From Anianabacter salinae (lineage in GTDB: Bacteria; Pseudomonadota; Alphaproteobacteria; Rhodobacterales; Rhodobacteraceae): a DNA stretch of 64,000 nucleotides. This document shows, one piece after another, positions 1 through 64,000 of the stretch. The DNA lies in assembly GCF_019061145.1 (NCBI RefSeq), contig NZ_JAHQZS010000001.1, forward strand, positions 434,001 through 498,000. Reading direction: 5' to 3'. The translations under genes and the position numbers were made by a program. The number at the start of each line of letters is the position of its first letter. The stretch's first letter is position 1. The notes beneath the pieces were generated by a model. It had not been told where the DNA came from and did no database searches. It saw only the letters and a list, made by a program, of their open reading frames with translations.

Positions 1-2
1 TC

Positions 3-482
3 GACCGCGACGGCAAGGCGCTGCCGCTTGGCGAGTTCACCAAGATCGTGACGGTCAACCTGCTTGGCAGCTTCAACGTGCTGTCCAAATTCGCCGCCGC
101 GCTGCACACCGCCGATCCCCTTGGCGAAGAGCGCGGCGTGATCGTCAACACCGCTTCGGTTGCCGCCTACGAAGGCCAGATCGGGCAGGCCGCCTATGCG
201 GCCTCCAAGGGCGGTATCGTCGGCATGACCCTGCCCATCGCGCGCGAATTTGCCCGCCACGGTATCCGGGTGATGACCATTGCGCCGGGCCTTTTCCTGA
301 CGCCGCTTCTGGAAAGCCTTCCGAAAGAGGCACAGGACAGTCTTGGTGCGCAGGTGCCGTTCCCAAACCGGCTGGGCAATCCCGAAGAATATGCGCAGAT
401 GGTGCGCGCGATCCTCGAGAACCCGATGCTGAACGGCGAGACGATCCGTCTCGACGGCGCCATCCGCATGGCGCCCCGCTGA
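3..482 (+). CDS. Short-chain dehydrogenase, 3-hydroxyacyl-CoA dehydrogenase type 2-like (5' end missing)
   Basis: The reading frame is open from the left edge, so the N-terminal Rossmann part with the cofactor-binding glycine motif lies outside the window; 159 residues are visible. What remains is the classic SDR C-terminal half: an NTAS motif carrying the catalytic Ser, then YAASKGG with the YxxxK catalytic pair, followed by the IAPG segment. The ending with LDGAIRMAP is typical of the HSD17B10/3-hydroxyacyl-CoA dehydrogenase type II group, which oxidises 3-hydroxyacyl-CoA with NAD+ in beta-oxidation or branched-chain catabolism. Its operon partners would be upstream and cannot be seen. The subfamily is an inference from motif style; SDR membership is firm. 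Confidence 0.85.
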
Positions 483-494
483 TCGTCCGTCTTG

Positions 495-523
495 CGCCCC
501 GGGGCAGATATGTCCCCGGGGCG
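495..523 (+). terminator. Strong hairpin after the SDR gene, likely terminator
   Basis: A perfect 10-bp inverted repeat, CGCCCCGGGG (495-504) and CCCCGGGGCG (514-523), is separated by 9 nt and starts 12 bases after the SDR stop codon. No clear T-run follows (TCTGATAT), so it is only a terminator-like hairpin. Confidence 0.5.
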
Positions 524-538
524 TCTGATATCCTGAAA

Positions 539-559
539 GCCCGACTGGATTAATCGGGC
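539..559. promoter_or_regulatory. Inverted repeat CCGA-N9-TCGG, candidate operator of the imelysin unit
   Basis: GCCCGA (539-544) and TCGGGC (554-559) are perfect complements with a 9-bp spacer, ctggattaa. The core CCGA-N9-TCGG recurs with the same spacing at 3338-3362, before the second iron transcription unit. The spacing equals that of RirA-type TGA-N9-TCA boxes, but the outer base differs. Function is inferred. Confidence 0.4.
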
Positions 560-567
560 ATTGCCAT

Positions 568-614
568 TTCCGACAGTTTCAGTCACCTACTTGGTGAGTG
601 CCACCGAGTCGGAA
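568..614 (+). promoter_or_regulatory. Possible 5'-leader stem that would mask the Shine-Dalgarno
   Basis: TTCCGAC (568-574) is complementary to GTCGGAA (608-614), which overlaps the GGAAGG ribosome-binding site of the small ORF at 624. A nested TCACC/GGTGA hairpin lies inside. If transcribed, this could fold and hide the ribosome-binding site. This is inferred from complementarity alone. Confidence 0.25.
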
Positions 615-623
615 GGATATCTG

Positions 624-806
624 ATGGTCCGACGTGATCAGCCTCCGTTGGAGCCGTGCCGCCGGGAATTGTTCCAGATTGCGTTTGAGGGCGTCGAATG
701 GCCCGCGATCTCGATCGAGCAGTTCCTGGACAGGCTGGCCGACCCCGCAAGGGACGGGGGCGGAGTGGCGCGCAGTCATGGACCGAAGGAAGGGACAACC
801 AGATGA
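624..806 (+). CDS. Small hypothetical protein translationally coupled to imelysin
   Basis: This is a 60-residue ORF with no family I recognise. Its start is supported by a GGAAGG Shine-Dalgarno at 611-616. Its stop codon overlaps the imelysin start (ATGA), as expected for coupled translation. The protein is soluble-looking, has an acidic-aromatic middle (FEGVEWPAISIEQFLDRL) and a polar tail, and has no signal peptide or membrane segment. A leader-like or coupling role for the downstream iron gene is possible. The alternative is that it is non-coding and the overlap is chance. Confidence 0.45.
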   Translation: MVRRDQPPLEPCRRELFQIAFEGVEWPAISIEQFLDRLADPARDGGGVARSHGPKEGTTR

Positions 807-2065
807 TCCGAACACTCTTGACCACCACGGCGATTGCCGCAGGCCTTGCAGGCACCGCCACTGCGCAGACCGCATCCGAGGTGCTGGACACCTACGCCGA
901 TATTGCTGCCGCCAAGTATGAGGACAGCCTGACCGCCGCCCGTGCGCTGCAGGACGCTGTTGCCACGCTGATCGAGGCGCCGTCCGCCGAGGCGATGCAG
1001 GCCGCGCGCGAGGCGTGGCTCGAGGCGCGCGTTCCTTACCAGCAGACCGAGGTTTACCGCTTTGGCAATCCCATCGTCGATGACTGGGAAGGCAAGGTGA
1101 ACGCCTGGCCGCTCGACGAGGGGCTGATCGACTATGTCGATGGCGGCTATGGTGGTCCGACGGATGCCAACCAGCTTGCCGCGCTGAACGTGATCGCGAA
1201 CCCGCAGTTCGAGCTGTCGGGGACCACCATCGACGCGGCCGACATCACGCCCGCGCTGCTGGAGGGGACGCTGCACGAGGTCGACGGCGTCGAGGCGAAC
1301 GTCGCCACCGGCTATCACGCCATCGAGTTCCTGCTGTGGGGGCAGGACCTGAACGGGCACGGCGACGGCGCCGGAAACCGCCCCTGGACCGACTATGCCA
1401 CGGGCGACGATTGCACCGGCGGGAACTGCGACCGCCGCGCCGACTATCTGTCCGCGGCGACCGAGCTTCTAGTATCCGATCTGGAATGGATGGCGGCCCA
1501 GTGGACCGAGAGCGGCGAGGCCCGCGCCAACTTGCTGGAAGACGAGCAGGCCGGAATCTCGGCGATGCTGACCGGCATGGGGTCGCTGTCTTATGGCGAG
1601 CAGGCGGGTGAGCGGATGCGCCTTGGCCTGATGCTGAACGACCCCGAGGAAGAGCATGACTGCTTCTCGGACAACACCCACAACAGCCACTACTACGACG
1701 GGCTTGGCGTGCAGAACGTCTATCTCGGCGAATACGTCCGCACGGATGGCACGCAGGTGTCCGGCCCGTCGCTGTCGGATCTGGTTGACGCAGACAATCC
1801 CGAGCTTGACGCGGAACTGCAGGCGCGGCTGGGCGAGACGATGATGGCGCTTGGCCGGATCAAGACCGCCGCCGAGGCGGGCTTTGCCTATGACGAGATG
1901 CTCGAGCGCGGCAACGACGCGGGCGAGCGGCTGGTGATGGGCGGTGTCGATGCGCTGATCGCGCAGACCCGGTCGATCGAGCGGGTCGTCGCCGCGCTTG
2001 ATCTTGGCGGGATCGATTTCGAAGGCTCCGACAGCCTCGACAACCCGTCGGCCGTGTTCCAGTAA
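803..2065 (+). CDS. Imelysin family periplasmic/outer-membrane iron-linked protein
   Basis: A 420-residue protein of the imelysin (peptidase M75/ICMP) family, whose members are linked to iron uptake. It begins with a signal peptide (about residues 1-22, cleavage after TATAQ). The family signature GYHAIEFLLWG is at residues 170-180, so the GxHxxE motif is intact (His172, Glu175). An HDCFSDNTHNSHY stretch lies in the second half. The start at 803 puts the signal peptide at the N-terminus and overlaps the small upstream ORF by ATGA. It is the first of two imelysins here; with the DUF1111 and DUF1513 genes downstream it forms a cluster seen in many marine bacteria. A good terminator follows the gene. 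Confidence 0.9.
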   Translation: MIRTLLTTTAIAAGLAGTATAQTASEVLDTYADIAAAKYEDSLTAARALQDAVATLIEAPSAEAMQAAREAWLEARVPYQQTEVYRFGNPIVDDWEGKVNAWPLDEGLIDYVDGGYGGPTDANQLAALNVIANPQFELSGTTIDAADITPALLEGTLHEVDGVEANVATGYHAIEFLLWGQDLNGHGDGAGNRPWTDYATGDDCTGGNCDRRADYLSAATELLVSDLEWMAAQWTESGEARANLLEDEQAGISAMLTGMGSLSYGEQAGERMRLGLMLNDPEEEHDCFSDNTHNSHYYDGLGVQNVYLGEYVRTDGTQVSGPSLSDLVDADNPELDAELQARLGETMMALGRIKTAAEAGFAYDEMLERGNDAGERLVMGGVDALIAQTRSIERVVAALDLGGIDFEGSDSLDNPSAVFQ

Positions 2066-2087
2066 CTCACCGCCACAGGACAAGACA

Positions 2088-2119
2088 GACGGGGCGCCTG
2101 ATGGTGCCCCGTCCTTTTT
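2088..2119 (+). terminator. Rho-independent terminator after imelysin
   Basis: GACGGGGC (2088-2095) pairs with GCCCCGTC (2106-2113). Three more pairs extend the stem to a TGAT loop, and TTTTT follows at 2115-2119. It sits 23 bases after the imelysin stop. The ATG at 2101 lies inside the stem, which argues against it as start of the next gene. Confidence 0.85.
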
Positions 2120-2130
2120 CGGGAAACCCC

Positions 2131-2382
2131 ATGAGCAAGACCCCCAGCCCCTGCATCGACGTCTGCAAGTACAAGCGCGAAGGCCACTGCATCGCCTGCT
2201 CGATGACCAAGGCGCAGAAAAAGGCGTTCAAGTCGCTCAAGAAAGACGACCAGCGCCAGGGTTTCGTCCAGCTTGTCATGGCGCAACAGGCGCAGATGGG
2301 AAAATTCCGCGCCTGGCCAGAGGTCTACGCAAGGCAATGCCGCAAGAAGGGCGTCGCGATGCCGCCGCTCCCCAAGGGCTAG
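2131..2382 (+). CDS. DUF1289 family small Cys-containing protein
   Basis: An 83-residue protein with the DUF1289 signature: a PCIDVC motif near the N-terminus followed by HCIAC about ten residues on, giving four closely placed cysteines that could bind a metal or Fe-S cluster. The function of the family is not established. I chose ATG 2131 because the longer frame would begin within the terminator hairpin. The stop codon (TAG, 2380-2382) interlocks with that of the convergent dps gene (2379-2381) through a CTAG palindrome. Confidence 0.8.
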   Translation: MSKTPSPCIDVCKYKREGHCIACSMTKAQKKAFKSLKKDDQRQGFVQLVMAQQAQMGKFRAWPEVYARQCRKKGVAMPPLPKG

Positions 2383-2852
2383 TCCTGCAGGTGGGCGCGC
2401 AGCATCCAGGCGAATTTCTCGTGCACGCGTCCACGCTCGATCGCCAGGTCTTCGGTCAACGTGTCGCCGTTGTCAGACGCCACATGCTCGACCCCTGACA
2501 GCGTCGAGGCGAGTTGAACCTGCGCCTGTTCGAGAATGCGGATCATGTCCGTGGCGGCCTGATGACCGTCCTGTTCGGCGACCTTCGACTTGTCCAGCAT
2601 GACGGCAAGGCGGCCCTCGGCATGGCAATCGAGGGCGCGGATGCGTTCGGCCAGATCGTCCTGCGCGGCAAAGTGATCCTCATAGATTGTCTGGAACAGA
2701 TCATGCAGGGGGCCAAAGGACATGCCCTTGACGTTCCAGTGGAAATTCTGGGCAAGCATGGTCGTCACCGCGGTCTCGGCGACGGCCTGGTTCAGTGCCT
2801 CGGCGATTGCCTCGCGGGCGCTTTGGCTGATGTCAGATGCTGGTTGTGCCAT
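2379..2852 (-). CDS. dps: Dps family DNA-binding ferritin-like protein
   Basis: A 157-residue Dps/ferritin-like protein. The ferroxidase-site signature is present: NFHWNVKG near residue 40, then HDLFQTIYEDHFAAQDDLAERIRALD with its spaced His/Asp/Glu ligands. Family members form dodecamers that oxidise and store iron using hydrogen peroxide and protect DNA. The start at 2852 has a GAGGAG Shine-Dalgarno about 8 bases upstream and gives normal Dps length. It overlaps the 3' end of the upstream minus-strand gene by 20 bases, so the two are likely co-transcribed. An iron-storage gene between two iron-uptake units suggests joint iron control (inference). Confidence 0.92.
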   Translation of the reverse strand: MAQPASDISQSAREAIAEALNQAVAETAVTTMLAQNFHWNVKGMSFGPLHDLFQTIYEDHFAAQDDLAERIRALDCHAEGRLAVMLDKSKVAEQDGHQAATDMIRILEQAQVQLASTLSGVEHVASDNGDTLTEDLAIERGRVHEKFAWMLRAHLQD

Positions 2853-3288
2853 TCCTGGTCTCCTCAGTCGGTTGAAGTATCGAACAGTCTTCCCCAAGCG
2901 CATCGGTCACACGCCGCAACAAGACGAACATCCATCTCTCGATGTGGGGCGGAACCCGGCTTGAGACAAGAAACGCCACGCTGTCGAGATCGTTCCGCCC
3001 CAGCGCCGCGATCGCGGACAGGACCCAGCGTTCGTCAAAGGTCATCTCGGTCTCGTGCAGTGCGTAGGTGCGGACAGGGCGACCGACCGCGTCCGACAGC
3101 GCCGACACCAGCGCCGTCATCGCCCTGTCCGGCGCGGCGTCGATGATGCTGCACGCCCGCTCGGGGCCAAGCCGGGCAGAGGCGCGGCAGGCCTTGGCCG
3201 CGAACCGAAGCCGCGTCAGGACAGCCCGGTCCACCGGCTCCTGCGGCACCTCGATTTCGGGGTCTGGAAATTTCAGGCAGACGCTCAT
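2833..3288 (-). CDS. Hypothetical protein upstream of and overlapping dps
   Basis: A 151-residue ORF starting at an ATG at 3288 and ending 20 bases inside dps. I do not recognise a family. It is predicted cytosolic and largely helical, with conserved-looking segments (RLRFAAKACRASARLGPERA, then ALHETEMTFDERWVLSAIAAL). No signal peptide or membrane segment is visible. Coding is supported by the natural residue composition, the position directly before dps on the same strand, and a divergent promoter region at 3289-3362 shared with the DUF1111 operon. Longer frames upstream become arginine-rich and look non-coding. Confidence 0.6.
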   Translation of the reverse strand: MSVCLKFPDPEIEVPQEPVDRAVLTRLRFAAKACRASARLGPERACSIIDAAPDRAMTALVSALSDAVGRPVRTYALHETEMTFDERWVLSAIAALGRNDLDSVAFLVSSRVPPHIERWMFVLLRRVTDALGEDCSILQPTEETRNGTTSI

Positions 3289-3337
3289 TGCTTGTATCCT
3301 TTCGCCGCACCCTCGCGGAAGGCGCTGGACGACTCGA

Positions 3338-3362
3338 ATTTCCGATAATAATAGTCGGAAAT
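3338..3362. promoter_or_regulatory. Inverted repeat ATTTCCGA-N9-TCGGAAAT, candidate operator in divergent iron promoter
   Basis: ATTTCCGA (3338-3345) and TCGGAAAT (3355-3362) are perfect 8-bp arms around a 9-bp AT-rich spacer, taataatag. It lies between the divergent hypothetical/dps and DUF1111 units and abuts the DUF1111 ATG at 3363. The core CCGA-N9-TCGG matches the site at 539-559. Binding there should block initiation; an iron-responsive Rrf2- or Fur-type regulator is inferred. Confidence 0.55.
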
Positions 3363-4925
3363 ATGAGCGATACAAGACACACGATGCTTGCCGGTCTGCT
3401 GGCGTTCGGCCTTGCCGCTGCAGCGACAATGACCGCCACCGCCGAGCCTGGCGTGCCCCTGCCGACGCTCGAAGACGTGCATCTTGACGTGATCCCCCGC
3501 ACCGAAGCCGAACGCGCGCGCATCGCCGAGGTGACTGCCCTGCCGGACAGCTTTGATGCGCCCTGGACCTTCGAAGAGAACGCAGGTGGGGCGCAAACCG
3601 TGCGTGCGCGGGACACGGCTGATGCATTCTCGCAGCCCGCCGCGAACCTCAGCTTCGAGCAGGAACTGGACTTCAAGGTCGGCAACGGGATGTTCAAGCG
3701 CATCTGGGTGTCGCCGCCCGCCTCGACCATCGCCTCAGACGGTCTGGGGCCGCTCTACAATGCGCGGTCCTGCCAGCGCTGCCACATCAAGGACGGGCGC
3801 GGCCATCCGCCCGAAGGGCCGGACGATACGGCGGTGTCGATGTTCCTGCGGGTGTCGATTCCCGCGGGCGATGTGCAAGAGATCGAGCGGTATATCGCGG
3901 GCACGCATGCCGTTGCGCCGGACCCGACCTATGGCACGCAGTTGCAGGATTTCAGCCTGCCGGGGCACGCGCCGGAATATCGGCTGTCCGTCGCGCATGA
4001 GGACATCGAGGTGCCGCTGTCCGGCGGCGAGACGGCAACGCTGCGCAAGCCGACCTATGACGCGGCAGATCTTGGCTACGGTCCGCTGCACCCCGCCGCG
4101 ATGCTCAGCCCCCGCGTGGCGCCGCAGATGATCGGCCTCGGCCTGCTGGAGGCGATCCCGTCCGAGGATATCCTGGCCCTCGCCGACCCTGACGATGCCG
4201 ACGGCGACGGGATTTCCGGGCGGCCGCAAATCGTCTGGTCGGATGTCCACGACCGCCCGATGCTGGGCCGCTTCGGCCACAAGGCGGGCAACCCCACCAT
4301 CCTCGAGCAGACCGCAAGCGCCTTTGCGGGCGACATCGGCATCTCGAACCCGATCCATACGGCCGGCTCGGGCGAATGCACCGACGCGCAGACCGATTGC
4401 ACTGCCTCGCTGGACGGCGCCGACGCCGAACAGGGCGGGTTCGAGATCGACCAGGTCGGCCTCGACCTTGTCACCTTCTACAGCCAGACGCTTGCCGTTC
4501 CGGCCCGCCGTGATGTCGATGATCCGCAGGTGCTGCAAGGGCGCGAGGTGTTCTTTGATGCGGGCTGCGCGTCCTGCCACCGGCCGAACCACGTCACGCA
4601 CCGGCTGGAAGGGGACGACCCCGCGAGTTTCCAGTTGATCTGGCCCTACACCGACATGCTGTTGCACGACATGGGGCCGGGGCTTGCCGATAACCGGCCC
4701 GAGGGGCGCGCCGATGGCCGCGAATGGCGCACCGCGCCTCTTTGGGGCATCGGGCTGACCGAAGCGGTGTCCGGCCACACGAATTTCCTGCACGATGGAC
4801 GCGCGCGGTCGCTGCTGGAGGCGGTGCTCTGGCATGGTGGCGAGGCGCAGGCGGCGCGCGATGCCGTCGTGCGGATGCCCCCCGAGGACCGCGACGCCCT
4901 GATCCGCTTTCTGGAGAGCCAATGA
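3363..4925 (+). CDS. DUF1111 di-haem oxidoreductase-like cytochrome
   Basis: A 520-residue protein of the DUF1111 (di-haem, 'thiol oxidoreductase') family. A signal peptide covers about residues 1-28. Two haem c sites are visible, CQRCH at residues 137-141 and CASCH at 402-406. An aspartate-rich DPDDADGDGISG loop lies between them and could bind calcium. Family members accompany imelysins and are thought to act in periplasmic iron redox handling, but the reaction is not established. ATG 3363 lacks a good Shine-Dalgarno and touches the operator; an in-frame ATG at 3384 would still leave a signal peptide. The gene overlaps the next one by ATGA. Confidence 0.88.
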   Translation: MSDTRHTMLAGLLAFGLAAAATMTATAEPGVPLPTLEDVHLDVIPRTEAERARIAEVTALPDSFDAPWTFEENAGGAQTVRARDTADAFSQPAANLSFEQELDFKVGNGMFKRIWVSPPASTIASDGLGPLYNARSCQRCHIKDGRGHPPEGPDDTAVSMFLRVSIPAGDVQEIERYIAGTHAVAPDPTYGTQLQDFSLPGHAPEYRLSVAHEDIEVPLSGGETATLRKPTYDAADLGYGPLHPAAMLSPRVAPQMIGLGLLEAIPSEDILALADPDDADGDGISGRPQIVWSDVHDRPMLGRFGHKAGNPTILEQTASAFAGDIGISNPIHTAGSGECTDAQTDCTASLDGADAEQGGFEIDQVGLDLVTFYSQTLAVPARRDVDDPQVLQGREVFFDAGCASCHRPNHVTHRLEGDDPASFQLIWPYTDMLLHDMGPGLADNRPEGRADGREWRTAPLWGIGLTEAVSGHTNFLHDGRARSLLEAVLWHGGEAQAARDAVVRMPPEDRDALIRFLESQ

Positions 4926-5905
4926 AACGCCCATTTGTTCTTGCCCTGTCCCTGCTTCTTGCTTCACCGGCCTTCGCCGGGGTCGATGAGGCGCTGGACA
5001 GGCACATCCTGCCGGGCTTTGCCGCCTTCGCAGCCAGTGCCGAGGCGCTGGAACAGGCCGCCGCCGCCGATTGCCGCCCCGCCGCGGTGAAGCCTGCGTT
5101 CCATGCCGCATTCGACGCCTGGATGGCGGTTGCGGACCTGCACATCGGACCGTCCGAGACGGGGGCGCTGTCGGTCGCGTTCTGGCCCGATACGCGCGGC
5201 TTCACTCAGCGCACCTTACAGCACCTCATCGCCGACGAAGACCCCATTGCCTTTGATCCCGAAGGCTATGACGAGGTGTCGATCGCGGCGCGCGGAGTCT
5301 TCGCGCTGGAGATGCTGTTGTTCGATCCCGCATTCACCGGCTACGGCGCAGGCAGCTATACATGCTCGCTGGTTCAGGCCATCGCGGCGGACCTTGCACA
5401 GCAGGCGCTTGCACTGGACAGCGATTGGCGCGGCAGTTTCGCCGCCACCCTGGGCAGCGCAGGCGCGCCGGGGAACACGCAGTTCCTTGAAGATGGCGAG
5501 GCGTTGCGCGCGCTCTACACCCAGCTTCTGTCTGGTCTCGAATTCACCGCCGACCAACGGCTCGGCCGCCCGCTTGGCACGTTCGACAGGCCCCGCCCGA
5601 CCCTTGCCGAGGCGTGGCGTTCAGGCCGCAGCCTGCGCAATGTGCTTCTGTCGGTCGATGCGGCGCAGGCGCTGGCCCATGCCCTGGCGCGGGGCGCATT
5701 GCCGCAGACCGACGCCGCCACCGCGCGCGTGCACGACGTGGCAGAGCGTGTAGGCCCGGCGTTCGAGGGCGTGACCGACCCGCAGGACCGCCTGCAGGTC
5801 GAGGTGCTTCAGCAAGCCGTCGAGGCGCTGCAAACAGCGATCAAGACCGAACTCGGCGCGCCGCTTGGACTGTCGGCGGGCTTTAACGCGATGGACGGGG
5901 ACTAG
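4922..5905 (+). CDS. Second imelysin family protein
   Basis: A 327-residue exported imelysin-like protein with a signal peptide at residues 1-19 (ends ASPAFA). It is shorter than the first imelysin. The motif position reads GVFALEMLLFD, so the His of GxHxxE is replaced by Phe while Glu is kept; the divergence suggests a different metal-binding mode. It overlaps the DUF1111 gene by ATGA and is followed after 4 bases by the DUF1513 gene, giving a three-gene operon. This order (DUF1111, imelysin, DUF1513) is a known neighbourhood in marine bacteria. The role in iron acquisition is inferred from context and family. Confidence 0.85.
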   Translation: MKRPFVLALSLLLASPAFAGVDEALDRHILPGFAAFAASAEALEQAAAADCRPAAVKPAFHAAFDAWMAVADLHIGPSETGALSVAFWPDTRGFTQRTLQHLIADEDPIAFDPEGYDEVSIAARGVFALEMLLFDPAFTGYGAGSYTCSLVQAIAADLAQQALALDSDWRGSFAATLGSAGAPGNTQFLEDGEALRALYTQLLSGLEFTADQRLGRPLGTFDRPRPTLAEAWRSGRSLRNVLLSVDAAQALAHALARGALPQTDAATARVHDVAERVGPAFEGVTDPQDRLQVEVLQQAVEALQTAIKTELGAPLGLSAGFNAMDGD

Positions 5906-5909
5906 GATC

Positions 5910-6980
5910 ATGGCCACGCGCCGCAGCTTTCTTGCCGCCTTGCTGGCGACCGGAGCGGCACCCGGCCTTGGCTGGGCCGCCGTCGGCAGCCCGTCCTGGA
6001 TTGCCGCTGCGCGCGCGCCCGGCGGGGGCTTTGCGCTCTATGGCATCGGCATCGACGGCGATGTGACGTTCGAGGTGCCGCTGCCCGCGCGCGGGCATGC
6101 CGGGGCGGGGCACCCGAGCCGCGCCGAGGCGGTCGCCTTTGCCCGCCGCCCGGGCCGCTTTGCGCTTGTCGTGGACTGCGTGTCGGGCAAGGTGCGCCGC
6201 CGCCTGGTCCCGCCGGACGGGCTTCAGTTCAACGGACATGGCGTCTTTGCCGAAGGCGGGGCGCTTTTGCTGACCAGCGAACAGCGCGCGGACACCAGCG
6301 ACGGCGTCATCGGCATGTGGGACGTGGACGCCGGGTATCGGCGCATCGGCCAGAGGCCAAGTGACGGCATCGGTCCGCACGAGGTGCGGCTGATGCCGGA
6401 CGGCCGGACACTGGTGATCGCCAACGGCGGTATCGCGACCGATCCGGCTGACCGCGCCAAGCTGAACATCGCCACGATGCGCCCGAACCTTGCGTATCAC
6501 GATCTGGACGGGTCTCTGCAGGAGACGGTGGAGCTTGAACCAGACCTGAGGCAGTTGTCGATCCGGCATCTGGCGATCCGTGCGGGCGGGCTGGTCGGCT
6601 TTGCGATGCAGTGGGAAGGCGAGGCGGGCGCTGCACCGCCGCTTCTGGGCCTGCACCGCAGGGGCCAGACCCCGACCCTTGCCGAGGCGCCGCTGGCGGA
6701 CGAGTTGGCAATGCAGGGATACGCCGGCAGCGCCGCGTTCAGCGGCGACGGCTCCGAGATCGCCATCACCTCGCCGCGCGGCGGACGCGTCCACCGCTTT
6801 TCCGCATCGGGCGCGTTCCTTGGCGCGGTGTCCCGCGCCGATGTCTGCGGGCTGGCCTCGCGCGGGGCGGGATACCTTGCCAGCGATGGTCTGGGCGGGC
6901 TGATCGTGATCGAAAACGGAACCGCAAGGGCCCTGTCACGGGTCGATTGCGCCTGGGACAACCACATCGTTTCGCTCTGA
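5910..6980 (+). CDS. DUF1513 family protein with Tat signal
   Basis: A 356-residue DUF1513 protein. It opens with a twin-arginine signal (RRSFLAALLATGAA), so it is likely exported folded, perhaps with a cofactor. The rest is rich in short beta-strand repeats of beta-propeller type (GIGPHEVRLMPDGRTLVIAN is typical of such blades). The function is unknown; the family travels with imelysins. The start at ATG 5910 places the RR motif at residues 4-5 and follows the imelysin stop by 4 bases. It is the last gene of the iron operon. Confidence 0.85.
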   Translation: MATRRSFLAALLATGAAPGLGWAAVGSPSWIAAARAPGGGFALYGIGIDGDVTFEVPLPARGHAGAGHPSRAEAVAFARRPGRFALVVDCVSGKVRRRLVPPDGLQFNGHGVFAEGGALLLTSEQRADTSDGVIGMWDVDAGYRRIGQRPSDGIGPHEVRLMPDGRTLVIANGGIATDPADRAKLNIATMRPNLAYHDLDGSLQETVELEPDLRQLSIRHLAIRAGGLVGFAMQWEGEAGAAPPLLGLHRRGQTPTLAEAPLADELAMQGYAGSAAFSGDGSEIAITSPRGGRVHRFSASGAFLGAVSRADVCGLASRGAGYLASDGLGGLIVIENGTARALSRVDCAWDNHIVSL

Positions 6981-6983
6981 TTA

Positions 6984-7000
6984 CGGCCCGGCAAGGGCCG
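6984..7000 (+). terminator. Weak hairpin after the DUF1513 gene
   Basis: CGGCCC and GGGCCG form a 6-bp stem with a 5-nt loop just after the stop codon. No T-run follows, so termination is uncertain. Confidence 0.3.
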
Positions 7001-7015
7001 AATTCAAACAACTGC

Positions 7016-7044
7016 TTGACGCCTTCAGAATTCTTTCGCATGTT
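7016..7044 (+). promoter_or_regulatory. Candidate promoter of the TetR gene
   Basis: TTGACG (7016-7021) is a good -35 match. A 17-bp spacer leads to a weak -10, CATGTT (7039-7044). A start site about 7 bases downstream would coincide with the ATG at 7051, so the mRNA could be leaderless. This fits the absence of any Shine-Dalgarno. Confidence 0.4.
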
Positions 7045-7055
7045 TCAAACATGCG
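7037..7055. promoter_or_regulatory. 19-bp perfect palindrome over the TetR start codon, candidate operator
   Basis: CGCATGTTTCAAACATGCG is a perfect palindrome around a central C. It covers the putative -10 and the ATG at 7051. Size and symmetry fit a TetR-dimer site, suggesting autorepression. Confidence 0.65.
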
Positions 7056-7728
7056 CTTGAATCATGTGAATGAATTGCGATTGGACACTCGGGACGCCCT
7101 GCGCGATGCCGCTGAAGAGCTGTATGCCGAGAAGGGGATCGACGGCGTGACGACGCGCGGTCTGGCCGAACGTGCGGGCGTCAACATGGCCGCCGTGAAC
7201 TACCACTTCCGCAACAAGGATAACCTTACGCTGGAAGTGTTCCGCGATGTGGCCCGCCGCACCGTCAAGCGCAGACTCGACAGCCTTGCGCGGATCGAAG
7301 CCGAGGCAGCCACGGAGAACCGCGCGCCGCATCTGTGGGACGTGGTCGAGGCGTTCGTGGATGCCTACGTCAACGACGACACCCCCCGCACGGGCATCCT
7401 GCTGGCGCATCTCGTGCTTCAGCACCGGGTGCGCCCGACCGAATGGACCCGCGCCATCGTCGCGCAGGAACTGGACGATTTCGCCTTGCGCTACATGGCG
7501 GTGCTGCACCGCGCCGTGCCTCACCTGAACGAGCGCGAGGTGCATTGGCGCTATCACCTGATGGTCGGCGCCGTGATGATGAGCCTCAGCGACCAGCGCA
7601 CCGATGGCCGGATGAAGCGCCTGTCGGACGGGCTCGCCAACCCCGAGGACCGGTCGCAATTCCGCCAAGAGCTTATCTCGTTCCTTGTTGCGTCGTTCGG
7701 ATCGCCCTGCGGGGGCGACGGCCCCTGA
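7051..7728 (+). CDS. TetR family transcriptional regulator
   Basis: A 225-residue TetR repressor. The N-terminal helix-turn-helix is clear (residues about 13-60, containing TRGLAERAGV and NYHFRNKDNL). The helical C-terminal ligand domain is unassigned. ATG 7051 is the only reasonable start; it has no ribosome-binding site and sits in a palindromic operator. The TRAP operon starts 78 bases downstream on the same strand, so the regulator may control it; its ligand would then be the transported compound or a catabolite. That link is inferred from adjacency. Confidence 0.9.
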   Translation: MRLNHVNELRLDTRDALRDAAEELYAEKGIDGVTTRGLAERAGVNMAAVNYHFRNKDNLTLEVFRDVARRTVKRRLDSLARIEAEAATENRAPHLWDVVEAFVDAYVNDDTPRTGILLAHLVLQHRVRPTEWTRAIVAQELDDFALRYMAVLHRAVPHLNEREVHWRYHLMVGAVMMSLSDQRTDGRMKRLSDGLANPEDRSQFRQELISFLVASFGSPCGGDGP

Positions 7729-7736
7729 CACACGCC

Positions 7737-7783
7737 GCTGATCCCGGGGAGGGGATCAGCATCCAAGCTGCCGGGAAACCGGC
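7737..7783 (+). promoter_or_regulatory. Two consecutive hairpins between TetR and the TRAP operon
   Basis: GCTGATCCC (7737-7745) pairs with GGGATCAGC (7752-7760). Then GCCGG/CCGGC forms a stem closed by a GAAA tetraloop (7770-7783). They may be a terminator for tetR, a leader element or, for the first, an operator. No T-run follows either. Confidence 0.4.
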
Positions 7784-7806
7784 ACAACCTTCTGGGAGGA
7801 AGATAC

Positions 7807-8865
7807 ATGACTGGACCCAAGACAATCGCGCTTGCAGGCGCCCTGATGCTGTCGGCCGCGATACCTGCGGCCGCCGAGACGTTCAACTTCACCGTCATCG
7901 CGGGTCATCCGCCGCTGACCAAGGGCGTGTCTGCGATCTCGACGCATTTCGTCCCCGAGGTCACGCGCCGCGCCGCAGAGCTTGGCCATACCGTCAACTG
8001 GACCGAGGCTTACGCCGGTTCGGTCGCGCCGCCGACTGGCGTGCTGGAGGCTGTGGAAAGCGGCGTCGCAGAATTCGGCTATGTCCCGCAACTGTTCGAA
8101 GGCGACAAGCTGCCGCTGGACCAGATCACCTACATCACCCCGTTCGGAACCTCCGATCTGGTCAAGCTGATGGAGGTGATCGATGCGCTTTATGCCGAGA
8201 TCCCGGCGATGTCCGAGGCCTGGGAAGACAACAACCAGAAGGTGCTTGCCCCGGTCGGGATCGACACCTACCACTTCGTGACCAAGTTCCCGATCGAGAC
8301 GGTCTCCGATCTCGACGGGTCCAAGATCGGCACCGCCGGGCTTGCGCTCAACTGGCTCAAGGGCGTGGACGCGACGCCCGTGGCCGGGGCCTTGCCCGAC
8401 TTCTACAACGCGATGTCGACCGGGCTCTATGACGGGGTGATGACCTTTGAATCGGTCGTGGCGCCCTACAAGTTCTACGAGGTCGCGCCCTACATCACCA
8501 AGATCAACTTCGGCGCGCAGTACGCTTCGGCGCTGACGGTCAACCTCGACACCTGGAACACTCTGCCCGAGGACATGCAGCAGATCATCCAGGAGGCCGC
8601 GAACGGATACCGCGACATCGCCGCGGAATCCTACAGGGAGGGCGGCGAGGCGTCGCTGGCCACGGCTGTCGAAGGCGGCGCAATCCTCTCCGAGCTGTCG
8701 GACGAAGAGCGCGCGGCCTACGCGAACAAGCTGCCCAACATTGCCCGCGAATGGGCCGACCAGCTTGATGCGCAGGGCCTGCCCGGAACCGAGGTTCTGG
8801 AAACCTACATGCGCCTGTCGCGCGAAGCGGGCATCACCCACGCACGGGACTGGACCGCAGAGTGA
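7807..8865 (+). CDS. dctP: TRAP transporter substrate-binding protein, DctP family
   Basis: A 352-residue periplasmic solute receptor of the DctP family. It has a signal peptide at residues 1-23 (ends PAAAE) and the usual two-lobed fold; the central GSKIGTAGLALNWLK region corresponds to the family's ligand-contact segment. A strong GGAGGA Shine-Dalgarno sits 7 bases before the ATG. The gene overlaps dctQ by GTGA. The receptor would deliver an organic acid to the DctQM complex; the neighbouring MBL, GST and FAH-family genes hint at a substrate catabolised through a ring-cleavage-like or thioether step, but the identity is open. Confidence 0.92.
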   Translation: MTGPKTIALAGALMLSAAIPAAAETFNFTVIAGHPPLTKGVSAISTHFVPEVTRRAAELGHTVNWTEAYAGSVAPPTGVLEAVESGVAEFGYVPQLFEGDKLPLDQITYITPFGTSDLVKLMEVIDALYAEIPAMSEAWEDNNQKVLAPVGIDTYHFVTKFPIETVSDLDGSKIGTAGLALNWLKGVDATPVAGALPDFYNAMSTGLYDGVMTFESVVAPYKFYEVAPYITKINFGAQYASALTVNLDTWNTLPEDMQQIIQEAANGYRDIAAESYREGGEASLATAVEGGAILSELSDEERAAYANKLPNIAREWADQLDAQGLPGTEVLETYMRLSREAGITHARDWTAE

Positions 8866-9422
8866 CAGCCGCGACCGAACACCACCAGCCGCCCGGACCT
8901 CCGGGCGGCCGCTTCACGCTGTGGCTCAACCGGCTCACGATTGCGCTGGCGGCCATCGGCGGTCTGGGCACGCTCGGGATCATGGCGATCATCAACGCCG
9001 ATGTCGTCGGGCGCGGCGCCTTCGGCACTCCGGTACCCGCAACCGCCGAGATCGTCAGCGCGGCCATCGTCGCCATCGTGTTCCTGCAACTTCCCCAAGC
9101 GACGGCCGCCGGGCGGAACGTGCGGTCCGATATGCTGCTGAATCGGCTGGGGCGCATGAACGACCGCGCCCGCGCCGCGCTGGATGTCTTTCATCATGCC
9201 GCCGGAACGCTGATGCTTGCCATTCTCCTTTACTATATCGCGCCCGGCATCCTCGACAGCATCGAGGGCAACGAGACGGTCGGGCTCTACGGCATCTTCA
9301 CCATGCCGCGCTGGCCGTTCGTCGTCTGCGTTCTTGCAGGCTGTGCGCTGACATTCGCGCAATACGCGCTTCTGACCGTGCGCTTCGCGCTGGTCGCCAG
9401 CGGTCGGAGGGCAAGTGCGTGA
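8862..9422 (+). CDS. dctQ: TRAP transporter small permease, DctQ family
   Basis: A 186-residue inner-membrane protein with four hydrophobic segments (around residues 22-45, 60-80, 105-125 and 145-170), matching DctQ. The GTG start at 8862 overlaps the dctP stop as GTGA, and its own stop overlaps dctM the same way. The first ~18 residues are polar and proline-rich. It partners DctM in sodium-driven import. Confidence 0.88.
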   Translation: MTAATEHHQPPGPPGGRFTLWLNRLTIALAAIGGLGTLGIMAIINADVVGRGAFGTPVPATAEIVSAAIVAIVFLQLPQATAAGRNVRSDMLLNRLGRMNDRARAALDVFHHAAGTLMLAILLYYIAPGILDSIEGNETVGLYGIFTMPRWPFVVCVLAGCALTFAQYALLTVRFALVASGRRASA

Positions 9423-10723
9423 CCGGCGTCGAGATCGGCATCTATTCGATCGTCGCGATCCTCGTGCTGATCCAGTTGGGGATGCATGTGGCGATCGCGT
9501 TGATGGCCGTGTCCTTCTTCGGGGTCTTCCTGGTGAAGGGCAAGTTCGTCGTCGCCGGTGCGCTTCTGAGCCAGGCGGCCCTGGACGGGGTCGAGCGATA
9601 TTCCTTCGGCGTCATCCCGCTGTTCGTTCTGATGGGGGTGCTTGTCGGTGCCTGCGGACTGGGCCGCGATGTTTTTGACGTCGCCGGGCAGATGTTCCGC
9701 AGGTTTCGCGGCGGGCTGGGGATCGCCACGGTCTTTGCCAACGCGGTCTTTGCGGCGGTCAATGGCACGTCCATCGCATCCGCCTCGGTCTTTACCAAGG
9801 TCGCGGTGCCCGAGCTTGTGCGCCAGGGCTACACGCCGCGCTTCTCTGTGGGCATCGTCGCGGGGTCGTCGGTGCTGGGAATGCTGATCCCGCCGTCGCT
9901 TCTGCTGATCCTGTTCGGCATCATCGCCGAGGTGTCCATCGGCGATCTGTTCACGGCGGGTATCATTCCGGGCGCGATCCTTGCGCTGATGTTCTGCGGC
10001 GCGATCATGTTCATGGCGCGGTTCTTTCCCGGCTTCACCGGCAATCCCGGTGCATCCGACATGCCCGAGATGAGCCGCACAACGATGGTCCTGAAATCCG
10101 CGCCGATCATCCTGTTGATCGTTCTGGTTCTTGGCGGGATCTACGGCGGGTTCTTTACCCCGACCGAAGCGGGCGGGGTCGGCGCGCTGGGTGCGCTCAT
10201 CATCGCGCTGATCAAGGGGCGGCTCGGCGGCAGGGAAATCTGGCGCATCATGCTGGAGGTGGGGCAGGTCACGGCGTCGATCACGTTCCTCATCATCGCG
10301 GCGCACATGTATTCCCGGCTGCTGGCCCTGACCGGGCTGCCGAACGCCATGTCGGGCCTCCTGGAAAGCTGGGAGCTTGGGCTTTACGGCGTACTGCTGC
10401 TGTATCTGCTGGCGATCATCCTGCTTGGCACGATCCTGGACAGCTCTTCGATCCTGCTTATCATCCTGCCTCTGATCCTGCCGGTGATCGCACCCTTCGG
10501 CGTCGATCTGGTCTGGTTCGGCATCCTTACCATCATCGCCGTCGAGGTCGGCCTGCTGACACCGCCGTTAGGGGTCGCCTGTTTCGTCATCAAGGCCAAT
10601 CTCGACGACGACCGCATCACGCTCAACGACATCTTCGCCGGTGCCGCGCCCTTCGCGATCATCATGGTCGTTCTGGTGGCGATGGTCATCGCGATGCCCT
10701 GGCTGGCCATCGGCCTGCTCTGA
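9419..10723 (+). CDS. dctM: TRAP transporter large permease, DctM family
   Basis: A 434-residue polytopic membrane protein, about 12 segments, of DctM type and normal length. Family features include the NGTSIASASVFTKVAVPEL region near one third of the chain and the LLTPPLGVACFVIK segment near the C-terminus. The start is GTG 9419, which gives the GTGA overlap with dctQ. Longer in-frame starts upstream only read the dctQ region in a shadow frame with many arginines. It carries substrate and sodium across the inner membrane. Confidence 0.92.
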   Translation: MTGVEIGIYSIVAILVLIQLGMHVAIALMAVSFFGVFLVKGKFVVAGALLSQAALDGVERYSFGVIPLFVLMGVLVGACGLGRDVFDVAGQMFRRFRGGLGIATVFANAVFAAVNGTSIASASVFTKVAVPELVRQGYTPRFSVGIVAGSSVLGMLIPPSLLLILFGIIAEVSIGDLFTAGIIPGAILALMFCGAIMFMARFFPGFTGNPGASDMPEMSRTTMVLKSAPIILLIVLVLGGIYGGFFTPTEAGGVGALGALIIALIKGRLGGREIWRIMLEVGQVTASITFLIIAAHMYSRLLALTGLPNAMSGLLESWELGLYGVLLLYLLAIILLGTILDSSSILLIILPLILPVIAPFGVDLVWFGILTIIAVEVGLLTPPLGVACFVIKANLDDDRITLNDIFAGAAPFAIIMVVLVAMVIAMPWLAIGLL

Positions 10724-10735
10724 AGGAGAAATCAA

Positions 10736-11734
10736 ATGTATACCGACACCAAGCGCGAACTGCAGCCTTTGGGGAACGGGCTTTATGCCTGGGTCCAGGG
10801 CGATGGCAGCTGGGGCTGGAGCAATTCCGGCCTGATCGTCGGAGAAGACAACCGCACCCTAGTCGTGGACACGTTGTTCACCGGCAGGCTGACCGCCGAC
10901 ATGCTGGACGCCTACCGCAAGGCCGAACCGGCAGCGGCATCCATCGACATCCTCGTAAACACCCATTCCAACGGTGACCACACCTTCGGAAACCACCTTG
11001 TCGGCGACGCGCGCATCATCGCCTCTGAAGCGGCGCGCGAAGAGATGGAGGAACGCCCGGCGGGGTTCTTCAAGGCGGCCTCTGCCGACCCTGAAGCTTA
11101 CGGCGTATTCGGAGAGTTCCTGCACACCTACATGGGCAAGACCTTTGATTTCTCCGACATCGAGCATGTGCCGCCGACCGAGGTGTTCAAGGGCACCAAG
11201 ACCCTCGATGTGGGCGGGCGCGCCGTCGAGTTGACCGAGCTTGGCCCCGCCCATACGCGCGGCGACATCATCGTCCATGTGCCCGACGCCAAGGTCTGCT
11301 ACACCGGCGATCTGGTGTTCCATGGCGGCCATCCGATCATGTGGGCGGGGCCGGTCGGCAACTGGATCGCCGCCTGCGACCATATCCTTGGCCTTGACGT
11401 CGACATTGTTGTGCCGGGGCATGGCGCGGTGTCGGACAAGACCGCCGTTCGGGGCTTGCGCGATTATTTCACCCATATCCTTGCTGAAACGACGGCGTGT
11501 TTCGAGGCCGGTCTGACCTGGCAAGAGGCGGCCTTCGAGGTGGGCTATTCCGCCTTCGACAGCTGGCTCGACCGCGAGAGGGTGGTGGCCAATGTCGCCA
11601 CGATCTACCGCGACCTGTCACGCGGCGCCGTCAATCCCGAACAACCCGACGTGCTGACCCAGATGCTGCGCTATTCGCGCGGCGCGACCTGCCCGCACGA
11701 CACGCCCTGCCAATGCCACGCAGGCAAGGCCTGA
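10736..11734 (+). CDS. Metallo-beta-lactamase fold hydrolase
   Basis: A 332-residue MBL-fold protein. The metal motif is THSNGDHTFGNH, so the usual HxHxDH reads HxNxDH, a variant seen in some MBL-fold subgroups. Further ligands are GPAHTRGD, the GD of CYTGDLVF, and VPGHG near residue 224. A Cys-rich tail, CPHDTPCQCHAG, ends the protein and is unusual. The gene follows dctM by 12 bases with an AGGAG ribosome-binding site and touches the GST gene (TGATG). It probably hydrolyses an ester, thioester or lactone of the imported substrate; this is inferred. Confidence 0.85.
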   Translation: MYTDTKRELQPLGNGLYAWVQGDGSWGWSNSGLIVGEDNRTLVVDTLFTGRLTADMLDAYRKAEPAAASIDILVNTHSNGDHTFGNHLVGDARIIASEAAREEMEERPAGFFKAASADPEAYGVFGEFLHTYMGKTFDFSDIEHVPPTEVFKGTKTLDVGGRAVELTELGPAHTRGDIIVHVPDAKVCYTGDLVFHGGHPIMWAGPVGNWIAACDHILGLDVDIVVPGHGAVSDKTAVRGLRDYFTHILAETTACFEAGLTWQEAAFEVGYSAFDSWLDRERVVANVATIYRDLSRGAVNPEQPDVLTQMLRYSRGATCPHDTPCQCHAGKA

Positions 11735-12477
11735 TGCTGGAGCTTCTGAACAACCCGATTTCCACCTGTTCCCAGAAGGTGCGGCTGACGCTGCACGAAA
11801 AGGGGCTGCCGTTTGCAGATACGAAGATCGACTTTCGCAAGAAGGAACACCTGACGCCCGAGTATCTGGCGATCAATCCCGATGGCGTCGTGCCGTCGCT
11901 GCTGCATGATGGGCACGCGGTGCTGGATAGCTCGGTCATCATGGAATACCTCGACGAGTTGTTTCCCGAGGTTCCGCTGTCGCCCAAGGCGCCGCTGGGC
12001 CGGGCGAAGATGCGCAAGTGGCTGCGCTTCATCGAAGAAGTGCCGACCACCGCCATTCGCATCCCGTCGTTCAACCAGGTCTTAGTGCGGCACCGCGCCG
12101 ATCTGTCGGAAGACGAGTTGCAGAAGGACACCGACGCCCGCACGCTGCGCCGCACCTTCTACCGCGAGATGGGGCGCGGCGGTTTCTCGGATGCGCGGCT
12201 ACAGGAAAGCCACGACCGTCTGCGCGAAACCGTCGCGCGGATGGACTCTGCGCTGGCGGACGCCGAATGGCTGTGCGGCGATCTCAGCCTTGCCGATTTC
12301 TGCGTGGTGCCGACCATCGACCGGATGCGAGATCTGGGTCTCGATCACCTTTGGTCCGATGCGCCGCACCTGCAGCGCTGGTGGAACGCAATGCAGGACC
12401 GCGCCGCCTACCGCGCGACCTATTACCCGGGAACCCGCGTCTCGGACATCTATGACTCCATCGGAGAGCCGGCATGA
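11734..12477 (+). CDS. Glutathione S-transferase family protein
   Basis: A 247-residue protein with a thioredoxin-like N-terminal domain (residues about 1-80; NPISTCSQKVRL holds the usual catalytic Ser/Cys region and LDSSVIMEYLDE the glutathione gamma-Glu site). An all-helical C-terminal domain contains the N-capping box of LSLADF. It may be an isomerase such as maleylpyruvate or maleylacetoacetate isomerase, given the FAH gene next to it, or a glutathione-dependent thioether or dehalogenation enzyme. The start at 11734 is coupled to the MBL stop; a nearby upstream alternative is unlikely. It overlaps the FAH gene by ATGA. Confidence 0.85.
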   Translation: MLELLNNPISTCSQKVRLTLHEKGLPFADTKIDFRKKEHLTPEYLAINPDGVVPSLLHDGHAVLDSSVIMEYLDELFPEVPLSPKAPLGRAKMRKWLRFIEEVPTTAIRIPSFNQVLVRHRADLSEDELQKDTDARTLRRTFYREMGRGGFSDARLQESHDRLRETVARMDSALADAEWLCGDLSLADFCVVPTIDRMRDLGLDHLWSDAPHLQRWWNAMQDRAAYRATYYPGTRVSDIYDSIGEPA

Positions 12478-13403
12478 AACTTGTCACGATTGAAAACACA
12501 CGCGGCGACCAGTCCATTGGCATTCTCGACGGCGACCGGGTCGCCGTGCTGGACGCCGCCGCACATCCTGCCTTCGCCTCGATGCTGGACCTGATCGAAG
12601 GCGGCGACGAGGCGCTTGAGGCTGCGCGCAAGGCGCAAGGGCCGGCTGCGCGGGTCGATCTTGCCTCGGTGCACCTGCGTGCGCCCGTGCCTGTGCCCGT
12701 CCAGATGCGCGACTGCCTGACCTTTGAAAAGCACCTGCGCCAATGCCGGTCCACGATCTCCAAGCTGGACCCGAACGCCGCCGACCTTGAGCCTGGCGAA
12801 GTCGCGTTGCCGCAGGTGTGGTATGACCAGCCGGTCTATTACAAGGGCAACCGGTTCTCGGTGTCCGGCATGAACGACGAGATCATCTGGCCCAAGGGCG
12901 AGACCCGGCTCGACTACGAGCTGGAGCTTGGCATGATCACGTCGAAGGGCGGCATGGACATCGCGGCGGCGGATGCGAAGGACCACGTCTTCGGGTTCCT
13001 CATCTTCAACGACTTCTCGGCCCGCGATCACCAGATGCGCGAGATGACGGGCGGTCTTGGCCCGGCAAAGGGCAAGGACTGGAAGACGGCGAACGCGATG
13101 GGGCCGTATCTGGTGACGCGCGACGAGATCGGCGACGGCTCGGGGCTGGACATGCGTGCGCGTGTCAACGGCGAAGAGTGGAGCCACGGCAATTCGTCCA
13201 CGATGCACCATTCCTTTGCGCGCATCCTTGAACACGTCAGCCGGGATGAGGAAATCCGGGCGGGCGAGTTCTTTGGATCGGGAACGGTCGGCGGCGGATG
13301 CGGCCTGGAAATGAACCGCTTCCTGTCGCCGGGTGACGTGGTCGAGCTGGAAATCGAAGGGCTTGGCATCCTGCGCAACAGGATTGCCGCCTCGGCGCGG
13401 TAG
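12474..13403 (+). CDS. Fumarylacetoacetate hydrolase family protein
   Basis: A 309-residue FAH-family enzyme. Metal-binding motifs are present: LDYELELG with the Glu ligands, then FNDFSARDHQ with the Asp, and the GSGTVGGGCGLE loop. Family members hydrolyse fumarylacetoacetate or fumarylpyruvate or decarboxylate 2-oxo acids with Mg2+. It is last in the TRAP-MBL-GST-FAH operon. Pairing of GST with FAH is typical of gentisate or homogentisate-type ring-cleavage routes, but no ring dioxygenase is seen in the window, so the substrate is unresolved. A bidirectional hairpin follows. Confidence 0.88.
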   Translation: MKLVTIENTRGDQSIGILDGDRVAVLDAAAHPAFASMLDLIEGGDEALEAARKAQGPAARVDLASVHLRAPVPVPVQMRDCLTFEKHLRQCRSTISKLDPNAADLEPGEVALPQVWYDQPVYYKGNRFSVSGMNDEIIWPKGETRLDYELELGMITSKGGMDIAAADAKDHVFGFLIFNDFSARDHQMREMTGGLGPAKGKDWKTANAMGPYLVTRDEIGDGSGLDMRARVNGEEWSHGNSSTMHHSFARILEHVSRDEEIRAGEFFGSGTVGGGCGLEMNRFLSPGDVVELEIEGLGILRNRIAASAR

Positions 13404-13424
13404 CGCCCGCCGAATGCGGCACGG

Positions 13425-13463
13425 CAAAAGGACCTTCGGGCGGGCAAGGTGCCCGCCCGAAGG
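13425..13463 (-). terminator. Convergent-region terminator for the sugar operon
   Basis: CCTTCGGGCGGGC (13433-13445) and GCCCGCCCGAAGG (13451-13463) form a perfect 13-bp stem with a 5-nt loop. On the minus strand the stem is followed by TCCTTTTG, so it terminates the sugar operon; it may also stop plus-strand transcripts from the FAH gene. Confidence 0.8.
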
Positions 13464-13471
13464 ATCGCCCA

Positions 13472-14419
13472 TCAGAACGGGCTGTCGGGATAGTAGAACT
13501 GCTCGGCGTTCTCGGGGGTGATAAGCACCGACCCGATGGTGAACGTCCCCGAGACAGGCGCGGTCGACGTCATGCCCACAGCGGTCAGTTCAATTGCGGT
13601 GGCGATCATCGACGGCGGATAGGTGACGTCGGCGGGGATCATGCTGTCGCCGTCCATCACGCGCTTGACCATCTCCTTCATGCCAGCGCCGCCCAGAACG
13701 AACTGGATGTCGTCGCGGCCTGCCGCCTCGATTGCGGCAAGAACGCCCACGGCCATGTCGTCGTCCGAGGCCCAGACCGCGTCGATCTCTTCATGCTTCT
13801 GCAGGAAGTCCTGCATCACGTTGAAGCTGTCGTCGCGGTTCCAGTTACCGTGCTCCATGTCGATGATCTCGATGCCCGAGCCTTCGATCGCCGCTTCGAA
13901 ACCGGCAACCCGCTCGTTGTCGATGGTGGTCGGGATGCCGCGCAGCGCGACGATCTTGCCGCCATCGGGCATCTTCGAGACCATGTATTCGCCCGACACG
14001 CGGCCGAAGCCGGGGTTGTCGCCTGCGACATACAGGTCCTCGATACCGTCCACCGACAGGCCGCGGTCCACCACCGTGACCCAGACGCCGCTTTCGGCGA
14101 CCGACTGGACAGGGCCAGTCAGCGGCTCGGACTCGAAGGGCAGGACGACGAGCGCGCTGATGTTGCGCGTGGCGACCATGTCTTCGATGTCGTTGACCTG
14201 CTTGCCGGGATCGGACGCGGTGGCAAGGACGAAGTCGAGATCGGGGTAGACCGCTTCAAGCCGCTCGACGGCTTCCTGCGCGTGAAAGTTCATGCCGCCG
14301 GCCCAGCCGTGGGTGGCTGCGGGGATGGACACGCCGATCACCTTGGTGTCCTGCGCGAATGCGCCGGTGCCAAGCGCCGCAACGGCTGCGCTGGCGAGTA
14401 TCGTCTTCATATAGGACAT
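13472..14419 (-). CDS. Sugar ABC transporter substrate-binding protein
   Basis: A 315-residue periplasmic binding protein of the RbsB type (Peripla_BP_4). It has a signal peptide at about residues 1-22 (ends GAFAQ) and typical segments: GVSIPAATHGWAGGMNF at the start of the mature chain and ASDDDMAVGVLAAIEAAG in the second lobe. A GGGAGGA Shine-Dalgarno precedes ATG 14419; MKT at 14410 is an alternative. It is the last gene of the operon and lies 29 bases after the permease. The ligand is probably a monosaccharide or polyol, given the isomerase and dehydrogenase upstream. Confidence 0.9.
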   Translation of the reverse strand: MSYMKTILASAAVAALGTGAFAQDTKVIGVSIPAATHGWAGGMNFHAQEAVERLEAVYPDLDFVLATASDPGKQVNDIEDMVATRNISALVVLPFESEPLTGPVQSVAESGVWVTVVDRGLSVDGIEDLYVAGDNPGFGRVSGEYMVSKMPDGGKIVALRGIPTTIDNERVAGFEAAIEGSGIEIIDMEHGNWNRDDSFNVMQDFLQKHEEIDAVWASDDDMAVGVLAAIEAAGRDDIQFVLGGAGMKEMVKRVMDGDSMIPADVTYPPSMIATAIELTAVGMTSTAPVSGTFTIGSVLITPENAEQFYYPDSPF

Positions 14420-14448
14420 TTCATTCCTCCCTAGGATTGGCGCGGGCG

Positions 14449-15447
14449 TCAGCCCTTCGCCTTGGCTTCACGCTGCAAGATGACAGCGAGAATGATGATG
14501 ACCCCCTGGATGGCGCCGTTCAGATACGGCGACACGAGGTCGGTCAGATTCAGGATGTTGTCGATCAGCGACAGGATCAGCACGCCGATCACGGTGCCCC
14601 AGACCCGGCCGAAGCCGCCCTTGAGCACGGTGCCGCCGATGATGACGGCGGCGATCGCCTCCAGTTCCCACAAGAGGCCGGTCGAGGCCGAGGCAGAGCC
14701 GAGGCGCGGCACATACATGATCGTCGCCACGCCCACCAGAAGCCCAAGCATCGCGTAGGTCAGCAGCCGGGTGCGGTTGACGTTGACGTTGGAATAATGG
14801 GCGACGGCCTCGTTCGCGCCCGTGGCGGCACAGTGGCGCCCGAACCGCGCGCGGCTCATCAGCACCTCGCCGAAGATCACGATCAGCGCGAACACGATGA
14901 TCGGCCATGATATCCCGAGGATGCCGTCGAAATAGACCGGGCGATAGAAGGTGCGCAGCCCGAAATCGAGCGACAGGGTGCCGCCGTCCGCCAGCCATGT
15001 GACAAGGCTGCGGTAGATGCCCATCGTGCCCAGTGTCACGATGAACGCCTCAATCCCGACGACGGTTATCAGAAAGCCGTTGAGCAGCCCCGCCGCGATC
15101 CCGGCCAGGATGGCGACGACCATGCCCAGAAGGATGATCGGAATGCCGATGCCAAGCGTCGGAAGTGCCGCGTTCATCACCAGGATCATCAGCCCCGCGA
15201 TGAAGGCCGCCATCGAGCCGACCGACAGATCAAGCCCGCCCGCCGTGATGACAAAGGTCATGCCGACAGCGATGATGCCGATGAACGCAGAACGCGCCAG
15301 CACGTTCGTGATGTTCGCGGCGCCAAGGAAGTTCGAGTTCATCGAAGCGCCGATGGCGACCAGCACGACAAGGGCGATCACCGGGCCGAGGATGCTCATC
15401 GACGGCAGCTTGCGGCGCGGGGCCTGCGACGTGGTTTCGGTTGTCAT
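14449..15447 (-). CDS. Sugar ABC transporter permease, RbsC type
   Basis: A 332-residue inner-membrane permease of the BPD_transp_2 family with about eight to ten membrane segments. Family hallmarks are AGGLDLSVGSMAAF and the GANEAVAHYSNVNV loop. The start at ATG 15447 shares one base with the ATPase stop (TGATG); a TTG three bases earlier is unlikely. It would partner the ATPase at 15447-16961 and the binding protein. Confidence 0.9.
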   Translation of the reverse strand: MTTETTSQAPRRKLPSMSILGPVIALVVLVAIGASMNSNFLGAANITNVLARSAFIGIIAVGMTFVITAGGLDLSVGSMAAFIAGLMILVMNAALPTLGIGIPIILLGMVVAILAGIAAGLLNGFLITVVGIEAFIVTLGTMGIYRSLVTWLADGGTLSLDFGLRTFYRPVYFDGILGISWPIIVFALIVIFGEVLMSRARFGRHCAATGANEAVAHYSNVNVNRTRLLTYAMLGLLVGVATIMYVPRLGSASASTGLLWELEAIAAVIIGGTVLKGGFGRVWGTVIGVLILSLIDNILNLTDLVSPYLNGAIQGVIIILAVILQREAKAKG

Positions 15448-16961
15448 CAAGCCACCTTCTCGGAGTGTTTTGCGCCGACGCCCATGGCGCGGCGGACGAT
15501 TGCGTCTTCGTTGATCTCGTCGCCGGACAGCATCCCGGCGACCCGGCCCGCCCGCATGACCAGCACCCGGTCGGACAGGCCGATGACCTCTTGCATCTCG
15601 GACGAGATCATCACGATCCCCAGCCCCTCGGCCGCAAGGCGGCGCAGATAGGCATAGATCTGTTGCTTGGTGCCGATGTCGATGCCGCGCGTCGGTTCGT
15701 CCACGATCAGGATCGACGGCTCGGTCTGCATAACCTTGGCCAGCAACAGCTTTTGTTGATTGCCGCCCGACAGGTTGCCGACCTTCATGTCGCGCCCCCC
15801 GGCGCGGATGTCGAATTCGCGGATGGCATCATCGAGCGCCCGTTCCTCGGCAGAGCGGTCCACCAGAACGCCGCCGAAGCGGTCCAGCGCCTGAAGCGTC
15901 AGGTTCACGCGCATCCCCATGCCCAGCAGAAGCCCGCGCAGCTTGCGGTCTTCCGTCAGGTAGCAAAGCCCGTGGTCCCGCGCGTCGGATGGCTTGCGGA
16001 TGTTGACCTCGGCGCCGCCGATCTCGATCCGCGTGGCTGAGGCGGCGCGCAAGCCGCACAGCCCCTCCATCGCCTCGGTCCGGCCAGAGCCGATCAGGCC
16101 CGCGATGCCAAGGATCTCGCCCCGGTGCAGGTCGAAACCGATATCCTCCGCCTCGCCGGGAACGCGCAGCCCCTCGACCCGCAACAGGATCTCGCCCGGT
16201 GCGGTGTCCGGCTTGGCCGGGAACAGGTCGGACACGTCACGCCCGACCATCGCGGTCGCCATGCCGTCTTCGGTTATCTCGTACGCCGCCACGTCGCGCA
16301 CCAGCGCGCCGTCGCGCAGGATCGCCACGCGGTCGGCGATTTCCGACACCTCGCCCAGCTTGTGAGAGGTGAACAGGATCGCCGTGCCTGCCGCCTTGAG
16401 CGCGCGCACCTGGTCGAACAGCACGCGGGTTTCCTCGCCGGTCAGCACGGCGGTCGGCTCATCCATGATAAGAACGCGCGCATCGCGGCTGAGCGCCTTG
16501 GCGATCTCGACCATCTGCTTGTCCGAGTTGGACAGACGCGACACCAGCTCGTCCGGGTCGACGTCGCAGTTCACCCGGTCGAGATACTCGCGCGACAGCT
16601 GCCGCATCCGCGTCTTGTCCAAGAGCCAGCCGCGATGCAGCTCGCGCCCCAGAAAGATGTTCTGCTCGACGGTCAGCTGCTCGGCCAGGTTGAACTCCTG
16701 GTGGATCATCACGATCCCGGCGGTCTCGCCATCGTGCTGCGAGCCGAACGTCACCTCTTGCCCGTCCAGAAGGATACGTCCCGCGCTTGCAGGCTGATAG
16801 CCGCCGAGGATCTTCATCGTCGTGGACTTGCCCGCGCCGTTCTCGCCGATCAGCGCCAGCACCTCGCCCGCGCGCAAATCGAGATCGACGCCGTGCAGCA
16901 CCTCGACGGGCCCGAAACTTTTTCGGACGTCGCGCAGGCTCAGGACGGGCGGTGCGGTCAT
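15447..16961 (-). CDS. Sugar ABC transporter ATPase, RbsA/MglA type
   Basis: A 504-residue protein with two ABC domains. Domain 1 has Walker A GENGAGKS near residue 37 and Walker B LIMDEPTAVL. Its signature reads LSNSDKQMVEIAKAL, which is degenerate but usual for RbsA. Domain 2 has a GLIGSGRT Walker A-like loop, LSGGNQQKLLLAK and LIVDEPTRGID. It energises sugar import. ATG 16961 overlaps the dehydrogenase stop by ATGA; ATG 16973 in frame would add four residues. Confidence 0.9.
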   Translation of the reverse strand: MTAPPVLSLRDVRKSFGPVEVLHGVDLDLRAGEVLALIGENGAGKSTTMKILGGYQPASAGRILLDGQEVTFGSQHDGETAGIVMIHQEFNLAEQLTVEQNIFLGRELHRGWLLDKTRMRQLSREYLDRVNCDVDPDELVSRLSNSDKQMVEIAKALSRDARVLIMDEPTAVLTGEETRVLFDQVRALKAAGTAILFTSHKLGEVSEIADRVAILRDGALVRDVAAYEITEDGMATAMVGRDVSDLFPAKPDTAPGEILLRVEGLRVPGEAEDIGFDLHRGEILGIAGLIGSGRTEAMEGLCGLRAASATRIEIGGAEVNIRKPSDARDHGLCYLTEDRKLRGLLLGMGMRVNLTLQALDRFGGVLVDRSAEERALDDAIREFDIRAGGRDMKVGNLSGGNQQKLLLAKVMQTEPSILIVDEPTRGIDIGTKQQIYAYLRRLAAEGLGIVMISSEMQEVIGLSDRVLVMRAGRVAGMLSGDEINEDAIVRRAMGVGAKHSEKVA

Positions 16962-18100
16962 AGACTGACCCATCTGGCGTTGCCCTTCGACGAGGCGACG
17001 CAGGCGCGGATGAACGCCATTCCATCCAGCCCCGCACGGATGTCGGGCAGCAGGCCCATGACATCCTCGCGCGCGGCGCCGCCCTGCACGCCGCGGATTG
17101 CTTCGGCCGCAGCGGTGTAGATGTTCGCAAAGCCCTCAAGGTAGCCTTCGGGATGCCCCGACGGGATGCGGCTTACGGCGTTGGCCGCGTCTGATGCCCC
17201 GGCGCCCATGCGGGTAAGGCGGCGCGTCGGCTCGCCATGCGGCGTGAACCACAATTCGTTCGGCACCTCCTGCGCCCATTCCAGCCCGCCCTTGCTGCCG
17301 TAGACGCGAAGCCGCAGCCCGTTCTCGTTGCCGGGCGCGACCTGGCTGCACCACAGCATCCCGCGCGCGCCGCCGTCATAGCGCAGCATCACATGGGCGT
17401 TGTCATCCAGCGCGCGGCCCGCACCAAAACTGTGCAGGTCGGCAGCCAGTTCCGCCGCCTTCAGCCCGGTCACGAAGCTGGCAAGGTTGAAGGCATGGGT
17501 GCCGATGTCGCCGATCGCGCCGCCAGCACCCGATCGGGCGGGGTCGGTGCGCCATTCGGCCTGCTTCACGCCCTCGGCCTCCAGCGTGTCGGTCAGCCAG
17601 TCCTGCGGATATTCCACCTGCACAAGCCGCAACTCGCCCAGATCGCCGTTCGCCACCATCTCGCGCGCCTGCCGCACCAGCGGATAGCCGGTGTAATTGT
17701 GCGTCAGGATGAACAGCGCCTTGCTGTCCCGCACCGCCGCTTCCATCGCCTCGGCGTCCTCGAAGGTTGCGGTCAGCGGCTTGTCGCAGATCACATGGAT
17801 ACCGCGCGACAGGAACGCCTTGGCCGCCGGGTAGTGGACGTGGTTCGGGGTCACGATGCTGACCGCCTCGATACCGTCCTCGCGCGCCGCCTCTGCCTCT
17901 GCCATCTCGTCAAAGCTGCCATAGCTGCGGTCGGGGTCCAGCCCCAACGCCGCGCCGCTGTCGCGCGCTTTCTCTGGGGTCGAGGACAGCGCCCCCGCGA
18001 CCAACTCGAAGCGGTCGTCGATCCGGCTTGCGATGCGGTGAACCCCGCCGATGAACGCGTCGGCGCCGCCGCCGACCATGCCCAGTCTGATGCGTGTCAT
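16958..18100 (-). CDS. Gfo/Idh/MocA family oxidoreductase
   Basis: A 380-residue NAD(P)-dependent sugar or inositol dehydrogenase-like protein. The Rossmann motif GMVGGGADAFIGG is at the N-terminus. The hallmark Lys is in CDKPLTATFEDA (the EKP-type motif), and GAIGDIGTHAFNLA holds the substrate-binding His. It typically oxidises a sugar or cyclitol hydroxyl to a ketone. ATG 18100 follows the isomerase stop after a single base. Pairing with a TIM-barrel isomerase and LacI regulator suggests stepwise conversion of the imported sugar. The precise substrate is unknown. Confidence 0.9.
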   Translation of the reverse strand: MTRIRLGMVGGGADAFIGGVHRIASRIDDRFELVAGALSSTPEKARDSGAALGLDPDRSYGSFDEMAEAEAAREDGIEAVSIVTPNHVHYPAAKAFLSRGIHVICDKPLTATFEDAEAMEAAVRDSKALFILTHNYTGYPLVRQAREMVANGDLGELRLVQVEYPQDWLTDTLEAEGVKQAEWRTDPARSGAGGAIGDIGTHAFNLASFVTGLKAAELAADLHSFGAGRALDDNAHVMLRYDGGARGMLWCSQVAPGNENGLRLRVYGSKGGLEWAQEVPNELWFTPHGEPTRRLTRMGAGASDAANAVSRIPSGHPEGYLEGFANIYTAAAEAIRGVQGGAAREDVMGLLPDIRAGLDGMAFIRACVASSKGNARWVSL

Positions 18101-18101
18101 G

Positions 18102-19157
18102 TCAGTCAAGTCCCAGTAGCTTGCGGTTGGTCGCGTCGTCGATCTCGCTGCCCGCGAAGTCGTCGAAGGCATGCGGCGTGACGCGGATGATGTGGTCGCG
18201 CACGAACTGCGCACCCTCGCGCGCGCCGTCTTCGGGATGCTTGAGCGCGCATTCCCATTCGACCACGGCCCAGCCGTCGAAATCGTTGGCCGCCATCTTG
18301 GAAAAGATCGCGCCGAAATCGACATGCCCGTCGCCCGGCGACCGGAAGCGCCCGGCGCGGTTCACCCATGGCTGATAGCCGCCATAGACGCCTTGCCGCC
18401 CGGTCGGGTTGAACTCGGCATCCTTGACGTGGAACATCTTGATCCGGTCCGCGTAGATGTCGATATTCTCAAGGTAATCAAGGCATTGCAGAACATAGTG
18501 GCTGGGGTCGTACAGCATGTTGCAGCGCGCGTGACCGTCCAACCGGTCAAGGAACATCTCGAAGGTGACGCCGTCGTGCAGGTCTTCCATCGGGTGGATT
18601 TCATAGCAGACGTCCACCCCGCAGTCCTCGGCATGGTCGAGGATCGGGCGCCACCGCGCCGCCAACTCGTCGAACGCGGTGTCGACAAGGCCCTGCGGTC
18701 TCTGGGGGAACGGGTAAACAAAGGGCCACACCAGCCCGCCCGAGAACGTGACGTGCTGGCCGATGCCAAGGTTCTTCGATGCGGTCAGTGCCTTCTTGAC
18801 CTGCTCGGTCGCCCAGGCCTGCCGCTCTTTCGGCATGCCCTGAACCTCGGGCGCGGCAAAGCCGTCGACCCAGGCGTCATAGGCGGGGTGAACCGCCACC
18901 AGCTGTCCCAGGATATGCGTGGACAGGTCGGTGACTTCGACCCCGTTGTCGCGCGCCTGACCGGCCCATTCATCGCAATAGGTCTGCGAGGTGGCCAGCT
19001 TGTCGAGATCGACAAGCCGTGCGTCCCAGACCGGCACCTGCACGCCCTTGTAGCCGCAATCGGCCGCCCAGCGGGTGATCCCGTCCCATGAGTTGAACGG
19101 AGCCTCGTCACCGGCAAACTGCGCCAGGAACAACCCAGGGCCCTTGATCGTCTTCAT
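18102..19157 (-). CDS. Sugar phosphate isomerase/epimerase-like TIM-barrel protein
   Basis: A 351-residue xylose isomerase-like (AP_endonuc_2) TIM-barrel protein. Metal-ligand regions are recognisable: VDVCYEIHPMEDL with the Glu, MLYDPSHYVLQ with Asp and His, and MFHVKDAEF with His and Asp. Such proteins isomerise or epimerise (keto-)sugars or cyclitols. It is the first enzyme gene after LacI and lies one base from the dehydrogenase. Its role in the pathway is inferred. Confidence 0.88.
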   Translation of the reverse strand: MKTIKGPGLFLAQFAGDEAPFNSWDGITRWAADCGYKGVQVPVWDARLVDLDKLATSQTYCDEWAGQARDNGVEVTDLSTHILGQLVAVHPAYDAWVDGFAAPEVQGMPKERQAWATEQVKKALTASKNLGIGQHVTFSGGLVWPFVYPFPQRPQGLVDTAFDELAARWRPILDHAEDCGVDVCYEIHPMEDLHDGVTFEMFLDRLDGHARCNMLYDPSHYVLQCLDYLENIDIYADRIKMFHVKDAEFNPTGRQGVYGGYQPWVNRAGRFRSPGDGHVDFGAIFSKMAANDFDGWAVVEWECALKHPEDGAREGAQFVRDHIIRVTPHAFDDFAGSEIDDATNRKLLGLD

Positions 19158-19210
19158 CGTTCGCTCCCTTTGTCTGTGTCTGGCGTCGGCCCCCGCCGGA
19201 CCGCCTCGAT

Positions 19211-19233
19211 TTGATACTTACGTTGTATGCAGG
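19211..19233. promoter_or_regulatory. Possible LacI-type operator before the sugar operon
   Basis: TTGATAC (19211-19217) and GTATGCA (19225-19231) are imperfect inverted half-sites around ttacgtt in the LacI-isomerase gap. The halves resemble those of the site at 20366-20381, but the symmetry is weak. Confidence 0.3.
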
Positions 19234-19243
19234 CCGCGCATCG

Positions 19244-20308
19244 TCATGGAGCCACCTCGCCCGGATCCGCGCCAGAGGTGTCTGGCGGCAGGTTCTCCCG
19301 GACGTAAATCGTCGGCACGATCGGATCGGTCGCCGCAGGAGTGCGTCGATCCGCCAGCAGGCGCAGCGCCTCGATCACCCGGGCGACTTCTTCCTCGGGG
19401 CGCTGGTCGATGACGATGTCGATCAGCCCCGCCTCAAGCGCGCGCCGGGAATGGGCGACAAGTTCGTGCAGGATCACGATTGGACGCGGCCCTGCGCCTG
19501 TCCGTCCCTCAAGAACCCGGATCAGCCCGGCGTTGCCCGCACCGGCGCTGTAGATACCGGTGATCGCCGGGTCTGCCTCCAGCGCGGCGGCAACCTGACG
19601 TTCCACAAGCTCGTGCTGGTCGCGCCCCTCGATCACCGGCGCGATGTCCATGGCGCCGCCGATGACCTCGTAGAAGCCGGCAAGCCGGTCCGCATGGTCG
19701 GGCGCCGTCCGCGTGCCGACGACAGGAAGGATACGGCCGCGCCGCCCACCATGGGACAGCACCATCAGCCGCCCGGCGGTGCGGCCGACCACAGTGTTGT
19801 CTATCCCGACATAGGCATCGCGTTCCGCGCCGGGTAGGTCGGATACGAGCGCAAGAACCGGAACGCCTTTGGCGCGCAGGGCCGAGATGGTCCCGACGAC
19901 TTCGGGGTCAGCGCTTCCCACGACGGCGATGCCGTCGACGCCGTCCTGCCCCAGCGCGTCCAGCCTGTCGCGCAGCGCGCACGGATCGAACGCCTCGACG
20001 TCCTCGACCCGTAGCCGGATGCGGTCCACCAGAAGCCGCTCGGCCGAGGCGCCGAACAAATCGCGCATCCGGCGGAAGAACGCGTTGGAGCCCGCGGGCA
20101 GGACAGCCGCCAGCCGGTAGAGACGCTGTTGCGAGAGGTTGGCGGCGGCGACGTTGCGCACATAGCCCAACTCGTCGATGGCCTGCCGCACGCTTTGCGC
20201 CGCGCGGTCCGACACCCCGGTGCGCGCGTTCACGACGCGGTCGGCGGTGGCATAGCTGACGCCCGCGCGCCGCGCGACGTCCGACAAGGTCGGCAAACGC
20301 CTGTCCAT
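19244..20308 (-). CDS. LacI family transcriptional regulator
   Basis: A 354-residue LacI regulator. The N-terminal HTH is clear (TLSDVARRAGVSYATADRVV, residues about 7-26), followed by the hinge with AAANLSQQRLYRLA. The C-terminal periplasmic-binding-like domain (Peripla_BP_4) matches a sugar effector, as expected beside an RbsABC-type transporter. ATG 20308 has a GGGAGGA Shine-Dalgarno; the longer frame is not needed. It heads the minus-strand operon, 86 bases before the isomerase. Confidence 0.92.
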   Translation of the reverse strand: MDRRLPTLSDVARRAGVSYATADRVVNARTGVSDRAAQSVRQAIDELGYVRNVAAANLSQQRLYRLAAVLPAGSNAFFRRMRDLFGASAERLLVDRIRLRVEDVEAFDPCALRDRLDALGQDGVDGIAVVGSADPEVVGTISALRAKGVPVLALVSDLPGAERDAYVGIDNTVVGRTAGRLMVLSHGGRRGRILPVVGTRTAPDHADRLAGFYEVIGGAMDIAPVIEGRDQHELVERQVAAALEADPAITGIYSAGAGNAGLIRVLEGRTGAGPRPIVILHELVAHSRRALEAGLIDIVIDQRPEEEVARVIEALRLLADRRTPAATDPIVPTIYVRENLPPDTSGADPGEVAP

Positions 20309-20365
20309 CGAAGTCCTCCCTGTCCGAGAGGAAAACACCCGCGGTGACGGACGTCAATCGGTTCT

Positions 20366-20381
20366 TGATAGACGTATGTCA
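20366..20381. promoter_or_regulatory. Candidate LacI-family operator upstream of lacI-like gene
   Basis: TGATAGACGTATGTCA is a 16-bp imperfect palindrome (6 of 8 pairs) centred on CG, the usual layout for LacI-family sites. It lies 58 bases upstream of the LacI ATG, fitting autoregulation. Confidence 0.4.
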
Positions 20382-20484
20382 GGAATCGCGCATTGCGATG
20401 AAACGCGCACCCCACGAGGCACAAGTGATTGACGCAACGGCAGGATTTTTCTGCAGCGCGGCGCGCGTCGGCTCAGCCTGCCAC

Positions 20485-21339
20485 CTAGCGCATCAGCACG
20501 ACCGGCACCTTGCAGGACCGCACCATCTCGGTGGTGGTCGAGCCGATGACGAGGCTGCGGATGCGGCTGTGGCCATAGGCGCCCATGACGACCATGCCGA
20601 AACCTTCCTCCTCGACCAGCTTGCCAAGCTCGGTCTCGGGTTGCCCGGGGACGAGGCGGGTCTGCGCGTCGATCCCGGCGGCCTTGAGCAGCGCCTGGGC
20701 GTCGGCAAGGCCGCGTTGTGCCTCGGACGTGTCGCTGCCGACCGTCGCCACCGTGACCGACAGCCCGGCGAACAGGGGGCTGCGCGCGATGTGGTCGACC
20801 GCCTTCATTGCCGACCGCCCGCCGTCATAGGCGACCAGCACGCTGTCGATCGGCTTGAACGCGCGCGCGGCGACGAACACCGGGCGATGCGCGGCCCTGA
20901 CGATGCGTTCAAGGTTCGATCCAAGATGCCCCTTGGCGAAATCCGCCGCCTCGCCGCGCTTGCCAAGCACGATGACACGGGCCTCGCCCTCGATCTCGCC
21001 GATGGCTTCGACGATGTCGCCGTGGCGCAGGCGGGTGGTGATGTCGGTCACGCCGTCGCGGTCCACGATTGCGCGGGCGTCTTCAAGGATGGCGCGGCCC
21101 CGGTGGTTCACCAGTTTCGCGCGCTGCGCGTCCAGATCGGCCAACTCCTCGAGCAATGCGCTGCGGGCGCCCAGCCGGATCCAGCCGGACAGGTCCTGCT
21201 TGCCCGGCGCTTCGCGGCGGCCAAGGACGTGGATCAGCTCGACCGGTGCGCCCGTGCGGCCCGCGATCCACGCGGCGTGCTCGCAGACGCTTTCGGCGTA
21301 GATGGATGCGTCCACCAATGCGATGATCTTGTCTGTCAT
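20485..21339 (-). CDS. Universal stress protein, tandem domain
   Basis: A 284-residue protein of two Usp domains. The second holds a perfect ATP-binding signature of type G-x2-G-x9-G-S/T (GAYGHSRIRSLVIGST); the first has a similar GKRGEAADFAKGHLGS. It probably binds ATP and modulates a stress or transport process. The gene lies 13 bases behind the SulP transporter, the same pairing found in many bacteria, so it may regulate that transporter (inference). Confidence 0.9.
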   Translation of the reverse strand: MTDKIIALVDASIYAESVCEHAAWIAGRTGAPVELIHVLGRREAPGKQDLSGWIRLGARSALLEELADLDAQRAKLVNHRGRAILEDARAIVDRDGVTDITTRLRHGDIVEAIGEIEGEARVIVLGKRGEAADFAKGHLGSNLERIVRAAHRPVFVAARAFKPIDSVLVAYDGGRSAMKAVDHIARSPLFAGLSVTVATVGSDTSEAQRGLADAQALLKAAGIDAQTRLVPGQPETELGKLVEEEGFGMVVMGAYGHSRIRSLVIGSTTTEMVRSCKVPVVLMR

Positions 21340-21352
21340 GGTGCGTCCTCCC

Positions 21353-22843
21353 TCAATGCGCCATCAGCTTGTCCATGGCGCCGGGCTTGTCATGGATGGC
21401 AAGCCGGTCGACCAGGGTTTCCGTCGCCTCGTTCATGCCCACGACCTCGACCTCGGCGCCGTCGCGGCGGAACTTGAGAATCGCCATGTCCAGCGCCTGC
21501 ACGGAACTGATGTCCCAGATATGCGCTGCGCTGACGTCGATGACGACGCGCTCGGGTGCTTCCTTGAAATCGAAGGCGTCCATGAAATCCTCGACCGAGC
21601 CATAGAACAGCTGGCCCTCGACGCGGTAGGTCCGCACCCGGTCGTCGCCGCTGATCTCGGACCGCACGCGGAACAACTGCGCGATCTTGCCGGCAAAGAA
21701 GATACCCGACAGCAGCACGCCCACCAGAACGCCGATGGCAAGGTTGTGGGTGTAGACCACGGTCACAACAGTCGCGATCATCACGACAGAGGAAGATCGC
21801 GGATGCACCGTCAGCGCCTTGATCGACGACCACGAGAAGGTGCCGATGGAGACCATTATCATGATCGCCACAAGGGCCGCCATGGGAATGACGCTAACCA
21901 GATCGCCCAGCCCCACGACAAGGATCAGTAGGAACACCCCCGCCACGAAGCACGACAGCCGCCCGCGCCCGCCGGATTTCACGTTGATGATCGACTGACC
22001 GATCATCGCGCAGCCCGCCATGCCGCCGATGAAGCCGGTGGCGGTGTTGGCCAGACCTTGGCCGACGCATTCCTGGTTCCGGTTCGACTTGGTGTCGGTC
22101 AGGTCGTCGACGATGTTCTGCGTCATCAGGCTTTCCAGCAGGCCCACGACCGCCACCGCGACGGAATAGGGCAGGATGATCATCAGCGTCTCGAGATTGA
22201 GCGGGATCTGCGGGATCAGGAACACCGGCAGCGTGTCGGGCAGCTCACCCATGTCGCCGACCGTGCGCACGTCCAGCCCCAGCGCAAAGACCAGCGCGGT
22301 CAGCACGACGATGGTAACAAGCGGCGAGGGGATCGCGGTCGTCACCAGCGGAAAGAGGTAAATGATCGCCAGCCCCGCCGCGACCAGCGCATAGGTCAGC
22401 CATGTGACGCTGCGCGGATCAAGCTCGGGCAGCTGCGCCATGAAGATCAGGATGGCGAGCGCGTTGACGAAGCCGGTCATCACCGATTTCGAGACATAGC
22501 GCATGACGAAACCCAGCCTCAGAACACCCGCGCCGATCTGGATCAGACCGGCAAGGACGGTGGTGGCCAGCAGGTATTGCAGCCCGTAGTCGCGCACCAG
22601 CGTGACCATCAACACGGCGGTCGCCGCCGTGGCCGCCGAGATCATGCCGGGCCGCCCGCCGGTGATCGCGGTGATGACGGCGATGGAAAAGCTGGCGTAG
22701 AGGCCGATCTTGGGGTCCACGCCCGCGATGATCGAAAAGGCGATGGCCTCGGGGATCAGCGCCAGCGCGACGACAAGCCCGGCCAGAAGATCGCCGCGAA
22801 TATTGCCCAGCCATTGGGCGCGGTATGCGTCGAGTGAAATCAT
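21353..22843 (-). CDS. SulP family anion transporter with STAS domain
   Basis: A 496-residue SulP/SLC26-type transporter. The membrane domain (about residues 15-400) contains the family segments GLYASFSIAVITAITGGRPG and NQECVGQGLANTATG. A C-terminal STAS domain follows (about 405-496, DVSAAHIWDISSVQALD). Substrates in the family are sulfate, bicarbonate (BicA-like) or dicarboxylates; the sequence does not decide. It is likely co-transcribed with the downstream universal stress protein gene. Confidence 0.92.
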   Translation of the reverse strand: MISLDAYRAQWLGNIRGDLLAGLVVALALIPEAIAFSIIAGVDPKIGLYASFSIAVITAITGGRPGMISAATAATAVLMVTLVRDYGLQYLLATTVLAGLIQIGAGVLRLGFVMRYVSKSVMTGFVNALAILIFMAQLPELDPRSVTWLTYALVAAGLAIIYLFPLVTTAIPSPLVTIVVLTALVFALGLDVRTVGDMGELPDTLPVFLIPQIPLNLETLMIILPYSVAVAVVGLLESLMTQNIVDDLTDTKSNRNQECVGQGLANTATGFIGGMAGCAMIGQSIINVKSGGRGRLSCFVAGVFLLILVVGLGDLVSVIPMAALVAIMIMVSIGTFSWSSIKALTVHPRSSSVVMIATVVTVVYTHNLAIGVLVGVLLSGIFFAGKIAQLFRVRSEISGDDRVRTYRVEGQLFYGSVEDFMDAFDFKEAPERVVIDVSAAHIWDISSVQALDMAILKFRRDGAEVEVVGMNEATETLVDRLAIHDKPGAMDKLMAH

Positions 22844-22937
22844 TGAAGAAATGTCCCTGCCCGGCGGCGCGTCCTTGTGGAGCCGGGGATCGCGTCAGCG
22901 AATACGGTTGTCCGGCGGATCGGCGGCCGGAAGAGCC

Positions 22938-22957
22938 ACCCGGCGCACAGGCCGGGT
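22938..22957 (-). terminator. Hairpin between the TAXI-TRAP and SulP genes
   Basis: ACCCGGC (22938-22944) and GCCGGGT (22951-22957) form a 7-bp stem with a 6-nt loop about 100 bases past the TRAP permease stop. A termination role is possible, but no T-run follows. Confidence 0.3.
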
Positions 22958-23054
22958 CCAGGTTCGTTGCGCTGCGCCTAGCCGCTCAGGCCGCGAAGGG
23001 CAACCGGGTGCGGCGCGCGTTTTCGGCGGTGCCGCTCCGGGATCACAGGCCGGG

Positions 23055-25055
23055 TCAGTTCGGGGCGCTTGTTCCCATGGGCGCGGACGGAATGCCTTCC
23101 TTGCGCGCCTGCCACCAGTTCAGCCCGAGGATCAGCAGGATCAGCAGGGTGCCCGCGATCTCGATCCGCAGGTCGGGCCAGAACACCGCGATGACCCCGG
23201 GGATCAGAAGCGCCCGTCCCCAAAGTGCCATCGGCCGCCACAGGAACCCCTCCAGCGCGGCGGCAAAGGCGACGAGCGCGAGAATGGCGATTGCCCCGGC
23301 CCACAGCACCAGCGGCAGCGGACCGCCCAGGATGATCTCCTGGTTGAAGACCATGAACAGCGGGATCAGGTAGAGGCCCTTGGCGTATTTCCACGCCTGA
23401 ACGCTGGTCTCCATCGGTTTCGATCCGGCGATGGCGGCGCCCGCGAACCCCGCAAGCGCCACGGGCGGCGTCACGTTGCTGTCCTGCGAGTACCAGAACA
23501 CCACCAGATGCGCGATCAGCAGCGGAATGCCGAATTCCTGCGTCAGAGCGGGACCGACAAGGATAATCAGCACGATATAGGCCGCCGTGACCGGCAGACC
23601 CATGCCGAGGATCAGGCTGGCGATCAGCACCAGGATCAGCGCCAGCACAATGTTCCCGCCCGAGAAGGCGATCATCATGGCCGAGAACTTGAGCCCCAGG
23701 CCAGTCAGGCCGACGACACCGACGATGATGCCCGCCACCGCGCAGGCCATCGACACGGCGACCGCGTTGCGCGCGCCAAGCTCCAGCGCCTCGAGGGTCA
23801 GCGCGATGCCGCTGCGGCACAGGGCGACGAACTTGCCCGCCGTCGGTCCATTCGCCGTGAAGTTCCAGAGCGCCCGTGCCCCGGCGGCGGCGATCACCGA
23901 CACGATGGCATAGAAACCGACGCGCATCGGCGAGTATCCCGCGACCAGCAGCGCCACCAAGGCCACCAGTGGCAGCAGGAAATGCCAGCCATCGGCGAGA
24001 ACCTGGCGCACGCGCGGCAATTCCTCAGAGGTCAGCCCGGTCATGTTCTGTTTCACGGCGGCGATGTGGACCAGCAGATAGACGGCGCCGAAATACAGCA
24101 CCGCCGGAAAGATCGAGACCAGCACGATGTCGACATACGGCACGCGGGTGAACTCGCTCATCAGGAAGGCCCCGGCGCCCATCAGCGGCGGCATGATCTG
24201 CCCGCCCGTGCTGGCAGCGGCCTCGATCCCGCCCGCCTGCGCGGGGCGATAGCCAAGCTTCTTCATCAGCGGGATGGTAAAGGCGCCGGTCGTCACCACG
24301 TTGGCGATGGCCGAGCCGGAAATCGACCCCATGCCCGCGGACGCGATGACCGCGGCCTTCGCGGGGCCGCCGCGCTGGCGTCCGGTGGCGGCATAGGCGA
24401 GGTCGATAAAGAATTTGCCCGCGCCGGTCACTTCCAGGAAGGCGCCGAACAGCACGAAGATGAACACGAAGGTCGCGGCGACGCCCAGGGGGATGCCATA
24501 TATGCCCTCGGCGCCAAGGGTCATCTGGCTGGCCAGCCGGTCCAGCGAATAGCCGCGGTGGTTCATGATGCCGGGCATCCAGTCGGACAGGAACGGCAAC
24601 TCCCCCCGGTTGCCCGCGAAGGCGTAGACGATGAACAGCGCGCCGATCACCGTCATGCCCAGCCCGACCGCCCGGCGCGCGCCTTCCAGCACGACCAGCA
24701 CGGTCAGCACGCCGACCCAGATATCGACCGTGCGCGGGAAAATCTGGTTGGCGATGATGTCGATGTTCACCGGCAGCCAGGCGCCGACGAGAATGCTGAT
24801 GGCGATCAGCGCGCCGTCGATGGCCCAGCCCAGCGGGCCGCGCGGCTTGTCGCGGCCAAAGACCGGGTAGATCAGGAAGCACAGCACCAGAATGAAGCCA
24901 AGGTGGATCGGGCGCTGGAAGAACAGGCCAAGTGGCTGCAAACCGGCGGCGTAAAGCTGGAACAGCGACAGCGCGATGCCGATCACGGCGACCGCCCGCA
25001 GGACGAACCAGGGCTGCGGAGGCTCTTGCAGGCGCGCGGCGGTTTCGGTGTCCAT
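23055..25055 (-). CDS. TRAP transporter fused permease, TAXI type (DctQM fusion)
   Basis: A 666-residue membrane protein with a DctQ-like N-terminal portion (first ~180 residues, about four segments) fused to a DctM-like portion with more than ten segments. The GMGSISGSAIANVVTTGAFT and GMGLPVTAAYIVL regions are typical of TAXI permeases. It would import an organic acid with the TAXI receptor encoded two genes upstream. The start shares one base with the DUF1850 stop (TGATG). Confidence 0.92.
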   Translation of the reverse strand: MDTETAARLQEPPQPWFVLRAVAVIGIALSLFQLYAAGLQPLGLFFQRPIHLGFILVLCFLIYPVFGRDKPRGPLGWAIDGALIAISILVGAWLPVNIDIIANQIFPRTVDIWVGVLTVLVVLEGARRAVGLGMTVIGALFIVYAFAGNRGELPFLSDWMPGIMNHRGYSLDRLASQMTLGAEGIYGIPLGVAATFVFIFVLFGAFLEVTGAGKFFIDLAYAATGRQRGGPAKAAVIASAGMGSISGSAIANVVTTGAFTIPLMKKLGYRPAQAGGIEAAASTGGQIMPPLMGAGAFLMSEFTRVPYVDIVLVSIFPAVLYFGAVYLLVHIAAVKQNMTGLTSEELPRVRQVLADGWHFLLPLVALVALLVAGYSPMRVGFYAIVSVIAAAGARALWNFTANGPTAGKFVALCRSGIALTLEALELGARNAVAVSMACAVAGIIVGVVGLTGLGLKFSAMMIAFSGGNIVLALILVLIASLILGMGLPVTAAYIVLIILVGPALTQEFGIPLLIAHLVVFWYSQDSNVTPPVALAGFAGAAIAGSKPMETSVQAWKYAKGLYLIPLFMVFNQEIILGGPLPLVLWAGAIAILALVAFAAALEGFLWRPMALWGRALLIPGVIAVFWPDLRIEIAGTLLILLILGLNWWQARKEGIPSAPMGTSAPN

Positions 25056-25528
25056 CAGTCGTCAGCTCCTGTCAGCGAAAGGCGCACACGTTCGCGCGGG
25101 GCCACGGCAGAGAGCGACACCACCGTGTCGCCGACCTGCAGGCGGTGATCGACCGCAGGGCCTCCGGGGCGCAGCACATAGGCATTGCCGGGCACCGGCT
25201 CGTCGATATCAAGAATGAAATAGCCGCCGTGCCCGTCCGACACTTGCCGCCCGCGTCCCGGGATGTGCCCAAGACCGGCGGCGAAATCGGGCTGGTGGGT
25301 GCGGGTCAGGACCATGCGCCCGTCGCGGTTCTCGTAGCAGTCGGACACCTCGAAGCCCTGCACCGAATGGCGCCACAGAACGCACCAGCCGGTCCCGTCG
25401 GGAACCGGCAGACGCGCGATCTCTGTGCCGTCCGCACGCGCGGCGACAAGATCCTCCGCCAGGGCAGAGCAGGGGGCTGCGGCGAGCAGGAGGAGGGCGC
25501 AAAGCCCCCCTCCGGTCACGGCATTCAC
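25055..25528 (-). CDS. DUF1850 family protein of the TAXI-TRAP operon
   Basis: A 157-residue exported protein with a signal peptide (about residues 1-24). The DUF1850 region includes WCVLWRHSVQGFEVSDCYE. DUF1850 proteins almost always sit between TAXI receptor and permease genes, but their role is unknown. The start is GTG 25528, which gives a GTGA overlap with the receptor gene; the ATG at 25524 is out of frame. Confidence 0.85.
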   Translation of the reverse strand: MNAVTGGGLCALLLLAAAPCSALAEDLVAARADGTEIARLPVPDGTGWCVLWRHSVQGFEVSDCYENRDGRMVLTRTHQPDFAAGLGHIPGRGRQVSDGHGGYFILDIDEPVPGNAYVLRPGGPAVDHRLQVGDTVVSLSAVAPRERVRLSLTGADD

Positions 25529-26511
25529 GGGCGCAGCGCGTCCGGGATGTCGGCGCCGATTTCCTCGTAGTAGCGGATCGCACCGGGATGCAGCGGAACC
25601 GGCGTCGCGCCCAGCGTGAACTCGACCGTGGTCTCGTTCGCCGCCGGGTGGACCGCTTGCAGATCGGCGATGTTGGTGAACATCGCGCTGGTCAGCGCAT
25701 AGGCCAGATCGTCTGACATCTCGGACGACACGACCAGCACGTTCGGGATGCCCAGCACGTTGATATCGTCCTCGACACCGGTATAGGTGCCGCCCGCCAG
25801 CGTGGTGCGGGCAAAGGTCGGGTCGGCGGCCTGCGCGGCGGCCAGTTCTTCCTCGGACAGCTCCAGGATGACGATGCCGTTGGTGGTGGCAAGGTTCAGG
25901 ATCGACGAGGTCGGTGCCCCAACCGACCAGAACCCGGCGTCGATGTCGCCGTTCGCCAGTGCGTCCGCCGTCTCGTTGAAGTTCAGGCGCTGCTCGTCGA
26001 TCTCGTCATAGCTGATGCCATTGGCTTCGAGGATCGCGGCGGTGTTGACCTCGGTGCCGGACCCCGGTGCGCCGATCGACACGCGCTTGCCGCGCAGATC
26101 CTCAAGCGAGGTGATCCCGCTGCCTTCCAGCGCCACGATCTGCACCATGTTCGCGTAAAGCGAGGCAAGGCCGCGCACCATCGGAAGCTGCTGACCCTCG
26201 AACCGGCCGGTGCCGGAATAGGCCTGCGCAACGGTGTCCGCCAGCGCGATGGCAAGGTCCGCATCGCCGGTGGCGACAAGGCCCATGTTCTCGACCGAGG
26301 CGCCGGTGACTTCGGCGGTCGCCGAGTAGCCTTCGATGTGGTTGTTGACGATCTCGGCAAGGCCGCCGCCCATCGGGTAATAGACACCGCCGGTGCCGCC
26401 GGTCGCGATCGAAAGCTGTTGCTGCGCCAGACCGGGCGTCGCGACACCCATCGCGACGATGACAGCCGATCCAAGAAGGCCACGCGGGCCGCTGAGAATT
26501 TTGTGAAGCAT
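25525..26511 (-). CDS. TAXI family TRAP transporter solute-binding protein
   Basis: A 328-residue periplasmic receptor of the TAXI family. A signal peptide covers about residues 1-29 (ends PGLAQ). The family motif SIATGGTGGVYYPMGGGLA begins the mature chain and the SIGAPGSGTEVNTAAIL segment follows. Family ligands are glutamate-like or other carboxylates; the ligand here is unknown. A GGGAGGAC ribosome-binding site precedes the ATG. It is the first gene of the three-gene operon. Confidence 0.92.
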   Translation of the reverse strand: MLHKILSGPRGLLGSAVIVAMGVATPGLAQQQLSIATGGTGGVYYPMGGGLAEIVNNHIEGYSATAEVTGASVENMGLVATGDADLAIALADTVAQAYSGTGRFEGQQLPMVRGLASLYANMVQIVALEGSGITSLEDLRGKRVSIGAPGSGTEVNTAAILEANGISYDEIDEQRLNFNETADALANGDIDAGFWSVGAPTSSILNLATTNGIVILELSEEELAAAQAADPTFARTTLAGGTYTGVEDDINVLGIPNVLVVSSEMSDDLAYALTSAMFTNIADLQAVHPAANETTVEFTLGATPVPLHPGAIRYYEEIGADIPDALRP

Positions 26512-26546
26512 TTTAGTCCTCCCTTCAGGGGCATTTCGCCCGTAGA

Positions 26547-26568
26547 ATCCCGTATCTCCTCTCGGGAT
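26547..26568. promoter_or_regulatory. Inverted repeat upstream of the TAXI operon
   Basis: ATCCCG (26547-26552) and CGGGAT (26563-26568) flank a 10-bp spacer, 36 bases upstream of the TAXI receptor start. It may be an operator; the arms are short. Confidence 0.25.
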
Positions 26569-26707
26569 ATTCCTTCAACTAAAGCCATTTGGCCTGACAG
26601 AACACCGTTTTTATGCCTTGCGGGCCGAGTCTGCCGCTCGCAGGGGCGTGGCATGAACCTGTCCTCGCCCCAGACTGCACAAATCCTGTGCAGAGTGCAG
26701 CGGTGCC

Positions 26708-27445
26708 TCAGCCCGGGGTCCGCGCATCGCCCTCTTCTCCCGGCTGTCCCCGAAACACGAGGCGCACCAACGCCGCGACGGCGCACAGCATCAGCGCCCC
26801 GCCCGTCACCCACATGATCGCCCCCGCAAGGTGCTGGTCCGCCATCGGCGAGATCCCGTAGGGCAGGGTCGTCAGCAGGTGCCATGCGTGCCAGGGGGAT
26901 TGCGCAAAGACCAGCAGCGCCGACAACAGCGACATCTGCGCGGCGGTCAGTGCAAGGCCAAGCGCCACGGCATGCGGCCGGGCGGCGATCGCGGCAAGGA
27001 TCGCGGACCACATCAGCCACGCCGCGCCCACAAGCGACAGGTGCATCAGCCAGTATACCGCGTCAGACGCCAGCGTGGCCGCATATGGCGGCGGCGCGTG
27101 CCAGAGCCAGAACAGGACACCGAACAGGCTTGCGGCGGGCAGAACGCCGGCGCCGCGCAGGGGCATCGCCCGTGCCAGAAGCGGCGCCGCAACCAGCGTC
27201 AGCAGAAGGTGCTGCGCGACCCGCGCCGAGAACAGCGCCATCGACGCGGCACAGATCGGCGAGACGAACAGCAGCGTCACCAGCCCCCAGGCGGCGAGCG
27301 CGTGGCGCCTGCTGTCCGCGCGCCACGCCAGAAGCGCGCCCAAAGCGGCAAGCCCCGCGATCAGCACCGGATCGAACAGCCAGCGTGTCCAAAACTCGGC
27401 CGGGATCGGCGGGGTGCCGCAGAACGGAACATAGGTGTCCATCAT
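26708..27445 (-). CDS. ctaG: Cytochrome c oxidase assembly protein, CtaG (caa3 type)
   Basis: A 245-residue integral membrane protein of the caa3_CtaG family with about seven membrane segments. Conserved spots include the HAPPPY loop, the QHLLLT segment and the DQHLAGAIMW motif. It is thought to assist copper insertion into the oxidase. ATG 27445 has a GAGAGGA Shine-Dalgarno; ATG 27442 is adjacent. It is the last gene of the oxidase operon, 13 bases after the small membrane protein. Confidence 0.85.
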   Translation of the reverse strand: MMDTYVPFCGTPPIPAEFWTRWLFDPVLIAGLAALGALLAWRADSRRHALAAWGLVTLLFVSPICAASMALFSARVAQHLLLTLVAAPLLARAMPLRGAGVLPAASLFGVLFWLWHAPPPYAATLASDAVYWLMHLSLVGAAWLMWSAILAAIAARPHAVALGLALTAAQMSLLSALLVFAQSPWHAWHLLTTLPYGISPMADQHLAGAIMWVTGGALMLCAVAALVRLVFRGQPGEEGDARTPG

Positions 27446-27458
27446 GTGTCCTCTCCGG

Positions 27459-27776
27459 TCATCTGCACCCGTCCAGCAGGAGCACGGGCGAGGCGTTGAA
27501 CAGGATCGCCAGAACCGAGATCGTGATCGCCACGCGGGCGGCGATCCGCAGCGGCGCGTCGCCCCGGCGCAGCAGGCCCCAGCCCGCGGCAACGATCGCA
27601 ACGGGGGTCGCCACCGCGACGACGACCACAGACGCCGGATACGAGATCACTTCGCGCTCTGCGCAGGCCGCCGAGAACGCGCCGTAGACAACGATGAAAT
27701 GCAGCGTCCAGATCACCAGCGCGCGCAGGACATCGCGCAGGCCCGGGGCGATGGGGGCGGCGGTCAAGTCTGTCAT
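27459..27776 (-). CDS. Small three-segment membrane protein of the oxidase operon
   Basis: A 105-residue membrane protein with three hydrophobic segments (about 17-37, 44-65 and 77-95). I do not recognise a named family. It overlaps the oxidase subunit I stop by ATGA and precedes ctaG, so it may be a subunit IV-like or assembly component. Coding is supported by the hydrophobic pattern and coupling. Confidence 0.7.
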   Translation of the reverse strand: MTDLTAAPIAPGLRDVLRALVIWTLHFIVVYGAFSAACAEREVISYPASVVVVAVATPVAIVAAGWGLLRRGDAPLRIAARVAITISVLAILFNASPVLLLDGCR

Positions 27777-30268
27777 GTGAAGGCCTCCAGTTGCGGGGCG
27801 GCAAGGACGACGGCGGCCGCGACCAGCATTCCGGCTGTCACCACCGCGTAGGGCAGTCGGTTGATCTCGGGCACGGTCTGGCCCGGCGCGACCTGTCCAG
27901 TCAGCTTGCGCAGGGCAAGGAACACGCTCCAGTACAGCAGGACGAACAACTGCACGCCGATGAAGCCAGCCGTCATCCAGACCGCTCCGGCCAGGGCGGT
28001 CGCCAGAGGGTCCATCGGCAGAACCGCCAGATAAAGCGCGCCGCCCGCAGCAGCTGCGAAAAGCGCGAGGATCAGGTCCAGCAGGGCGTTCGGCCAGCGG
28101 CGTGCCAGCCAGGCGGTCAGCACGACGCCCGCGCCGCAAGCCAGCGCGGCGCCCGCCCAGTCAAGATCACCGTCCCCGGCAAGGCGGGCGAACTCGGGCT
28201 GCACGTTCCACAGATACATCACCCCCAACAGCAGCGAGGCAAAGAGCGCCACGAGGATCAGCAGCGTGCCGATGATCGCGATATGCGTGTGGCCCAGCCG
28301 CGACGGCAGGTTGACGGTCAGCGTGCCTTCGCTGGTCTCCAGGGTTTCGCCGGTCTCGGACGGCTCCCACGCCCAGACCGCAAAGCCGACAAGGGCCGCG
28401 ACAAGCCCCGCCGCCGCCACAAGGTAGAAGTTGGCCAGCAGCGCGGCAAAGCCGACAGCGACGCAGGCGGCCGTCACCAGAGGCACCCAGGTCGGGTGCG
28501 GAAGCCGCACGATCTGAAGCGGCTCGCCCGATAGCGGATGACAGCCCACGGTCTCGCGCCGCCCGTGCGGGGCATCGTGCAGCACGCCGTGCACCCTGTG
28601 GGCATCGCCGCCCAGCAACTCCGGCTGGTCCCACAGCGGCTCGCGCGAGTGCACGCGCGGGATGGCGTGAAAGTTGTGACCTGGCGCAATCGGCGGATAC
28701 ATCCATTCCAGCGTGCCCGCCTGCCAGGGATCGCGCGGCGCCAGCGGCCCGCGCCAGCGATGCGCGATGAAATCCCAGACGAACACTGCAACCCCGGCCG
28801 CAAGGATGTACGAGCCAATCGAGGACAGCATGTTCAGGCGGTCCCAGCCCAGCCCTTCGGGATAGGTCGCGATGCGGCGCGGCATCCCGCGCAGGCCGGT
28901 GATGTGCATCAGGAAGAAGGTGACGTGAAAGCCGATGAACATCAGCCAGAACGCCCAGCGGCCCAGCCGCTCCGACATCATCCGCCCGGTGAAATGCGGC
29001 GTCCAGTAGTAGAACGCCCCGATCAGCGGGAACACCATGCCGCCGATCAGGACATAATGCAGGTGCGCGACAACGAAATAGCTGTCGTGCGCCTGCCAGT
29101 TGAACGGAACAGAGGCCAGCATCACGCCTGTCAGCCCGCCGATCACGAAGATGAACAGGAACCCCAGGATGAAATGCATCGGCACGGTCAGGCGTGGCCG
29201 TCCCTGCGCCAGCGTGAGGATGAGGCAGAAGATCTGCACGCCGGTCGGGATCGTGACCATCGTCGAGGCGGCCGAGAACAGCGACAGCGTGATCATCGGC
29301 AGCCCCGTCGTGAACATGTGGTGCGCCCACAGCCCGAAGCTGATGAACCCCATCGCCACCACAGCCGCCACGGCATAGCCGTAGCCGAACAGAGGCTTGC
29401 CCACGAAAGTCGGCAACATCGTTGCGACCATCCCGGAAGCGGGGAGGAAGATGATGTAGACCTCGGGGTGGCCGAACAGCCAGAACAGGTGTTGCCACAG
29501 CAGCGGGTCGCCGCCCATCGCGGGATCGAAGAACGGCAGGCCCAGCAGCCGCTCGACCTCGAGCAGGATGGACCCGACGATCAGGGGCGGAAAGCCGACA
29601 GCGATCATGAAGGCGGTCACCAGCATGTACCATCCGAAGATCGGCATCTTCGTCAGCGACATGCCGGGCGCGCGGGTGCACAGGATGGCGGCGATCAGCT
29701 CGACCGCGGCGGTGACGCTGGCGATCTCGGCAAAGGTGATGCCGATCAGCCAGAAGTCTGCGGACAGGCCCGGCGTGTACTCCTTGCTGGACAGCGGCGT
29801 GTACATGAACCAGCCACCGGCGGGGGCGGCGTCGAACAGGAAGGACGCCAGCACGATCAGGCCGCCGAACAGGTAGCACCAGTAGCCGAAGGCGCCGAGC
29901 CGGGGAAAGATCAGGTCGCGCGCCCCCAGCATCAACGGCAACAGGTAGACGCCGAAACCCTCGAGGATGGGGATGGCGAACAGGAACATCATCAGCGTTC
30001 CGTGCATGGTGAAGACCTGGTTGTAGGTCTCGGCATCAAGGAACGTATTCTGCGGCACGATCAGCTGCGTGCGCACCAGAAGGGCGAGGAAACCGGCGAT
30101 CAGGAAGAACCCGAGCCCGGTGACGATGAACCGCTGCCCGACGACGCGGTGCGAGACCGAGGACAGCGACCGCCACCCCTTCGGGGTCGCCCATGCCCGC
30201 TCATAGAGCGGCAACTCATCAAGGATCGGGCCCTGCCGTGGCCTGTCGTCTGCGCTGGTGTCGGTCAT
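27773..30268 (-). CDS. ctaD: Cytochrome c oxidase subunit I with C-terminal membrane extension (I-III-like fusion)
   Basis: An 831-residue protein. The first ~540 residues are haem-copper oxidase subunit I: the haem a ligand His in HGTLMMF, CuB ligands in FGHPEVYIIFLP (with the cross-linked Tyr and the Glu of A1-type oxidases) and HHMFTTG, and haem a3/a ligands in HDSYFVVAHLHY. The remainder has about seven hydrophobic segments in the place of subunit III; the similarity to subunit III is weak, so the fusion call is tentative. It overlaps the subunit II gene by ATGA. It reduces oxygen to water with proton pumping. Confidence 0.92.
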   Translation of the reverse strand: MTDTSADDRPRQGPILDELPLYERAWATPKGWRSLSSVSHRVVGQRFIVTGLGFFLIAGFLALLVRTQLIVPQNTFLDAETYNQVFTMHGTLMMFLFAIPILEGFGVYLLPLMLGARDLIFPRLGAFGYWCYLFGGLIVLASFLFDAAPAGGWFMYTPLSSKEYTPGLSADFWLIGITFAEIASVTAAVELIAAILCTRAPGMSLTKMPIFGWYMLVTAFMIAVGFPPLIVGSILLEVERLLGLPFFDPAMGGDPLLWQHLFWLFGHPEVYIIFLPASGMVATMLPTFVGKPLFGYGYAVAAVVAMGFISFGLWAHHMFTTGLPMITLSLFSAASTMVTIPTGVQIFCLILTLAQGRPRLTVPMHFILGFLFIFVIGGLTGVMLASVPFNWQAHDSYFVVAHLHYVLIGGMVFPLIGAFYYWTPHFTGRMMSERLGRWAFWLMFIGFHVTFFLMHITGLRGMPRRIATYPEGLGWDRLNMLSSIGSYILAAGVAVFVWDFIAHRWRGPLAPRDPWQAGTLEWMYPPIAPGHNFHAIPRVHSREPLWDQPELLGGDAHRVHGVLHDAPHGRRETVGCHPLSGEPLQIVRLPHPTWVPLVTAACVAVGFAALLANFYLVAAAGLVAALVGFAVWAWEPSETGETLETSEGTLTVNLPSRLGHTHIAIIGTLLILVALFASLLLGVMYLWNVQPEFARLAGDGDLDWAGAALACGAGVVLTAWLARRWPNALLDLILALFAAAAGGALYLAVLPMDPLATALAGAVWMTAGFIGVQLFVLLYWSVFLALRKLTGQVAPGQTVPEINRLPYAVVTAGMLVAAAVVLAAPQLEAFT

Positions 30269-31200
30269 TTCAGGCTCGCCAGGTAATGCGCGACGGCGCG
30301 CAGGTCGGGGCCGCTCAGGTGGTTGAACGACGGCATTTCTGCGACGGGCTTCATGTCCTGCACATCGGCGATCCAGCCTGCCAGGTTGCCGACGTTCATT
30401 CGCCACATGCCCGCGCCAAGCGACCCGCGCGCGCCGACCCGGCTGAGGTCGGGGCCGATCCGCCCGCCTTCCGCAATGCCGCGGATGACATGGCATGCCG
30501 GGCAGCCCTCCCGCAGGAACACCTCGCGCCCCTGCTCCAGTTGCGCCGTGTCGGCATCACGCGCCTCGTCCTGCAGACCGGCCAGATAGGCGGCATACTC
30601 TGCCGGGGGCAGCACCAGCACCTCGAACGCCATCAGGGGATGCGACAGGCCGCAAAACTCGGCGCATTGCCCGCGGTAGCGGCCCGGCCGCGTCGCCGTG
30701 ACCGTCATCTCGTTAACCCGCCCGGGGATCATGTCCAGCTTGCCCGCGATGGATGGCACCCAGAACGAATGGATCACGTCGCCAGACCGCAGCCGAAGCG
30801 TCACTTTGGTGTCCGCCGGCAGGACGATCTCGTTGGCATCACGCAAGGCGCGCCCTTGCGGATCGTGCACGACGTCCCACCAATAATGATGGCCCGTCAC
30901 CTCGATCACCGGAGCGGTGTCGCCGGTCCGTCCGATCGCGGCCAGCGTGAAGGTCGAGGCGGCGACCAGCGCGGCCAGGGCCAGCACCGGCAGGACAACG
31001 CCGCCCGCCCAGATCCACCAGACATGCCCGGGCCGATTGCGCCGCCGCGCCAGCCAGACCGCGCCCATCACCAGAAGGAACAGAACGCCGCCCGCGACGG
31101 ACATCGCGGTGGTCAGGCCAAGCGTCGCCGCCGCCCCGCTGCCTGCAGAGGAGAACGACGTCTGGCTTCCGTAGTCGGCAAGCGTGCTCGTGTTGTTCAT
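30265..31200 (-). CDS. ctaC: Cytochrome c oxidase subunit II with fused cytochrome c
   Basis: A 311-residue protein. Two membrane segments lie near the N-terminus (about 30-52 and 62-85). The CuA site is complete: His in HSFWVPS, and CAEFCGLSHPLM with two Cys, Glu, His and Met. A C-terminal cytochrome c domain has CPACH and a Met ligand near EMPSFNH. This caa3-type arrangement receives electrons from the c-cytochromes encoded upstream. ATG 31200 overlaps the preceding cytochrome gene by ATGA. Confidence 0.93.
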   Translation of the reverse strand: MNNTSTLADYGSQTSFSSAGSGAAATLGLTTAMSVAGGVLFLLVMGAVWLARRRNRPGHVWWIWAGGVVLPVLALAALVAASTFTLAAIGRTGDTAPVIEVTGHHYWWDVVHDPQGRALRDANEIVLPADTKVTLRLRSGDVIHSFWVPSIAGKLDMIPGRVNEMTVTATRPGRYRGQCAEFCGLSHPLMAFEVLVLPPAEYAAYLAGLQDEARDADTAQLEQGREVFLREGCPACHVIRGIAEGGRIGPDLSRVGARGSLGAGMWRMNVGNLAGWIADVQDMKPVAEMPSFNHLSGPDLRAVAHYLASLK

Positions 31201-31700
31201 GCGTCCGCCCCGAGGGTCAGCAGATACGCGGCCATGTCGGCGGCGTCGGCCTCTTCGACCCCAAGGTCCGGCATCGCGGTCTGCGGCGAGAACAGCGGCG
31301 GGTTCATCAGCCAGCGGCTCAGATCGCCCGGCGTATTCGTCAGGACCCCGGCAATGTAGGCACGGCCAACCAGGTTGTGGAGGGAAGGGCCGACCGTGCC
31401 GCGGGCGCCTGCAACACCGGGGATCAGGTGGCAGGCTCCGCATCCGTATTCCGTCATCAGGCGCCGTCCGCGCCCGGCATCGCCAAGCGCGGCGGCTCGC
31501 ATCGCATCCAACGTCGGGCGGCCGCCGCCCGGGCCTTGGGCATACCAGTCCGTCACGGCCCGCAGCCGCGCGGATGCCGCGCCGAGGGCATCCCCCAACG
31601 GATCACGCGCCGGAGCCGCGAGAGCCCAGACCGTGACCAGTGCAGCGCAGGCCGCAGTAAGCCCGGCCACCGACAGGGTTGCCGCCGCCTTCCCCCACAT
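31197..31700 (-). CDS. Mono-haem cytochrome c, membrane-anchored
   Basis: A 167-residue cytochrome c with an N-terminal hydrophobic segment (about residues 5-27) acting as signal or anchor. There is one haem site, CGACH. A Met ligand is likely in TAMPDLG. It lies 5 bases after the di-haem cytochrome gene and overlaps the subunit II gene, so it probably carries electrons between the two. The longer frame upstream loses protein-like character. Confidence 0.85.
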   Translation of the reverse strand: MWGKAAATLSVAGLTAACAALVTVWALAAPARDPLGDALGAASARLRAVTDWYAQGPGGGRPTLDAMRAAALGDAGRGRRLMTEYGCGACHLIPGVAGARGTVGPSLHNLVGRAYIAGVLTNTPGDLSRWLMNPPLFSPQTAMPDLGVEEADAADMAAYLLTLGADA

Positions 31701-31705
31701 GCCGC

Positions 31706-32488
31706 CTATTCGCCCGTCGTCTCGGGATTGTGGACGCGCATGTAGTATTCGCTGACGGCGCGCATGTCCTCTTCGCTCATCTTCTCGGCGATGGCGCTCA
31801 TCACGCCCATCGCGTCGTTGTCGCGCACGCCTTCCTTCCAGAGTTGAAGCTGATAGCTCATGTAGTTCGCATATTGCCCTGCCAGGTAGGGGACAGAGGG
31901 CGGATTGCCGGTGCCTTCGGCGCAGTGACAGTTCACGCAGGCCGGGATGCCCTTTTCCGCCGATCCGACAGCGGCAAGCTGGCCGCCCCATTGCAGAAGA
32001 CCCAGATCGATCTCGCCCAGCGGCTTTTCGATGGGCGCCTCGACGACCGAGTAATAGACCGCGACCGCCTCGCGCTCGCGTTCCGTCAGGCGCTGGGCGA
32101 TGCCTGTCATCACCTCGTTCGGACGCGCGCCCGAGGCATAGTCGTTAAGCTGCTTGTAGGTGTACCAACCGGACAGGCCCGTCAGGCGCGGGAACGCACC
32201 CGAGCCGTCGCCCGCGCCCTGGCCGCCGTGGCAGGTGATGCAGGCCATCCCCGAGCCGCCGTTCTCGGCGCCGCCCATCGCGACAAGCGGACCGAGTTCC
32301 AGAAGGTCGTCGTCGGGGGCCGTGTCGCTGACCGTCGCGTTGAACAGCGAGCGCTCGTCGTCCAGCCGCGCCTCAAGTTCGCTGATAGCGGGAGTTTCGG
32401 TGTCCTGAGCGCCGACCATGACGGGGATGGGCGCCAGCGCCGCGAGCATGGCGAGACGTGCAAAGGTCTTGCGGATGCCGGGTTTCAT
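31706..32488 (-). CDS. Di-haem cytochrome c (c4-like)
   Basis: A 260-residue exported protein with a signal peptide (about residues 1-27). Two haem sites are present, CITCH in the first half and CVNCH in the second; each half is a small cytochrome c domain, as in cytochrome c4. It sits directly after the GMC flavoprotein gene (11 bases) and may be the electron acceptor of that dehydrogenase, in place of the tri-haem subunit of classical gluconate 2-dehydrogenase. That role is inferred. Confidence 0.88.
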   Translation of the reverse strand: MKPGIRKTFARLAMLAALAPIPVMVGAQDTETPAISELEARLDDERSLFNATVSDTAPDDDLLELGPLVAMGGAENGGSGMACITCHGGQGAGDGSGAFPRLTGLSGWYTYKQLNDYASGARPNEVMTGIAQRLTEREREAVAVYYSVVEAPIEKPLGEIDLGLLQWGGQLAAVGSAEKGIPACVNCHCAEGTGNPPSVPYLAGQYANYMSYQLQLWKEGVRDNDAMGVMSAIAEKMSEEDMRAVSEYYMRVHNPETTGE

Positions 32489-32499
32489 GTCTGCCTCCT

Positions 32500-34284
32500 T
32501 CAGGCGTCCATCAGCGGACGGGGGTTCGCAAGGTAATCGGATTTCAGGTGGTCCAGCGTCCAGTAGGCCAGACCCATCAGCGGCCCCGTGGGGTTGTAGC
32601 CAAGGTTCTGCGGGAACAGGCAGGCGCCGAAGACAAAGACGTTATGGTGGTCCCACATCTGGCCGTAGCGGTTGACGACGCTGGTGCTGGGGTCGGTGCC
32701 GATCACCGCACCGCCGGTGTTGTGCGTGGTCTGGTAGGGCTCGATGCTGTAGCCGCTGCCTTCTGCCGCGCGGTTGCTCGACGAATACGACCGGACATGC
32801 TCCATGTTCCGGGCGATCTCGACGGCGCGCTCCATCACGTAGTTCGACATTCGCCGGTCGTTGTCGGGAAAGTCGAAGGTCATCCGAAGTAGCGGGCGGC
32901 CGAAAGAGTCGGTCCAGGTGGGATCGAGGTCGAGGAAGTTGTCGGGCGTCGCCATCGACGAGCCGTGCACGCCGATCCCGGCATGGTGCAGGTAGTTCTC
33001 GCGCACCGCGCGCTTCCACTCCGCGCCCCAGGGCGGGGTGCCCTCGGGCGTCGGCTGATAGCTGATCGGACGACCGTGATACTGGTTGCAGGCGACATAG
33101 CCGCCACCGACGAAGCCAAGCTCGGAATGGTCGAAGTTGTCGCCGTTGTAGTCGTCGATGACCGTGCCAAGCGCGCCCGCGCCCATGAACGGGTTGGTGA
33201 TGATTTCCTCGTCAAAGAAGACATCGACGCCCGCGAGGGTCTGGTAGGCATAGTTGCGCCCCACCGTGCCGGTGCCCGTCTGCGGATCGTAGGGCCTGCC
33301 CAGCCCCGAGACCAGCATCAGGTGCACGTTCCAAAGCGCGTAAGCGTTCATGCAGACCACATCCGCGGGCTGGAAAACCTCCAGCCCGTCGGAGTCGATG
33401 TAGGTGACGCCGGTGGCGGTCTGGCCGTCCTCGGATTTCTCCACTCGCATCACGGTCGAGCGGAACCGGATCTCGAAATTCTCGTGTTCCTTGATGCGAT
33501 CGTAGACGCAGATGATCGGATCGGCCTTGGCGAAATACCCGCAGCCGAAGCGTTCGCAGAACCCGCAATAGGTGCAGGGATGCAGCTGCGCGCCATACGG
33601 GTTCTCGTATTTCTGCGTGACGTTCGCCGAGGGCAGGGGGAACGGGTGCAGGCCCATGTCCGCCGCCGCCTCGCCGAACAGGGTCGAGCGGATCGGCTGC
33701 TTCATTGGAGGGTTGGGATACTCGTCGCTGCGCGGCCCTTCGAAGACGTTGCCGCCCTCGCGTGTCTCGCCGTTCAGGTTGCCCGCGTATCCGGCGGCGC
33801 CGCAGATCTTCTCGAAGAAATCGAGGTGCGGCTCCAATTCTTCATAGGTGACGCCCCAGTCCTGCACGTTCAGGTTCTCGGGAATGAACTGCGCGCCATA
33901 GCGGCTCTCGTAGTGGCTGCGCATCTCCAGGTCGGACGGCAGCGGTCGCCAGATCTGGCCGTTCCAGTGGATGCCCGCGCCGCCGAGCCCTTCGCCCGGC
34001 AGGAACGATCCCAGCCGCCGCATCGGCAGCGCGCGCTGCGAACGGTTGTTGCGGAAGGTCAGCGTGCTGGTCTTCACGTCCATCATGTGGGTGTGGTGCA
34101 GCGCGTATTTCAGCTCGTCATGTTCTTCGGGCGCGCCAAAGCTGGTCGCATCGTGGCGATGATCGCCGCGTTCGAGGACCACGCATTTCTGGCCCTCATG
34201 GGCCAGCTCATAGGCCGCCGTCAGGCCGGTCCAGCCACCACCGATGATAACCACGTCGGTCCTGGGAAGGGTCTTGTCGGGCAT
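32500..34284 (-). CDS. GMC oxidoreductase, FAD-GDH/gluconate 2-dehydrogenase large-subunit type
   Basis: A 594-residue flavoprotein. The FAD Rossmann motif VVIIGGGWTGLTAAYEL is at residues 11-27. A CTYCGFCERFGC cluster (four Cys, near residue 235) resembles the Fe-S-binding loop of FAD-dependent glucose dehydrogenases. HNTGG and NLGYNPTGPLMGLAYW occupy the C-terminal GMC region. It has no signal peptide, as expected if carried out by the Tat signal of its partner (small subunit, 34288-34986). It oxidises a sugar, sugar acid or polyol in the periplasm and passes electrons to cytochrome c. Confidence 0.92.
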   Translation of the reverse strand: MPDKTLPRTDVVIIGGGWTGLTAAYELAHEGQKCVVLERGDHRHDATSFGAPEEHDELKYALHHTHMMDVKTSTLTFRNNRSQRALPMRRLGSFLPGEGLGGAGIHWNGQIWRPLPSDLEMRSHYESRYGAQFIPENLNVQDWGVTYEELEPHLDFFEKICGAAGYAGNLNGETREGGNVFEGPRSDEYPNPPMKQPIRSTLFGEAAADMGLHPFPLPSANVTQKYENPYGAQLHPCTYCGFCERFGCGYFAKADPIICVYDRIKEHENFEIRFRSTVMRVEKSEDGQTATGVTYIDSDGLEVFQPADVVCMNAYALWNVHLMLVSGLGRPYDPQTGTGTVGRNYAYQTLAGVDVFFDEEIITNPFMGAGALGTVIDDYNGDNFDHSELGFVGGGYVACNQYHGRPISYQPTPEGTPPWGAEWKRAVRENYLHHAGIGVHGSSMATPDNFLDLDPTWTDSFGRPLLRMTFDFPDNDRRMSNYVMERAVEIARNMEHVRSYSSSNRAAEGSGYSIEPYQTTHNTGGAVIGTDPSTSVVNRYGQMWDHHNVFVFGACLFPQNLGYNPTGPLMGLAYWTLDHLKSDYLANPRPLMDA

Positions 34285-34287
34285 GCC

Positions 34288-34986
34288 TTACACCTCCTGC
34301 GGTTTCAGGCCCGAGGGAATGCGTCCGTCACCCCCGGGTTCGTGATTGATGCCCGTGGGCGGCTGCGGATACGGCACGTTGTGCTTGTCGACGAAGGACA
34401 GGTAATAGGCGTGCGCGCCGGGGAACCCGACCATTTCCCACCCGGCATAGCCTTCGTTGCCTCCGTAGATCGGATCGGCGAAATAGCCTTGGTTCGTCAG
34501 GGTCCACAATTCGTCGAACAGCGGCTTGGCGGGAAGGTCCCCAAGGTCGAAGTCATCCTCGGACAGGCGGGTCAGGACAGAGCTGCGCGCCTCAGTGTCT
34601 GCGTCCACGAAGCCGGTTTCGGCCTCCATCAGCGCGGCGATGCCCTGCCGGATGAACGTCGCAGGGATCAGGGACACCTGATAGCCCTGTTCGGGGGTGC
34701 CCGACGGAAACGGGGGCTGCATGTAGATGAACTGGCCCTTGCCGTAGGGCCCGGCCAGTTGCAGGTCGATGAAATCGACGACCCCGGCCTGCGAGGCGCT
34801 GGGAAAGTCGTCTTCGGGGATCAGCGTATCGCACAGGGCGGCCAGGAACCGCGCTTCGTCCGGTGTGAGAAAGTAGAACGGCTTGTCATCCAGCGCCGCG
34901 AAGGCGTGGTTGATCGGCAAGGTGGAAAGGGCGGCTCCAGACGTCAGGCCCGCAAGGACTGCGCGTCTTGAGAATAGCGTTCCCAT
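34288..34986 (-). CDS. Gluconate 2-dehydrogenase subunit 3 family protein
   Basis: A 232-residue Tat-exported small subunit. The signal contains SRRAVLAGLTSGAAL with the twin arginine at residues 7-8. The family region TPDEARFLAALCDTLIPEDDFPSA follows, and GWEMVGFPGA ends the conserved part. Family members chaperone and export the flavoprotein. ATG 34986 has a GGGGAAGA ribosome-binding site; the longer frame is not Tat-like. It is the first gene of the respiratory operon. Confidence 0.9.
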   Translation of the reverse strand: MGTLFSRRAVLAGLTSGAALSTLPINHAFAALDDKPFYFLTPDEARFLAALCDTLIPEDDFPSASQAGVVDFIDLQLAGPYGKGQFIYMQPPFPSGTPEQGYQVSLIPATFIRQGIAALMEAETGFVDADTEARSSVLTRLSEDDFDLGDLPAKPLFDELWTLTNQGYFADPIYGGNEGYAGWEMVGFPGAHAYYLSFVDKHNVPYPQPPTGINHEPGGDGRIPSGLKPQEV

Positions 34987-35060
34987 GTAATCTTCCCCCA
35001 CAAGGTCGGATGGCGTGATCGTGAAGAAAACAAGGCTGCTGTGAGAATGTTCCTGACGGG

Positions 35061-35084
35061 GTTCCGCAAAATCCGGGGCGGAAC
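35061..35084. promoter_or_regulatory. Inverted repeat upstream of the GMC/oxidase operon
   Basis: GTTCCGC (35061-35067) and GCGGAAC (35078-35084) are perfect arms around a 10-bp spacer, 75 bases upstream of the first gene. The rest of 34987-35195 is an AT-rich, promoter-like gap. An operator role is inferred. Confidence 0.4.
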
Positions 35085-35195
35085 GACGGATTTTCTCGCA
35101 AATTATTGATAGGTAGAAAGATTTTTTGGCGCGCTGTCGCAGGATCACCCCCCGCAGTCGGCGAAAGGCCCGGGGCGGAACGGCGGCGCAGCGCG

Positions 35196-35849
35196 TCAGT
35201 CGCTGTCGGTGAACACCTCTCCCAGTCCCTTGCGCACGTCGCGCTTTGCGGCGACCAGCACCTCGTCGCCTTCCTTCAGGGCGGTGTCCTGCGCAAGGTC
35301 GATGTCGTCCGATCCGCGCAGGACTGCGATCGCCCTCGCCCCTTGCGGAAGCTCGACATCGGCCAGCGTGCTGTCTTCAAGCGACTTCGGCACCGAGTAG
35401 GTGGTGAAATGCAGACCCTCGGCCACGCCAAGCTGCGACCAGACCCGTTCGTCGTGCTCCAGCGAATGCACGATGGACCCGGCCACGGTGACATGCGGAG
35501 TCACCACGTCGTCAAATCCCAACTCGTCGCAGACGGCCAGAAATTGCGCGCGCACGATCTGAAGCACGATGCGCTCGTACCCGATCGAGCGGCCGACGAC
35601 GGCGCCAAGGATGTTCACGTCGTCATGGTTGGTCATCAACATGAGCGCATCCGCGCTGTCGCCATAGGCGTCCCGCTGGGTGCGGGGCAGGGTGCCGTCG
35701 CCGTGGATGAACCCGCATTCCAGCTCGTCCGACAACTCGTCCAGCCGTTCGCGGGACTGGTCAACGAGCACCACGTCGAAATCATGTTCCAGCAACTCTT
35801 CGACAAGCGCCACGCCGAGGCGCGAGGCGCCGATGACGACGATCCGCAT
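35196..35849 (-). CDS. trkA: Trk potassium uptake regulatory protein TrkA (single NAD-binding unit)
   Basis: A 217-residue RCK protein. A Rossmann domain (residues about 1-115) starts VVIGASRLGVALVEELLE with Asp binding the ribose at the end of strand two; the glycine motif is GxSxxG rather than GxGxxG. A TrkA_C domain covers about 135-215. It gates TrkH in response to nucleotides. It follows trkH after 4 bases. Confidence 0.88.
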   Translation of the reverse strand: MRIVVIGASRLGVALVEELLEHDFDVVLVDQSRERLDELSDELECGFIHGDGTLPRTQRDAYGDSADALMLMTNHDDVNILGAVVGRSIGYERIVLQIVRAQFLAVCDELGFDDVVTPHVTVAGSIVHSLEHDERVWSQLGVAEGLHFTTYSVPKSLEDSTLADVELPQGARAIAVLRGSDDIDLAQDTALKEGDEVLVAAKRDVRKGLGEVFTDSD

Positions 35850-35853
35850 GATG

Positions 35854-37299
35854 TCAGCTCCTTTTCAGCCAGGTAGAGGGAAGGCACAGCACGATGAGCG
35901 CCACGAATTCGAGCCGCCCCAGCAGCATCGCCAGCAGCAGGACAAGCTTCAGGTTTTCGGCGAGGTCGGGCGCGGCGACGCCCTGGCTCAGCCCCACGGT
36001 GGACAGGGCCGAAACGACCTCGAACAGGCCGGGCAACGGGTCGATCCCCGAGGCGAGAAAGATGATCCAGAACACGATCAGCGCGCCCATGTAGAGCATC
36101 AGCAGCGACGTGACGGCGATGACGCGGTCGGCCTCGACCTTGCTTCCGGCGTCGCGCAGATAGGTTAGCGCGCTGGGCGGCACCCGCACGCGCACGACGC
36201 TGAGGCGGACCATCTGCACCAGCACCGACAGGCGACTGACCTTGATGCCGCCGGCGGTCGACCCGATGTCGCCGCCGATCAGCATGGCCAGAAGGATCAG
36301 CGGCAACAGCGAGACGTGGCTCGATACCTCGTTGGTGGAAAATCCCGCCGTGGTGAAGCCGCTGAGGAAATTCAGAACGCCGCGAAATGCCTCCTGCAGG
36401 GAAGGGCGGTTCACCGCAAAGTCCACCGCGCAGAAACACAACACGCCGCACAGCATCAGCCCCAGCGTGGCCGCGACATGCGATTTCCGCAGCGCCGCGG
36501 ACAGGCCGTCGCGCATGATCTGGATGTAGAACATCAACGAAACCGCGGCTGCGACGCAGATGCCGATGACGGTTGCCTGCGCCAGCGGCGAATAACTGCC
36601 CAGGCTGTCAGTGCGCGGCGTGAAGCCCCCGGTGGACACGGCGGACAGCGCAACGCTGACCGCCTCCCACCAGGTCGGCAGCAAGAGCAGGCACAGCAGG
36701 ACCGACAGCATCGTCAGCCCCGCGTAAGAGATCAGAAGTTGCCGCGCCTGGGCCCGCACCGACGTCTTGTCGTCGCGTTCGGTGATCGTGCTGCTGCCCA
36801 TCGACAGCGACGCGCCCGACCCGCCCGAAAAGATGGCCAGACCGGCGAAGGCGATGGCAAAGCCGCCGCACCACTGCATCCAACCCCGCAAGAGATGCGC
36901 CGCGACCGGCCAGCTTTCGGTGTTCGCCGCAAGGCTGAGACCTGTCGAGGTGATGCCTGAGACCGACTCGAACAGGGCGTCGAGCGGCGGCATTCCCAGC
37001 ATCATCAGCGGCGGCATCACGGACAGGCTGGCCAGAATGAACATCAGGGCGAAACTTACGAACGCCTCGATCCGGCGCAGGTCCTGCGGAAACGCGGCAG
37101 AGCGGTAGGCCACGGCGATCAGCACAAGGACGGCGATCTGCGGCGCAAAGGCCAAGGCAAGCGCCCGTTCCTGCATGACCAGCGCCGCCAGAGCCGGAGG
37201 CACCACGACGGCAAGCAGCACCAGCGCCTGTTGCGACAGGGCCAGCGCCACGACGCGCGGCCGGGCACGCAGCGCGGTCTCTGCGTTCAGCCCGCGCAT
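35854..37299 (-). CDS. trkH: Trk-type potassium uptake membrane protein TrkH
   Basis: A 481-residue potassium transporter. All four P-loop filter segments are visible, each with a central Gly: TSTGLS, VSTGGF, TTAGFS and STVGLS. About eight to ten membrane helices surround them. It moves K+ with TrkA. The gene is divergent from exoD. Confidence 0.9.
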   Translation of the reverse strand: MRGLNAETALRARPRVVALALSQQALVLLAVVVPPALAALVMQERALALAFAPQIAVLVLIAVAYRSAAFPQDLRRIEAFVSFALMFILASLSVMPPLMMLGMPPLDALFESVSGITSTGLSLAANTESWPVAAHLLRGWMQWCGGFAIAFAGLAIFSGGSGASLSMGSSTITERDDKTSVRAQARQLLISYAGLTMLSVLLCLLLLPTWWEAVSVALSAVSTGGFTPRTDSLGSYSPLAQATVIGICVAAAVSLMFYIQIMRDGLSAALRKSHVAATLGLMLCGVLCFCAVDFAVNRPSLQEAFRGVLNFLSGFTTAGFSTNEVSSHVSLLPLILLAMLIGGDIGSTAGGIKVSRLSVLVQMVRLSVVRVRVPPSALTYLRDAGSKVEADRVIAVTSLLMLYMGALIVFWIIFLASGIDPLPGLFEVVSALSTVGLSQGVAAPDLAENLKLVLLLAMLLGRLEFVALIVLCLPSTWLKRS

Positions 37300-37475
37300 G
37301 ACGGGCGGGGCAATGTGGCAGAAGTCATGTCAGCCAAGCGTCCCGGGAGGACAAAGATTCCCTTGCGGGAACACCTTGCGCCCGGAGGTGTTTTGACAGG
37401 GCGCCGGGAACGAACCGACCCGAACCACATTCAGCCGCCCTGGCCGCGCCGCGACAAGGATGAGGAACCCAAGGC

Positions 37476-38063
37476 ATGGCCGATCAGCCCGAACCACGTT
37501 CCCTGAGCGAGATCCTCGACGCGGTCCGGGCGCTGGGCGGCGAGCGGGACACGGTCAGCGTGGACGACGTCGTGAACGAGCTTGGGCGCGCCTCGACCGC
37601 TGCCTTGCTGTTCGTTCCCGCGATCACCGCCACGACGCCTCTTAGCGGGATACCGGGGCTTTCCGCCCTGTGCGGCATCATGATTGCCGTGGTGTCGGCG
37701 CAGGCGGTTGTGGGGCGTCACTGCCTGTGGCTGCCCCGCTTCATCACCCGCCGCACCGTGGAAGGCACGCGCATTCACGATTCGCTCGACAAGGTGCGCC
37801 CCATCACCACCTTCCTTGACCGCCACACCCACGAGCGGTTTCATCTCCTCGTGCGGGGGCCGGGCACGAGGGCGCTGTTCGCGCTGTGCATGATGGGCGG
37901 AATGGTCATGCCGTTCCTCGAATTCATCCCGTTCTCGGCCTCGGCGGTGGCGGCCTGCATCACGCTTCTGACCATCGCGATCCTGACGCTGGACGGGCTT
38001 GTCGCGCTGGCAGGGCTTTGCCTTGTGGTGGCGGCGGGCGGTCTTCTGGCCTGGCTGATCTGA
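37476..38063 (+). CDS. exoD: ExoD-like exopolysaccharide synthesis protein
   Basis: A 195-residue ExoD-family membrane protein. A soluble N-terminal part (LSEILDAVRALGG) is followed by about four hydrophobic segments; FVPAITATTPLSGIPGLSALCG is family-like. In rhizobia exoD influences polysaccharide production and alkali sensitivity. Neighbouring K+ uptake genes fit a pH or ionic stress role, though this is inference. The gene starts 176 bases from trkH in a divergent arrangement. Confidence 0.8.
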   Translation: MADQPEPRSLSEILDAVRALGGERDTVSVDDVVNELGRASTAALLFVPAITATTPLSGIPGLSALCGIMIAVVSAQAVVGRHCLWLPRFITRRTVEGTRIHDSLDKVRPITTFLDRHTHERFHLLVRGPGTRALFALCMMGGMVMPFLEFIPFSASAVAACITLLTIAILTLDGLVALAGLCLVVAAGGLLAWLI

Positions 38064-38069
38064 CTTCGG

Positions 38070-38687
38070 TCACCCAAGCCTGCGCACGACGTCGTCGCCG
38101 ATCCGCAGGGCAAGCGCGGCGATCGTCAGGGTCGAATTCACGCAGGCGCCCGAGGGGAAGACCGACGAGCTTGCCAGATAGAGGTTCTCGTGGTCGTGGC
38201 ACCGGCAGTCGCCATCCACGACGGCGTCGCTTCGGTCTGCGCCCATGATCGTGCTGCCCATGATGTGATTGTTCGGGCGAAACCCCTCGCTGCCATCCTC
38301 GATGCTGACCAGCGACGCGCCAAGCTTGTCCACGATGTCTCGGAACACCTCGGCGGTGTGCCGCGCACTGCGCTGGACGTACTCGCCGACGCGGTAGTCG
38401 ATGACCGGGCGGGGCAGGCCCAGCGGGTCCATCTTGTCTTGGCTCAGGGTCAGGCGGTTCTGCGGATCGGCAAGCTGTTCGTGGAAATTCGCGATGGAAC
38501 AGCGCCGGGCGGCGCGGGTTCTGACGGCCTCGGCAAGCTCGGTGCCGGTCAGGCCCTCGTCGATTGCCTCCTGTGCCACGCCAGAGACGGCAGATCCGTT
38601 CCACAGGTGCAGCTTCTTGGCCGCCATCCGGCGCCGGTGATCGCCGTCGCGGAACTTGAGGATCCGCCCGAGCGGATCGGGTTTTCA
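38070..38687 (-). pseudogene. GMC oxidoreductase remnant (C-terminal part only)
   Basis: About 205 codons in frame match the C-terminal third of a GMC oxidoreductase: FHEQLADPQNRLTLSQDKMD, then the NNHIMGSTIMGAD region and NLYLASSSVFPSGACVNSTL. The N-terminal FAD-binding part is missing; upstream the frame meets a stop at 38685-38687. An ATG at 38627 could start a 185-residue product, but without the FAD domain it should be inactive. It may have been cut by a deletion or recombination whose edge is near 38690. Confidence 0.7.
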
Positions 38688-38690
38688 AGC

Positions 38691-38783
38691 GCGGTGATGT
38701 GGTCGGTGATCGAGGAGACCAACAACGTCATCAGCTATTGCGGCGGCATCCCCGGCTTTTGGGCAGACCCGCCGGAAGCCTGA
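38691..38783 (+). pseudogene. Possible 3' remnant of a plus-strand gene
   Basis: About 30 codons read as a plausible plus-strand protein end (VIEETNNVISYCGGIPGFW and a stop at 38781-38783), while the frame upstream is only the antisense of the GMC remnant. It could be the tail of a gene removed by the same event. The family is not recognised, and it may be chance. Confidence 0.3.
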
Positions 38784-38887
38784 CGCGCCCGGCTGCGAAG
38801 CTGGCCGAAGGCTAGCCGAAGGCTGGTCGGAACAAGTCCCCCTCGGCGCTGTTCTTGTGCTGGAACACCAGCAGGAAAGGACACCTC

Positions 38888-39742
38888 ATGGCTTCGGACG
38901 TGGATATTCCGCCGCAATCGCAAGACTCGATGCCCGCCTACGAGGACAGGATGGACCCTGCGCCCGACTACATGCCGCGGCATCTGGGCGTCGGCAAGCT
39001 GGACGGCAAGGTTGCCCTGGTCACTGGCGGCGACAGCGGCATCGGGCGCGCCGTGTCGGTGCTGTTCGCCCGCGAGGGCGCGAAGATCGCCATCGCCTAT
39101 CTCAAGGAAACCGAAGACGCCGAGTCGACGCGCGATCTGGTCGAGGCCGAGGGCAGCGAGGCGCTGTTGTTGAAGGGCGATCTTGGCGACAAGGCCCATG
39201 CCGAAGATGTGGTCGCCCGCACTGTCGACAGGTTCGGGCGGTTGGACATCGTCATCAACAACGCCGCCCAGCAATGGCTCGACCAGGACCTGACCGAGCT
39301 TGAGGAAAGCCGCCTGCGCCGCATCATCGACAGCAACGTCATGGCGCCGGTCTTCGTCACGCAGGCTGCGCTGCCGCACCTCAAGGACGGCGCTGTCATG
39401 GTGAACACCACGTCGGTCAACGCCTTCAAGGGAAACGCGAACCTTGAGGCCAATTCGACGACGCGCGGCGCGACGCTGGCGTTCTCGCGGTCCATGGCCG
39501 AACAACTGATCGACAAGGGCATCCGCGTCAACGCTGTGGCGCCCGGGCCGGTCTGGACGCCGTTCATTCCCGGAAGCATGCCGCCCGAGATGGTCGAAGG
39601 CTTTGGCAAGCACGTCCCGATGGGCCGCCCCGGCCAGCCGTGGGAAATCGCGACCTCGTACCTGTTCCTCGCCTCCAGCGATGGAAGCTATTTCAACGGG
39701 CAGACCCTGCACCCCAACGGCGGCAAGATCGTGGGCGCCTGA
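38888..39742 (+). CDS. SDR family protein lacking the catalytic Tyr/Lys
   Basis: A 284-residue short-chain dehydrogenase-like protein of the general-stress SDR type (YhdF/YdaD-like), with the extended N-terminus usual for that group. The cofactor motif is TGGDSGIGRAV and NNAA is present, and the Ser of NTTSVNAF remains. At the active site the canonical YxxxK reads NSTTR: Asn189 and Arg193 replace Tyr and Lys. Dehydrogenase activity by the normal mechanism is therefore doubtful. The gene has an AGGACAC ribosome-binding region and no visible operon partner. Confidence 0.88.
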   Translation: MASDVDIPPQSQDSMPAYEDRMDPAPDYMPRHLGVGKLDGKVALVTGGDSGIGRAVSVLFAREGAKIAIAYLKETEDAESTRDLVEAEGSEALLLKGDLGDKAHAEDVVARTVDRFGRLDIVINNAAQQWLDQDLTELEESRLRRIIDSNVMAPVFVTQAALPHLKDGAVMVNTTSVNAFKGNANLEANSTTRGATLAFSRSMAEQLIDKGIRVNAVAPGPVWTPFIPGSMPPEMVEGFGKHVPMGRPGQPWEIATSYLFLASSDGSYFNGQTLHPNGGKIVGA

Positions 39743-39945
39743 GGTCCGGCCTCAACGGCCCCGGTGATCGGGCCTGGGCCGACCTGCGGGCGATCCGCGC
39801 GGCACAGGACTGCAGAAAACAGGCGCGGCGGGATGCAATTCAAGATATACAAACGCAGGCGCGGCTGATAAGGCCGGTCGTCTCGCGTTGCACAGGCGAC
39901 GCGGCACGGCAGCCCATTGCCACGAACTCACGGACATTTCCTTAG

Positions 39946-42327
39946 ATGATCTCTACCCTTTCCGACGCGCTGGCCGAGCGTGGATACGACAAGTTGACCC
40001 CCGTGCAGGAGGCCGTCACCGACCCCGCTCTGGCGGACCGCGACCTTCTGGTGTCGGCGCAGACCGGATCGGGCAAGACCGTCGGCTTCGGGCTGGCCAT
40101 CGCCACGACGCTGCTGGGCGAGGAAGAGACCTTTGGTCCCGCCGCCGCGCCGCTGGCGCTGGTGATCGCCCCCACGCGTGAATTGGCGTTTCAGGTCAAG
40201 CGCGAGCTGGAATGGCTTTACGCCAAGGCGGGCGTGCGCATGGCATCCTGCGTCGGCGGGATGGATGCACGGGACGAACGCCGCGCGCTGGAACGCGGCT
40301 CGCACATCGTCGTCGGCACGCCCGGCCGCCTGCGCGACCACATCGAGCGCGGCGCGCTCGACATGGGATCGCTTCGCGCCGTGGTGCTGGACGAGGCCGA
40401 CGAAATGCTCGACCTCGGCTTCCGCGAGGATCTGGAATTCATGCTGGGCGAGGCGCCCGGGGATCGGCGCACGCTGCTGTTCTCGGCCACCGTGCCGCCC
40501 GCCATCGCCAAACTGGCCGAGCAATACCAGCGGGACGCGCGCCGCGTCACCACCGGCGGCGGCGCGGGCCAACATGCCGATATCGCCTATCAGGCTCTGC
40601 GCGTTGCAGGCTCCGATACCGAGCACGCGATCTTCAACCTGCTGCGCTACCATGATGCCGAAAGCGCCATCGTCTTTGCCAACACCCGCGCCTCGGTGAA
40701 CCACCTGACCGCGCGGTTGCACAATCGCGGCTTCAGCGTCGTCAGCCTGTCGGGAGAACTCAGCCAGTCCGAACGGACCCACGCGCTTCAGGCGATGCGG
40801 GACGGGCGGGCGCGGGTCTGCGTGGCCACCGATGTCGCCGCGCGCGGCATCGACCTGCCGAACCTGAACTTCGTGATCCATGCCGAATTGCCGACCAACG
40901 CCGAAACCCTGCTGCACCGGTCCGGCCGCACAGGCCGCGCCGGACGCAAGGGCATCTCGGCGCTGATCGTGCCGCCCAAGATGCTGGCCAAGGCGGAACG
41001 GCTGCTCAAATGGGGCAAGATCGACGCCGAATGGGTCACGCCGCCCTCGGCTGACGACATCCTGCGGCAGGACGAGGAACGCCTGCTGAACGATCTGGGC
41101 GCGGTAGAAGAGGCAACCGAAAACGAGGGCGAGTTCGTGACGCGCCTGCTGGAACGCCACGGACCGGGCGCCATCGCGCTGGCCTATCTGCGAATGTATC
41201 GCGCCGGCCGCTCTGCACCTGAAGACCTGCTGCCGCCGGACACGCGCATCCCGACGCGAGAGCACAAGGATTTCGGCCCCAGCCGCTGGTTCGCCCTGTC
41301 GGTCGGGCGCGACGCCAAGGCAGAACCGCGCTGGCTCTTGCCGCTGCTGTGCAAGGCGGGCGGGATCGACCGCACCGCCATCGGCGCGATCCGCGTCAAG
41401 GACACCGAGACGCATGTGGAATTGTCCGAAGCTGCCGTTGCGGGTTTCCTGAACACGCTTGGCCCCGAGCGGGCACTCGAAGGCGGTGTCACCGTGCGCG
41501 AGATGGACGGTGCACCTGCGGCTGGCCCGCGCCCCGCGCGCGCGCCGTCTGACCGGGTCGAACGGCCCGACCGTCCGCGCAAGTCTGACCGGCCTGATGC
41601 AAAGCCGCGCAAGTCGCCTGCGCGCAGCGCCTCGGCCGATGTCGCATCAGCGCCGGATCAGGCGAGCGACGAGCGCCCCGCGCCCAGACCCGAGACGCCC
41701 AGAGCCGAGGCTCCGGTCGCCGAGCCGCCGCGCCCGCATGGCGCCGTCTCTCGTCCGTCGCGCGCGCCCGGCAAGCCGTATGCACCGCGCGACAAGCCCG
41801 CTGGAGGCAAGCCCTACAAGCCGCGCGAGGGTGGCAAGCCTGCCGGAAAGCCCGCGTCCCGCTCCAAGAGCAATGACGCGCGTCCCGAAGACCGGACCTA
41901 CGGCAAGCCTTCCGCGGGCAAACCGTTCGGCAAGCCTGCCGGGGGCGGAAAGCCTTACGGCAAGCCTGCGAGTGACAAACCCTATGGCAAGCCTGCGGGT
42001 GACAAGCCCTATGGCAAGCCGGCGGGCGACAAGCCCTACGGCAAGCCGACGGGCGACAAAGCCTACGGGGACAAGCCCCACGGCAAACCGGCGGGCAAGG
42101 CGTTTGGCAAGCCCGCAGGGAAACCCGGCGGCGGCAAGCCCTTTGGCAAGCCCAGGGATGCGGCGGACGCTTCGCAGGCGCGGCCCGCGCGTCCACCCGC
42201 CAACCCGAGCGACACCTCCAAGCGGTTCGTGCCACCGGGAACCAAGCCGTCGCGCCCGAACAAGCCAGGCAAGACCGGCCCGGCGCGCAGTGGCGGCAAC
42301 GCTCCGCCCCGGCGCGGCAAGCCCTGA
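39946..42327 (+). CDS. DEAD-box RNA helicase with DbpA-type RNA-binding domain and long basic tail
   Basis: A 793-residue ATP-dependent RNA helicase. Helicase motifs are complete: AQTGSGKT (I), PTRELA (Ia), DEAD at about 149 (II), SAT (III), and HRSGRTGRAGR (VI). A DbpA-like RNA-binding domain follows at roughly 445-525. The final ~265 residues are a disordered, Lys/Pro/Gly-rich tail with many GKP repeats, likely to bind RNA non-specifically. The family acts in ribosome assembly and cold adaptation. Starting at ATG 39946 gives a normal Q-motif region; the 200-base gap upstream shows nothing recognisable. Confidence 0.9.
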   Translation: MISTLSDALAERGYDKLTPVQEAVTDPALADRDLLVSAQTGSGKTVGFGLAIATTLLGEEETFGPAAAPLALVIAPTRELAFQVKRELEWLYAKAGVRMASCVGGMDARDERRALERGSHIVVGTPGRLRDHIERGALDMGSLRAVVLDEADEMLDLGFREDLEFMLGEAPGDRRTLLFSATVPPAIAKLAEQYQRDARRVTTGGGAGQHADIAYQALRVAGSDTEHAIFNLLRYHDAESAIVFANTRASVNHLTARLHNRGFSVVSLSGELSQSERTHALQAMRDGRARVCVATDVAARGIDLPNLNFVIHAELPTNAETLLHRSGRTGRAGRKGISALIVPPKMLAKAERLLKWGKIDAEWVTPPSADDILRQDEERLLNDLGAVEEATENEGEFVTRLLERHGPGAIALAYLRMYRAGRSAPEDLLPPDTRIPTREHKDFGPSRWFALSVGRDAKAEPRWLLPLLCKAGGIDRTAIGAIRVKDTETHVELSEAAVAGFLNTLGPERALEGGVTVREMDGAPAAGPRPARAPSDRVERPDRPRKSDRPDAKPRKSPARSASADVASAPDQASDERPAPRPETPRAEAPVAEPPRPHGAVSRPSRAPGKPYAPRDKPAGGKPYKPREGGKPAGKPASRSKSNDARPEDRTYGKPSAGKPFGKPAGGGKPYGKPASDKPYGKPAGDKPYGKPAGDKPYGKPTGDKAYGDKPHGKPAGKAFGKPAGKPGGGKPFGKPRDAADASQARPARPPANPSDTSKRFVPPGTKPSRPNKPGKTGPARSGGNAPPRRGKP
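41950..42057 (+). repeat. Four tandem 27-bp repeats in the helicase tail
   Basis: Four in-frame 27-bp units encode KPYGKPASD, KPYGKPAGD (twice) and KPYGKPTGD. Looser GKP repeats extend over 41912-42153. Synonymous differences between units show they are not very recent copies. Confidence 0.85.
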
Positions 42328-42398
42328 GGACTGCGCAGGGTTGAAATGACCGCGCCAAGCCGGTTCCATGGACCGGTCCCGCCAGAGGGCTGACGCGC

Positions 42399-43175
42399 AT
42401 GACCACGACCGAACCGCAGGAGACGCCGGGCCGCCTGACCCGCACGCGCAAGTCGCGGCCCGTGCGCGTGGCCGAGGCGATCAAGGACTGGGTGGTCGAG
42501 CAGGGGCTTCAGCCCGGCGACCGCCTGCCCGGCGAGGCCGACCTGATCGCCCGCTTCGGCATGTCCAAGGGCACCATCCGCGAGGCGATGCGGCTGTTGC
42601 AGGCGCAGGGGCTGGTCGAGACCAAGACCGGCCCCGGCGGCGGCAGCTTTGTCGGCGAAGTGACCAAGGACCGGGCGCATGCGCTGCTGGCGAACTACTT
42701 CTACTTTCGCAACATCACCATCGACGACATCTACGAGCTGCGCGTCCTGCTCGAGCCGGAACTGGCCGCGTCGCTTGCCGGACGGCTGAGCGCGGCGCAA
42801 CTGGACGACTTGCGCGGGATCATGGCCGACTATGACCGTGCCGCCGCAGGGCCCGAGGAGGAACGCGCGCAGCACATTGCGTCGCTGCGGTTCCACGCCA
42901 AGCTGGCGGCCTTCGGCGACAATGCGATCCTGTCGTTCTTCATCAGCTTCATGGCCCAGATCCTGAGCGATCTGACCGTCTACAATCACCTCTATGCCGA
43001 GCCGAACCACGAGTTGTGGCGGCGCGGGCGGCAGCACCAACTTGACCTTCTGGACGCGCTGGACCGGGGCGAGGCGGCGCGCGCGCGCGCCGTCATGGCC
43101 AGCCACATGGAGATGGCGCGCAGCCTGATGCGCGAACAGGAAGCGGTGGTGATGAAGCGGTTCATCGCCGAATAG
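42399..43175 (+). CDS. GntR family regulator, FadR/FCD subfamily
   Basis: A 258-residue repressor-like protein. The winged HTH is at residues about 20-85 (LPGEADLIARFGMSKGTIREAM). The FCD effector domain follows, with the metal-binding Asp/His pattern in LRVLLEPELAASLAG, FHAKLAAFGDN and SHMEMARSLM. It lies convergent to the DUF1028 gene and 0.8 kb from the divergent DUF1028/peptide-transporter promoter, which carries palindromic sites it may bind (inference). Confidence 0.9.
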   Translation: MTTTEPQETPGRLTRTRKSRPVRVAEAIKDWVVEQGLQPGDRLPGEADLIARFGMSKGTIREAMRLLQAQGLVETKTGPGGGSFVGEVTKDRAHALLANYFYFRNITIDDIYELRVLLEPELAASLAGRLSAAQLDDLRGIMADYDRAAAGPEEERAQHIASLRFHAKLAAFGDNAILSFFISFMAQILSDLTVYNHLYAEPNHELWRRGRQHQLDLLDALDRGEAARARAVMASHMEMARSLMREQEAVVMKRFIAE

Positions 43176-43188
43176 CGCGTCAGTCGCG

Positions 43189-43878
43189 TCAGTCGTTGTG
43201 GGCGACGATGCCCGCAGGTGCCTCTCCGCGTTCGGGGTCGTCCAGCGTCGGCACCAGCGCTGCCCACGCCGCATATTCGCCGCTGGTCGCCCGGTCGTGC
43301 AGCGCGCCAAGATCGGCCAGCGGGGTTTGTGAATAATCCACCCGCAGCGTCAGCGGCGCCGCCGTGCGCGACACCACCAGCAGAGCGGCCGATCGCAGCC
43401 CGCGCGAATCGCCCCCCGCTGCGCTGGCCGCCTTCAGGGCGACCAGCAGACGTTCCGGAAATGGCGCGCCCGAGGCAAGAAAGGCGTCCATCGCAGCCTC
43501 GACGACCGACGCGCTGGACAAGAGGTTACCGGCGACGACCACGCCGCTTTCGCTGCGCGCGCCCGCGTAGGCGATGCTGGCATCGCCGGTGAAGTGGCCG
43601 GTTCCGCCCGCAGGGTCCAGCGCCGCAAGCTGCCGCTGCGCGCGGCCCGCATCGGCGCCCGTGACCTCGGCCACGGCGTCTTGCGCGGTCAGCCCCGCCC
43701 GCATCCGCGCCAGAACCCCGGTGCCCCAGAGCGTGCTGGGAAGCGATCCCTGCGATGCGGACATTCCCGATTCGGGGTCGCCGCGCAGCACCCAGCCGCC
43801 GACGCACAGGCTTCCCGTGGCGGCGGCCCCGCCCAAGGTGCCTGTTTCTGCGTCACGCGCGAGTATGGAAATCGTCAT
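43189..43878 (-). CDS. DUF1028 family protein (Ntn-hydrolase-like)
   Basis: A 229-residue DUF1028 protein. It begins MTISILARDAETGTLGGAAAT, the family N-terminus with an internal Ser/Thr nucleophile candidate. GNLLSSASVVEAAMDAFLAS is in the family core. The function is unproven; an amidohydrolase role is suggested by fold. It is divergent from the dipeptide transporter and probably shares its regulation. Confidence 0.85.
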   Translation of the reverse strand: MTISILARDAETGTLGGAAATGSLCVGGWVLRGDPESGMSASQGSLPSTLWGTGVLARMRAGLTAQDAVAEVTGADAGRAQRQLAALDPAGGTGHFTGDASIAYAGARSESGVVVAGNLLSSASVVEAAMDAFLASGAPFPERLLVALKAASAAGGDSRGLRSAALLVVSRTAAPLTLRVDYSQTPLADLGALHDRATSGEYAAWAALVPTLDDPERGEAPAGIVAHND

Positions 43879-43906
43879 GATTCAATCGCCTCTCCGTTCG
43901 GGCTTG

Positions 43907-43950
43907 AATTTATCATGAGAATTTGGCCCACTTCAATTTATCATGATAAA
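43907..43950. promoter_or_regulatory. Two AATTTATCATGA sites, one a perfect palindrome, in divergent promoter
   Basis: AATTTATCATGA occurs at 43907-43918 and 43935-43946, 28 bases apart. The second is part of the perfect palindrome TTTATCATGATAAA (43937-43950). They lie between divergent DUF1028 and ABC-transporter genes. The GntR protein at 42399 is the obvious candidate regulator. Confidence 0.6.
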
Positions 43951-43980
43951 TAGCTGCCCATGAACAGCGGAGGTTCTTCC

Positions 43981-45555
43981 ATGTCAGTTCTCAATTTCAC
44001 CCGCCGGAGCGTGCTTGCCACCGGAACGGCGCTTGCAATGGCGCTCGGTGCTCCCGGCGCCATCGCCCAGACGCCGCCCGGCGTCCTGATCGTCGGCCAG
44101 ATCGCCGAGCCCAAGGCGCTTGATCCTGCGGCGGTAACGGCGGTCAACGATTTCCGCATCCTGATGAACATGTATGACGGGCTGGTGCGCTACCGGGACG
44201 GCACGCTCGAGGTCGAGCCTGCGCTGGCGACCGACTGGACGATCAGCGACGACGGCACCGAATACACCTTCACCCTGCGCGAGGGCGTGTCGTTTCATGA
44301 TGGCAGCCCCTTCAACGCCGAGGCGGTGGTGTTCAACTTCGAGCGGATGCTGAACGAGGATCACCCCTATCACGACACCGGCCCCTTCCCGCTGGCGTTC
44401 TTCTTCTCGGCGGTCGAGACGGTGGAGGCTGTGGATGACCTGACGGTCAAGTTCACGCTGAACGCACCCTATGCGCCGTTCCTGTCGAACCTCGCCTATC
44501 CCACCGGCCTGATCGTGTCGCCCGCAGCGGTCGAACAGCACGGCGGGGACTTTGGCCGCAACCCGTCCGGCACTGGGCCTTTCACATTTGGCGAATGGCG
44601 CTCGAACGAGGCGGTCGTGGTCGAGCGCAATGCCGACTACTGGGACGGCGCGCCCGAGTTGGAAGCGGTGGTGTTCCGCCCGATCACCGACGCCAACACC
44701 CGCACCGCCGAGATGCTGGCGGGCGGCATCGACCTGATGGTCGAGGTGCCCCCCGTCGCGCTGTCGGAATTCCAGGACGACGCCTACACGGTCCACGAAC
44801 AGGCCGGCCCGCATGTCTGGTTCCTGATCCTGAACGCCAAGGAAGGCCCGTTCGCCGACAAGCGCGTGCGGCAAGCCGCGAACTACGCGGTGAACAAGTC
44901 CGCGCTGGTCGATGACGTGCTGGAGGGCACCGCCGAGGTCGCCGCAGGCCCGACACCGCCCGCCTTTGCCTGGGCACACAACGAAGAGCTCGAGCCCTAT
45001 CCCTACGATCCCGACCGGGCGCGCGAATTGCTCGCCGAGGCGGGCGCCGAGGGGGCGGAGTTGACCTTCTACGTCACCGAAGGCGGCTCGGGGATGCTGG
45101 ACCCGGTGGCGATGGGCACCGCAATCCAAGCCGATCTGGAAGCCGTGGGCTTCGACGTCGCGATCGAGACCTACGAGTGGAACACGTTCCTGGGCGAGGT
45201 GAACCCCGGCCTCGAAGGCAAGGCCGACATGGCGGAAATGGCGTGGATGACGAACGATCCCGACACTTTGCCGTTCCTGACCCTGCGCACCGAGGCGTTC
45301 CCCGACCAGGGCGGGTTCAACTCGGGCTACTATTCCAACCCCGAGGTTGACCGGCTTCTGGAAGAGGCGCGGGTCGCCACCGATCAGGACGAGCGCGCGC
45401 GGCTTTACAAGGAGATGCAGGTGATCGTGCAAGAGGACGCGCCCTGGGTCTTTGTCGCCAACTGGAAGCAGAACGCGGTGACGAGCGACACGGTCGAGAA
45501 CTTCGAGTTGCAGCCATCGTTCTTCCTGCTGCTGGACGATGTCGTGAAGAACTGA
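43981..45555 (+). CDS. Peptide/opine-type ABC transporter substrate-binding protein
   Basis: A 524-residue SBP_bac_5 family protein. It opens with a twin-arginine-like signal (FTRRSVLATGTALAM). The family core starts GQIAEPKALDPAAVTAVNDF. GGAGG lies 9 bases before ATG 43981; the earlier in-frame ATG has no such site. Family ligands are di/oligopeptides, opines or glutathione. It feeds the permease/ATPase genes downstream. Confidence 0.9.
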   Translation: MSVLNFTRRSVLATGTALAMALGAPGAIAQTPPGVLIVGQIAEPKALDPAAVTAVNDFRILMNMYDGLVRYRDGTLEVEPALATDWTISDDGTEYTFTLREGVSFHDGSPFNAEAVVFNFERMLNEDHPYHDTGPFPLAFFFSAVETVEAVDDLTVKFTLNAPYAPFLSNLAYPTGLIVSPAAVEQHGGDFGRNPSGTGPFTFGEWRSNEAVVVERNADYWDGAPELEAVVFRPITDANTRTAEMLAGGIDLMVEVPPVALSEFQDDAYTVHEQAGPHVWFLILNAKEGPFADKRVRQAANYAVNKSALVDDVLEGTAEVAAGPTPPAFAWAHNEELEPYPYDPDRARELLAEAGAEGAELTFYVTEGGSGMLDPVAMGTAIQADLEAVGFDVAIETYEWNTFLGEVNPGLEGKADMAEMAWMTNDPDTLPFLTLRTEAFPDQGGFNSGYYSNPEVDRLLEEARVATDQDERARLYKEMQVIVQEDAPWVFVANWKQNAVTSDTVENFELQPSFFLLLDDVVKN

Positions 45556-45562
45556 GGTTCTT

Positions 45563-45611
45563 CGGACCGGGCTCTGCCCGGTCCGATCCGCCGGGGGGCT
45601 TTGCCCCCCGG
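45563..45611 (+). repeat. Twin hairpins with a Rhodobacteraceae-type intergenic repeat
   Basis: CGGACCGGG/CCCGGTCCG (45563-45585) and CCGGGGGG/CCCCCCGG with a CTTTG loop (45591-45611) stand side by side, followed by ACCCCCCAGAGTATTTGCGC. From memory, this layout recurs as an intergenic repeat in Roseobacter-group genomes. Lying between binding-protein and permease genes, it may stabilise the first mRNA or reduce read-through. Confidence 0.6.
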
Positions 45612-45676
45612 ACCCCCCAGAGTATTTGCGCCAAGAAGAAGGACGGGGAGCCATCCCCGCCGACAGGGAGCCGCGC

Positions 45677-46624
45677 ATGGGCCGCTACATCCTTCGACGC
45701 CTGATCTCGGCCATTCCGGTCCTTTTGGGAATCACGGTCATCGTCTTCGCGATCATGGCGCTGATCCCCGGCGATCCGGCGACCGCGATCCTCGGCAGCT
45801 ATGCCACTCCTGAGAACGTCGCCAAGCTGAACCGTGATCTCGGCCTCGATGCGCCTGCGTGGCAGCGGTATTTCATCTGGCTTGGTAACATGCTGACCGG
45901 GGATTTCGGCACTAGTTTCTCTCTGAACCGTCCGGTCCTCGACGAGGTGCTGGAGCGGTTCAACGGCACGCTGATCCTTGCGGGCACGTCGTTTGTCCTG
46001 TGCTCGATCTTCGGGGTCATGGCGGGCGTCCTTTCGGCGGCGAACCAGTATGGCTGGGCCGACCGCGCGATCACCTTCGCGGTGCTGCTGGGCATCTCGA
46101 TCCCGTCGTTCTTCCTCGGCATGATGATGATTCTGGTGTTCGCGGTGAACCTGCGCTGGTTCCCGGTGTCGGGCATGTGGCCGATCTACGGCGACCGTGA
46201 CATCTGGGCGCTGATCGATCACTTGACCTTGCCCGCCATCGCGCTGGCCGTCGTGGCCACCGGCGTCATCGCGCGGCTTGCGCGGTCGGCCATGCTCGAG
46301 GTGCTGCGGCAGGATTTCATCCGCACCGCGCGTGCCAAGGGGGTGCACGAGCGCGGCGTGATCTGGCGCCATGCCCTGCGCGCGGCAATGGTGTCGATCA
46401 TCCCGGTGCTGGGCATTCAGGCCGGGTTCGTGCTGTCGGGCGCGGTCTATATCGAGATCGTGTTCCAGTGGCCCGGTGTCGGGCGGATGCTGGTCGACGC
46501 GATCCTGACGCGAGACCTTCTGCTGGTGCAGGGCGGCGTGGTGTTCGTCGCCGCCTGCTATGTCCTGTTCAATATCGTGGTGGACGTGGCGCAAAGCCTG
46601 CTCGACCCGAGGATCAAGACATGA
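45677..46624 (+). CDS. Peptide ABC transporter permease, DppB type
   Basis: A 315-residue permease with six membrane segments. The family N-terminus (YILRRLISAIPVLLGITVIVF) and the EAA-like loop (RTARAKGVHERGVIWRHALR) are present. GGGAG precedes the ATG. It overlaps the fused permease-ATPase gene by ATGA. Confidence 0.92.
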   Translation: MGRYILRRLISAIPVLLGITVIVFAIMALIPGDPATAILGSYATPENVAKLNRDLGLDAPAWQRYFIWLGNMLTGDFGTSFSLNRPVLDEVLERFNGTLILAGTSFVLCSIFGVMAGVLSAANQYGWADRAITFAVLLGISIPSFFLGMMMILVFAVNLRWFPVSGMWPIYGDRDIWALIDHLTLPAIALAVVATGVIARLARSAMLEVLRQDFIRTARAKGVHERGVIWRHALRAAMVSIIPVLGIQAGFVLSGAVYIEIVFQWPGVGRMLVDAILTRDLLLVQGGVVFVAACYVLFNIVVDVAQSLLDPRIKT

Positions 46625-48504
46625 TGGCGTTTCTGAGGCTGCTGGCCCGCAACCGGCTGGCGCTGGTCGGCGGCGTGATGCTGTCGCTCGTCGTGCTGCT
46701 GGCGCTGGTCACTCCGCTTCTGCCGCTGGCCCCGCCCAACGTGACGGCCACCGGCGACCGGTTCCTGCCGCCGTTTTCCGAAGGCGCGCTTCTTGGCACC
46801 GATCATCTGGGCCGGGACCTGCTGTCACGGCTTCTGTGGGGCACGCGCCTGTCGCTGGCGGTGGGCTTCGCCGCCGCCATCGTCGCCGCGACGCTCGGCG
46901 CCGCCATCGGCATCATCGCGGGTTTCTATGGCGGGCGGACCGACAACGTCATCATGCGCGGCGTCGACATGCTGATGGCGTTTCCCTACATCCTCTTGGC
47001 GCTGGCCATCGTCGCAGCGCTGGGGCCGGGGCTGTTCAACGCGTTGATCGCGGTGGCGGCGGTGAACGTGCCGTTCTTTGCCCGCAACATCCGCGGCATC
47101 ACCGTGGGGATCGCGCACAAGGAGTTCGTCGATGCCGCGCGCCTGTCGGGGATGTCGAACGCGCGCATCATCCTGACCGAGATCCTGCCCAACGTGATCC
47201 CCGTCATCGTCATCGCCATGTCCACCACCATCGGCTGGATGATCCTGGAAACGGCGGGGCTGTCGTTCCTCGGCCTTGGCTCGCAGCCGCCCGTGGCCGA
47301 CCTTGGCTCGATGCTGGGCGAGGCGCGCTCGGCGCTGATTACCAATCCGCACACCTCGGTCGTGCCGGGGGTGATGATCCTTATCATCGTCATGTCGATC
47401 AACCTGCTAGGGGACGGCATCCGCGATGCGCTCGACCCTCGGCTGAAGTCGGGCGCGCTGTCGCGGCCGATGGCGGCGACCCGCGTGGACCGGCAGGGCG
47501 CCGTGCCCGCTGCCACCGGCGCGGGCCTGCTGGAGGTGCGCGGGCTGGAAACGCAGTTCCACGTCAAGGACCGGGTGTATCGCGCCGTCGGCGGGGTCGA
47601 TCTGGCGGTGAAGCCCGGCGAATGCCTTGGCATCATCGGGGAATCGGGGTCCGGCAAGTCGGTCACGGCGCTTTCGGTGATGGGGCTGGTCGCTTCGCCG
47701 CCCGGCATCGTCACCGGCGGCGCGGCCTATTACGACGGCGACGACCTGATCGGCGCGCCCTATGCCAGGCTGCGCGCGATGCGCGGGCGCAACGTCGCCT
47801 ACATCTTTCAGGACCCGCAGGCGACGCTACATCCGCTCTACCGTGTCGGTGACCAGCTGATCGAGGCGATGCAGGTGCACCAGCCCGTCAGCAACAGCGC
47901 GGCGCGCGCCAAGGCGCTTGCGCTCTTGCGCGACGTGCGCATTCCCAATGCCGAGCAGCGCCTGTCCGACTATCCGCACGAGATGTCGGGGGGGATGCGC
48001 CAGCGGGTCGGCATCGCGATGGCGCTGGCGAACGATCCCGAAGTCATCATCGCGGACGAGCCGACGACGGCGCTCGACGTGACCGTGCAGGCGCAAGTCC
48101 TGTCGCTGCTGGACGATCTGCGCCGCTCGCGCGGGCTGGCCATCGTGTTCATCACCCATGATTTCGGCGTCGTGGCGCAGCTGTGCGACCGTGTGGCGGT
48201 GATGTACGCGGGCCGCATCGTCGAGGAGGGGACGACGCGCGAGATACTCGAAATGCCGCGCCATCCCTACACCGCCCGTCTGATGGCCTGCGTGCCGGAA
48301 CTGGGGCAGGGCAAGCGCAAGCTGGCCTCGATCCCCGGTCTGCCGCCGGTGGTCGACCGACTGCCACCCGGCTGTGCCTTCGCCGATCGCTGCCCCAAGG
48401 CGCAGCCGGTCTGCCGCGAGGGGGATATCCCCCTTGACGGCGAGGGCATGCGCCGGGTGCGGTGCCTGTTCCCCGAAACCGGACTGCGCGAGGTGGCGGA
48501 ATGA
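46621..48504 (+). CDS. Fused DppC-type permease and DppD-type ATPase
   Basis: A 627-residue fusion. Residues about 1-280 are a DppC permease ([21 protein letters not shown] loop [20 protein letters not shown]). After a short linker, residues about 300-627 are a DppD ATPase with [28 protein letters not shown] and the C-terminal oligopeptide motif region with GCAFADRCP. The fusion is known in this transporter class. The open frame shows no break; it overlaps dppF by ATGA. Confidence 0.92.
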
Positions 48505-49460
48505 CGGCGGCGCTGCAACTGACCGGCCTGTCCAAGACCTTTCCCGTGGGGCGCAAACTGTTCGGCGGCGCCTCGGGCCGCGTGAAGGCGGTGCATCCGA
48601 TCACCCTGACCGTGGAGCAGGGCGAGACGTTGGGCATTGTCGGAGAGTCGGGCTGCGGCAAGTCCACGCTGGCGCGGATGCTTGTGGGGCTCTTGACGCC
48701 AACCGAGGGGCGCATCGAGATCGAGGGCGCCGCGCTTGACACCGCCGATCCGGCCGAGTTCGGCAAGCGCATCCAGTATGTGTTTCAGGATCCGATCTCG
48801 TCGCTGAACCCGCGCAAGACGGTGCGGCAGATCATGGAGGCCCCGCTCAAGCTGTTGCACGGCATGGACCGGGCGGAACGCGGCAGGCGGATCGCCGAGA
48901 TCTTCGACAGCGTGAACCTGCGCGAGGAATTCCTCGATCGCTATCCTCACGAATTCTCGGGCGGGCAGGCGCAGCGCATCGGCATCGCCCGCGCGCTGGC
49001 CGCACAGGCGCGCATCCTGATCCTGGATGAACCGGTGTCGGCCCTCGATGTGTCGGTTCAGGCGCAGGTGCTGAACCTGCTCGCCGACCTCAAGCGCGAG
49101 TTCGACCTGACCTACCTGTTCATCAGTCACGATCTTGCCGTGGTCGAGGCGGTGTCGGACCGCATCGCGGTGTTGTATTTCGGATCGGTCGTGGAGATCG
49201 GACCAGCGGAGCAGATATTCTCGGCGCCGCGCCACCCCTACACCAGGCTTCTTGCGGACAGTGCGCCGGTGGTGGGCCGTCCGTTGACCGAACCCGAAGC
49301 GAAGGGCACCGAGTTGCCTGATCCGCTGAACCCGCCGCCGGGCTGCGCCTTTGCGGCCCGCTGTCCGCGTGCGACCGAGGTATGCCGGGACAACGTGCCA
49401 CCCTTGGAGCCGGACGCGGGCGCCGGGGCGGCTGCGTGTTTCCATCCGCTTGCCGAATAG
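48501..49460 (+). CDS. Peptide ABC transporter ATPase, DppF type
   Basis: A 319-residue ATPase with Walker A GESGCGKS, signature FSGGQAQRIG, Walker B LILDEPVSALD and a C-terminal GCAFAARCPRATEVC segment. It pairs with the ATPase half of the fusion. It is the last gene of the operon; 200 bases separate it from phnC. Confidence 0.92.
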   Translation: MTAALQLTGLSKTFPVGRKLFGGASGRVKAVHPITLTVEQGETLGIVGESGCGKSTLARMLVGLLTPTEGRIEIEGAALDTADPAEFGKRIQYVFQDPISSLNPRKTVRQIMEAPLKLLHGMDRAERGRRIAEIFDSVNLREEFLDRYPHEFSGGQAQRIGIARALAAQARILILDEPVSALDVSVQAQVLNLLADLKREFDLTYLFISHDLAVVEAVSDRIAVLYFGSVVEIGPAEQIFSAPRHPYTRLLADSAPVVGRPLTEPEAKGTELPDPLNPPPGCAFAARCPRATEVCRDNVPPLEPDAGAGAAACFHPLAE

Positions 49461-49568
49461 GCAAGGCGGCGTTCCCGAAGGCACCTTTTCCACTCGTCAG
49501 ATGAACGCGTGCGCCCCGGTTCGTGCGTGCCGCGATCTGTCTGCAGGGCAACGGGCGTTTTTACAAAA

Positions 49569-49608
49569 CCGACGGCAAACCGTCGTATGTTTGTTACCAA
49601 ACCGTCAA
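49569..49608 (+). promoter_or_regulatory. Four-unit Pho-box-like direct repeat before phnC
   Basis: Seven-base units CCGACGG (49569), CCGTCGT (49580), TTGTTAC (49591) and CCGTCAA (49602) follow each other at exact 11-bp steps. This is the geometry of PhoB boxes (CTGTCAT, 4-bp gap). AAACCG precedes three of the units. It ends 51 bases before phnC. Confidence 0.6.
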
Positions 49609-49659
49609 GAATCCGTGGCTTCCGCCCAGTAGCAGGGCGGTGAGTTACGGGGGATCGAC

Positions 49660-50466
49660 ATGCTCAAGCTAGAGCGCCTTACAAAGCGTTTCGGAGATCG
49701 TACGGCCGTCGATGCGGCCAGTTTCGAGATCGACAAGCCGGCCATGATCGGCATCATCGGACGTTCAGGCGCTGGCAAGTCCACCCTCTTGCGGATGATG
49801 AACCGTCTGATCGATTCCTCGGAAGGCATGATGACCTTCGAGGGTCGAGAGATCACCAATCTCAAGGGCGCCGAACGCCGGGCGTGGCAGTCGCAATGCG
49901 CGATGATCTTCCAGCAGTTCAACCTTGTGCCCCGCATGGACGTGGTCTCGAACGTCCTGCACGGCACGCTGAACCGCCGGTCCACCTTGTCCACCGTGTT
50001 CAACCTCTACCCGCGCGAGGACATTCACCGCGCCATCGAAATCCTTGACCGTCTTGGCATTGCCGAACAGGCGCCCAAGCGCGCCGAGGCGCTGTCGGGC
50101 GGCCAGCAGCAGCGCGTCGCCATCGCGCGGGCGCTGATGCAGGACCCCAAGATCATCCTTGCGGACGAGCCCATCGCGTCGCTCGACCCGATGAACGCGC
50201 AGGTTGTCATGGATACCCTGCGCCGCATTCACGAGGAAGACGGCCGGATGATCGTGTGCAACCTGCACACGCTCGACACCGCGCGGCGCTACTGCGACCG
50301 CGTGATCGGGATGCGCGACGGGCGCATCGTGTTCGACGGCCTGCCGTCGCAACTGACCACCGGCGCCGCGCGCGACATCTACGGCGCGGGCGCAGACTTT
50401 TCCGAGGCAGCGACGTCGACCGACATCGCCGCTTTGGAGCGCGAGGCGGAAGCTGCCGCCATCTGA
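49660..50466 (+). CDS. phnC: Phosphonate ABC transporter ATPase PhnC
   Basis: A 268-residue ATPase. It has GRSGAGKS, the PhnC-like loop around [35 protein letters not shown] and [11 protein letters not shown]. It drives import of phosphonates. It starts the transport operon behind a Pho-type repeat. Confidence 0.95.
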
Positions 50467-50517
50467 ACCCCAGCCAACCAAACCCGGCACATGCCGGATC
50501 AACTGGAGAAGACCTAG

Positions 50518-51429
50518 ATGAAATCGACCATCGCACTTGCCCTGGCCGCATCGACTGCACTGTCGACCGGCGCATTCGCTCAGGACGCCATCACCGAATT
50601 CAACATCGGCCTTCTGGGCGGTGAGAACGCACAGGACCGCCTGAACTCGAACGAGTGCCTGCGCGCCTATGCCGAAGAAGCGCTTGGCGTTCCGGTCAAG
50701 CTGTTTGCACCGGCCGACTACAACGGCGTCATCCAGGCGCTGCTGGGCGGCTCGGTCGACATGGCCTGGCTCGGTGCGTCGGGCTACGCGGCCGTCTACC
50801 TCGAAGATCCCGAGGCCGTGTCGCCGGTTCTGGTCAAGACCAACCTCGACGGCTCGTTCGCCTACCACTCGATCGGCTTTGCCCGCCGCGACGCAGAGGT
50901 CGCTTCGGTCGAAGACCTGCAGGGCAAAGTGTTCGGCTTCGGCGATCCGAACTCGACCTCTGGCTTCCTGATCCCTTCGGTCGAGATCCCGCAGATCGCG
51001 GAAGACATCACCATGGAGCCGGGCGAGTTCTTTGGTGACGTCGTGTTCACCGGCGGCCACGAGCAGACCATCGTTGCAGTCGCCAACGGCGACATCGACG
51101 CGGGCGTGACCTGGGCTGATGGTCTTGGCGCATGGGAAGACGGCTACAACTCGGGCGCGCTGCGCAAGGCCGTCGACTCGGGCCTCGTCGACATGAATGA
51201 CATTGTCGAAATCTGGAAATCCAAGCCGATCCCGGAAGGCCCCGTCGTTCTGCGCAACGACCTGCCGGAAGACGTCAAGACCACCATGACCGAGCTGGTC
51301 CAAAGCCTGCATGAGCGGGACGAGGCTTGCGCCTACGGCGTTGCGGCAGGTGAGACTGCCGGGTTCCAGCCGATCGGCCACGATGCCTACGAGACCATCA
51401 TCGCCGTGCGTCAGGCCCAGTCGAACTGA
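50518..51429 (+). CDS. phnD: Phosphonate-binding periplasmic protein PhnD
   Basis: A 303-residue binding protein with a signal peptide (ends GAFAQ). The family segments NIGLLGGENAQDRLNSNECL and WLGASGYAAVYLED are present. It captures phosphonate in the periplasm. It follows phnC by 51 bases; a strong hairpin follows it. Confidence 0.95.
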   Translation: MKSTIALALAASTALSTGAFAQDAITEFNIGLLGGENAQDRLNSNECLRAYAEEALGVPVKLFAPADYNGVIQALLGGSVDMAWLGASGYAAVYLEDPEAVSPVLVKTNLDGSFAYHSIGFARRDAEVASVEDLQGKVFGFGDPNSTSGFLIPSVEIPQIAEDITMEPGEFFGDVVFTGGHEQTIVAVANGDIDAGVTWADGLGAWEDGYNSGALRKAVDSGLVDMNDIVEIWKSKPIPEGPVVLRNDLPEDVKTTMTELVQSLHERDEACAYGVAAGETAGFQPIGHDAYETIIAVRQAQSN

Positions 51430-51444
51430 GCCTGAAACGATCCC

Positions 51445-51470
51445 GCGGGCCCCGGTTTTCCGGGGCCCGC
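51445..51470 (+). terminator. Hairpin between phnD and phnE
   Basis: GCGGGCCCCGG and CCGGGGCCCGC form a perfect 11-bp stem closed by TTTT, followed by TTCCTTTG. Within the operon it likely acts as a partial terminator or mRNA stabiliser, giving more binding protein than permease. Confidence 0.65.
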
Positions 51471-51498
51471 TTCCTTTGATGCCCGGATACCCCCACGC

Positions 51499-52371
51499 AT
51501 GACCGATGTGACCGCTGGCCGCGCTGAAGGCGTGCGCTCCGTTCAGGACAACTATCTGGCGCTCGTGCGCAAGAAGCGCCTCTATGGCGGGATCACCCTG
51601 CTGATCTTCATCATGCTCATGCTATCCGGCTTCCAGATCGCCAACGACCGAAATGCGGGCGGGTTTCTGGAAGGCATCCCGATGTTCTTCGATTTCCCCG
51701 AAGGTGTGATCGAGGAAGCCTGGGAAAAACGCGGCAATCTGCCCGGTCTTCTGGTCAAGTATTTCCCGGCGCTGATCGAAACCGTGAACATCGCCGCAGT
51801 CTCTACGCTTGTCGGTGCCTTCGGCGGCATCGTTCTGTCGCTTTTGTCCACGCGTGGTCTTGCGCTCTGGCCGCGCGCGATCCCGCTGTTCCGCCGGGTG
51901 ATGGACGTCATGCGCGCGCTGCCCGAAATCGTGATCGCGCTGGTGCTGATCTTCGTGCTGGGCGGTGGCCCGGTTCCGGCGATGATCGCCATCGCCTTCC
52001 ACACAGCGGGCGCACTGGGCAAGTTGTTCTCGGAAGTTGCGGAAAACGCCGACCTCAAGCCGGTCGAGGGCCTGTCATCGGTCGGGGCAAGCTGGGGACA
52101 GAAGATGCTTCTTGGCGTGATCCCGCAGGTCGCGCCCAACTACGTGAGTTACGGACTCTTGCGCTTCGAGATCAACATCCGCGCGTCGGCCATCCTTGGC
52201 TTCGTGGGGGCGGGCGGTATCGGCTATGAGCTGCGCAATTCGATCAGCTGGGGGCAGGGCAAGTTCGACGAGGCCGCCGCAATCTTCATCCTGCTGTTCG
52301 GCACCATCGTCGTGGTCGATCAGGTGTCCAGCCACTTTCGCAACCGTCTGACCAAGGGGGCCGCGCTGTGA
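51499..52371 (+). CDS. phnE: Phosphonate ABC transporter permease PhnE (first)
   Basis: A 290-residue permease of the PhnE family, about six membrane segments. The coupling-loop region is EGLSSVGASWGQKMLLGVIP and GFVGAGGIGYELRNSISW follows. It forms the membrane pore with the second PhnE. Its stop overlaps the GTG start of the second PhnE. Confidence 0.92.
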   Translation: MTDVTAGRAEGVRSVQDNYLALVRKKRLYGGITLLIFIMLMLSGFQIANDRNAGGFLEGIPMFFDFPEGVIEEAWEKRGNLPGLLVKYFPALIETVNIAAVSTLVGAFGGIVLSLLSTRGLALWPRAIPLFRRVMDVMRALPEIVIALVLIFVLGGGPVPAMIAIAFHTAGALGKLFSEVAENADLKPVEGLSSVGASWGQKMLLGVIPQVAPNYVSYGLLRFEINIRASAILGFVGAGGIGYELRNSISWGQGKFDEAAAIFILLFGTIVVVDQVSSHFRNRLTKGAAL

Positions 52372-53690
52372 CTGCCGCATCCACGAACATCAACGATGCC
52401 CGCATCGTCGCCGAGCGCCTGTTCTCGCGCAAACGGACGATGGCCTTCGGGGCGCTTGCCGCGCTGATCGCCTACCTGACCTACATCTTCTTCGCCTTCG
52501 ACATCGCGGGGCTTGCCCAGCGCGCCCGGCTCGACAACGCGGTCACGCTGGCCTCGGACAGCTGGAGCTACAAGACCCACGTCACCCGCGACAACCGCTT
52601 CGGCGCGATCGAGTACGCCATCGAGGGCGAGCGCAAGGGCGCCTATCCCGAGGGGCGCTATCCCGCATGGGTGACGCCGGGCGAACAAAGCACGGTGGTC
52701 GATCTTGGCAACGGCCAGATCGCCACGCTGCTGCCGGACAACCGCCTGACGCTGGAACTGCCTGAATATGGCACCGTCGAGATGGCGCTGGTCGGCCGCG
52801 ACGTCGTCACCAGCTTTGGCGATACGCCGCCCGACTGGACAAACATCTCGGACAGCCGCGCGACGATCACGTTGGACGGCGCGCGCGTCACCTTCACCCG
52901 GTCCAAGACCGAACTGTTCCGCTACTTCGCGGGGTGGGAGCTGTTCTTCTTCACGCTCGACAGCCCCTACAACGGCGCCGGGCTCGGCACGATCCTGTTT
53001 GGCGACCGCGTCGATCCCGAACGTGCGAACCTTGCGGGCGCGTGGCAGGATTTCTGGTCCAACGGCATGTGGCGCCACGCGGATGTCGCCTGGGCGATCT
53101 TCGAGACCATCCTGATGGCGTTCCTTGGAACCTTTGGCGCGGCGATGATCGCGCTGCCGCTGGCGTTCCTGGCCGCCAAGAACTTCGCGCCACTGGGCGC
53201 CGCGCGCTTTGCCGTGCGCCGCGTGTTCGACTTCGTGCGCGGCGTCGATGCGCTGATCTGGACGATCATCCTGTCGCGGGCCTTTGGCCCGGGCGTGATG
53301 ACCGGCACGCTGGCGATCCTGATCACCGACACCGGCACCTTCGGCAAGATATTCTCGGAAGCGCTGGAGAACGTGGACGACAAGCAGATCGAGGGCGTCG
53401 CCTCGACCGGCGCGAACCCGGTGCAGCGCTACCGCTTCGGCGTCATCCCGCAGATCGTTCCGGTGCTGCTCAGCCAGGTGCTGTATTTCCTTGAATCCAA
53501 CACCCGCTCTGCGACCATCATCGGAGCGATCACCGGTGGCGGCATCGGCCTGTTGCTGACCCAGGCGATCCAGACCCAGAAGGATTGGGAAGAGGTGGCC
53601 TACTACATCGTTCTCATCATCATCGTCGTCATGCTCATGGACTGGTTGTCGGGCATCCTGCGGTCGCGCCTGATCGGCCGGAAAGACTAA
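52368..53690 (+). CDS. phnE: Phosphonate ABC transporter permease PhnE (second, with large periplasmic insert)
   Basis: A 440-residue permease starting at GTG 52368 (GTGA overlap). After the first membrane segment (about residues 25-45) there is a soluble insert of some 150 residues, then the usual PhnE core with [20 protein letters not shown]. The longer form is usual for the second PhnE in alphaproteobacteria. The insert may contact PhnD (inference). Confidence 0.9.
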
Positions 53691-53691
53691 C

Positions 53692-54309
53692 ATGCCGCAA
53701 CTGTTTGCCGACCGGCCCGTGATCGGTCCGGAGTGCGAGATCACGAACGCGAGTTTCGGCGCCTATGTCGAGATCGCCAGGGGAACCAGGCTGTCGAACG
53801 TTGAGATCGGCGATTACAGCTACTGTGACCGCATCTGCGACATCGCCAACGCCCGGATCGGCAAGTTCGCCAACATCGCCAGCTTCACCCGCATCGGTCC
53901 GACGGACCATCCGCTGACCACCGCCACGACGCATCACTTCACCTATCGGTCGCACTACTACTGGCCCGATGAACCTGACGACGAGGCGCATTTCGCACGG
54001 CGCGCGGCGCGGCTCGCGCACATCGGTCACGACACATGGATCGGCCACAACGCGGTCGTGAAGCCCGAGGTGATGATCGGTGACGGCGCGGTCGTGGCGT
54101 CGGGGTCCATCGTGACCAAGGACGTCGCGCCTTACAGCATTGTCGGCGGCAACCCGGCCCGCCCGATCCGGGACCGTCAGCCTGCCGCCATCGCAGACCG
54201 CCTGATCGCGCTGGCGTGGTGGGACTGGTCGCATGAGGCGCTGCGCACCGCGCTGCCGGATTTCCGCAGTCTGCCCGCCGAGGCCTTCCTGGAGAAGTAC
54301 GAGGGCTGA
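53692..54309 (+). CDS. Phosphonate-cluster hexapeptide acetyltransferase
   Basis: A 205-residue left-handed beta-helix transferase. Hexapeptide repeats include [31 protein letters not shown] and the GNPARPIR end of the xenobiotic acetyltransferase group. The His of GPTDHPL is probably catalytic. Members linked to phn genes may acetylate aminoalkylphosphonates; that is inference. It starts 1 base after phnE. Confidence 0.88.
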
Positions 54310-54314
54310 TCGCC

Positions 54315-55037
54315 CTAGTGATCCAGCGTCAGCGTAACGCGCGATCCGGCAAAGAAGGTCCGCCCGTATTCCACCGGCACGCCTTGCGCATCGACGTTGA
54401 TCCCGGTCGAGCGCAGCACGGGATCGCCTTCGCGCAGATGCAGGTGCAGCGCCTGTGTTGCTGTCGCGGGTGTCGCCGTCAGCCGGGTCGAGGCGCGGGT
54501 GTAGTCGGCGACGCCTTCGCGGGCCAGCGCCTCGGTAACGCCGCTGGTCTCGGCAAGGGCCGCGGCGATCCCGGGCAGGCGTTCCAGCGGAAAGACCGAC
54601 TCGAAGACGGCGATGGGCTGGCCATCGGACAACGACAGCCCGTGGTAGGCGCAGACCGGGGCGCCGGGCTTGATGTCCAGCGCCTGCGCCTCGCCCGGAC
54701 CCGCTGCGCGCTCGCCGATCTGCAGGATGCGCTTTTCGGGACGGTGCCCGCCGGCCAGCAGGTTCTCATGAAACCGCACGCGGCGGCCGATGGCGTAGTC
54801 GGTGGGCCGCGCGCTGACATAGGCACCCGAGCCGCGCCGGGTGCGCACCAGCCCGTCCTCGACCAGCCGCGCCAGCGCATGACGCACCGTGTGGCGATTG
54901 ACGCCGAAGCGCAGCGCGAGGTCCGCCTCGGTCGGCAGCTTGTCGCCGGGGCGGTAGCGCCCCTCGGCAAGATCGTCGCGCAGGTTGGCGGCGATCGCCT
55001 GCCAGATCGGAGTGCGGGCTGTGGCCGGTTCGGTCAT
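54315..55037 (-). CDS. phnF: GntR/HutC family repressor PhnF
   Basis: A 240-residue regulator. The winged HTH spans about residues 10-75 (LPTEADLALRFGVNRHTVRHAL). A UTRA ligand domain follows (ESVFPLERLPGIA, EYGRTFFAGSRVTL). It likely represses phnG onward, from which it is divergent. ATG 55037 gives the usual N-terminus; a TTG nine bases earlier is possible. Confidence 0.9.
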   Translation of the reverse strand: MTEPATARTPIWQAIAANLRDDLAEGRYRPGDKLPTEADLALRFGVNRHTVRHALARLVEDGLVRTRRGSGAYVSARPTDYAIGRRVRFHENLLAGGHRPEKRILQIGERAAGPGEAQALDIKPGAPVCAYHGLSLSDGQPIAVFESVFPLERLPGIAAALAETSGVTEALAREGVADYTRASTRLTATPATATQALHLHLREGDPVLRSTGINVDAQGVPVEYGRTFFAGSRVTLTLDH

Positions 55038-55053
55038 GTCACCCAAATTTCAC
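55036..55053 (+). promoter_or_regulatory. Second Pho-box-like repeat between phnF and phnG
   Basis: ATGTCAC (55036-55042) and ATTTCAC (55047-55053) are direct repeats with the 4-bp gap of a PhoB box. They overlap the phnF ATG. This is a two-unit match only. Confidence 0.4.
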
Positions 55054-55091
55054 AAATATCCGCTGTGCGGCGCGAAGCAGTATGCTAAGAT

Positions 55092-55112
55092 ATGTCTAGT
55101 TGTATAGGATAT
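55092..55112. promoter_or_regulatory. Possible PhnF operator before phnG
   Basis: CTAGTTGTATAG, with CTA/TAG arms in the context TGTCTAGTTGTATAGGA, resembles HutC-type GT-TA-AC sites. It lies in the divergent phnF-phnG gap. The symmetry is weak. Confidence 0.25.
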
Positions 55113-55127
55113 GGCGAAGTTGTCGAG

Positions 55128-55583
55128 ATGAAAGACGCCCCTGACCCCGCTGCAGAGCGAAAAGAATGGATGGGATTGCTGGCGCGCGCCCGGCAAGACT
55201 GCGTTGCGGCCTTGCTCGATGCGTGCGGCGACCGCCCGGCATTCGACTGGCTTCGCGCGCCCGAGGTCGGTGCCGTGATGGTGCGCGGCCGCACCGGCGG
55301 CACCGGCGCACCGTTCAATCTGGGCGAGATGACCGTGACGCGTTGCGCGCTGCGCCTTGCGACGGGCGAGGTCGGCCACGGCTATGTGCAAGGCCGCAGC
55401 AAGCCCGCCGCCGAGGCCGCCGCGCTTGTCGATGCGCTGATGCACACGGATGCGGCGCGGGAGGTTCGCGCCGGGGTGCTGGGGCCTTTGGCGCGAGAAG
55501 AGACCGCGAGGCGGGAAGCCCGCGCGCAGAAGGCCGCTGCAACGAAGGTCGAGTTCTTCACGCTGGTGAGGGGAGAGGATTGA
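55128..55583 (+). CDS. phnG: C-P lyase subunit PhnG
   Basis: A 151-residue PhnG. The core reads EWMGLLARA, LRAPEVGAVMVRGRTGGTG and NLGEMTVTRCALRL. It is part of the PhnGHIJ core that makes the ribosyl triphosphate-phosphonate. I chose ATG 55128 by family length; ATG 55092 in frame would run through the promoter region. Its stop shares a base with phnH. Confidence 0.93.
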   Translation: MKDAPDPAAERKEWMGLLARARQDCVAALLDACGDRPAFDWLRAPEVGAVMVRGRTGGTGAPFNLGEMTVTRCALRLATGEVGHGYVQGRSKPAAEAAALVDALMHTDAAREVRAGVLGPLAREETARREARAQKAAATKVEFFTLVRGED

Positions 55584-56143
55584 TGGACACCATTGCCCTT
55601 GAAGGCGGGTTCACCGACACGCCGCGCACCGCAAGTCACGCCTTCCGCGCCGTGATGACGGCAATGGCGCATCCCGGTCGCATTGTCGAGATCACCGGGG
55701 CCGCGCCGCCCGCACCCCTGTCCGTCGCCGCCGGAACGGTGATCCTGACGCTCTGCGATCCCGAGACGCCGGTGCATCTGGCAGGTGCCTGCAATGCCGC
55801 CGAGGTTCGGGACTGGATCGCCTTTCATTCCGGCGCGCCAATGGCAGAACCGGGGCGGGCGATGTTCGCTCTCGGGGCCTGGGATGCGCACGACCTTACG
55901 GCGTATCCCGTTGGCACCTCGGAATACCCCGACCGCTCGGTCACGGTCATCGTCGAGATGCCCGACCTGCGGAGCGACGGCGCCCGCCTGACCGGCCCGG
56001 GCATCAAGGACACGGCATTCCTGTCGCTCCCCGACCTCGATGTTTTCCGCGACAACGCCGCGCGGTTCCCACTGGGCCTCGATTTCCTGTTCACCTGCGG
56101 GTCGCGCCTAGCCGCGCTGCCCCGCACAACTCGGGTGGAATAG
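55583..56143 (+). CDS. phnH: C-P lyase subunit PhnH
   Basis: A 186-residue PhnH. Segments FRAVMTAMAHPGRIVEI and the FPLGLDFLFT end match the family. PhnH joins the GHIJ core complex. It starts at a TGATG overlap and ends 3 bases before phnI. Confidence 0.93.
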   Translation: MDTIALEGGFTDTPRTASHAFRAVMTAMAHPGRIVEITGAAPPAPLSVAAGTVILTLCDPETPVHLAGACNAAEVRDWIAFHSGAPMAEPGRAMFALGAWDAHDLTAYPVGTSEYPDRSVTVIVEMPDLRSDGARLTGPGIKDTAFLSLPDLDVFRDNAARFPLGLDFLFTCGSRLAALPRTTRVE

Positions 56144-56146
56144 ACG

Positions 56147-57235
56147 ATGTATGTTGCAGTCAAGGGCGGCGAACGCGCCATCGATGCCGCACACCAGTGG
56201 CTCGCCGAAGAACGGCGCGGCGACACTGACGTGCCCGAAATGTCGGTCGCGCAGATCCGCGAGCAGATGAGGCTGGCCGTGAACCGGGTGATGGCCGAAG
56301 GATCGCTCTACGATCCCGACCTTGCCGCTTTGGCGATCAAGCAGGCACGCGGGGATCTGATCGAGGCGATCTTCCTGATCCGCGCCTACCGCACGACGCT
56401 GCCGCGCTTTGGCGCATCGCGTCCCGTCGACACCGACGCGATGGCGGTCGAACGCCGCGTGTCCGCCACCTTCAAGGACCTGCCTGGCGGGCAGATCCTT
56501 GGCCCGACCTTCGACTACACGCACCGTTTGCTGGATTTCAAACTCGCCGCCGAGGGTGAGGCGCCCGTAGCAGGCCGCGCCGACACCGGTGTCGGCCATG
56601 TGCCCCATGTCACCGGCTTCCTCAACCGTGAGGGGCTGATCGAGGAGCAACCTTCCAGCGACGACACCCCACCCGACCTGACGCGCGAGCCGCTGGAATT
56701 GCCTGCGAACCGCGCGCTGCGCCTTCAGGCACTGACCCGCGCGGACGAGGGGTTCACCCTTGGCCTCGCCTATTCCACGCAGCGCGGCTATGCGCGCAAC
56801 CACGCCTTCGTCGGAGAGTTGCGCATCGGCGCGGTGGAGGTCGAGATGGACATCCCTGAGCTGGGGTTCGCCATTTCCATCGGCGAGGTGACGCTTACCG
56901 AATGCGAGACGGTGAACCAGTTCAAGGGCTCAAAGACCGAACCGCCGCAATTCACCCGCGGCTACGGGCTGGTGTTCGGCCAGACCGAGCGCAAGGCGAT
57001 CTCGATGGCGCTGGTGGACCGCGCGCTGCGGTGGGAGGAGTTGGGCGAAGACAACGTCGGCGCGCCCGCGCAGGACGCCGAATTCGTCCTCTATCATTCG
57101 GACAACATCCAGGCGACGGGGTTTCTCGAGCACATCAAGCTGCCCCACTACGTCGATTTCCAGTCGGAACTAGAACTGGTGCGGAAACTGCGCCGGTCTG
57201 CCGGGGCGCAAGACCTGCAGGAGGCGGCGGAATGA
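56147..57235 (+). CDS. phnI: C-P lyase subunit PhnI
   Basis: A 362-residue PhnI. The start MYVAVKGGERAI and the VPHVTGFLNREGLIEEQ segment are typical. PhnI replaces the adenine of ATP with phosphonate to form the ribosyl triphosphate intermediate. It overlaps phnJ by ATGA. Confidence 0.95.
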   Translation: MYVAVKGGERAIDAAHQWLAEERRGDTDVPEMSVAQIREQMRLAVNRVMAEGSLYDPDLAALAIKQARGDLIEAIFLIRAYRTTLPRFGASRPVDTDAMAVERRVSATFKDLPGGQILGPTFDYTHRLLDFKLAAEGEAPVAGRADTGVGHVPHVTGFLNREGLIEEQPSSDDTPPDLTREPLELPANRALRLQALTRADEGFTLGLAYSTQRGYARNHAFVGELRIGAVEVEMDIPELGFAISIGEVTLTECETVNQFKGSKTEPPQFTRGYGLVFGQTERKAISMALVDRALRWEELGEDNVGAPAQDAEFVLYHSDNIQATGFLEHIKLPHYVDFQSELELVRKLRRSAGAQDLQEAAE

Positions 57236-58086
57236 CCGAGCAGTCCTACAACTTTGCCTATCTCGACGAGCAGACCAAGCGGATGATCCGCCGCGCGATC
57301 CTCAAAGGGCTGGCGATCCCCGGATACCAGGTGCCATTCGCGTCGCGCGAGATGCCCACGCCTTACGGATGGGGCACCGGCGGCGTGCAGGTGTCTGCCG
57401 CGACACTTACACCGGACGACACTTTCAAGGTGATCGACCAGGGCGCGGATGACACGACGAACGCCGTGTCGATCCGGCGGTTCTTTGAACGCACGGCAGG
57501 GGTCGCTGTGACCACCAAGACGTCCGAGGCCACCGTGATCCAGACCCGCCACCGTATCCCCGAGGAGCCGCTGACCGAGGGGCAGATCCTGGTCTATCAG
57601 GTACCCATTCCCGAACCCCTGCGGTTTCTGGAACCGCGCGAGACCGAGACGCGCAAGATGCATGCGCTTGAGGAATACGGGCTGATGCACGTCAAGCTGT
57701 ATGAAGACATCGCGCGGCACGGGCACATCGCTACCTCATATGCTTACCCTGTAAAGGTCGAGGAGCGCTACGTGATGGACCCCTCGCCGATCCCCAAGTT
57801 CGACAATCCGAAACTGGAGATGGCCGCGATCCAGCTGTTCGGCGCGGGCCGCGAACAGCGCATCTACGCGATCCCGCCTTACACCGGGATCGTCAGCCTC
57901 GATTTCGAGGATCACCCGTTCGAGCCGACCAAGGCCGATCATCCCTGCGGGCTGTGCGGGGCTGCAGACAGCTATCTCGACGAGGTCATCACCGACGACG
58001 CGGGCGGACGGATGTTCGTCTGTTCCGACACCGATTATTGCGAGAGCCGCCGCGCGCAAGGCCATCGCGGAAAGGACGCCGCATGA
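57232..58086 (+). CDS. phnJ: C-P lyase radical SAM enzyme PhnJ
   Basis: A 284-residue radical SAM protein that cleaves the C-P bond. Cys239, Cys242, Cys264 and Cys270 give exactly the CX2CX21CX5C pattern of PhnJ, holding the [4Fe-4S] cluster and the active-site Cys. The GYQVPFASREMP N-terminal segment is also conserved. It overlaps phnK by ATGA. Confidence 0.96.
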   Translation: MTEQSYNFAYLDEQTKRMIRRAILKGLAIPGYQVPFASREMPTPYGWGTGGVQVSAATLTPDDTFKVIDQGADDTTNAVSIRRFFERTAGVAVTTKTSEATVIQTRHRIPEEPLTEGQILVYQVPIPEPLRFLEPRETETRKMHALEEYGLMHVKLYEDIARHGHIATSYAYPVKVEERYVMDPSPIPKFDNPKLEMAAIQLFGAGREQRIYAIPPYTGIVSLDFEDHPFEPTKADHPCGLCGAADSYLDEVITDDAGGRMFVCSDTDYCESRRAQGHRGKDAA

Positions 58087-58853
58087 CGCCGCTTCTGTCC
58101 GTCCACGGCCTGACCAAGCGCTATGGCGCGCACCTGGGCTGCGGCGACGTGTCGTTCGATCTGTTCCCCGGTGAGGTTCTGGGCATCGTCGGCGAATCCG
58201 GGTCGGGCAAGTCGACGCTGCTGAATTGCCTGGCCGGGCACCTGCCGCCCGACGCGGGGCAGGTGATCTTCGACACCCGCGCGGACGGCCAGCGCGACGT
58301 GCTTACGATGTCGGAACCCGAACGCCGGATGCTGGGGCGCACCGACTGGGCCTTTGTTCATCAGCACGCCCGCGACGGGCTGCGCATGGGCGTGTCGGCA
58401 GGCGGCAACGTGGGCGAACGGCTGATGGCCGTGGGGGCGCGGAACTACGGCGATATCCGCGACAGCGCCATCGACTGGCTGGGCCGCGTCGAGATCAGCG
58501 AAACCCGTGTCGACGATCGCCCCACGACGTTTTCGGGCGGGATGCAGCAACGGCTTCAGATCGCGCGCAACCTCGTGACCGGGCCACGGCTGGTGTTCAT
58601 GGACGAACCCACCGGGGGCCTCGACGTCAGCGTGCAGGCTCGGCTGCTCGACCTTCTGCGCGGGCTGGTGCGCGACATGGGGCTGTCTGCCATCGTCGTC
58701 ACGCACGATCTGGCGGTGGTGCGGCTGCTGGCGCACCGGCTGATGGTGATGAAGGACGGGCATGTGGTGGAACACGGGCTGACCGACCAGGTGCTCGACG
58801 ATCCGCAGCATGCCTATACGCAGCTGCTCGTCTCAAGCGTGCTTCAGGTGTAA
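58083..58853 (+). CDS. phnK: C-P lyase ATP-binding protein PhnK
   Basis: A 256-residue ABC-type ATPase with [23 protein letters not shown] and LVFMDEPTGGLD. PhnK binds the core complex and is not a transporter ATPase. Its stop is followed after 10 bases by phnL. Confidence 0.93.
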   Translation: MTPLLSVHGLTKRYGAHLGCGDVSFDLFPGEVLGIVGESGSGKSTLLNCLAGHLPPDAGQVIFDTRADGQRDVLTMSEPERRMLGRTDWAFVHQHARDGLRMGVSAGGNVGERLMAVGARNYGDIRDSAIDWLGRVEISETRVDDRPTTFSGGMQQRLQIARNLVTGPRLVFMDEPTGGLDVSVQARLLDLLRGLVRDMGLSAIVVTHDLAVVRLLAHRLMVMKDGHVVEHGLTDQVLDDPQHAYTQLLVSSVLQV

Positions 58854-58863
58854 GGGGATGGCG

Positions 58864-59547
58864 ATGATCGAGATCGACAACGTCAGCAAGAGCTTCACGC
58901 TGCACAATCAGGGCGGGGCCACCATCGAGGTGATGCGGGGCGCGTCGCTGTCCGTGGCGGCGGGCGAATGCGTGGCGCTGGTGGGCGCGTCGGGATCGGG
59001 CAAGTCCACCGTGATGCGGATGATCTACGGCAACTACCTTGCCGCGTCGGGGCGCATCGTCGTCGGCGGGCTGGACGTGGCCCGTGCCGCCCCGCGCGAG
59101 ATCCTGTCGCTTCGTCGCGATACGTTGGGCTATGTCAGCCAGTTCCTGCGCGTGGTGCCGCGTGTGCCGACGCTGGACGTGGTCGCCGAACCCTTGCGCG
59201 CGGTCGGCGTGCCCGAGGACGAGGCGCGGGACCGCTCGGCGGCGATGCTCGCGCGGCTCAATGTGCCCGAAACGCTGTGGCACCTGTCGCCCACCACGTT
59301 TTCGGGTGGCGAACAGCAGCGCGTGAACATCGCGCGCGGCTTCATCCATGCCTATCCGGCGCTCTTGCTGGACGAGCCGACGGCAAGCCTTGATGGCGGC
59401 AACCGCGAGGTCGTGCTGTCGCTGATCGAAGAGGCCAAGGCGCGCGGCGCGGCCATCGTCGGCATCTTCCACGACGAGACGGCGCGCGCGCGGGTCTGCG
59501 ACCGCGAGATCGACGTCACCGGCTTCTCGCCCCAGGCGGCGGCATGA
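58864..59547 (+). CDS. phnL: C-P lyase ATP-binding protein PhnL
   Basis: A 227-residue ATPase with GASGSGKS, FSGGEQQRVNIARGF and LLLDEPTASLD. I chose ATG 58864 because AAGGGG (58853-58857) is correctly spaced for it; ATG 58858 would sit on the ribosome-binding site. It overlaps phnN by ATGA. Confidence 0.92.
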   Translation: MIEIDNVSKSFTLHNQGGATIEVMRGASLSVAAGECVALVGASGSGKSTVMRMIYGNYLAASGRIVVGGLDVARAAPREILSLRRDTLGYVSQFLRVVPRVPTLDVVAEPLRAVGVPEDEARDRSAAMLARLNVPETLWHLSPTTFSGGEQQRVNIARGFIHAYPALLLDEPTASLDGGNREVVLSLIEEAKARGAAIVGIFHDETARARVCDREIDVTGFSPQAAA

Positions 59548-60083
59548 GCGGACGCTTGATCGCCGTTGTCGGGCCGTCCGGTGTCGGCAAGGACAGCCTG
59601 ATCGACGCTCTGGCGGCGCGGCGCCCCGCGTTGCACAAGGTCCGCCGCGTCATCACGCGCCCGCCCGAGGCAGGCGGCGAGGACCACGAGCCAGAGACCG
59701 AGGCAGGCTTTGCCGCCCGGCGCGCGGCAGGCGCGTTCTGCCTGAGTTGGGGCGCGCATGGCCTGTTCTACGGCATTCCGGCCGCCGTGCAGGCGCGCGT
59801 TGCCGCCGGGGGCGACGCCATCGTGAACCTGTCGCGCGGCGTGCTGGAGGAGGCAGGCCGCGCCTTTGACCGCCTTGTCGTGCTGAACGTCACCGCGACA
59901 CCGGAAACGCTGGCCCGCCGCCTTGCCGGGCGCGGGCGCGAGGACGAGGCCGGGATCGCGCGCAGGCTGGCGCGCCGGGTGGACCTGCCGGGGCATCTGG
60001 ACGTGCGCGACATTCCCAACGACGGCGCGCTTGCCGATGCTGTTGAGATGGCGTTGGCCAAGCTTTATCCGGTCAGGGCGTAA
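59544..60083 (+). CDS. phnN: Ribose 1,5-bisphosphokinase PhnN
   Basis: A 179-residue kinase of guanylate-kinase fold. P-loop GPSGVGKDS is at residues 10-18. It makes PRPP from ribose 1,5-bisphosphate. Its 3' end overlaps the convergent DUF1045 gene by 19 bases. Confidence 0.92.
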   Translation: MSGRLIAVVGPSGVGKDSLIDALAARRPALHKVRRVITRPPEAGGEDHEPETEAGFAARRAAGAFCLSWGAHGLFYGIPAAVQARVAAGGDAIVNLSRGVLEEAGRAFDRLVVLNVTATPETLARRLAGRGREDEAGIARRLARRVDLPGHLDVRDIPNDGALADAVEMALAKLYPVRA

Positions 60084-60748
60084 CGATGGATCGTCTGGAA
60101 CCTGCCATCCGCACGCTCTCCGACAAGCGCGATCGCGCCAAAGACATACGGCGTATCCAAGGCCGGCAGCGCCACGTCCAGGGCGGCCATTGCGCGGGCA
60201 GCGGTGCTGTCATCCACCCGGCCGCTCAGGGTCATGTGGAACCGGAATTCGTCCAGCACATAGGGATAGCCCCAGGCAGCCAGCAAATCCTCTTGCCGGT
60301 CGGTCAGACCGGCGGCGCGGCGGCGGGCCAGTTCCGCCTCGGACAGGGTCTCGCGGAAGCCGTCAAGCTCGGTCACGCAGGCGGCGGCCAGCGCGGCCAG
60401 CGCGGCGGTGTCGCCTTGCGGGACCAGCGCAAGGAACCGGCCAATCCGCCCCGGCGCCAGGCCGCCAACTCGAACCGGCGCGGTGCGGCGGGCAAGGTCC
60501 TGGGTCTCTTCGGCAAGTTGTTCTGCGGAGCGTCCTTCGGCCAGCCTGAACGGCGGCTTGAGCGTGCCGTGAAATCCGTATTTTCGCGGCGTGTCGGTGA
60601 TCCGGCGCAACTCGTCGCCCAGCGGCGGCAGGTCGGGCTGTGGCACCTCGGCGCCCTGCGCTACATCCCACCCAAGCCATGCGGCCCCGAACGCGGCCAG
60701 CGGGCCGTCCGGCACGTAATAGATTGCATAGCGAGCGAATTCCGACAT
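60065..60748 (-). CDS. DUF1045 2H phosphoesterase-like phosphonate protein
   Basis: A 227-residue protein of the DUF1045/2H phosphoesterase type. The two catalytic motifs are HGTLKPPF (about residue 60) and HMTLSGRV (about 172). The N-terminus RYAIYYVPD is typical. Such proteins occur in phn clusters and may act on the cyclic ribose phosphate that PhnP handles elsewhere; no phnP is seen here. It lies antisense between phnN and phnM, overlapping phnN by 19 bases and starting 25 bases from phnM. Confidence 0.85.
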   Translation of the reverse strand: MSEFARYAIYYVPDGPLAAFGAAWLGWDVAQGAEVPQPDLPPLGDELRRITDTPRKYGFHGTLKPPFRLAEGRSAEQLAEETQDLARRTAPVRVGGLAPGRIGRFLALVPQGDTAALAALAAACVTELDGFRETLSEAELARRRAAGLTDRQEDLLAAWGYPYVLDEFRFHMTLSGRVDDSTAARAMAALDVALPALDTPYVFGAIALVGERADGRFQTIHRYALTG

Positions 60749-60773
60749 GAACACTTTCTCTCCGAGCGGATCA

Positions 60774-61940
60774 ATGACCACGGCCAATGACGCTGGTGTG
60801 ACACGCGAGACGGTTCTCGCCAATGCCGAGCTGGTGCTGCCGGACGCGGTGCTGCGCGGGCGGGTGACGGTGTCTGGCGGCAAGATCACGGACATCTCCG
60901 AGGGCGCAGCCGTGCCGCCGGGCGCCGAGGACATGGGCGGCGATTATCTGTTGCCCGGCCTTGTCGAATTGCACACCGACAACCTCGAGCGTCATATCGA
61001 GCCGCGCCCGGGCGTGCATCTGCCGCATGATGCCGCGATCCTTGCCCATGACGGAGAGCTTGCGTCTTGCGGGATCACGACGGTGTTCGACGCGATGCGT
61101 GTGGGGTCCGTGCTGTCCGACAAGGGCGGATACGCGAAATACGCGCGCGAGTTGGTGAGCGCGCTTCTGGACCTGCGCGCGGCGCAGGCGCTGCGGATCC
61201 GGCACCTGATCCACCTGCGCGCAGAGTGCTGCTCCGAGACGCTGGTCGAGGAAATGGCGGAGTTCGGCCCCGCCGACCGCATCGGTCTTGTCAGCCTGAT
61301 GGACCACACGCCGGGCCAGCGCCAGTTCCGCGACATTGGCAAGCTGAAGGCGTATGTCATGGGCAAGAAATCAATGTCCGAGGCCGATTTCGTCGAGCAT
61401 GTGGCGAACCTCAAGTCCTTGCGCGACCGCTTTGGCGAGGTGCACGAGGCCGCCGCCGTGTCCGAGGCCCGCCGCTATGGCGCGGTGCTGGCCAGCCACG
61501 ACGACACCACCGCAGATCACGTCGCCACCTCCGGCGCGCACGGCGTGGCGCTTGCGGAATTCCCGACCACGGTCGAGGCGGCAGAGGCGTGCCGCGCGGC
61601 AGGCATCGCGATCATGATGGGCGCGCCGAACGTGATCCGGGGCGGCTCGCATTCCGGCAACGTCTCGGCGCTGGACCTTGCAGGCGCGGGGCTTCTGGAC
61701 ATCCTGTCGTCGGATTATGTGCCGTCCGGGCTGTTGCTGGCGGCGTTCCGGCTGGCCGCCCTGTGGGACGACCTGCCGCGCGCGATCCGCACCGTCACCG
61801 CTGCTCCCGCCGCCGCTGCGAACCTTGCGGACCGCGGCAGGATCGAGACCGGCCTGAAGGGCGATCTGATCCGCATCCGCCTGATGGGCGGCACCCCTGT
61901 GCACCGCGGCGCATGGGTCGGCGGCCAGCGCATCGCCTGA
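60774..61940 (+). CDS. phnM: Ribosyl-phosphonate triphosphate pyrophosphatase PhnM
   Basis: A 388-residue amidohydrolase-fold enzyme. Metal-site segments are GLVELHTDNLERHIEPRP and ASHDDTTADH; SDYVPSGLL lies near the C-terminus. It removes pyrophosphate from the ribosyl triphosphate intermediate. ATG 60774 has a GAGCGGA site; ATG 60747 in frame would overlap the opposite start codon. Because DUF1045 intervenes, it is transcribed either by read-through or from a promoter within that gene. Confidence 0.93.
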   Translation: MTTANDAGVTRETVLANAELVLPDAVLRGRVTVSGGKITDISEGAAVPPGAEDMGGDYLLPGLVELHTDNLERHIEPRPGVHLPHDAAILAHDGELASCGITTVFDAMRVGSVLSDKGGYAKYARELVSALLDLRAAQALRIRHLIHLRAECCSETLVEEMAEFGPADRIGLVSLMDHTPGQRQFRDIGKLKAYVMGKKSMSEADFVEHVANLKSLRDRFGEVHEAAAVSEARRYGAVLASHDDTTADHVATSGAHGVALAEFPTTVEAAEACRAAGIAIMMGAPNVIRGGSHSGNVSALDLAGAGLLDILSSDYVPSGLLLAAFRLAALWDDLPRAIRTVTAAPAAAANLADRGRIETGLKGDLIRIRLMGGTPVHRGAWVGGQRIA

Positions 61941-61977
61941 GGCGGTTTCGCCACAGGTTCGCGCAGGGATTGAAGGG

Positions 61978-61989
61978 CATTGCGCAATG
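61978..61989. promoter_or_regulatory. Short palindrome CATTGCGCAATG
   Basis: A perfect 12-bp palindrome 38 bases after phnM and 71 before the LpxR-like gene. It may be an operator for the latter, or chance. Confidence 0.2.
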
Positions 61990-62059
61990 GTCTTTCAGGC
62001 ACAGCGCCCAGCCGTCTATGGTGCGTCTTGCCCGGGGGGGCATCTATCGGGTTCAAGAC

Positions 62060-62974
62060 ATGCGGCTTTCAGCCTTAATCCCCCTTTGCGCGGCGCTGTT
62101 GCTTGCGACGACAGCACATGGCTTTGACGGCAAGCAGACGCTAGGCACCGGACGCCAGTTCAACAACGACACCATCGGTGATGGCCGCGATCGCTGGCAG
62201 ACCGGTTCCTATGTGGTCAGTGTCGTGCGCGGGCCCGAATGGTCTGGAGCGCTTCCGGACCGGATGGGCGAGATCGTGGAATACCGGTTCCGTGCCGCCC
62301 TTGCCGCCCCTGAAAGCCTGACAAACCCGCGCCCCGGCGACCGCCGCTATGCCGCGACCCTGTCGCTTGGCGCGCATACCCATTTCCAGAGCGGCGGCTT
62401 CGAGCATTCCGCGGGCATCGACATCGTCGGCATTGGGCCGATGACAGGCGTGCCCGGAATACAGACGCTGATCCATGATCTGTTCAACGGTCCCAGCCCG
62501 ACCGCGGCGCAGGCGCTTCAGCTTGGCAATTCCTTGAACCCGACCGCCACTTTCGAGATCGGCCGCCCCATTGCCTTGGGTGAACGGGTCCGCATGCGTC
62601 CCTTCGTCGAGACGATCGCCGGGGTAGAGGTGCTGGCCCGTGCTGGCGTTGATTTCGAGATCGGACGGCTTGGCCTTGGCGACATGATGCTTCGCGATGT
62701 CGTCACTGGTCAGCGCTATCCCGGCGTGCGGTCCCCCGCCACCGGCTTTGGCCTGACGCTTGGCGCGGATTTCGCGGCGGTGTCGTCCAGCGCCTATTTC
62801 CCGGCCAGTCTTGGATACACCATTGCCGATACTCGCACTCGGCTGCGTCTGGGCCTGCGCACGCAGGGCAAACGGTTCGGCACCTTCTATGGCCTGACCT
62901 ACCTCAGCCCCGAGTTTCAGGGGCAGAGGTCCGGGCAGCTCATCGGCTCGCTGAGGGTCAACGCAAAGTTCTGA
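62060..62974 (+). CDS. LpxR-like (DUF2219) outer-membrane lipid A deacylase family protein
   Basis: A 304-residue exported protein with a signal peptide (ends TAHGF). The NNDTIGDGRDRWQTGSY segment matches the LpxR N-terminus (ND...DR...TG). The rest alternates like a beta-barrel and ends in Phe, typical of outer-membrane proteins. LpxR removes acyl chains from lipid A; activity here is uncertain. ATG 62060 starts the signal peptide. Confidence 0.75.
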   Translation: MRLSALIPLCAALLLATTAHGFDGKQTLGTGRQFNNDTIGDGRDRWQTGSYVVSVVRGPEWSGALPDRMGEIVEYRFRAALAAPESLTNPRPGDRRYAATLSLGAHTHFQSGGFEHSAGIDIVGIGPMTGVPGIQTLIHDLFNGPSPTAAQALQLGNSLNPTATFEIGRPIALGERVRMRPFVETIAGVEVLARAGVDFEIGRLGLGDMMLRDVVTGQRYPGVRSPATGFGLTLGADFAAVSSSAYFPASLGYTIADTRTRLRLGLRTQGKRFGTFYGLTYLSPEFQGQRSGQLIGSLRVNAKF

Positions 62975-63061
62975 CGCGAGGCGGAAGAAACAGGATTCAC
63001 AGTGCGATTCGCCCATGTTACAACGGGCTCAATAAAAAAAGAGCAGGCAGGCATACAGGCT

Positions 63062-64000
63062 ATGAGGACGGGCTCGAAAGGCACGTTCGTCATACCCTGG
63101 TCGCAGACCGAGACCGACGGCCTTCGCGGCGCGCCCATCGCGTCGCTTTCAGAAGGTGCGTCCTGGTCATGGAACGGTCGTGCGGTCAGGGTGGACGGAC
63201 CCACATCACTTCTGGTTCTGACCGGTTCCGAAGCGGTCGATACATTGCACCGGCGGGCTGCAGCAGCGGTAAAGCGGCGGCTTGGCGGGGTCGCTGACTT
63301 CGACGAGGCGCCACGGGCTGACCTGCCGGACGATCCGCTCGTAGGTGGCGGATTCTGCATCACGGACGGCTACCGGCAATATCGGGTGACGCTGATCGAG
63401 ATGCCCGACGCAGAGCCGCTTGCCATGTTCGCGGGCGACATGCCCGACCAGGAAAGCGATCTGTGGATCAGCGACGTGTCGCTGCCCGAGGGCCATATCA
63501 ACCGCATCACCGATACGGCGCGGTCGGTCATCTGCTTCACCCCGGGAACCCGGCTGGCCACCCCGGATGGCCCGCGCCTGGTGTCGGATCTTGCCGAAGG
63601 TGACCTGATCCTGACCAAGGACGACGGCCCGCAGCCGGTGCGCTGGATCGGCAGCCGCCGGATGAGCGGCGCGCGACTGTTCGCCCTGCCGGAACTGCGC
63701 CCGATCCGCATTCGCGGCAGCGCGCTGGGCGCCGATGTGCCCGATGCCGAACTGCTGGTGTCGCCCGATCACCGGATGTTGCTGCGCGGCACGATGGCCG
63801 AGGCGCTGTTCAACAGCCCCGAAGTGCTGGTGCGCGCCCGCGACATGGTGAACGACCGCACGATCACCGTGGACCATCGCCCGCAAAGCGTGACATACGT
63901 TCACATCCTGCTGGACCGGCATCAGGTGGTCTGGGCGAACGGCCTCGAATCCGAGACCTTCCACCCCGCCAGCACGCCCTTCGAAGCGATCGCGCCCGAC
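63062..64000 (+). CDS. Hint-domain protein (3' end beyond the window)
   Basis: The frame is open from ATG 63062 to the right edge, 313 codons. A Hint-type domain begins near residue 158: CFTPGTRLATPDG with the Cys nucleophile position, then LAEGDLILTKDDGPQPVRWI, the Hint_2 pattern common in Rhodobacteraceae. LLVSPDHRMLL follows. No intein-like splice is implied; such proteins are often secreted or surface proteins. The function is unknown. Confidence 0.85.
   Translation, partial: MRTGSKGTFVIPWSQTETDGLRGAPIASLSEGASWSWNGRAVRVDGPTSLLVLTGSEAVDTLHRRAAAAVKRRLGGVADFDEAPRADLPDDPLVGGGFCITDGYRQYRVTLIEMPDAEPLAMFAGDMPDQESDLWISDVSLPEGHINRITDTARSVICFTPGTRLATPDGPRLVSDLAEGDLILTKDDGPQPVRWIGSRRMSGARLFALPELRPIRIRGSALGADVPDAELLVSPDHRMLLRGTMAEALFNSPEVLVRARDMVNDRTITVDHRPQSVTYVHILLDRHQVVWANGLESETFHPASTPFEAIAPD

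Follow-up and report, generated by a model that had tools for sequence, protein, structure and literature searches.

The window, by which we mean the whole stretch of 64,000 nucleotides of Anianabacter salinae analysed here, carries eight tightly packed collinear genes on its minus strand (34986–26708), as delineated from ORF translations and Pfam and NCBIfam domain searches. The first encodes a small "hitch-hiker" subunit of the PF13618 (Gluconate_2-dh3) family (34288–34986; 232 aa, twin-arginine leader; PF13618, 2.6e-26), and the second a GMC FAD dehydrogenase (32500–34284; 594 aa; PF05199, 4.2e-16) without a leader and with a C-x2-C-x2-C-x4-C motif. They are followed by a di-haem cytochrome c (31706–32488; 260 aa) with two CXXCH motifs and, by eye, a Sec-like leader, and by a mono-haem cytochrome c (31197–31700; 167 aa) with one CXXCH and, also by eye, an N-terminal hydrophobic segment. 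Oxidase subunit II (30265–31200) combines COX2 and Cytochrom_C domains, and both its CuA ligands (CAEFCGLSHPLM) and its C-terminal fused haem c are present, as required for a caa3-type A-family enzyme. The remaining genes encode a fused oxidase subunit I+III (27773–30268; 831 aa; COX1, 1.1e-148), a small membrane protein (27459–27776; 105 aa) that matched no Pfam or NCBIfam family, and a CtaG-type oxidase assembly protein (26708–27445; 245 aa; Caa3_CtaG, 1.3e-24). Every gene of the minus-strand cluster given in the preliminary description was found in its place, and the close spacing and overlaps that it reported were confirmed, with gaps of 3, 11, 5, -4, -4, -4 and 13 bp in order along one collinear block.

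An EcfG-type promoter-like site, GGAAC-N16-TGTT (35029–35053, minus strand), starts 67 bp upstream of the first gene. Within 26400–35300 no sigma-70-like promoter was found, and terminator-like sites numbered 5, as compared with 5.2 in shuffled sequence. Genes for a TAXI-TRAP transporter (25525–26511 and 23055–25055) lie about 200 bp past the block on the same strand. We rejected this transporter as a part of the system, since it was absent among the flank ORFs common to at least four loci of the dehydrogenase clade described below, a comparison in which most loci extend only about 10 kb beyond the GMC gene.

Oxidase fold and proton-channel residues

The extended subunit I of the preliminary description is real, but judged by its predicted fold the extension (residues ~595–831; 27776–28486, minus strand) is a fused subunit III domain, as in Thermus caa3. 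No Pfam match to COX3 was obtained in this region. The top Foldseek match of the subunit I model was 2yev_A, from the Thermus thermophilus caa3 oxidase (TMq 0.77), with 733 residues aligned over model positions 29–825 at an rmsd of 3.2. When structural alignments were ranked by Z, 8qqk_A came first (39.4) and 2yev_A took rank 20 (37.2); only 2yev_A spans the whole extension in that list, the other rows barely testing residues beyond 582, and the fold assignment rests on the 2yev_A match. The extension is well predicted in the AlphaFold model (blocks 590–820 mostly at pLDDT 69–95, lowest 64), and the model is poor at residues 284–356, Gln345 included. Apart from the I+III fusion, the Thermus enzyme shares with the block a subunit II with haem c and CuA. 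It differs in that the oxidase of the block is linked to a dehydrogenase and has a different small protein; we also list as a difference the replaced K-channel lysine and D-channel asparagines, a comparison made with ordinary control oxidases. In 54 of the 58 loci of the oxidase group an ORF for such a small protein comes after subunit I, and its relatives have W, F, Y and two Cys in common; on sequence grounds, it is a conserved companion of this group.

Gln345 of subunit I (codon at 29234–29236, minus strand) aligns with the K-channel lysine, K362 of R. sphaeroides. Residues were counted by alignment after removal of two rows, L011, whose COX1 is distant, and L067, which is truncated at the contig end. 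Gln occupies this position in the window and 75 relatives (76 sequences) and A, G or S in five, whereas all 16 ordinary controls have Lys. Among the 76 Gln-type oxidases, N207 is changed to Glu in 75, N121 is replaced in 76 and N139 in 73, while the ordinary controls carry K, N, N and N at the four positions (16/16). In subunit II, the E..W..P pattern of the K-channel entrance is missing from the window and was found in 0/77 of the group versus 7/11 controls; another cut-out, too short for some sequences, gave 1/77 and 8/11. The shorter E..W pattern is still present, in the region of the K-channel glutamate, in 13/77 subunits II of the group, as in two controls, which counts against the reading favoured below.

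The binuclear-centre His and cross-link Tyr motifs of subunit I (GHPEVY, HHM and AHxHY) are retained. In the Gln-type oxidases D132 remains Asp in 72/76, E286 Glu in 75/76 and Y288 Tyr in 76/76, and R481/R482 are retained in 61/61. In ordinary aa3, engineered mutations of the K-channel or of D-channel Asn residues impair or uncouple the enzyme; a K362M mutant and a D-pathway mutation described as decoupling appear in PDB titles among our structural matches. Since the lysine of the K-channel and the asparagines of the D-channel are replaced, this group probably handles protons differently from ordinary aa3 oxidases, and its coupling may be altered. The replacements could instead be irrelevant, with normal pumping by a substitute path, so that the block would join an ordinary caa3-type branch to a dehydrogenase. 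We consider this quite possible, although we lean somewhat against it; it is also compatible with the electron shunt proposed below. The retention of D132, E286, Y288 and R481/R482 would fit, and according to a review (PMC8239185) the D-channel is missing from B- and C-type oxidases, so that channels can change. On the other hand, the four positions of subunit I change jointly and remain changed throughout the group.

Linkage of the dehydrogenase to its cytochromes and oxidase

The dehydrogenase of the block belongs to a clade that forms a single group on the tree (SH-aLRT 97; 64 of 103 sequences), with 15 uncut loci when the window is included, the duplicate L028 removed and the cut L064 excluded. 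In 14 of the 15 members the PF13618 protein bears a twin-arginine motif, which was not found in L063, and all 15 GMC proteins have, by eye, a nucleotide-binding motif at the N-terminus and no leader. The cysteine motif, a candidate Fe-S site, occurs in 123/124 GMC sequences, duplicates included. A Tat-bearing PF13618 subunit adjoining a GMC catalytic subunit is a feature of the FAD-GDH type, and both this subunit and clustered Cys, present in the block, are typical of FAD glucose and fructose dehydrogenase complexes. The GMC subunit is related in sequence to that of two such complexes (6a2u, 7w2j); however, the best match among solved structures is a distant one (E 2e-17), and the tri-haem cytochrome c subunit is absent, di-haem and mono-haem cytochromes replacing it. 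The enzyme may work like the FAD-GDH heterotrimer, yet it is not a standard member, and its substrate is probably a periplasmic sugar or polyol. By description, not by sequence, it can be likened to the FAD glucoside 3-dehydrogenase of Rhizobium radiobacter, in which a small mono-haem CYTc is the electron acceptor and for which the available part of the account, unlike what is seen in the block, mentions no linked oxidase (PMC9915066).

In each of the 15 uncut clade loci the tri-haem cytochrome has given way to a di-haem one, and there is a long-type oxidase in the neighbourhood, whereas the 88 more distant GMC loci have a tri-haem cytochrome in 78 cases and such an oxidase nearby in 8; the proposal that the di-haem protein replaces the usual tri-haem subunit therefore stands. 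Dehydrogenase and long-type oxidase are linked in loci labelled Roseobacteraceae, Paracoccaceae and Rhizobiaceae, and also in MAGs labelled Methylobacterium and Hydrogenophilales. Plasmid pDSHI02 of Dinoroseobacter shibae carries the full set of eight genes in an identical order (DSHI_RS19645–RS19610; GMC 81.5%); there, unlike in the window, a gene of the flavin monoamine oxidase family and one for a cytochrome come next. Our literature search, outside which most subscription journals lay, found no work treating pDSHI02 together with cytochrome c oxidase and no publication on this gene arrangement or on the Gln oxidase group.

Divergence of GMC correlated with that of subunit I over 15 loci (r 0.73; 2/2000 permutations as high), and more so over the 13 loci left without L051 and L062 (r 0.92; 0/2000). 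In these two, GMC is at 79% and 70%, respectively, and the oxidase is a different, much more distant one from within the group, sharing 44% identity with that of the window. The oxidase is divergent in L062 and two transporter genes intervene in L051, indicating that one transcript is not obligatory. The mono-haem cytochrome correlated less with GMC (r 0.43, 48/2000 as high; in the core r 0.52, 97/2000), which counts against a dedicated shunt, and its gene is absent between those for the di-haem cytochrome and subunit II in L051 and L029. When oxidase-group loci were sampled irrespective of dehydrogenase, a tested sugar-type dehydrogenase lay nearby in 6/26 class loci and 0/18 phylum loci; most had none, a further point against such a shunt. 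Finally, in L050, L068 and L115 the linked subunit II shows no CuA ligands, which would fit a quinol oxidase.

EcfG-type sites upstream of the block

The EcfG consensus is GGAAC-N16/17-CGTT-like at promoter distance. In 10 of the 15 clade loci a site of this type lies 56–67 bp ahead of the first gene, versus 2.2% of random 380-bp pieces. The site in the window has TGTT, not CGTT, and the TGTT variant likewise occurs upstream of a phyR-like gene in this genome, where a NepR match was found beside genes reading as phyR and ecfG. An exact site was absent in L059, L061, L062 and L063, and L033 and L062 have a one-mismatch site. Genome-wide, the strict pattern was not enriched (72 matches, as against 92 with its reversed version as control), which counts against stress control. 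Among further alphaproteobacterial loci holding a member of the oxidase group, 12/44 had EcfG-type sites on the sense strand, with 6 sites on the opposite strand, as compared with 0/12 ordinary and 1/18 non-alpha loci, a pattern that is at most suggestive. In the Tistrella-type loci L054, L158 and L159, the site starts about 60 bp before the dehydrogenase (start annotated in L054, aligned in the other two), and in linked tri-haem loci it was found in 3/8 at scattered positions. Taken at sequence level, these data suggest that the PhyR–NepR–EcfG general stress response may switch the block on.

A possible route from periplasmic substrate to oxygen

We favour, with moderate confidence, a reading of the block as a dedicated periplasmic electron shunt from substrate to O2 that is stress-induced and ends in a distinct oxidase with altered channels. 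The Tat-exported FAD dehydrogenase (small plus GMC subunits) would oxidise a periplasmic substrate, and electrons would pass to the di-haem and then to the mono-haem cytochrome, then enter subunit II through its haem c and CuA, and finally reach O2 by way of the haems and CuB in the I+III subunit. This route would bypass quinone and bc1, and the operon would be turned on by the PhyR–NepR–EcfG response. The genome holds two further COX1 genes, one of the ordinary Lys-type, and a bc1 cytochrome b, which makes the oxidase of the block an extra branch. Of the earlier claim of an electron path separate from general respiration, the extra branch is thus upheld and the wiring is supported by clade-wide linkage, but a single transcript, given L051 and L062, is not obligatory. 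By description, Bradyrhizobium CoxMNOP is similar in being an alternative cytochrome c oxidase that has genes of its own.

Instead of this private exchange, the dehydrogenase might feed a common periplasmic cytochrome c pool on which the oxidase draws, the two being neighbours since both are stress-induced. The di-haem cytochrome, which looks soluble by its leader, the exceptions in L062 and L051, and the presence of other COX1 genes and bc1 cytochrome b would all suit such a pool; yet all 15 uncut clade loci retain an oxidase of the group, replaced only by another of the same group, and so few of the more distant GMC loci have one nearby (8/88) that we regard a common pool as rather unlikely. 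Transfer to ubiquinone, as in the quinone-reducing tri-haem FAD-GDH-like dehydrogenases, with the oxidase as a separate unit, would agree with the tri-haem cytochrome of 78/88 distant loci and with the CuA-less subunits II of L050, L068 and L115, but is very improbable, as the tri-haem subunit is gone from the window clade and subunit II retains CuA and haem c.

Three features go beyond the preliminary description: a subunit III fused to subunit I, proton channels with replaced residues, and sites of the EcfG type. We know of no name for this widespread I+III-fused oxidase group. On a broader and rather doubtful reading, which we offer tentatively, the group, having lost both the lysine of the K-channel and the asparagine gate of the D-channel, would be a weakly coupled or non-pumping O2 sink plugged onto unrelated periplasmic sugar dehydrogenases under general-stress control, burning substrate without the quinone pool. 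The partners named in that reading are FAD/GMC here, PQQ-glucose dehydrogenase in Tistrella and sorbosone-dehydrogenase family genes elsewhere. With replacements that are group-wide and yet maintained, the group would, if this is right, offer a natural test of which channel residues oxidases need. If the shunt that we propose is true, bacteria would own a private, stress-switched route from periplasmic substrate to O2 beside their energy-conserving chain.

Gene content and the oxidase subunits

The preliminary description had proposed a single minus-strand cluster, and gene order, spacing and Pfam domains bear out that this cluster is coherent and real. Within the window (bases 434001–498000 of contig 1 in a genome of 3.64 Mb), the genes run on the minus strand from 34986 to 26708, with successive intergenic gaps of 3, 11, 5, −4, −4, −4 and 13 bp. 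They encode, in order, a Gluconate_2-dh3 protein (PF13618, the single match in the A. salinae genome), a GMC dehydrogenase (GMC_oxred_C), a Cytochrom_C protein with two CXXCH motifs and another with one, subunit II (COX2 plus Cytochrom_C), subunit I (COX1), a small protein with no Pfam match, and CtaG (Caa3_CtaG). The closest relative among those found, a MAG named Puniceibacterium sp. LH_M47, has a GMC dehydrogenase of 86% identity and the eight genes in unchanged order. Two components are new variations on familiar types: the dehydrogenase resembles FAD-GDH but has no tri-haem subunit, and the oxidase resembles caa3 enzymes but lacks the lysine of the K-channel. Directly downstream (23055–26511, minus strand) lie a TAXI-type TRAP transporter and a DUF1850 gene; conservation of this transporter with the cluster was not seen.

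Subunit I had been described as extended. The extension is present, and structural comparison adds its identity. For an AlphaFold model built from 18 sequences (pTM 0.80, mean pLDDT 71), the top Foldseek match was Thermus caa3 I+III (2yev_A, TMq 0.77), which VIA-align superposed over 733 residues across model positions 29–825 (Z 37.2, the 20th highest Z, at rmsd 3.2). Going by these matches to the model, the C-terminal extension is a diverged subunit III.

We aligned 81 relatives, window included, with 16 ordinary COX1 proteins (R. sphaeroides numbering); all 81 either resembled the subunit I of the window in a similarity search or neighbour relatives of its dehydrogenase, and they include one record twice (L054/L156) and an apparent second such pair (L052/L193). 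The K-channel lysine position was Gln in 76/81 (Gln345 in the window), hereafter the group. Among these 76, the N121 position was aliphatic in all, N139 was replaced in 73 and the N207 position was Glu in 75, while D132 remained Asp in 72 and E286 remained Glu in 75; ordinary COX1 had the lysine and all three asparagines in 16/16. N121, N139 and N207 are the D-channel asparagines. The other five sequences (L172–L174, L202, L203) carried Ala, Gly or Ser at the lysine position and Trp at the E286 place; this third, Trp-type kind kept the Asn residues. D132, K362 and subunit II E101 are named as channel residues in PMC8239185. According to PMC8079940, the D-channel carries all pumped protons in A-family enzymes, and the first reduction step persists in mutants without the lysine.

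In subunit II, the ordinary enzymes' E..W..P motif was found in 0/77 of the group versus 7/11 controls, the remaining four being two with E..W, one without coverage of the region and one missed by the cut-out. Since 13/77 of the group have E..W in that region, loss of the glutamate is clear for the window but not for the group as a whole. CuA ligands were absent from subunit II of three loci (L050, L068, L115), so some of the group's oxidases may accept quinol, these three being possible quinol oxidases. A GMC dehydrogenase adjoins each of them, of the tri-haem type in L050 and L068 and with a cut end in L115.

The group and Trp kind together occupied at least 31 places in at least 25 of 385 class genomes, lower bounds because the best two candidates per genome were scored; three of the 31 were of the Trp kind. 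Both kinds scored at least 556 bits, versus at most 432 for other COX1 listed. In the phylum sample, 39/398 genomes matched at 1e-160, and the 20 places fetched comprised 18 Gln and 2 Trp kind. The preliminary description had noted a small membrane protein; a small hydrophobic ORF followed subunit I in 54/58 loci of the group. With nine seeds, a profile picked up another 36 at E<1e-3, and at least 70% have two cysteines in common; for the four members tried, we found no Pfam family and no significant NCBIfam one.

Linkage of dehydrogenase and oxidase

GMC loci were drawn from a family search (match in 7/149 genomes) and a class search (16/385), own genome counted in both, from the best 80 of at least 565 relatives in a named-genome scan, and from plasmids. 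Linkage was counted over 104 loci, which may hold further duplicates across the genome sets, and split at 57% GMC identity; L028 and L047, one and the same D. shibae plasmid, were counted once. At or above 57%, 15 rows had a di-haem cytochrome right after the GMC gene and a long-type subunit I in the locus. With the duplicate dropped, the window added and L064 set aside (it ends 1205 bp past GMC), both features occurred in 15/15. In contrast, the 88 loci below 57% had a tri-haem cytochrome in 78, mono-haem in 3, di-haem in 1 and none in 4, with 2 loci cut, so the proposed replacement of the usual tri-haem subunit holds. A group subunit I lay nearby in 8 of the 88 (L067's copy is cut, and L048 and L050 were fetched on account of their oxidase), and ordinary COX1 in 4.

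On a GMC tree of 64/103 sequences (every oxidase-linked one and every second of the others), the di-haem loci formed one group (SH-aLRT 97). The oxidase-linked tri-haem loci fell elsewhere, near each other with three unlinked ones interspersed, and the label "oxidase nearby" cost 4 changes. Locus counts and tree together show that the tri-haem/di-haem exchange goes with the oxidase, and that a second oxidase association arose in a tri-haem clade. Far outside Pseudomonadota, Thermus thermophilus plasmids (hits H72, H73) carry a GMC dehydrogenase that shares 55% identity with that of the window.

Across pairs of the 15 clade loci, GMC divergence was correlated with subunit I divergence (r 0.73; 2/2000 permutations as high), and more strongly so in the 13 that remain without L051 and L062 (r 0.92; 0/2000). 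The mono-haem cytochrome gave weaker values (r 0.43 and 0.52; 48 and 97 of 2000 permutations as high), partly because subunit II was the best mono-haem match in some loci. L051 (Sulfitobacter pontiacus) and L062 (a Methylobacterium MAG) had GMC identities to the window of 79% and 70%, yet in both subunit I was only 44% identical; DedA and APC genes intervene between dehydrogenase and oxidase in L051, and the oxidase is divergently oriented in L062. Two oxidase replacements, each by a further member of the same unusual group, would explain this most simply, and we regard them as the strongest argument for a functional link.

Other dehydrogenases also adjoin group oxidases on plasmids, in examples chosen from a similarity list rather than sampled: a membrane PQQ-glucose dehydrogenase (Tistrella), a PQQ dehydrogenase (Sulfitobacter OXR-159), a PQQ-like beta-propeller (Rhodobacter CZR27) and a divergent sorbosone-dehydrogenase family gene (Aminobacter). 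Records from Roseomonas, Alteromonas, Paracoccus, Pelagibacterium and Azospirillum, inspected likewise, had none of these dehydrogenases directly next to the oxidase. By tblastn with GMC, PQQ and sorbosone queries (≥35% identity, ≥100 bits), a partner was matched in 6/26 class loci, three of them Tistrella-type, and in 0/18 phylum and 0/11 ordinary loci. The pairing is recurrent, not general.

Neighbourhood and promoter-like sites

GGAAC-N16/17-YGTT, which we take to be the EcfG consensus, started 56–67 bp upstream of the first gene in 10/15 clade loci, compared with 2.2% of random 380-bp pieces from the same loci and 7/77 oxidase-free tri-haem loci. Side by side with a NepR match, the genome has genes interpreted as phyR, a sigma factor of ecfG type and a sensor kinase, and the TGTT variant of the window's site also precedes the phyR-like gene. 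Against stress control count the absence of the exact site in five of the 15 loci and the lack of enrichment of the strict pattern across the A. salinae genome.

TrkA/TrkH potassium uptake genes (35196–37299, minus strand) lie beside the cluster, and within about 8 kb in 8/15 clade loci (window plus seven). Plus-strand EcfG-type sites at 37368–37392 and 38829–38853 lie just upstream of an ExoD-like gene (37476–38063) and an SDR gene (38891–39742). Judged by these genes and sites, the surroundings fit a stress island. TrkG/TrkA genes are also near the group oxidase of Roseomonas (L049). A 185-aa C-terminal GMC piece (38070–38627, minus strand) is apparently a remnant, as L056 and L029 have relatives of about 546 aa close to the cluster.

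Proposed electron path and respiratory role

Motifs and gene order suggest each step of a path in which electrons would pass from substrate to the FAD of the dehydrogenase, then to an Fe-S centre (Fe-S-type cysteines occur in 123/124 GMC sequences, duplicates counted), the di-haem and mono-haem cytochromes c, subunit II with its haem c and CuA, and finally haem a and haem a3/CuB, where O2 would be reduced. Fructose and glucose dehydrogenases are the nearest GMC relatives with solved structures, though remote ones. The channel residue changes suggest that proton coupling may be lower or different; even without pumping, electrons from outside and protons from inside would still build some potential. 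Of three COX1 matches in the whole A. salinae genome, one (L009) is ordinary Lys-type, and bc1 cytochrome b is also encoded. The cluster, which had been proposed to be separate from general respiration, is thus an addition to it.
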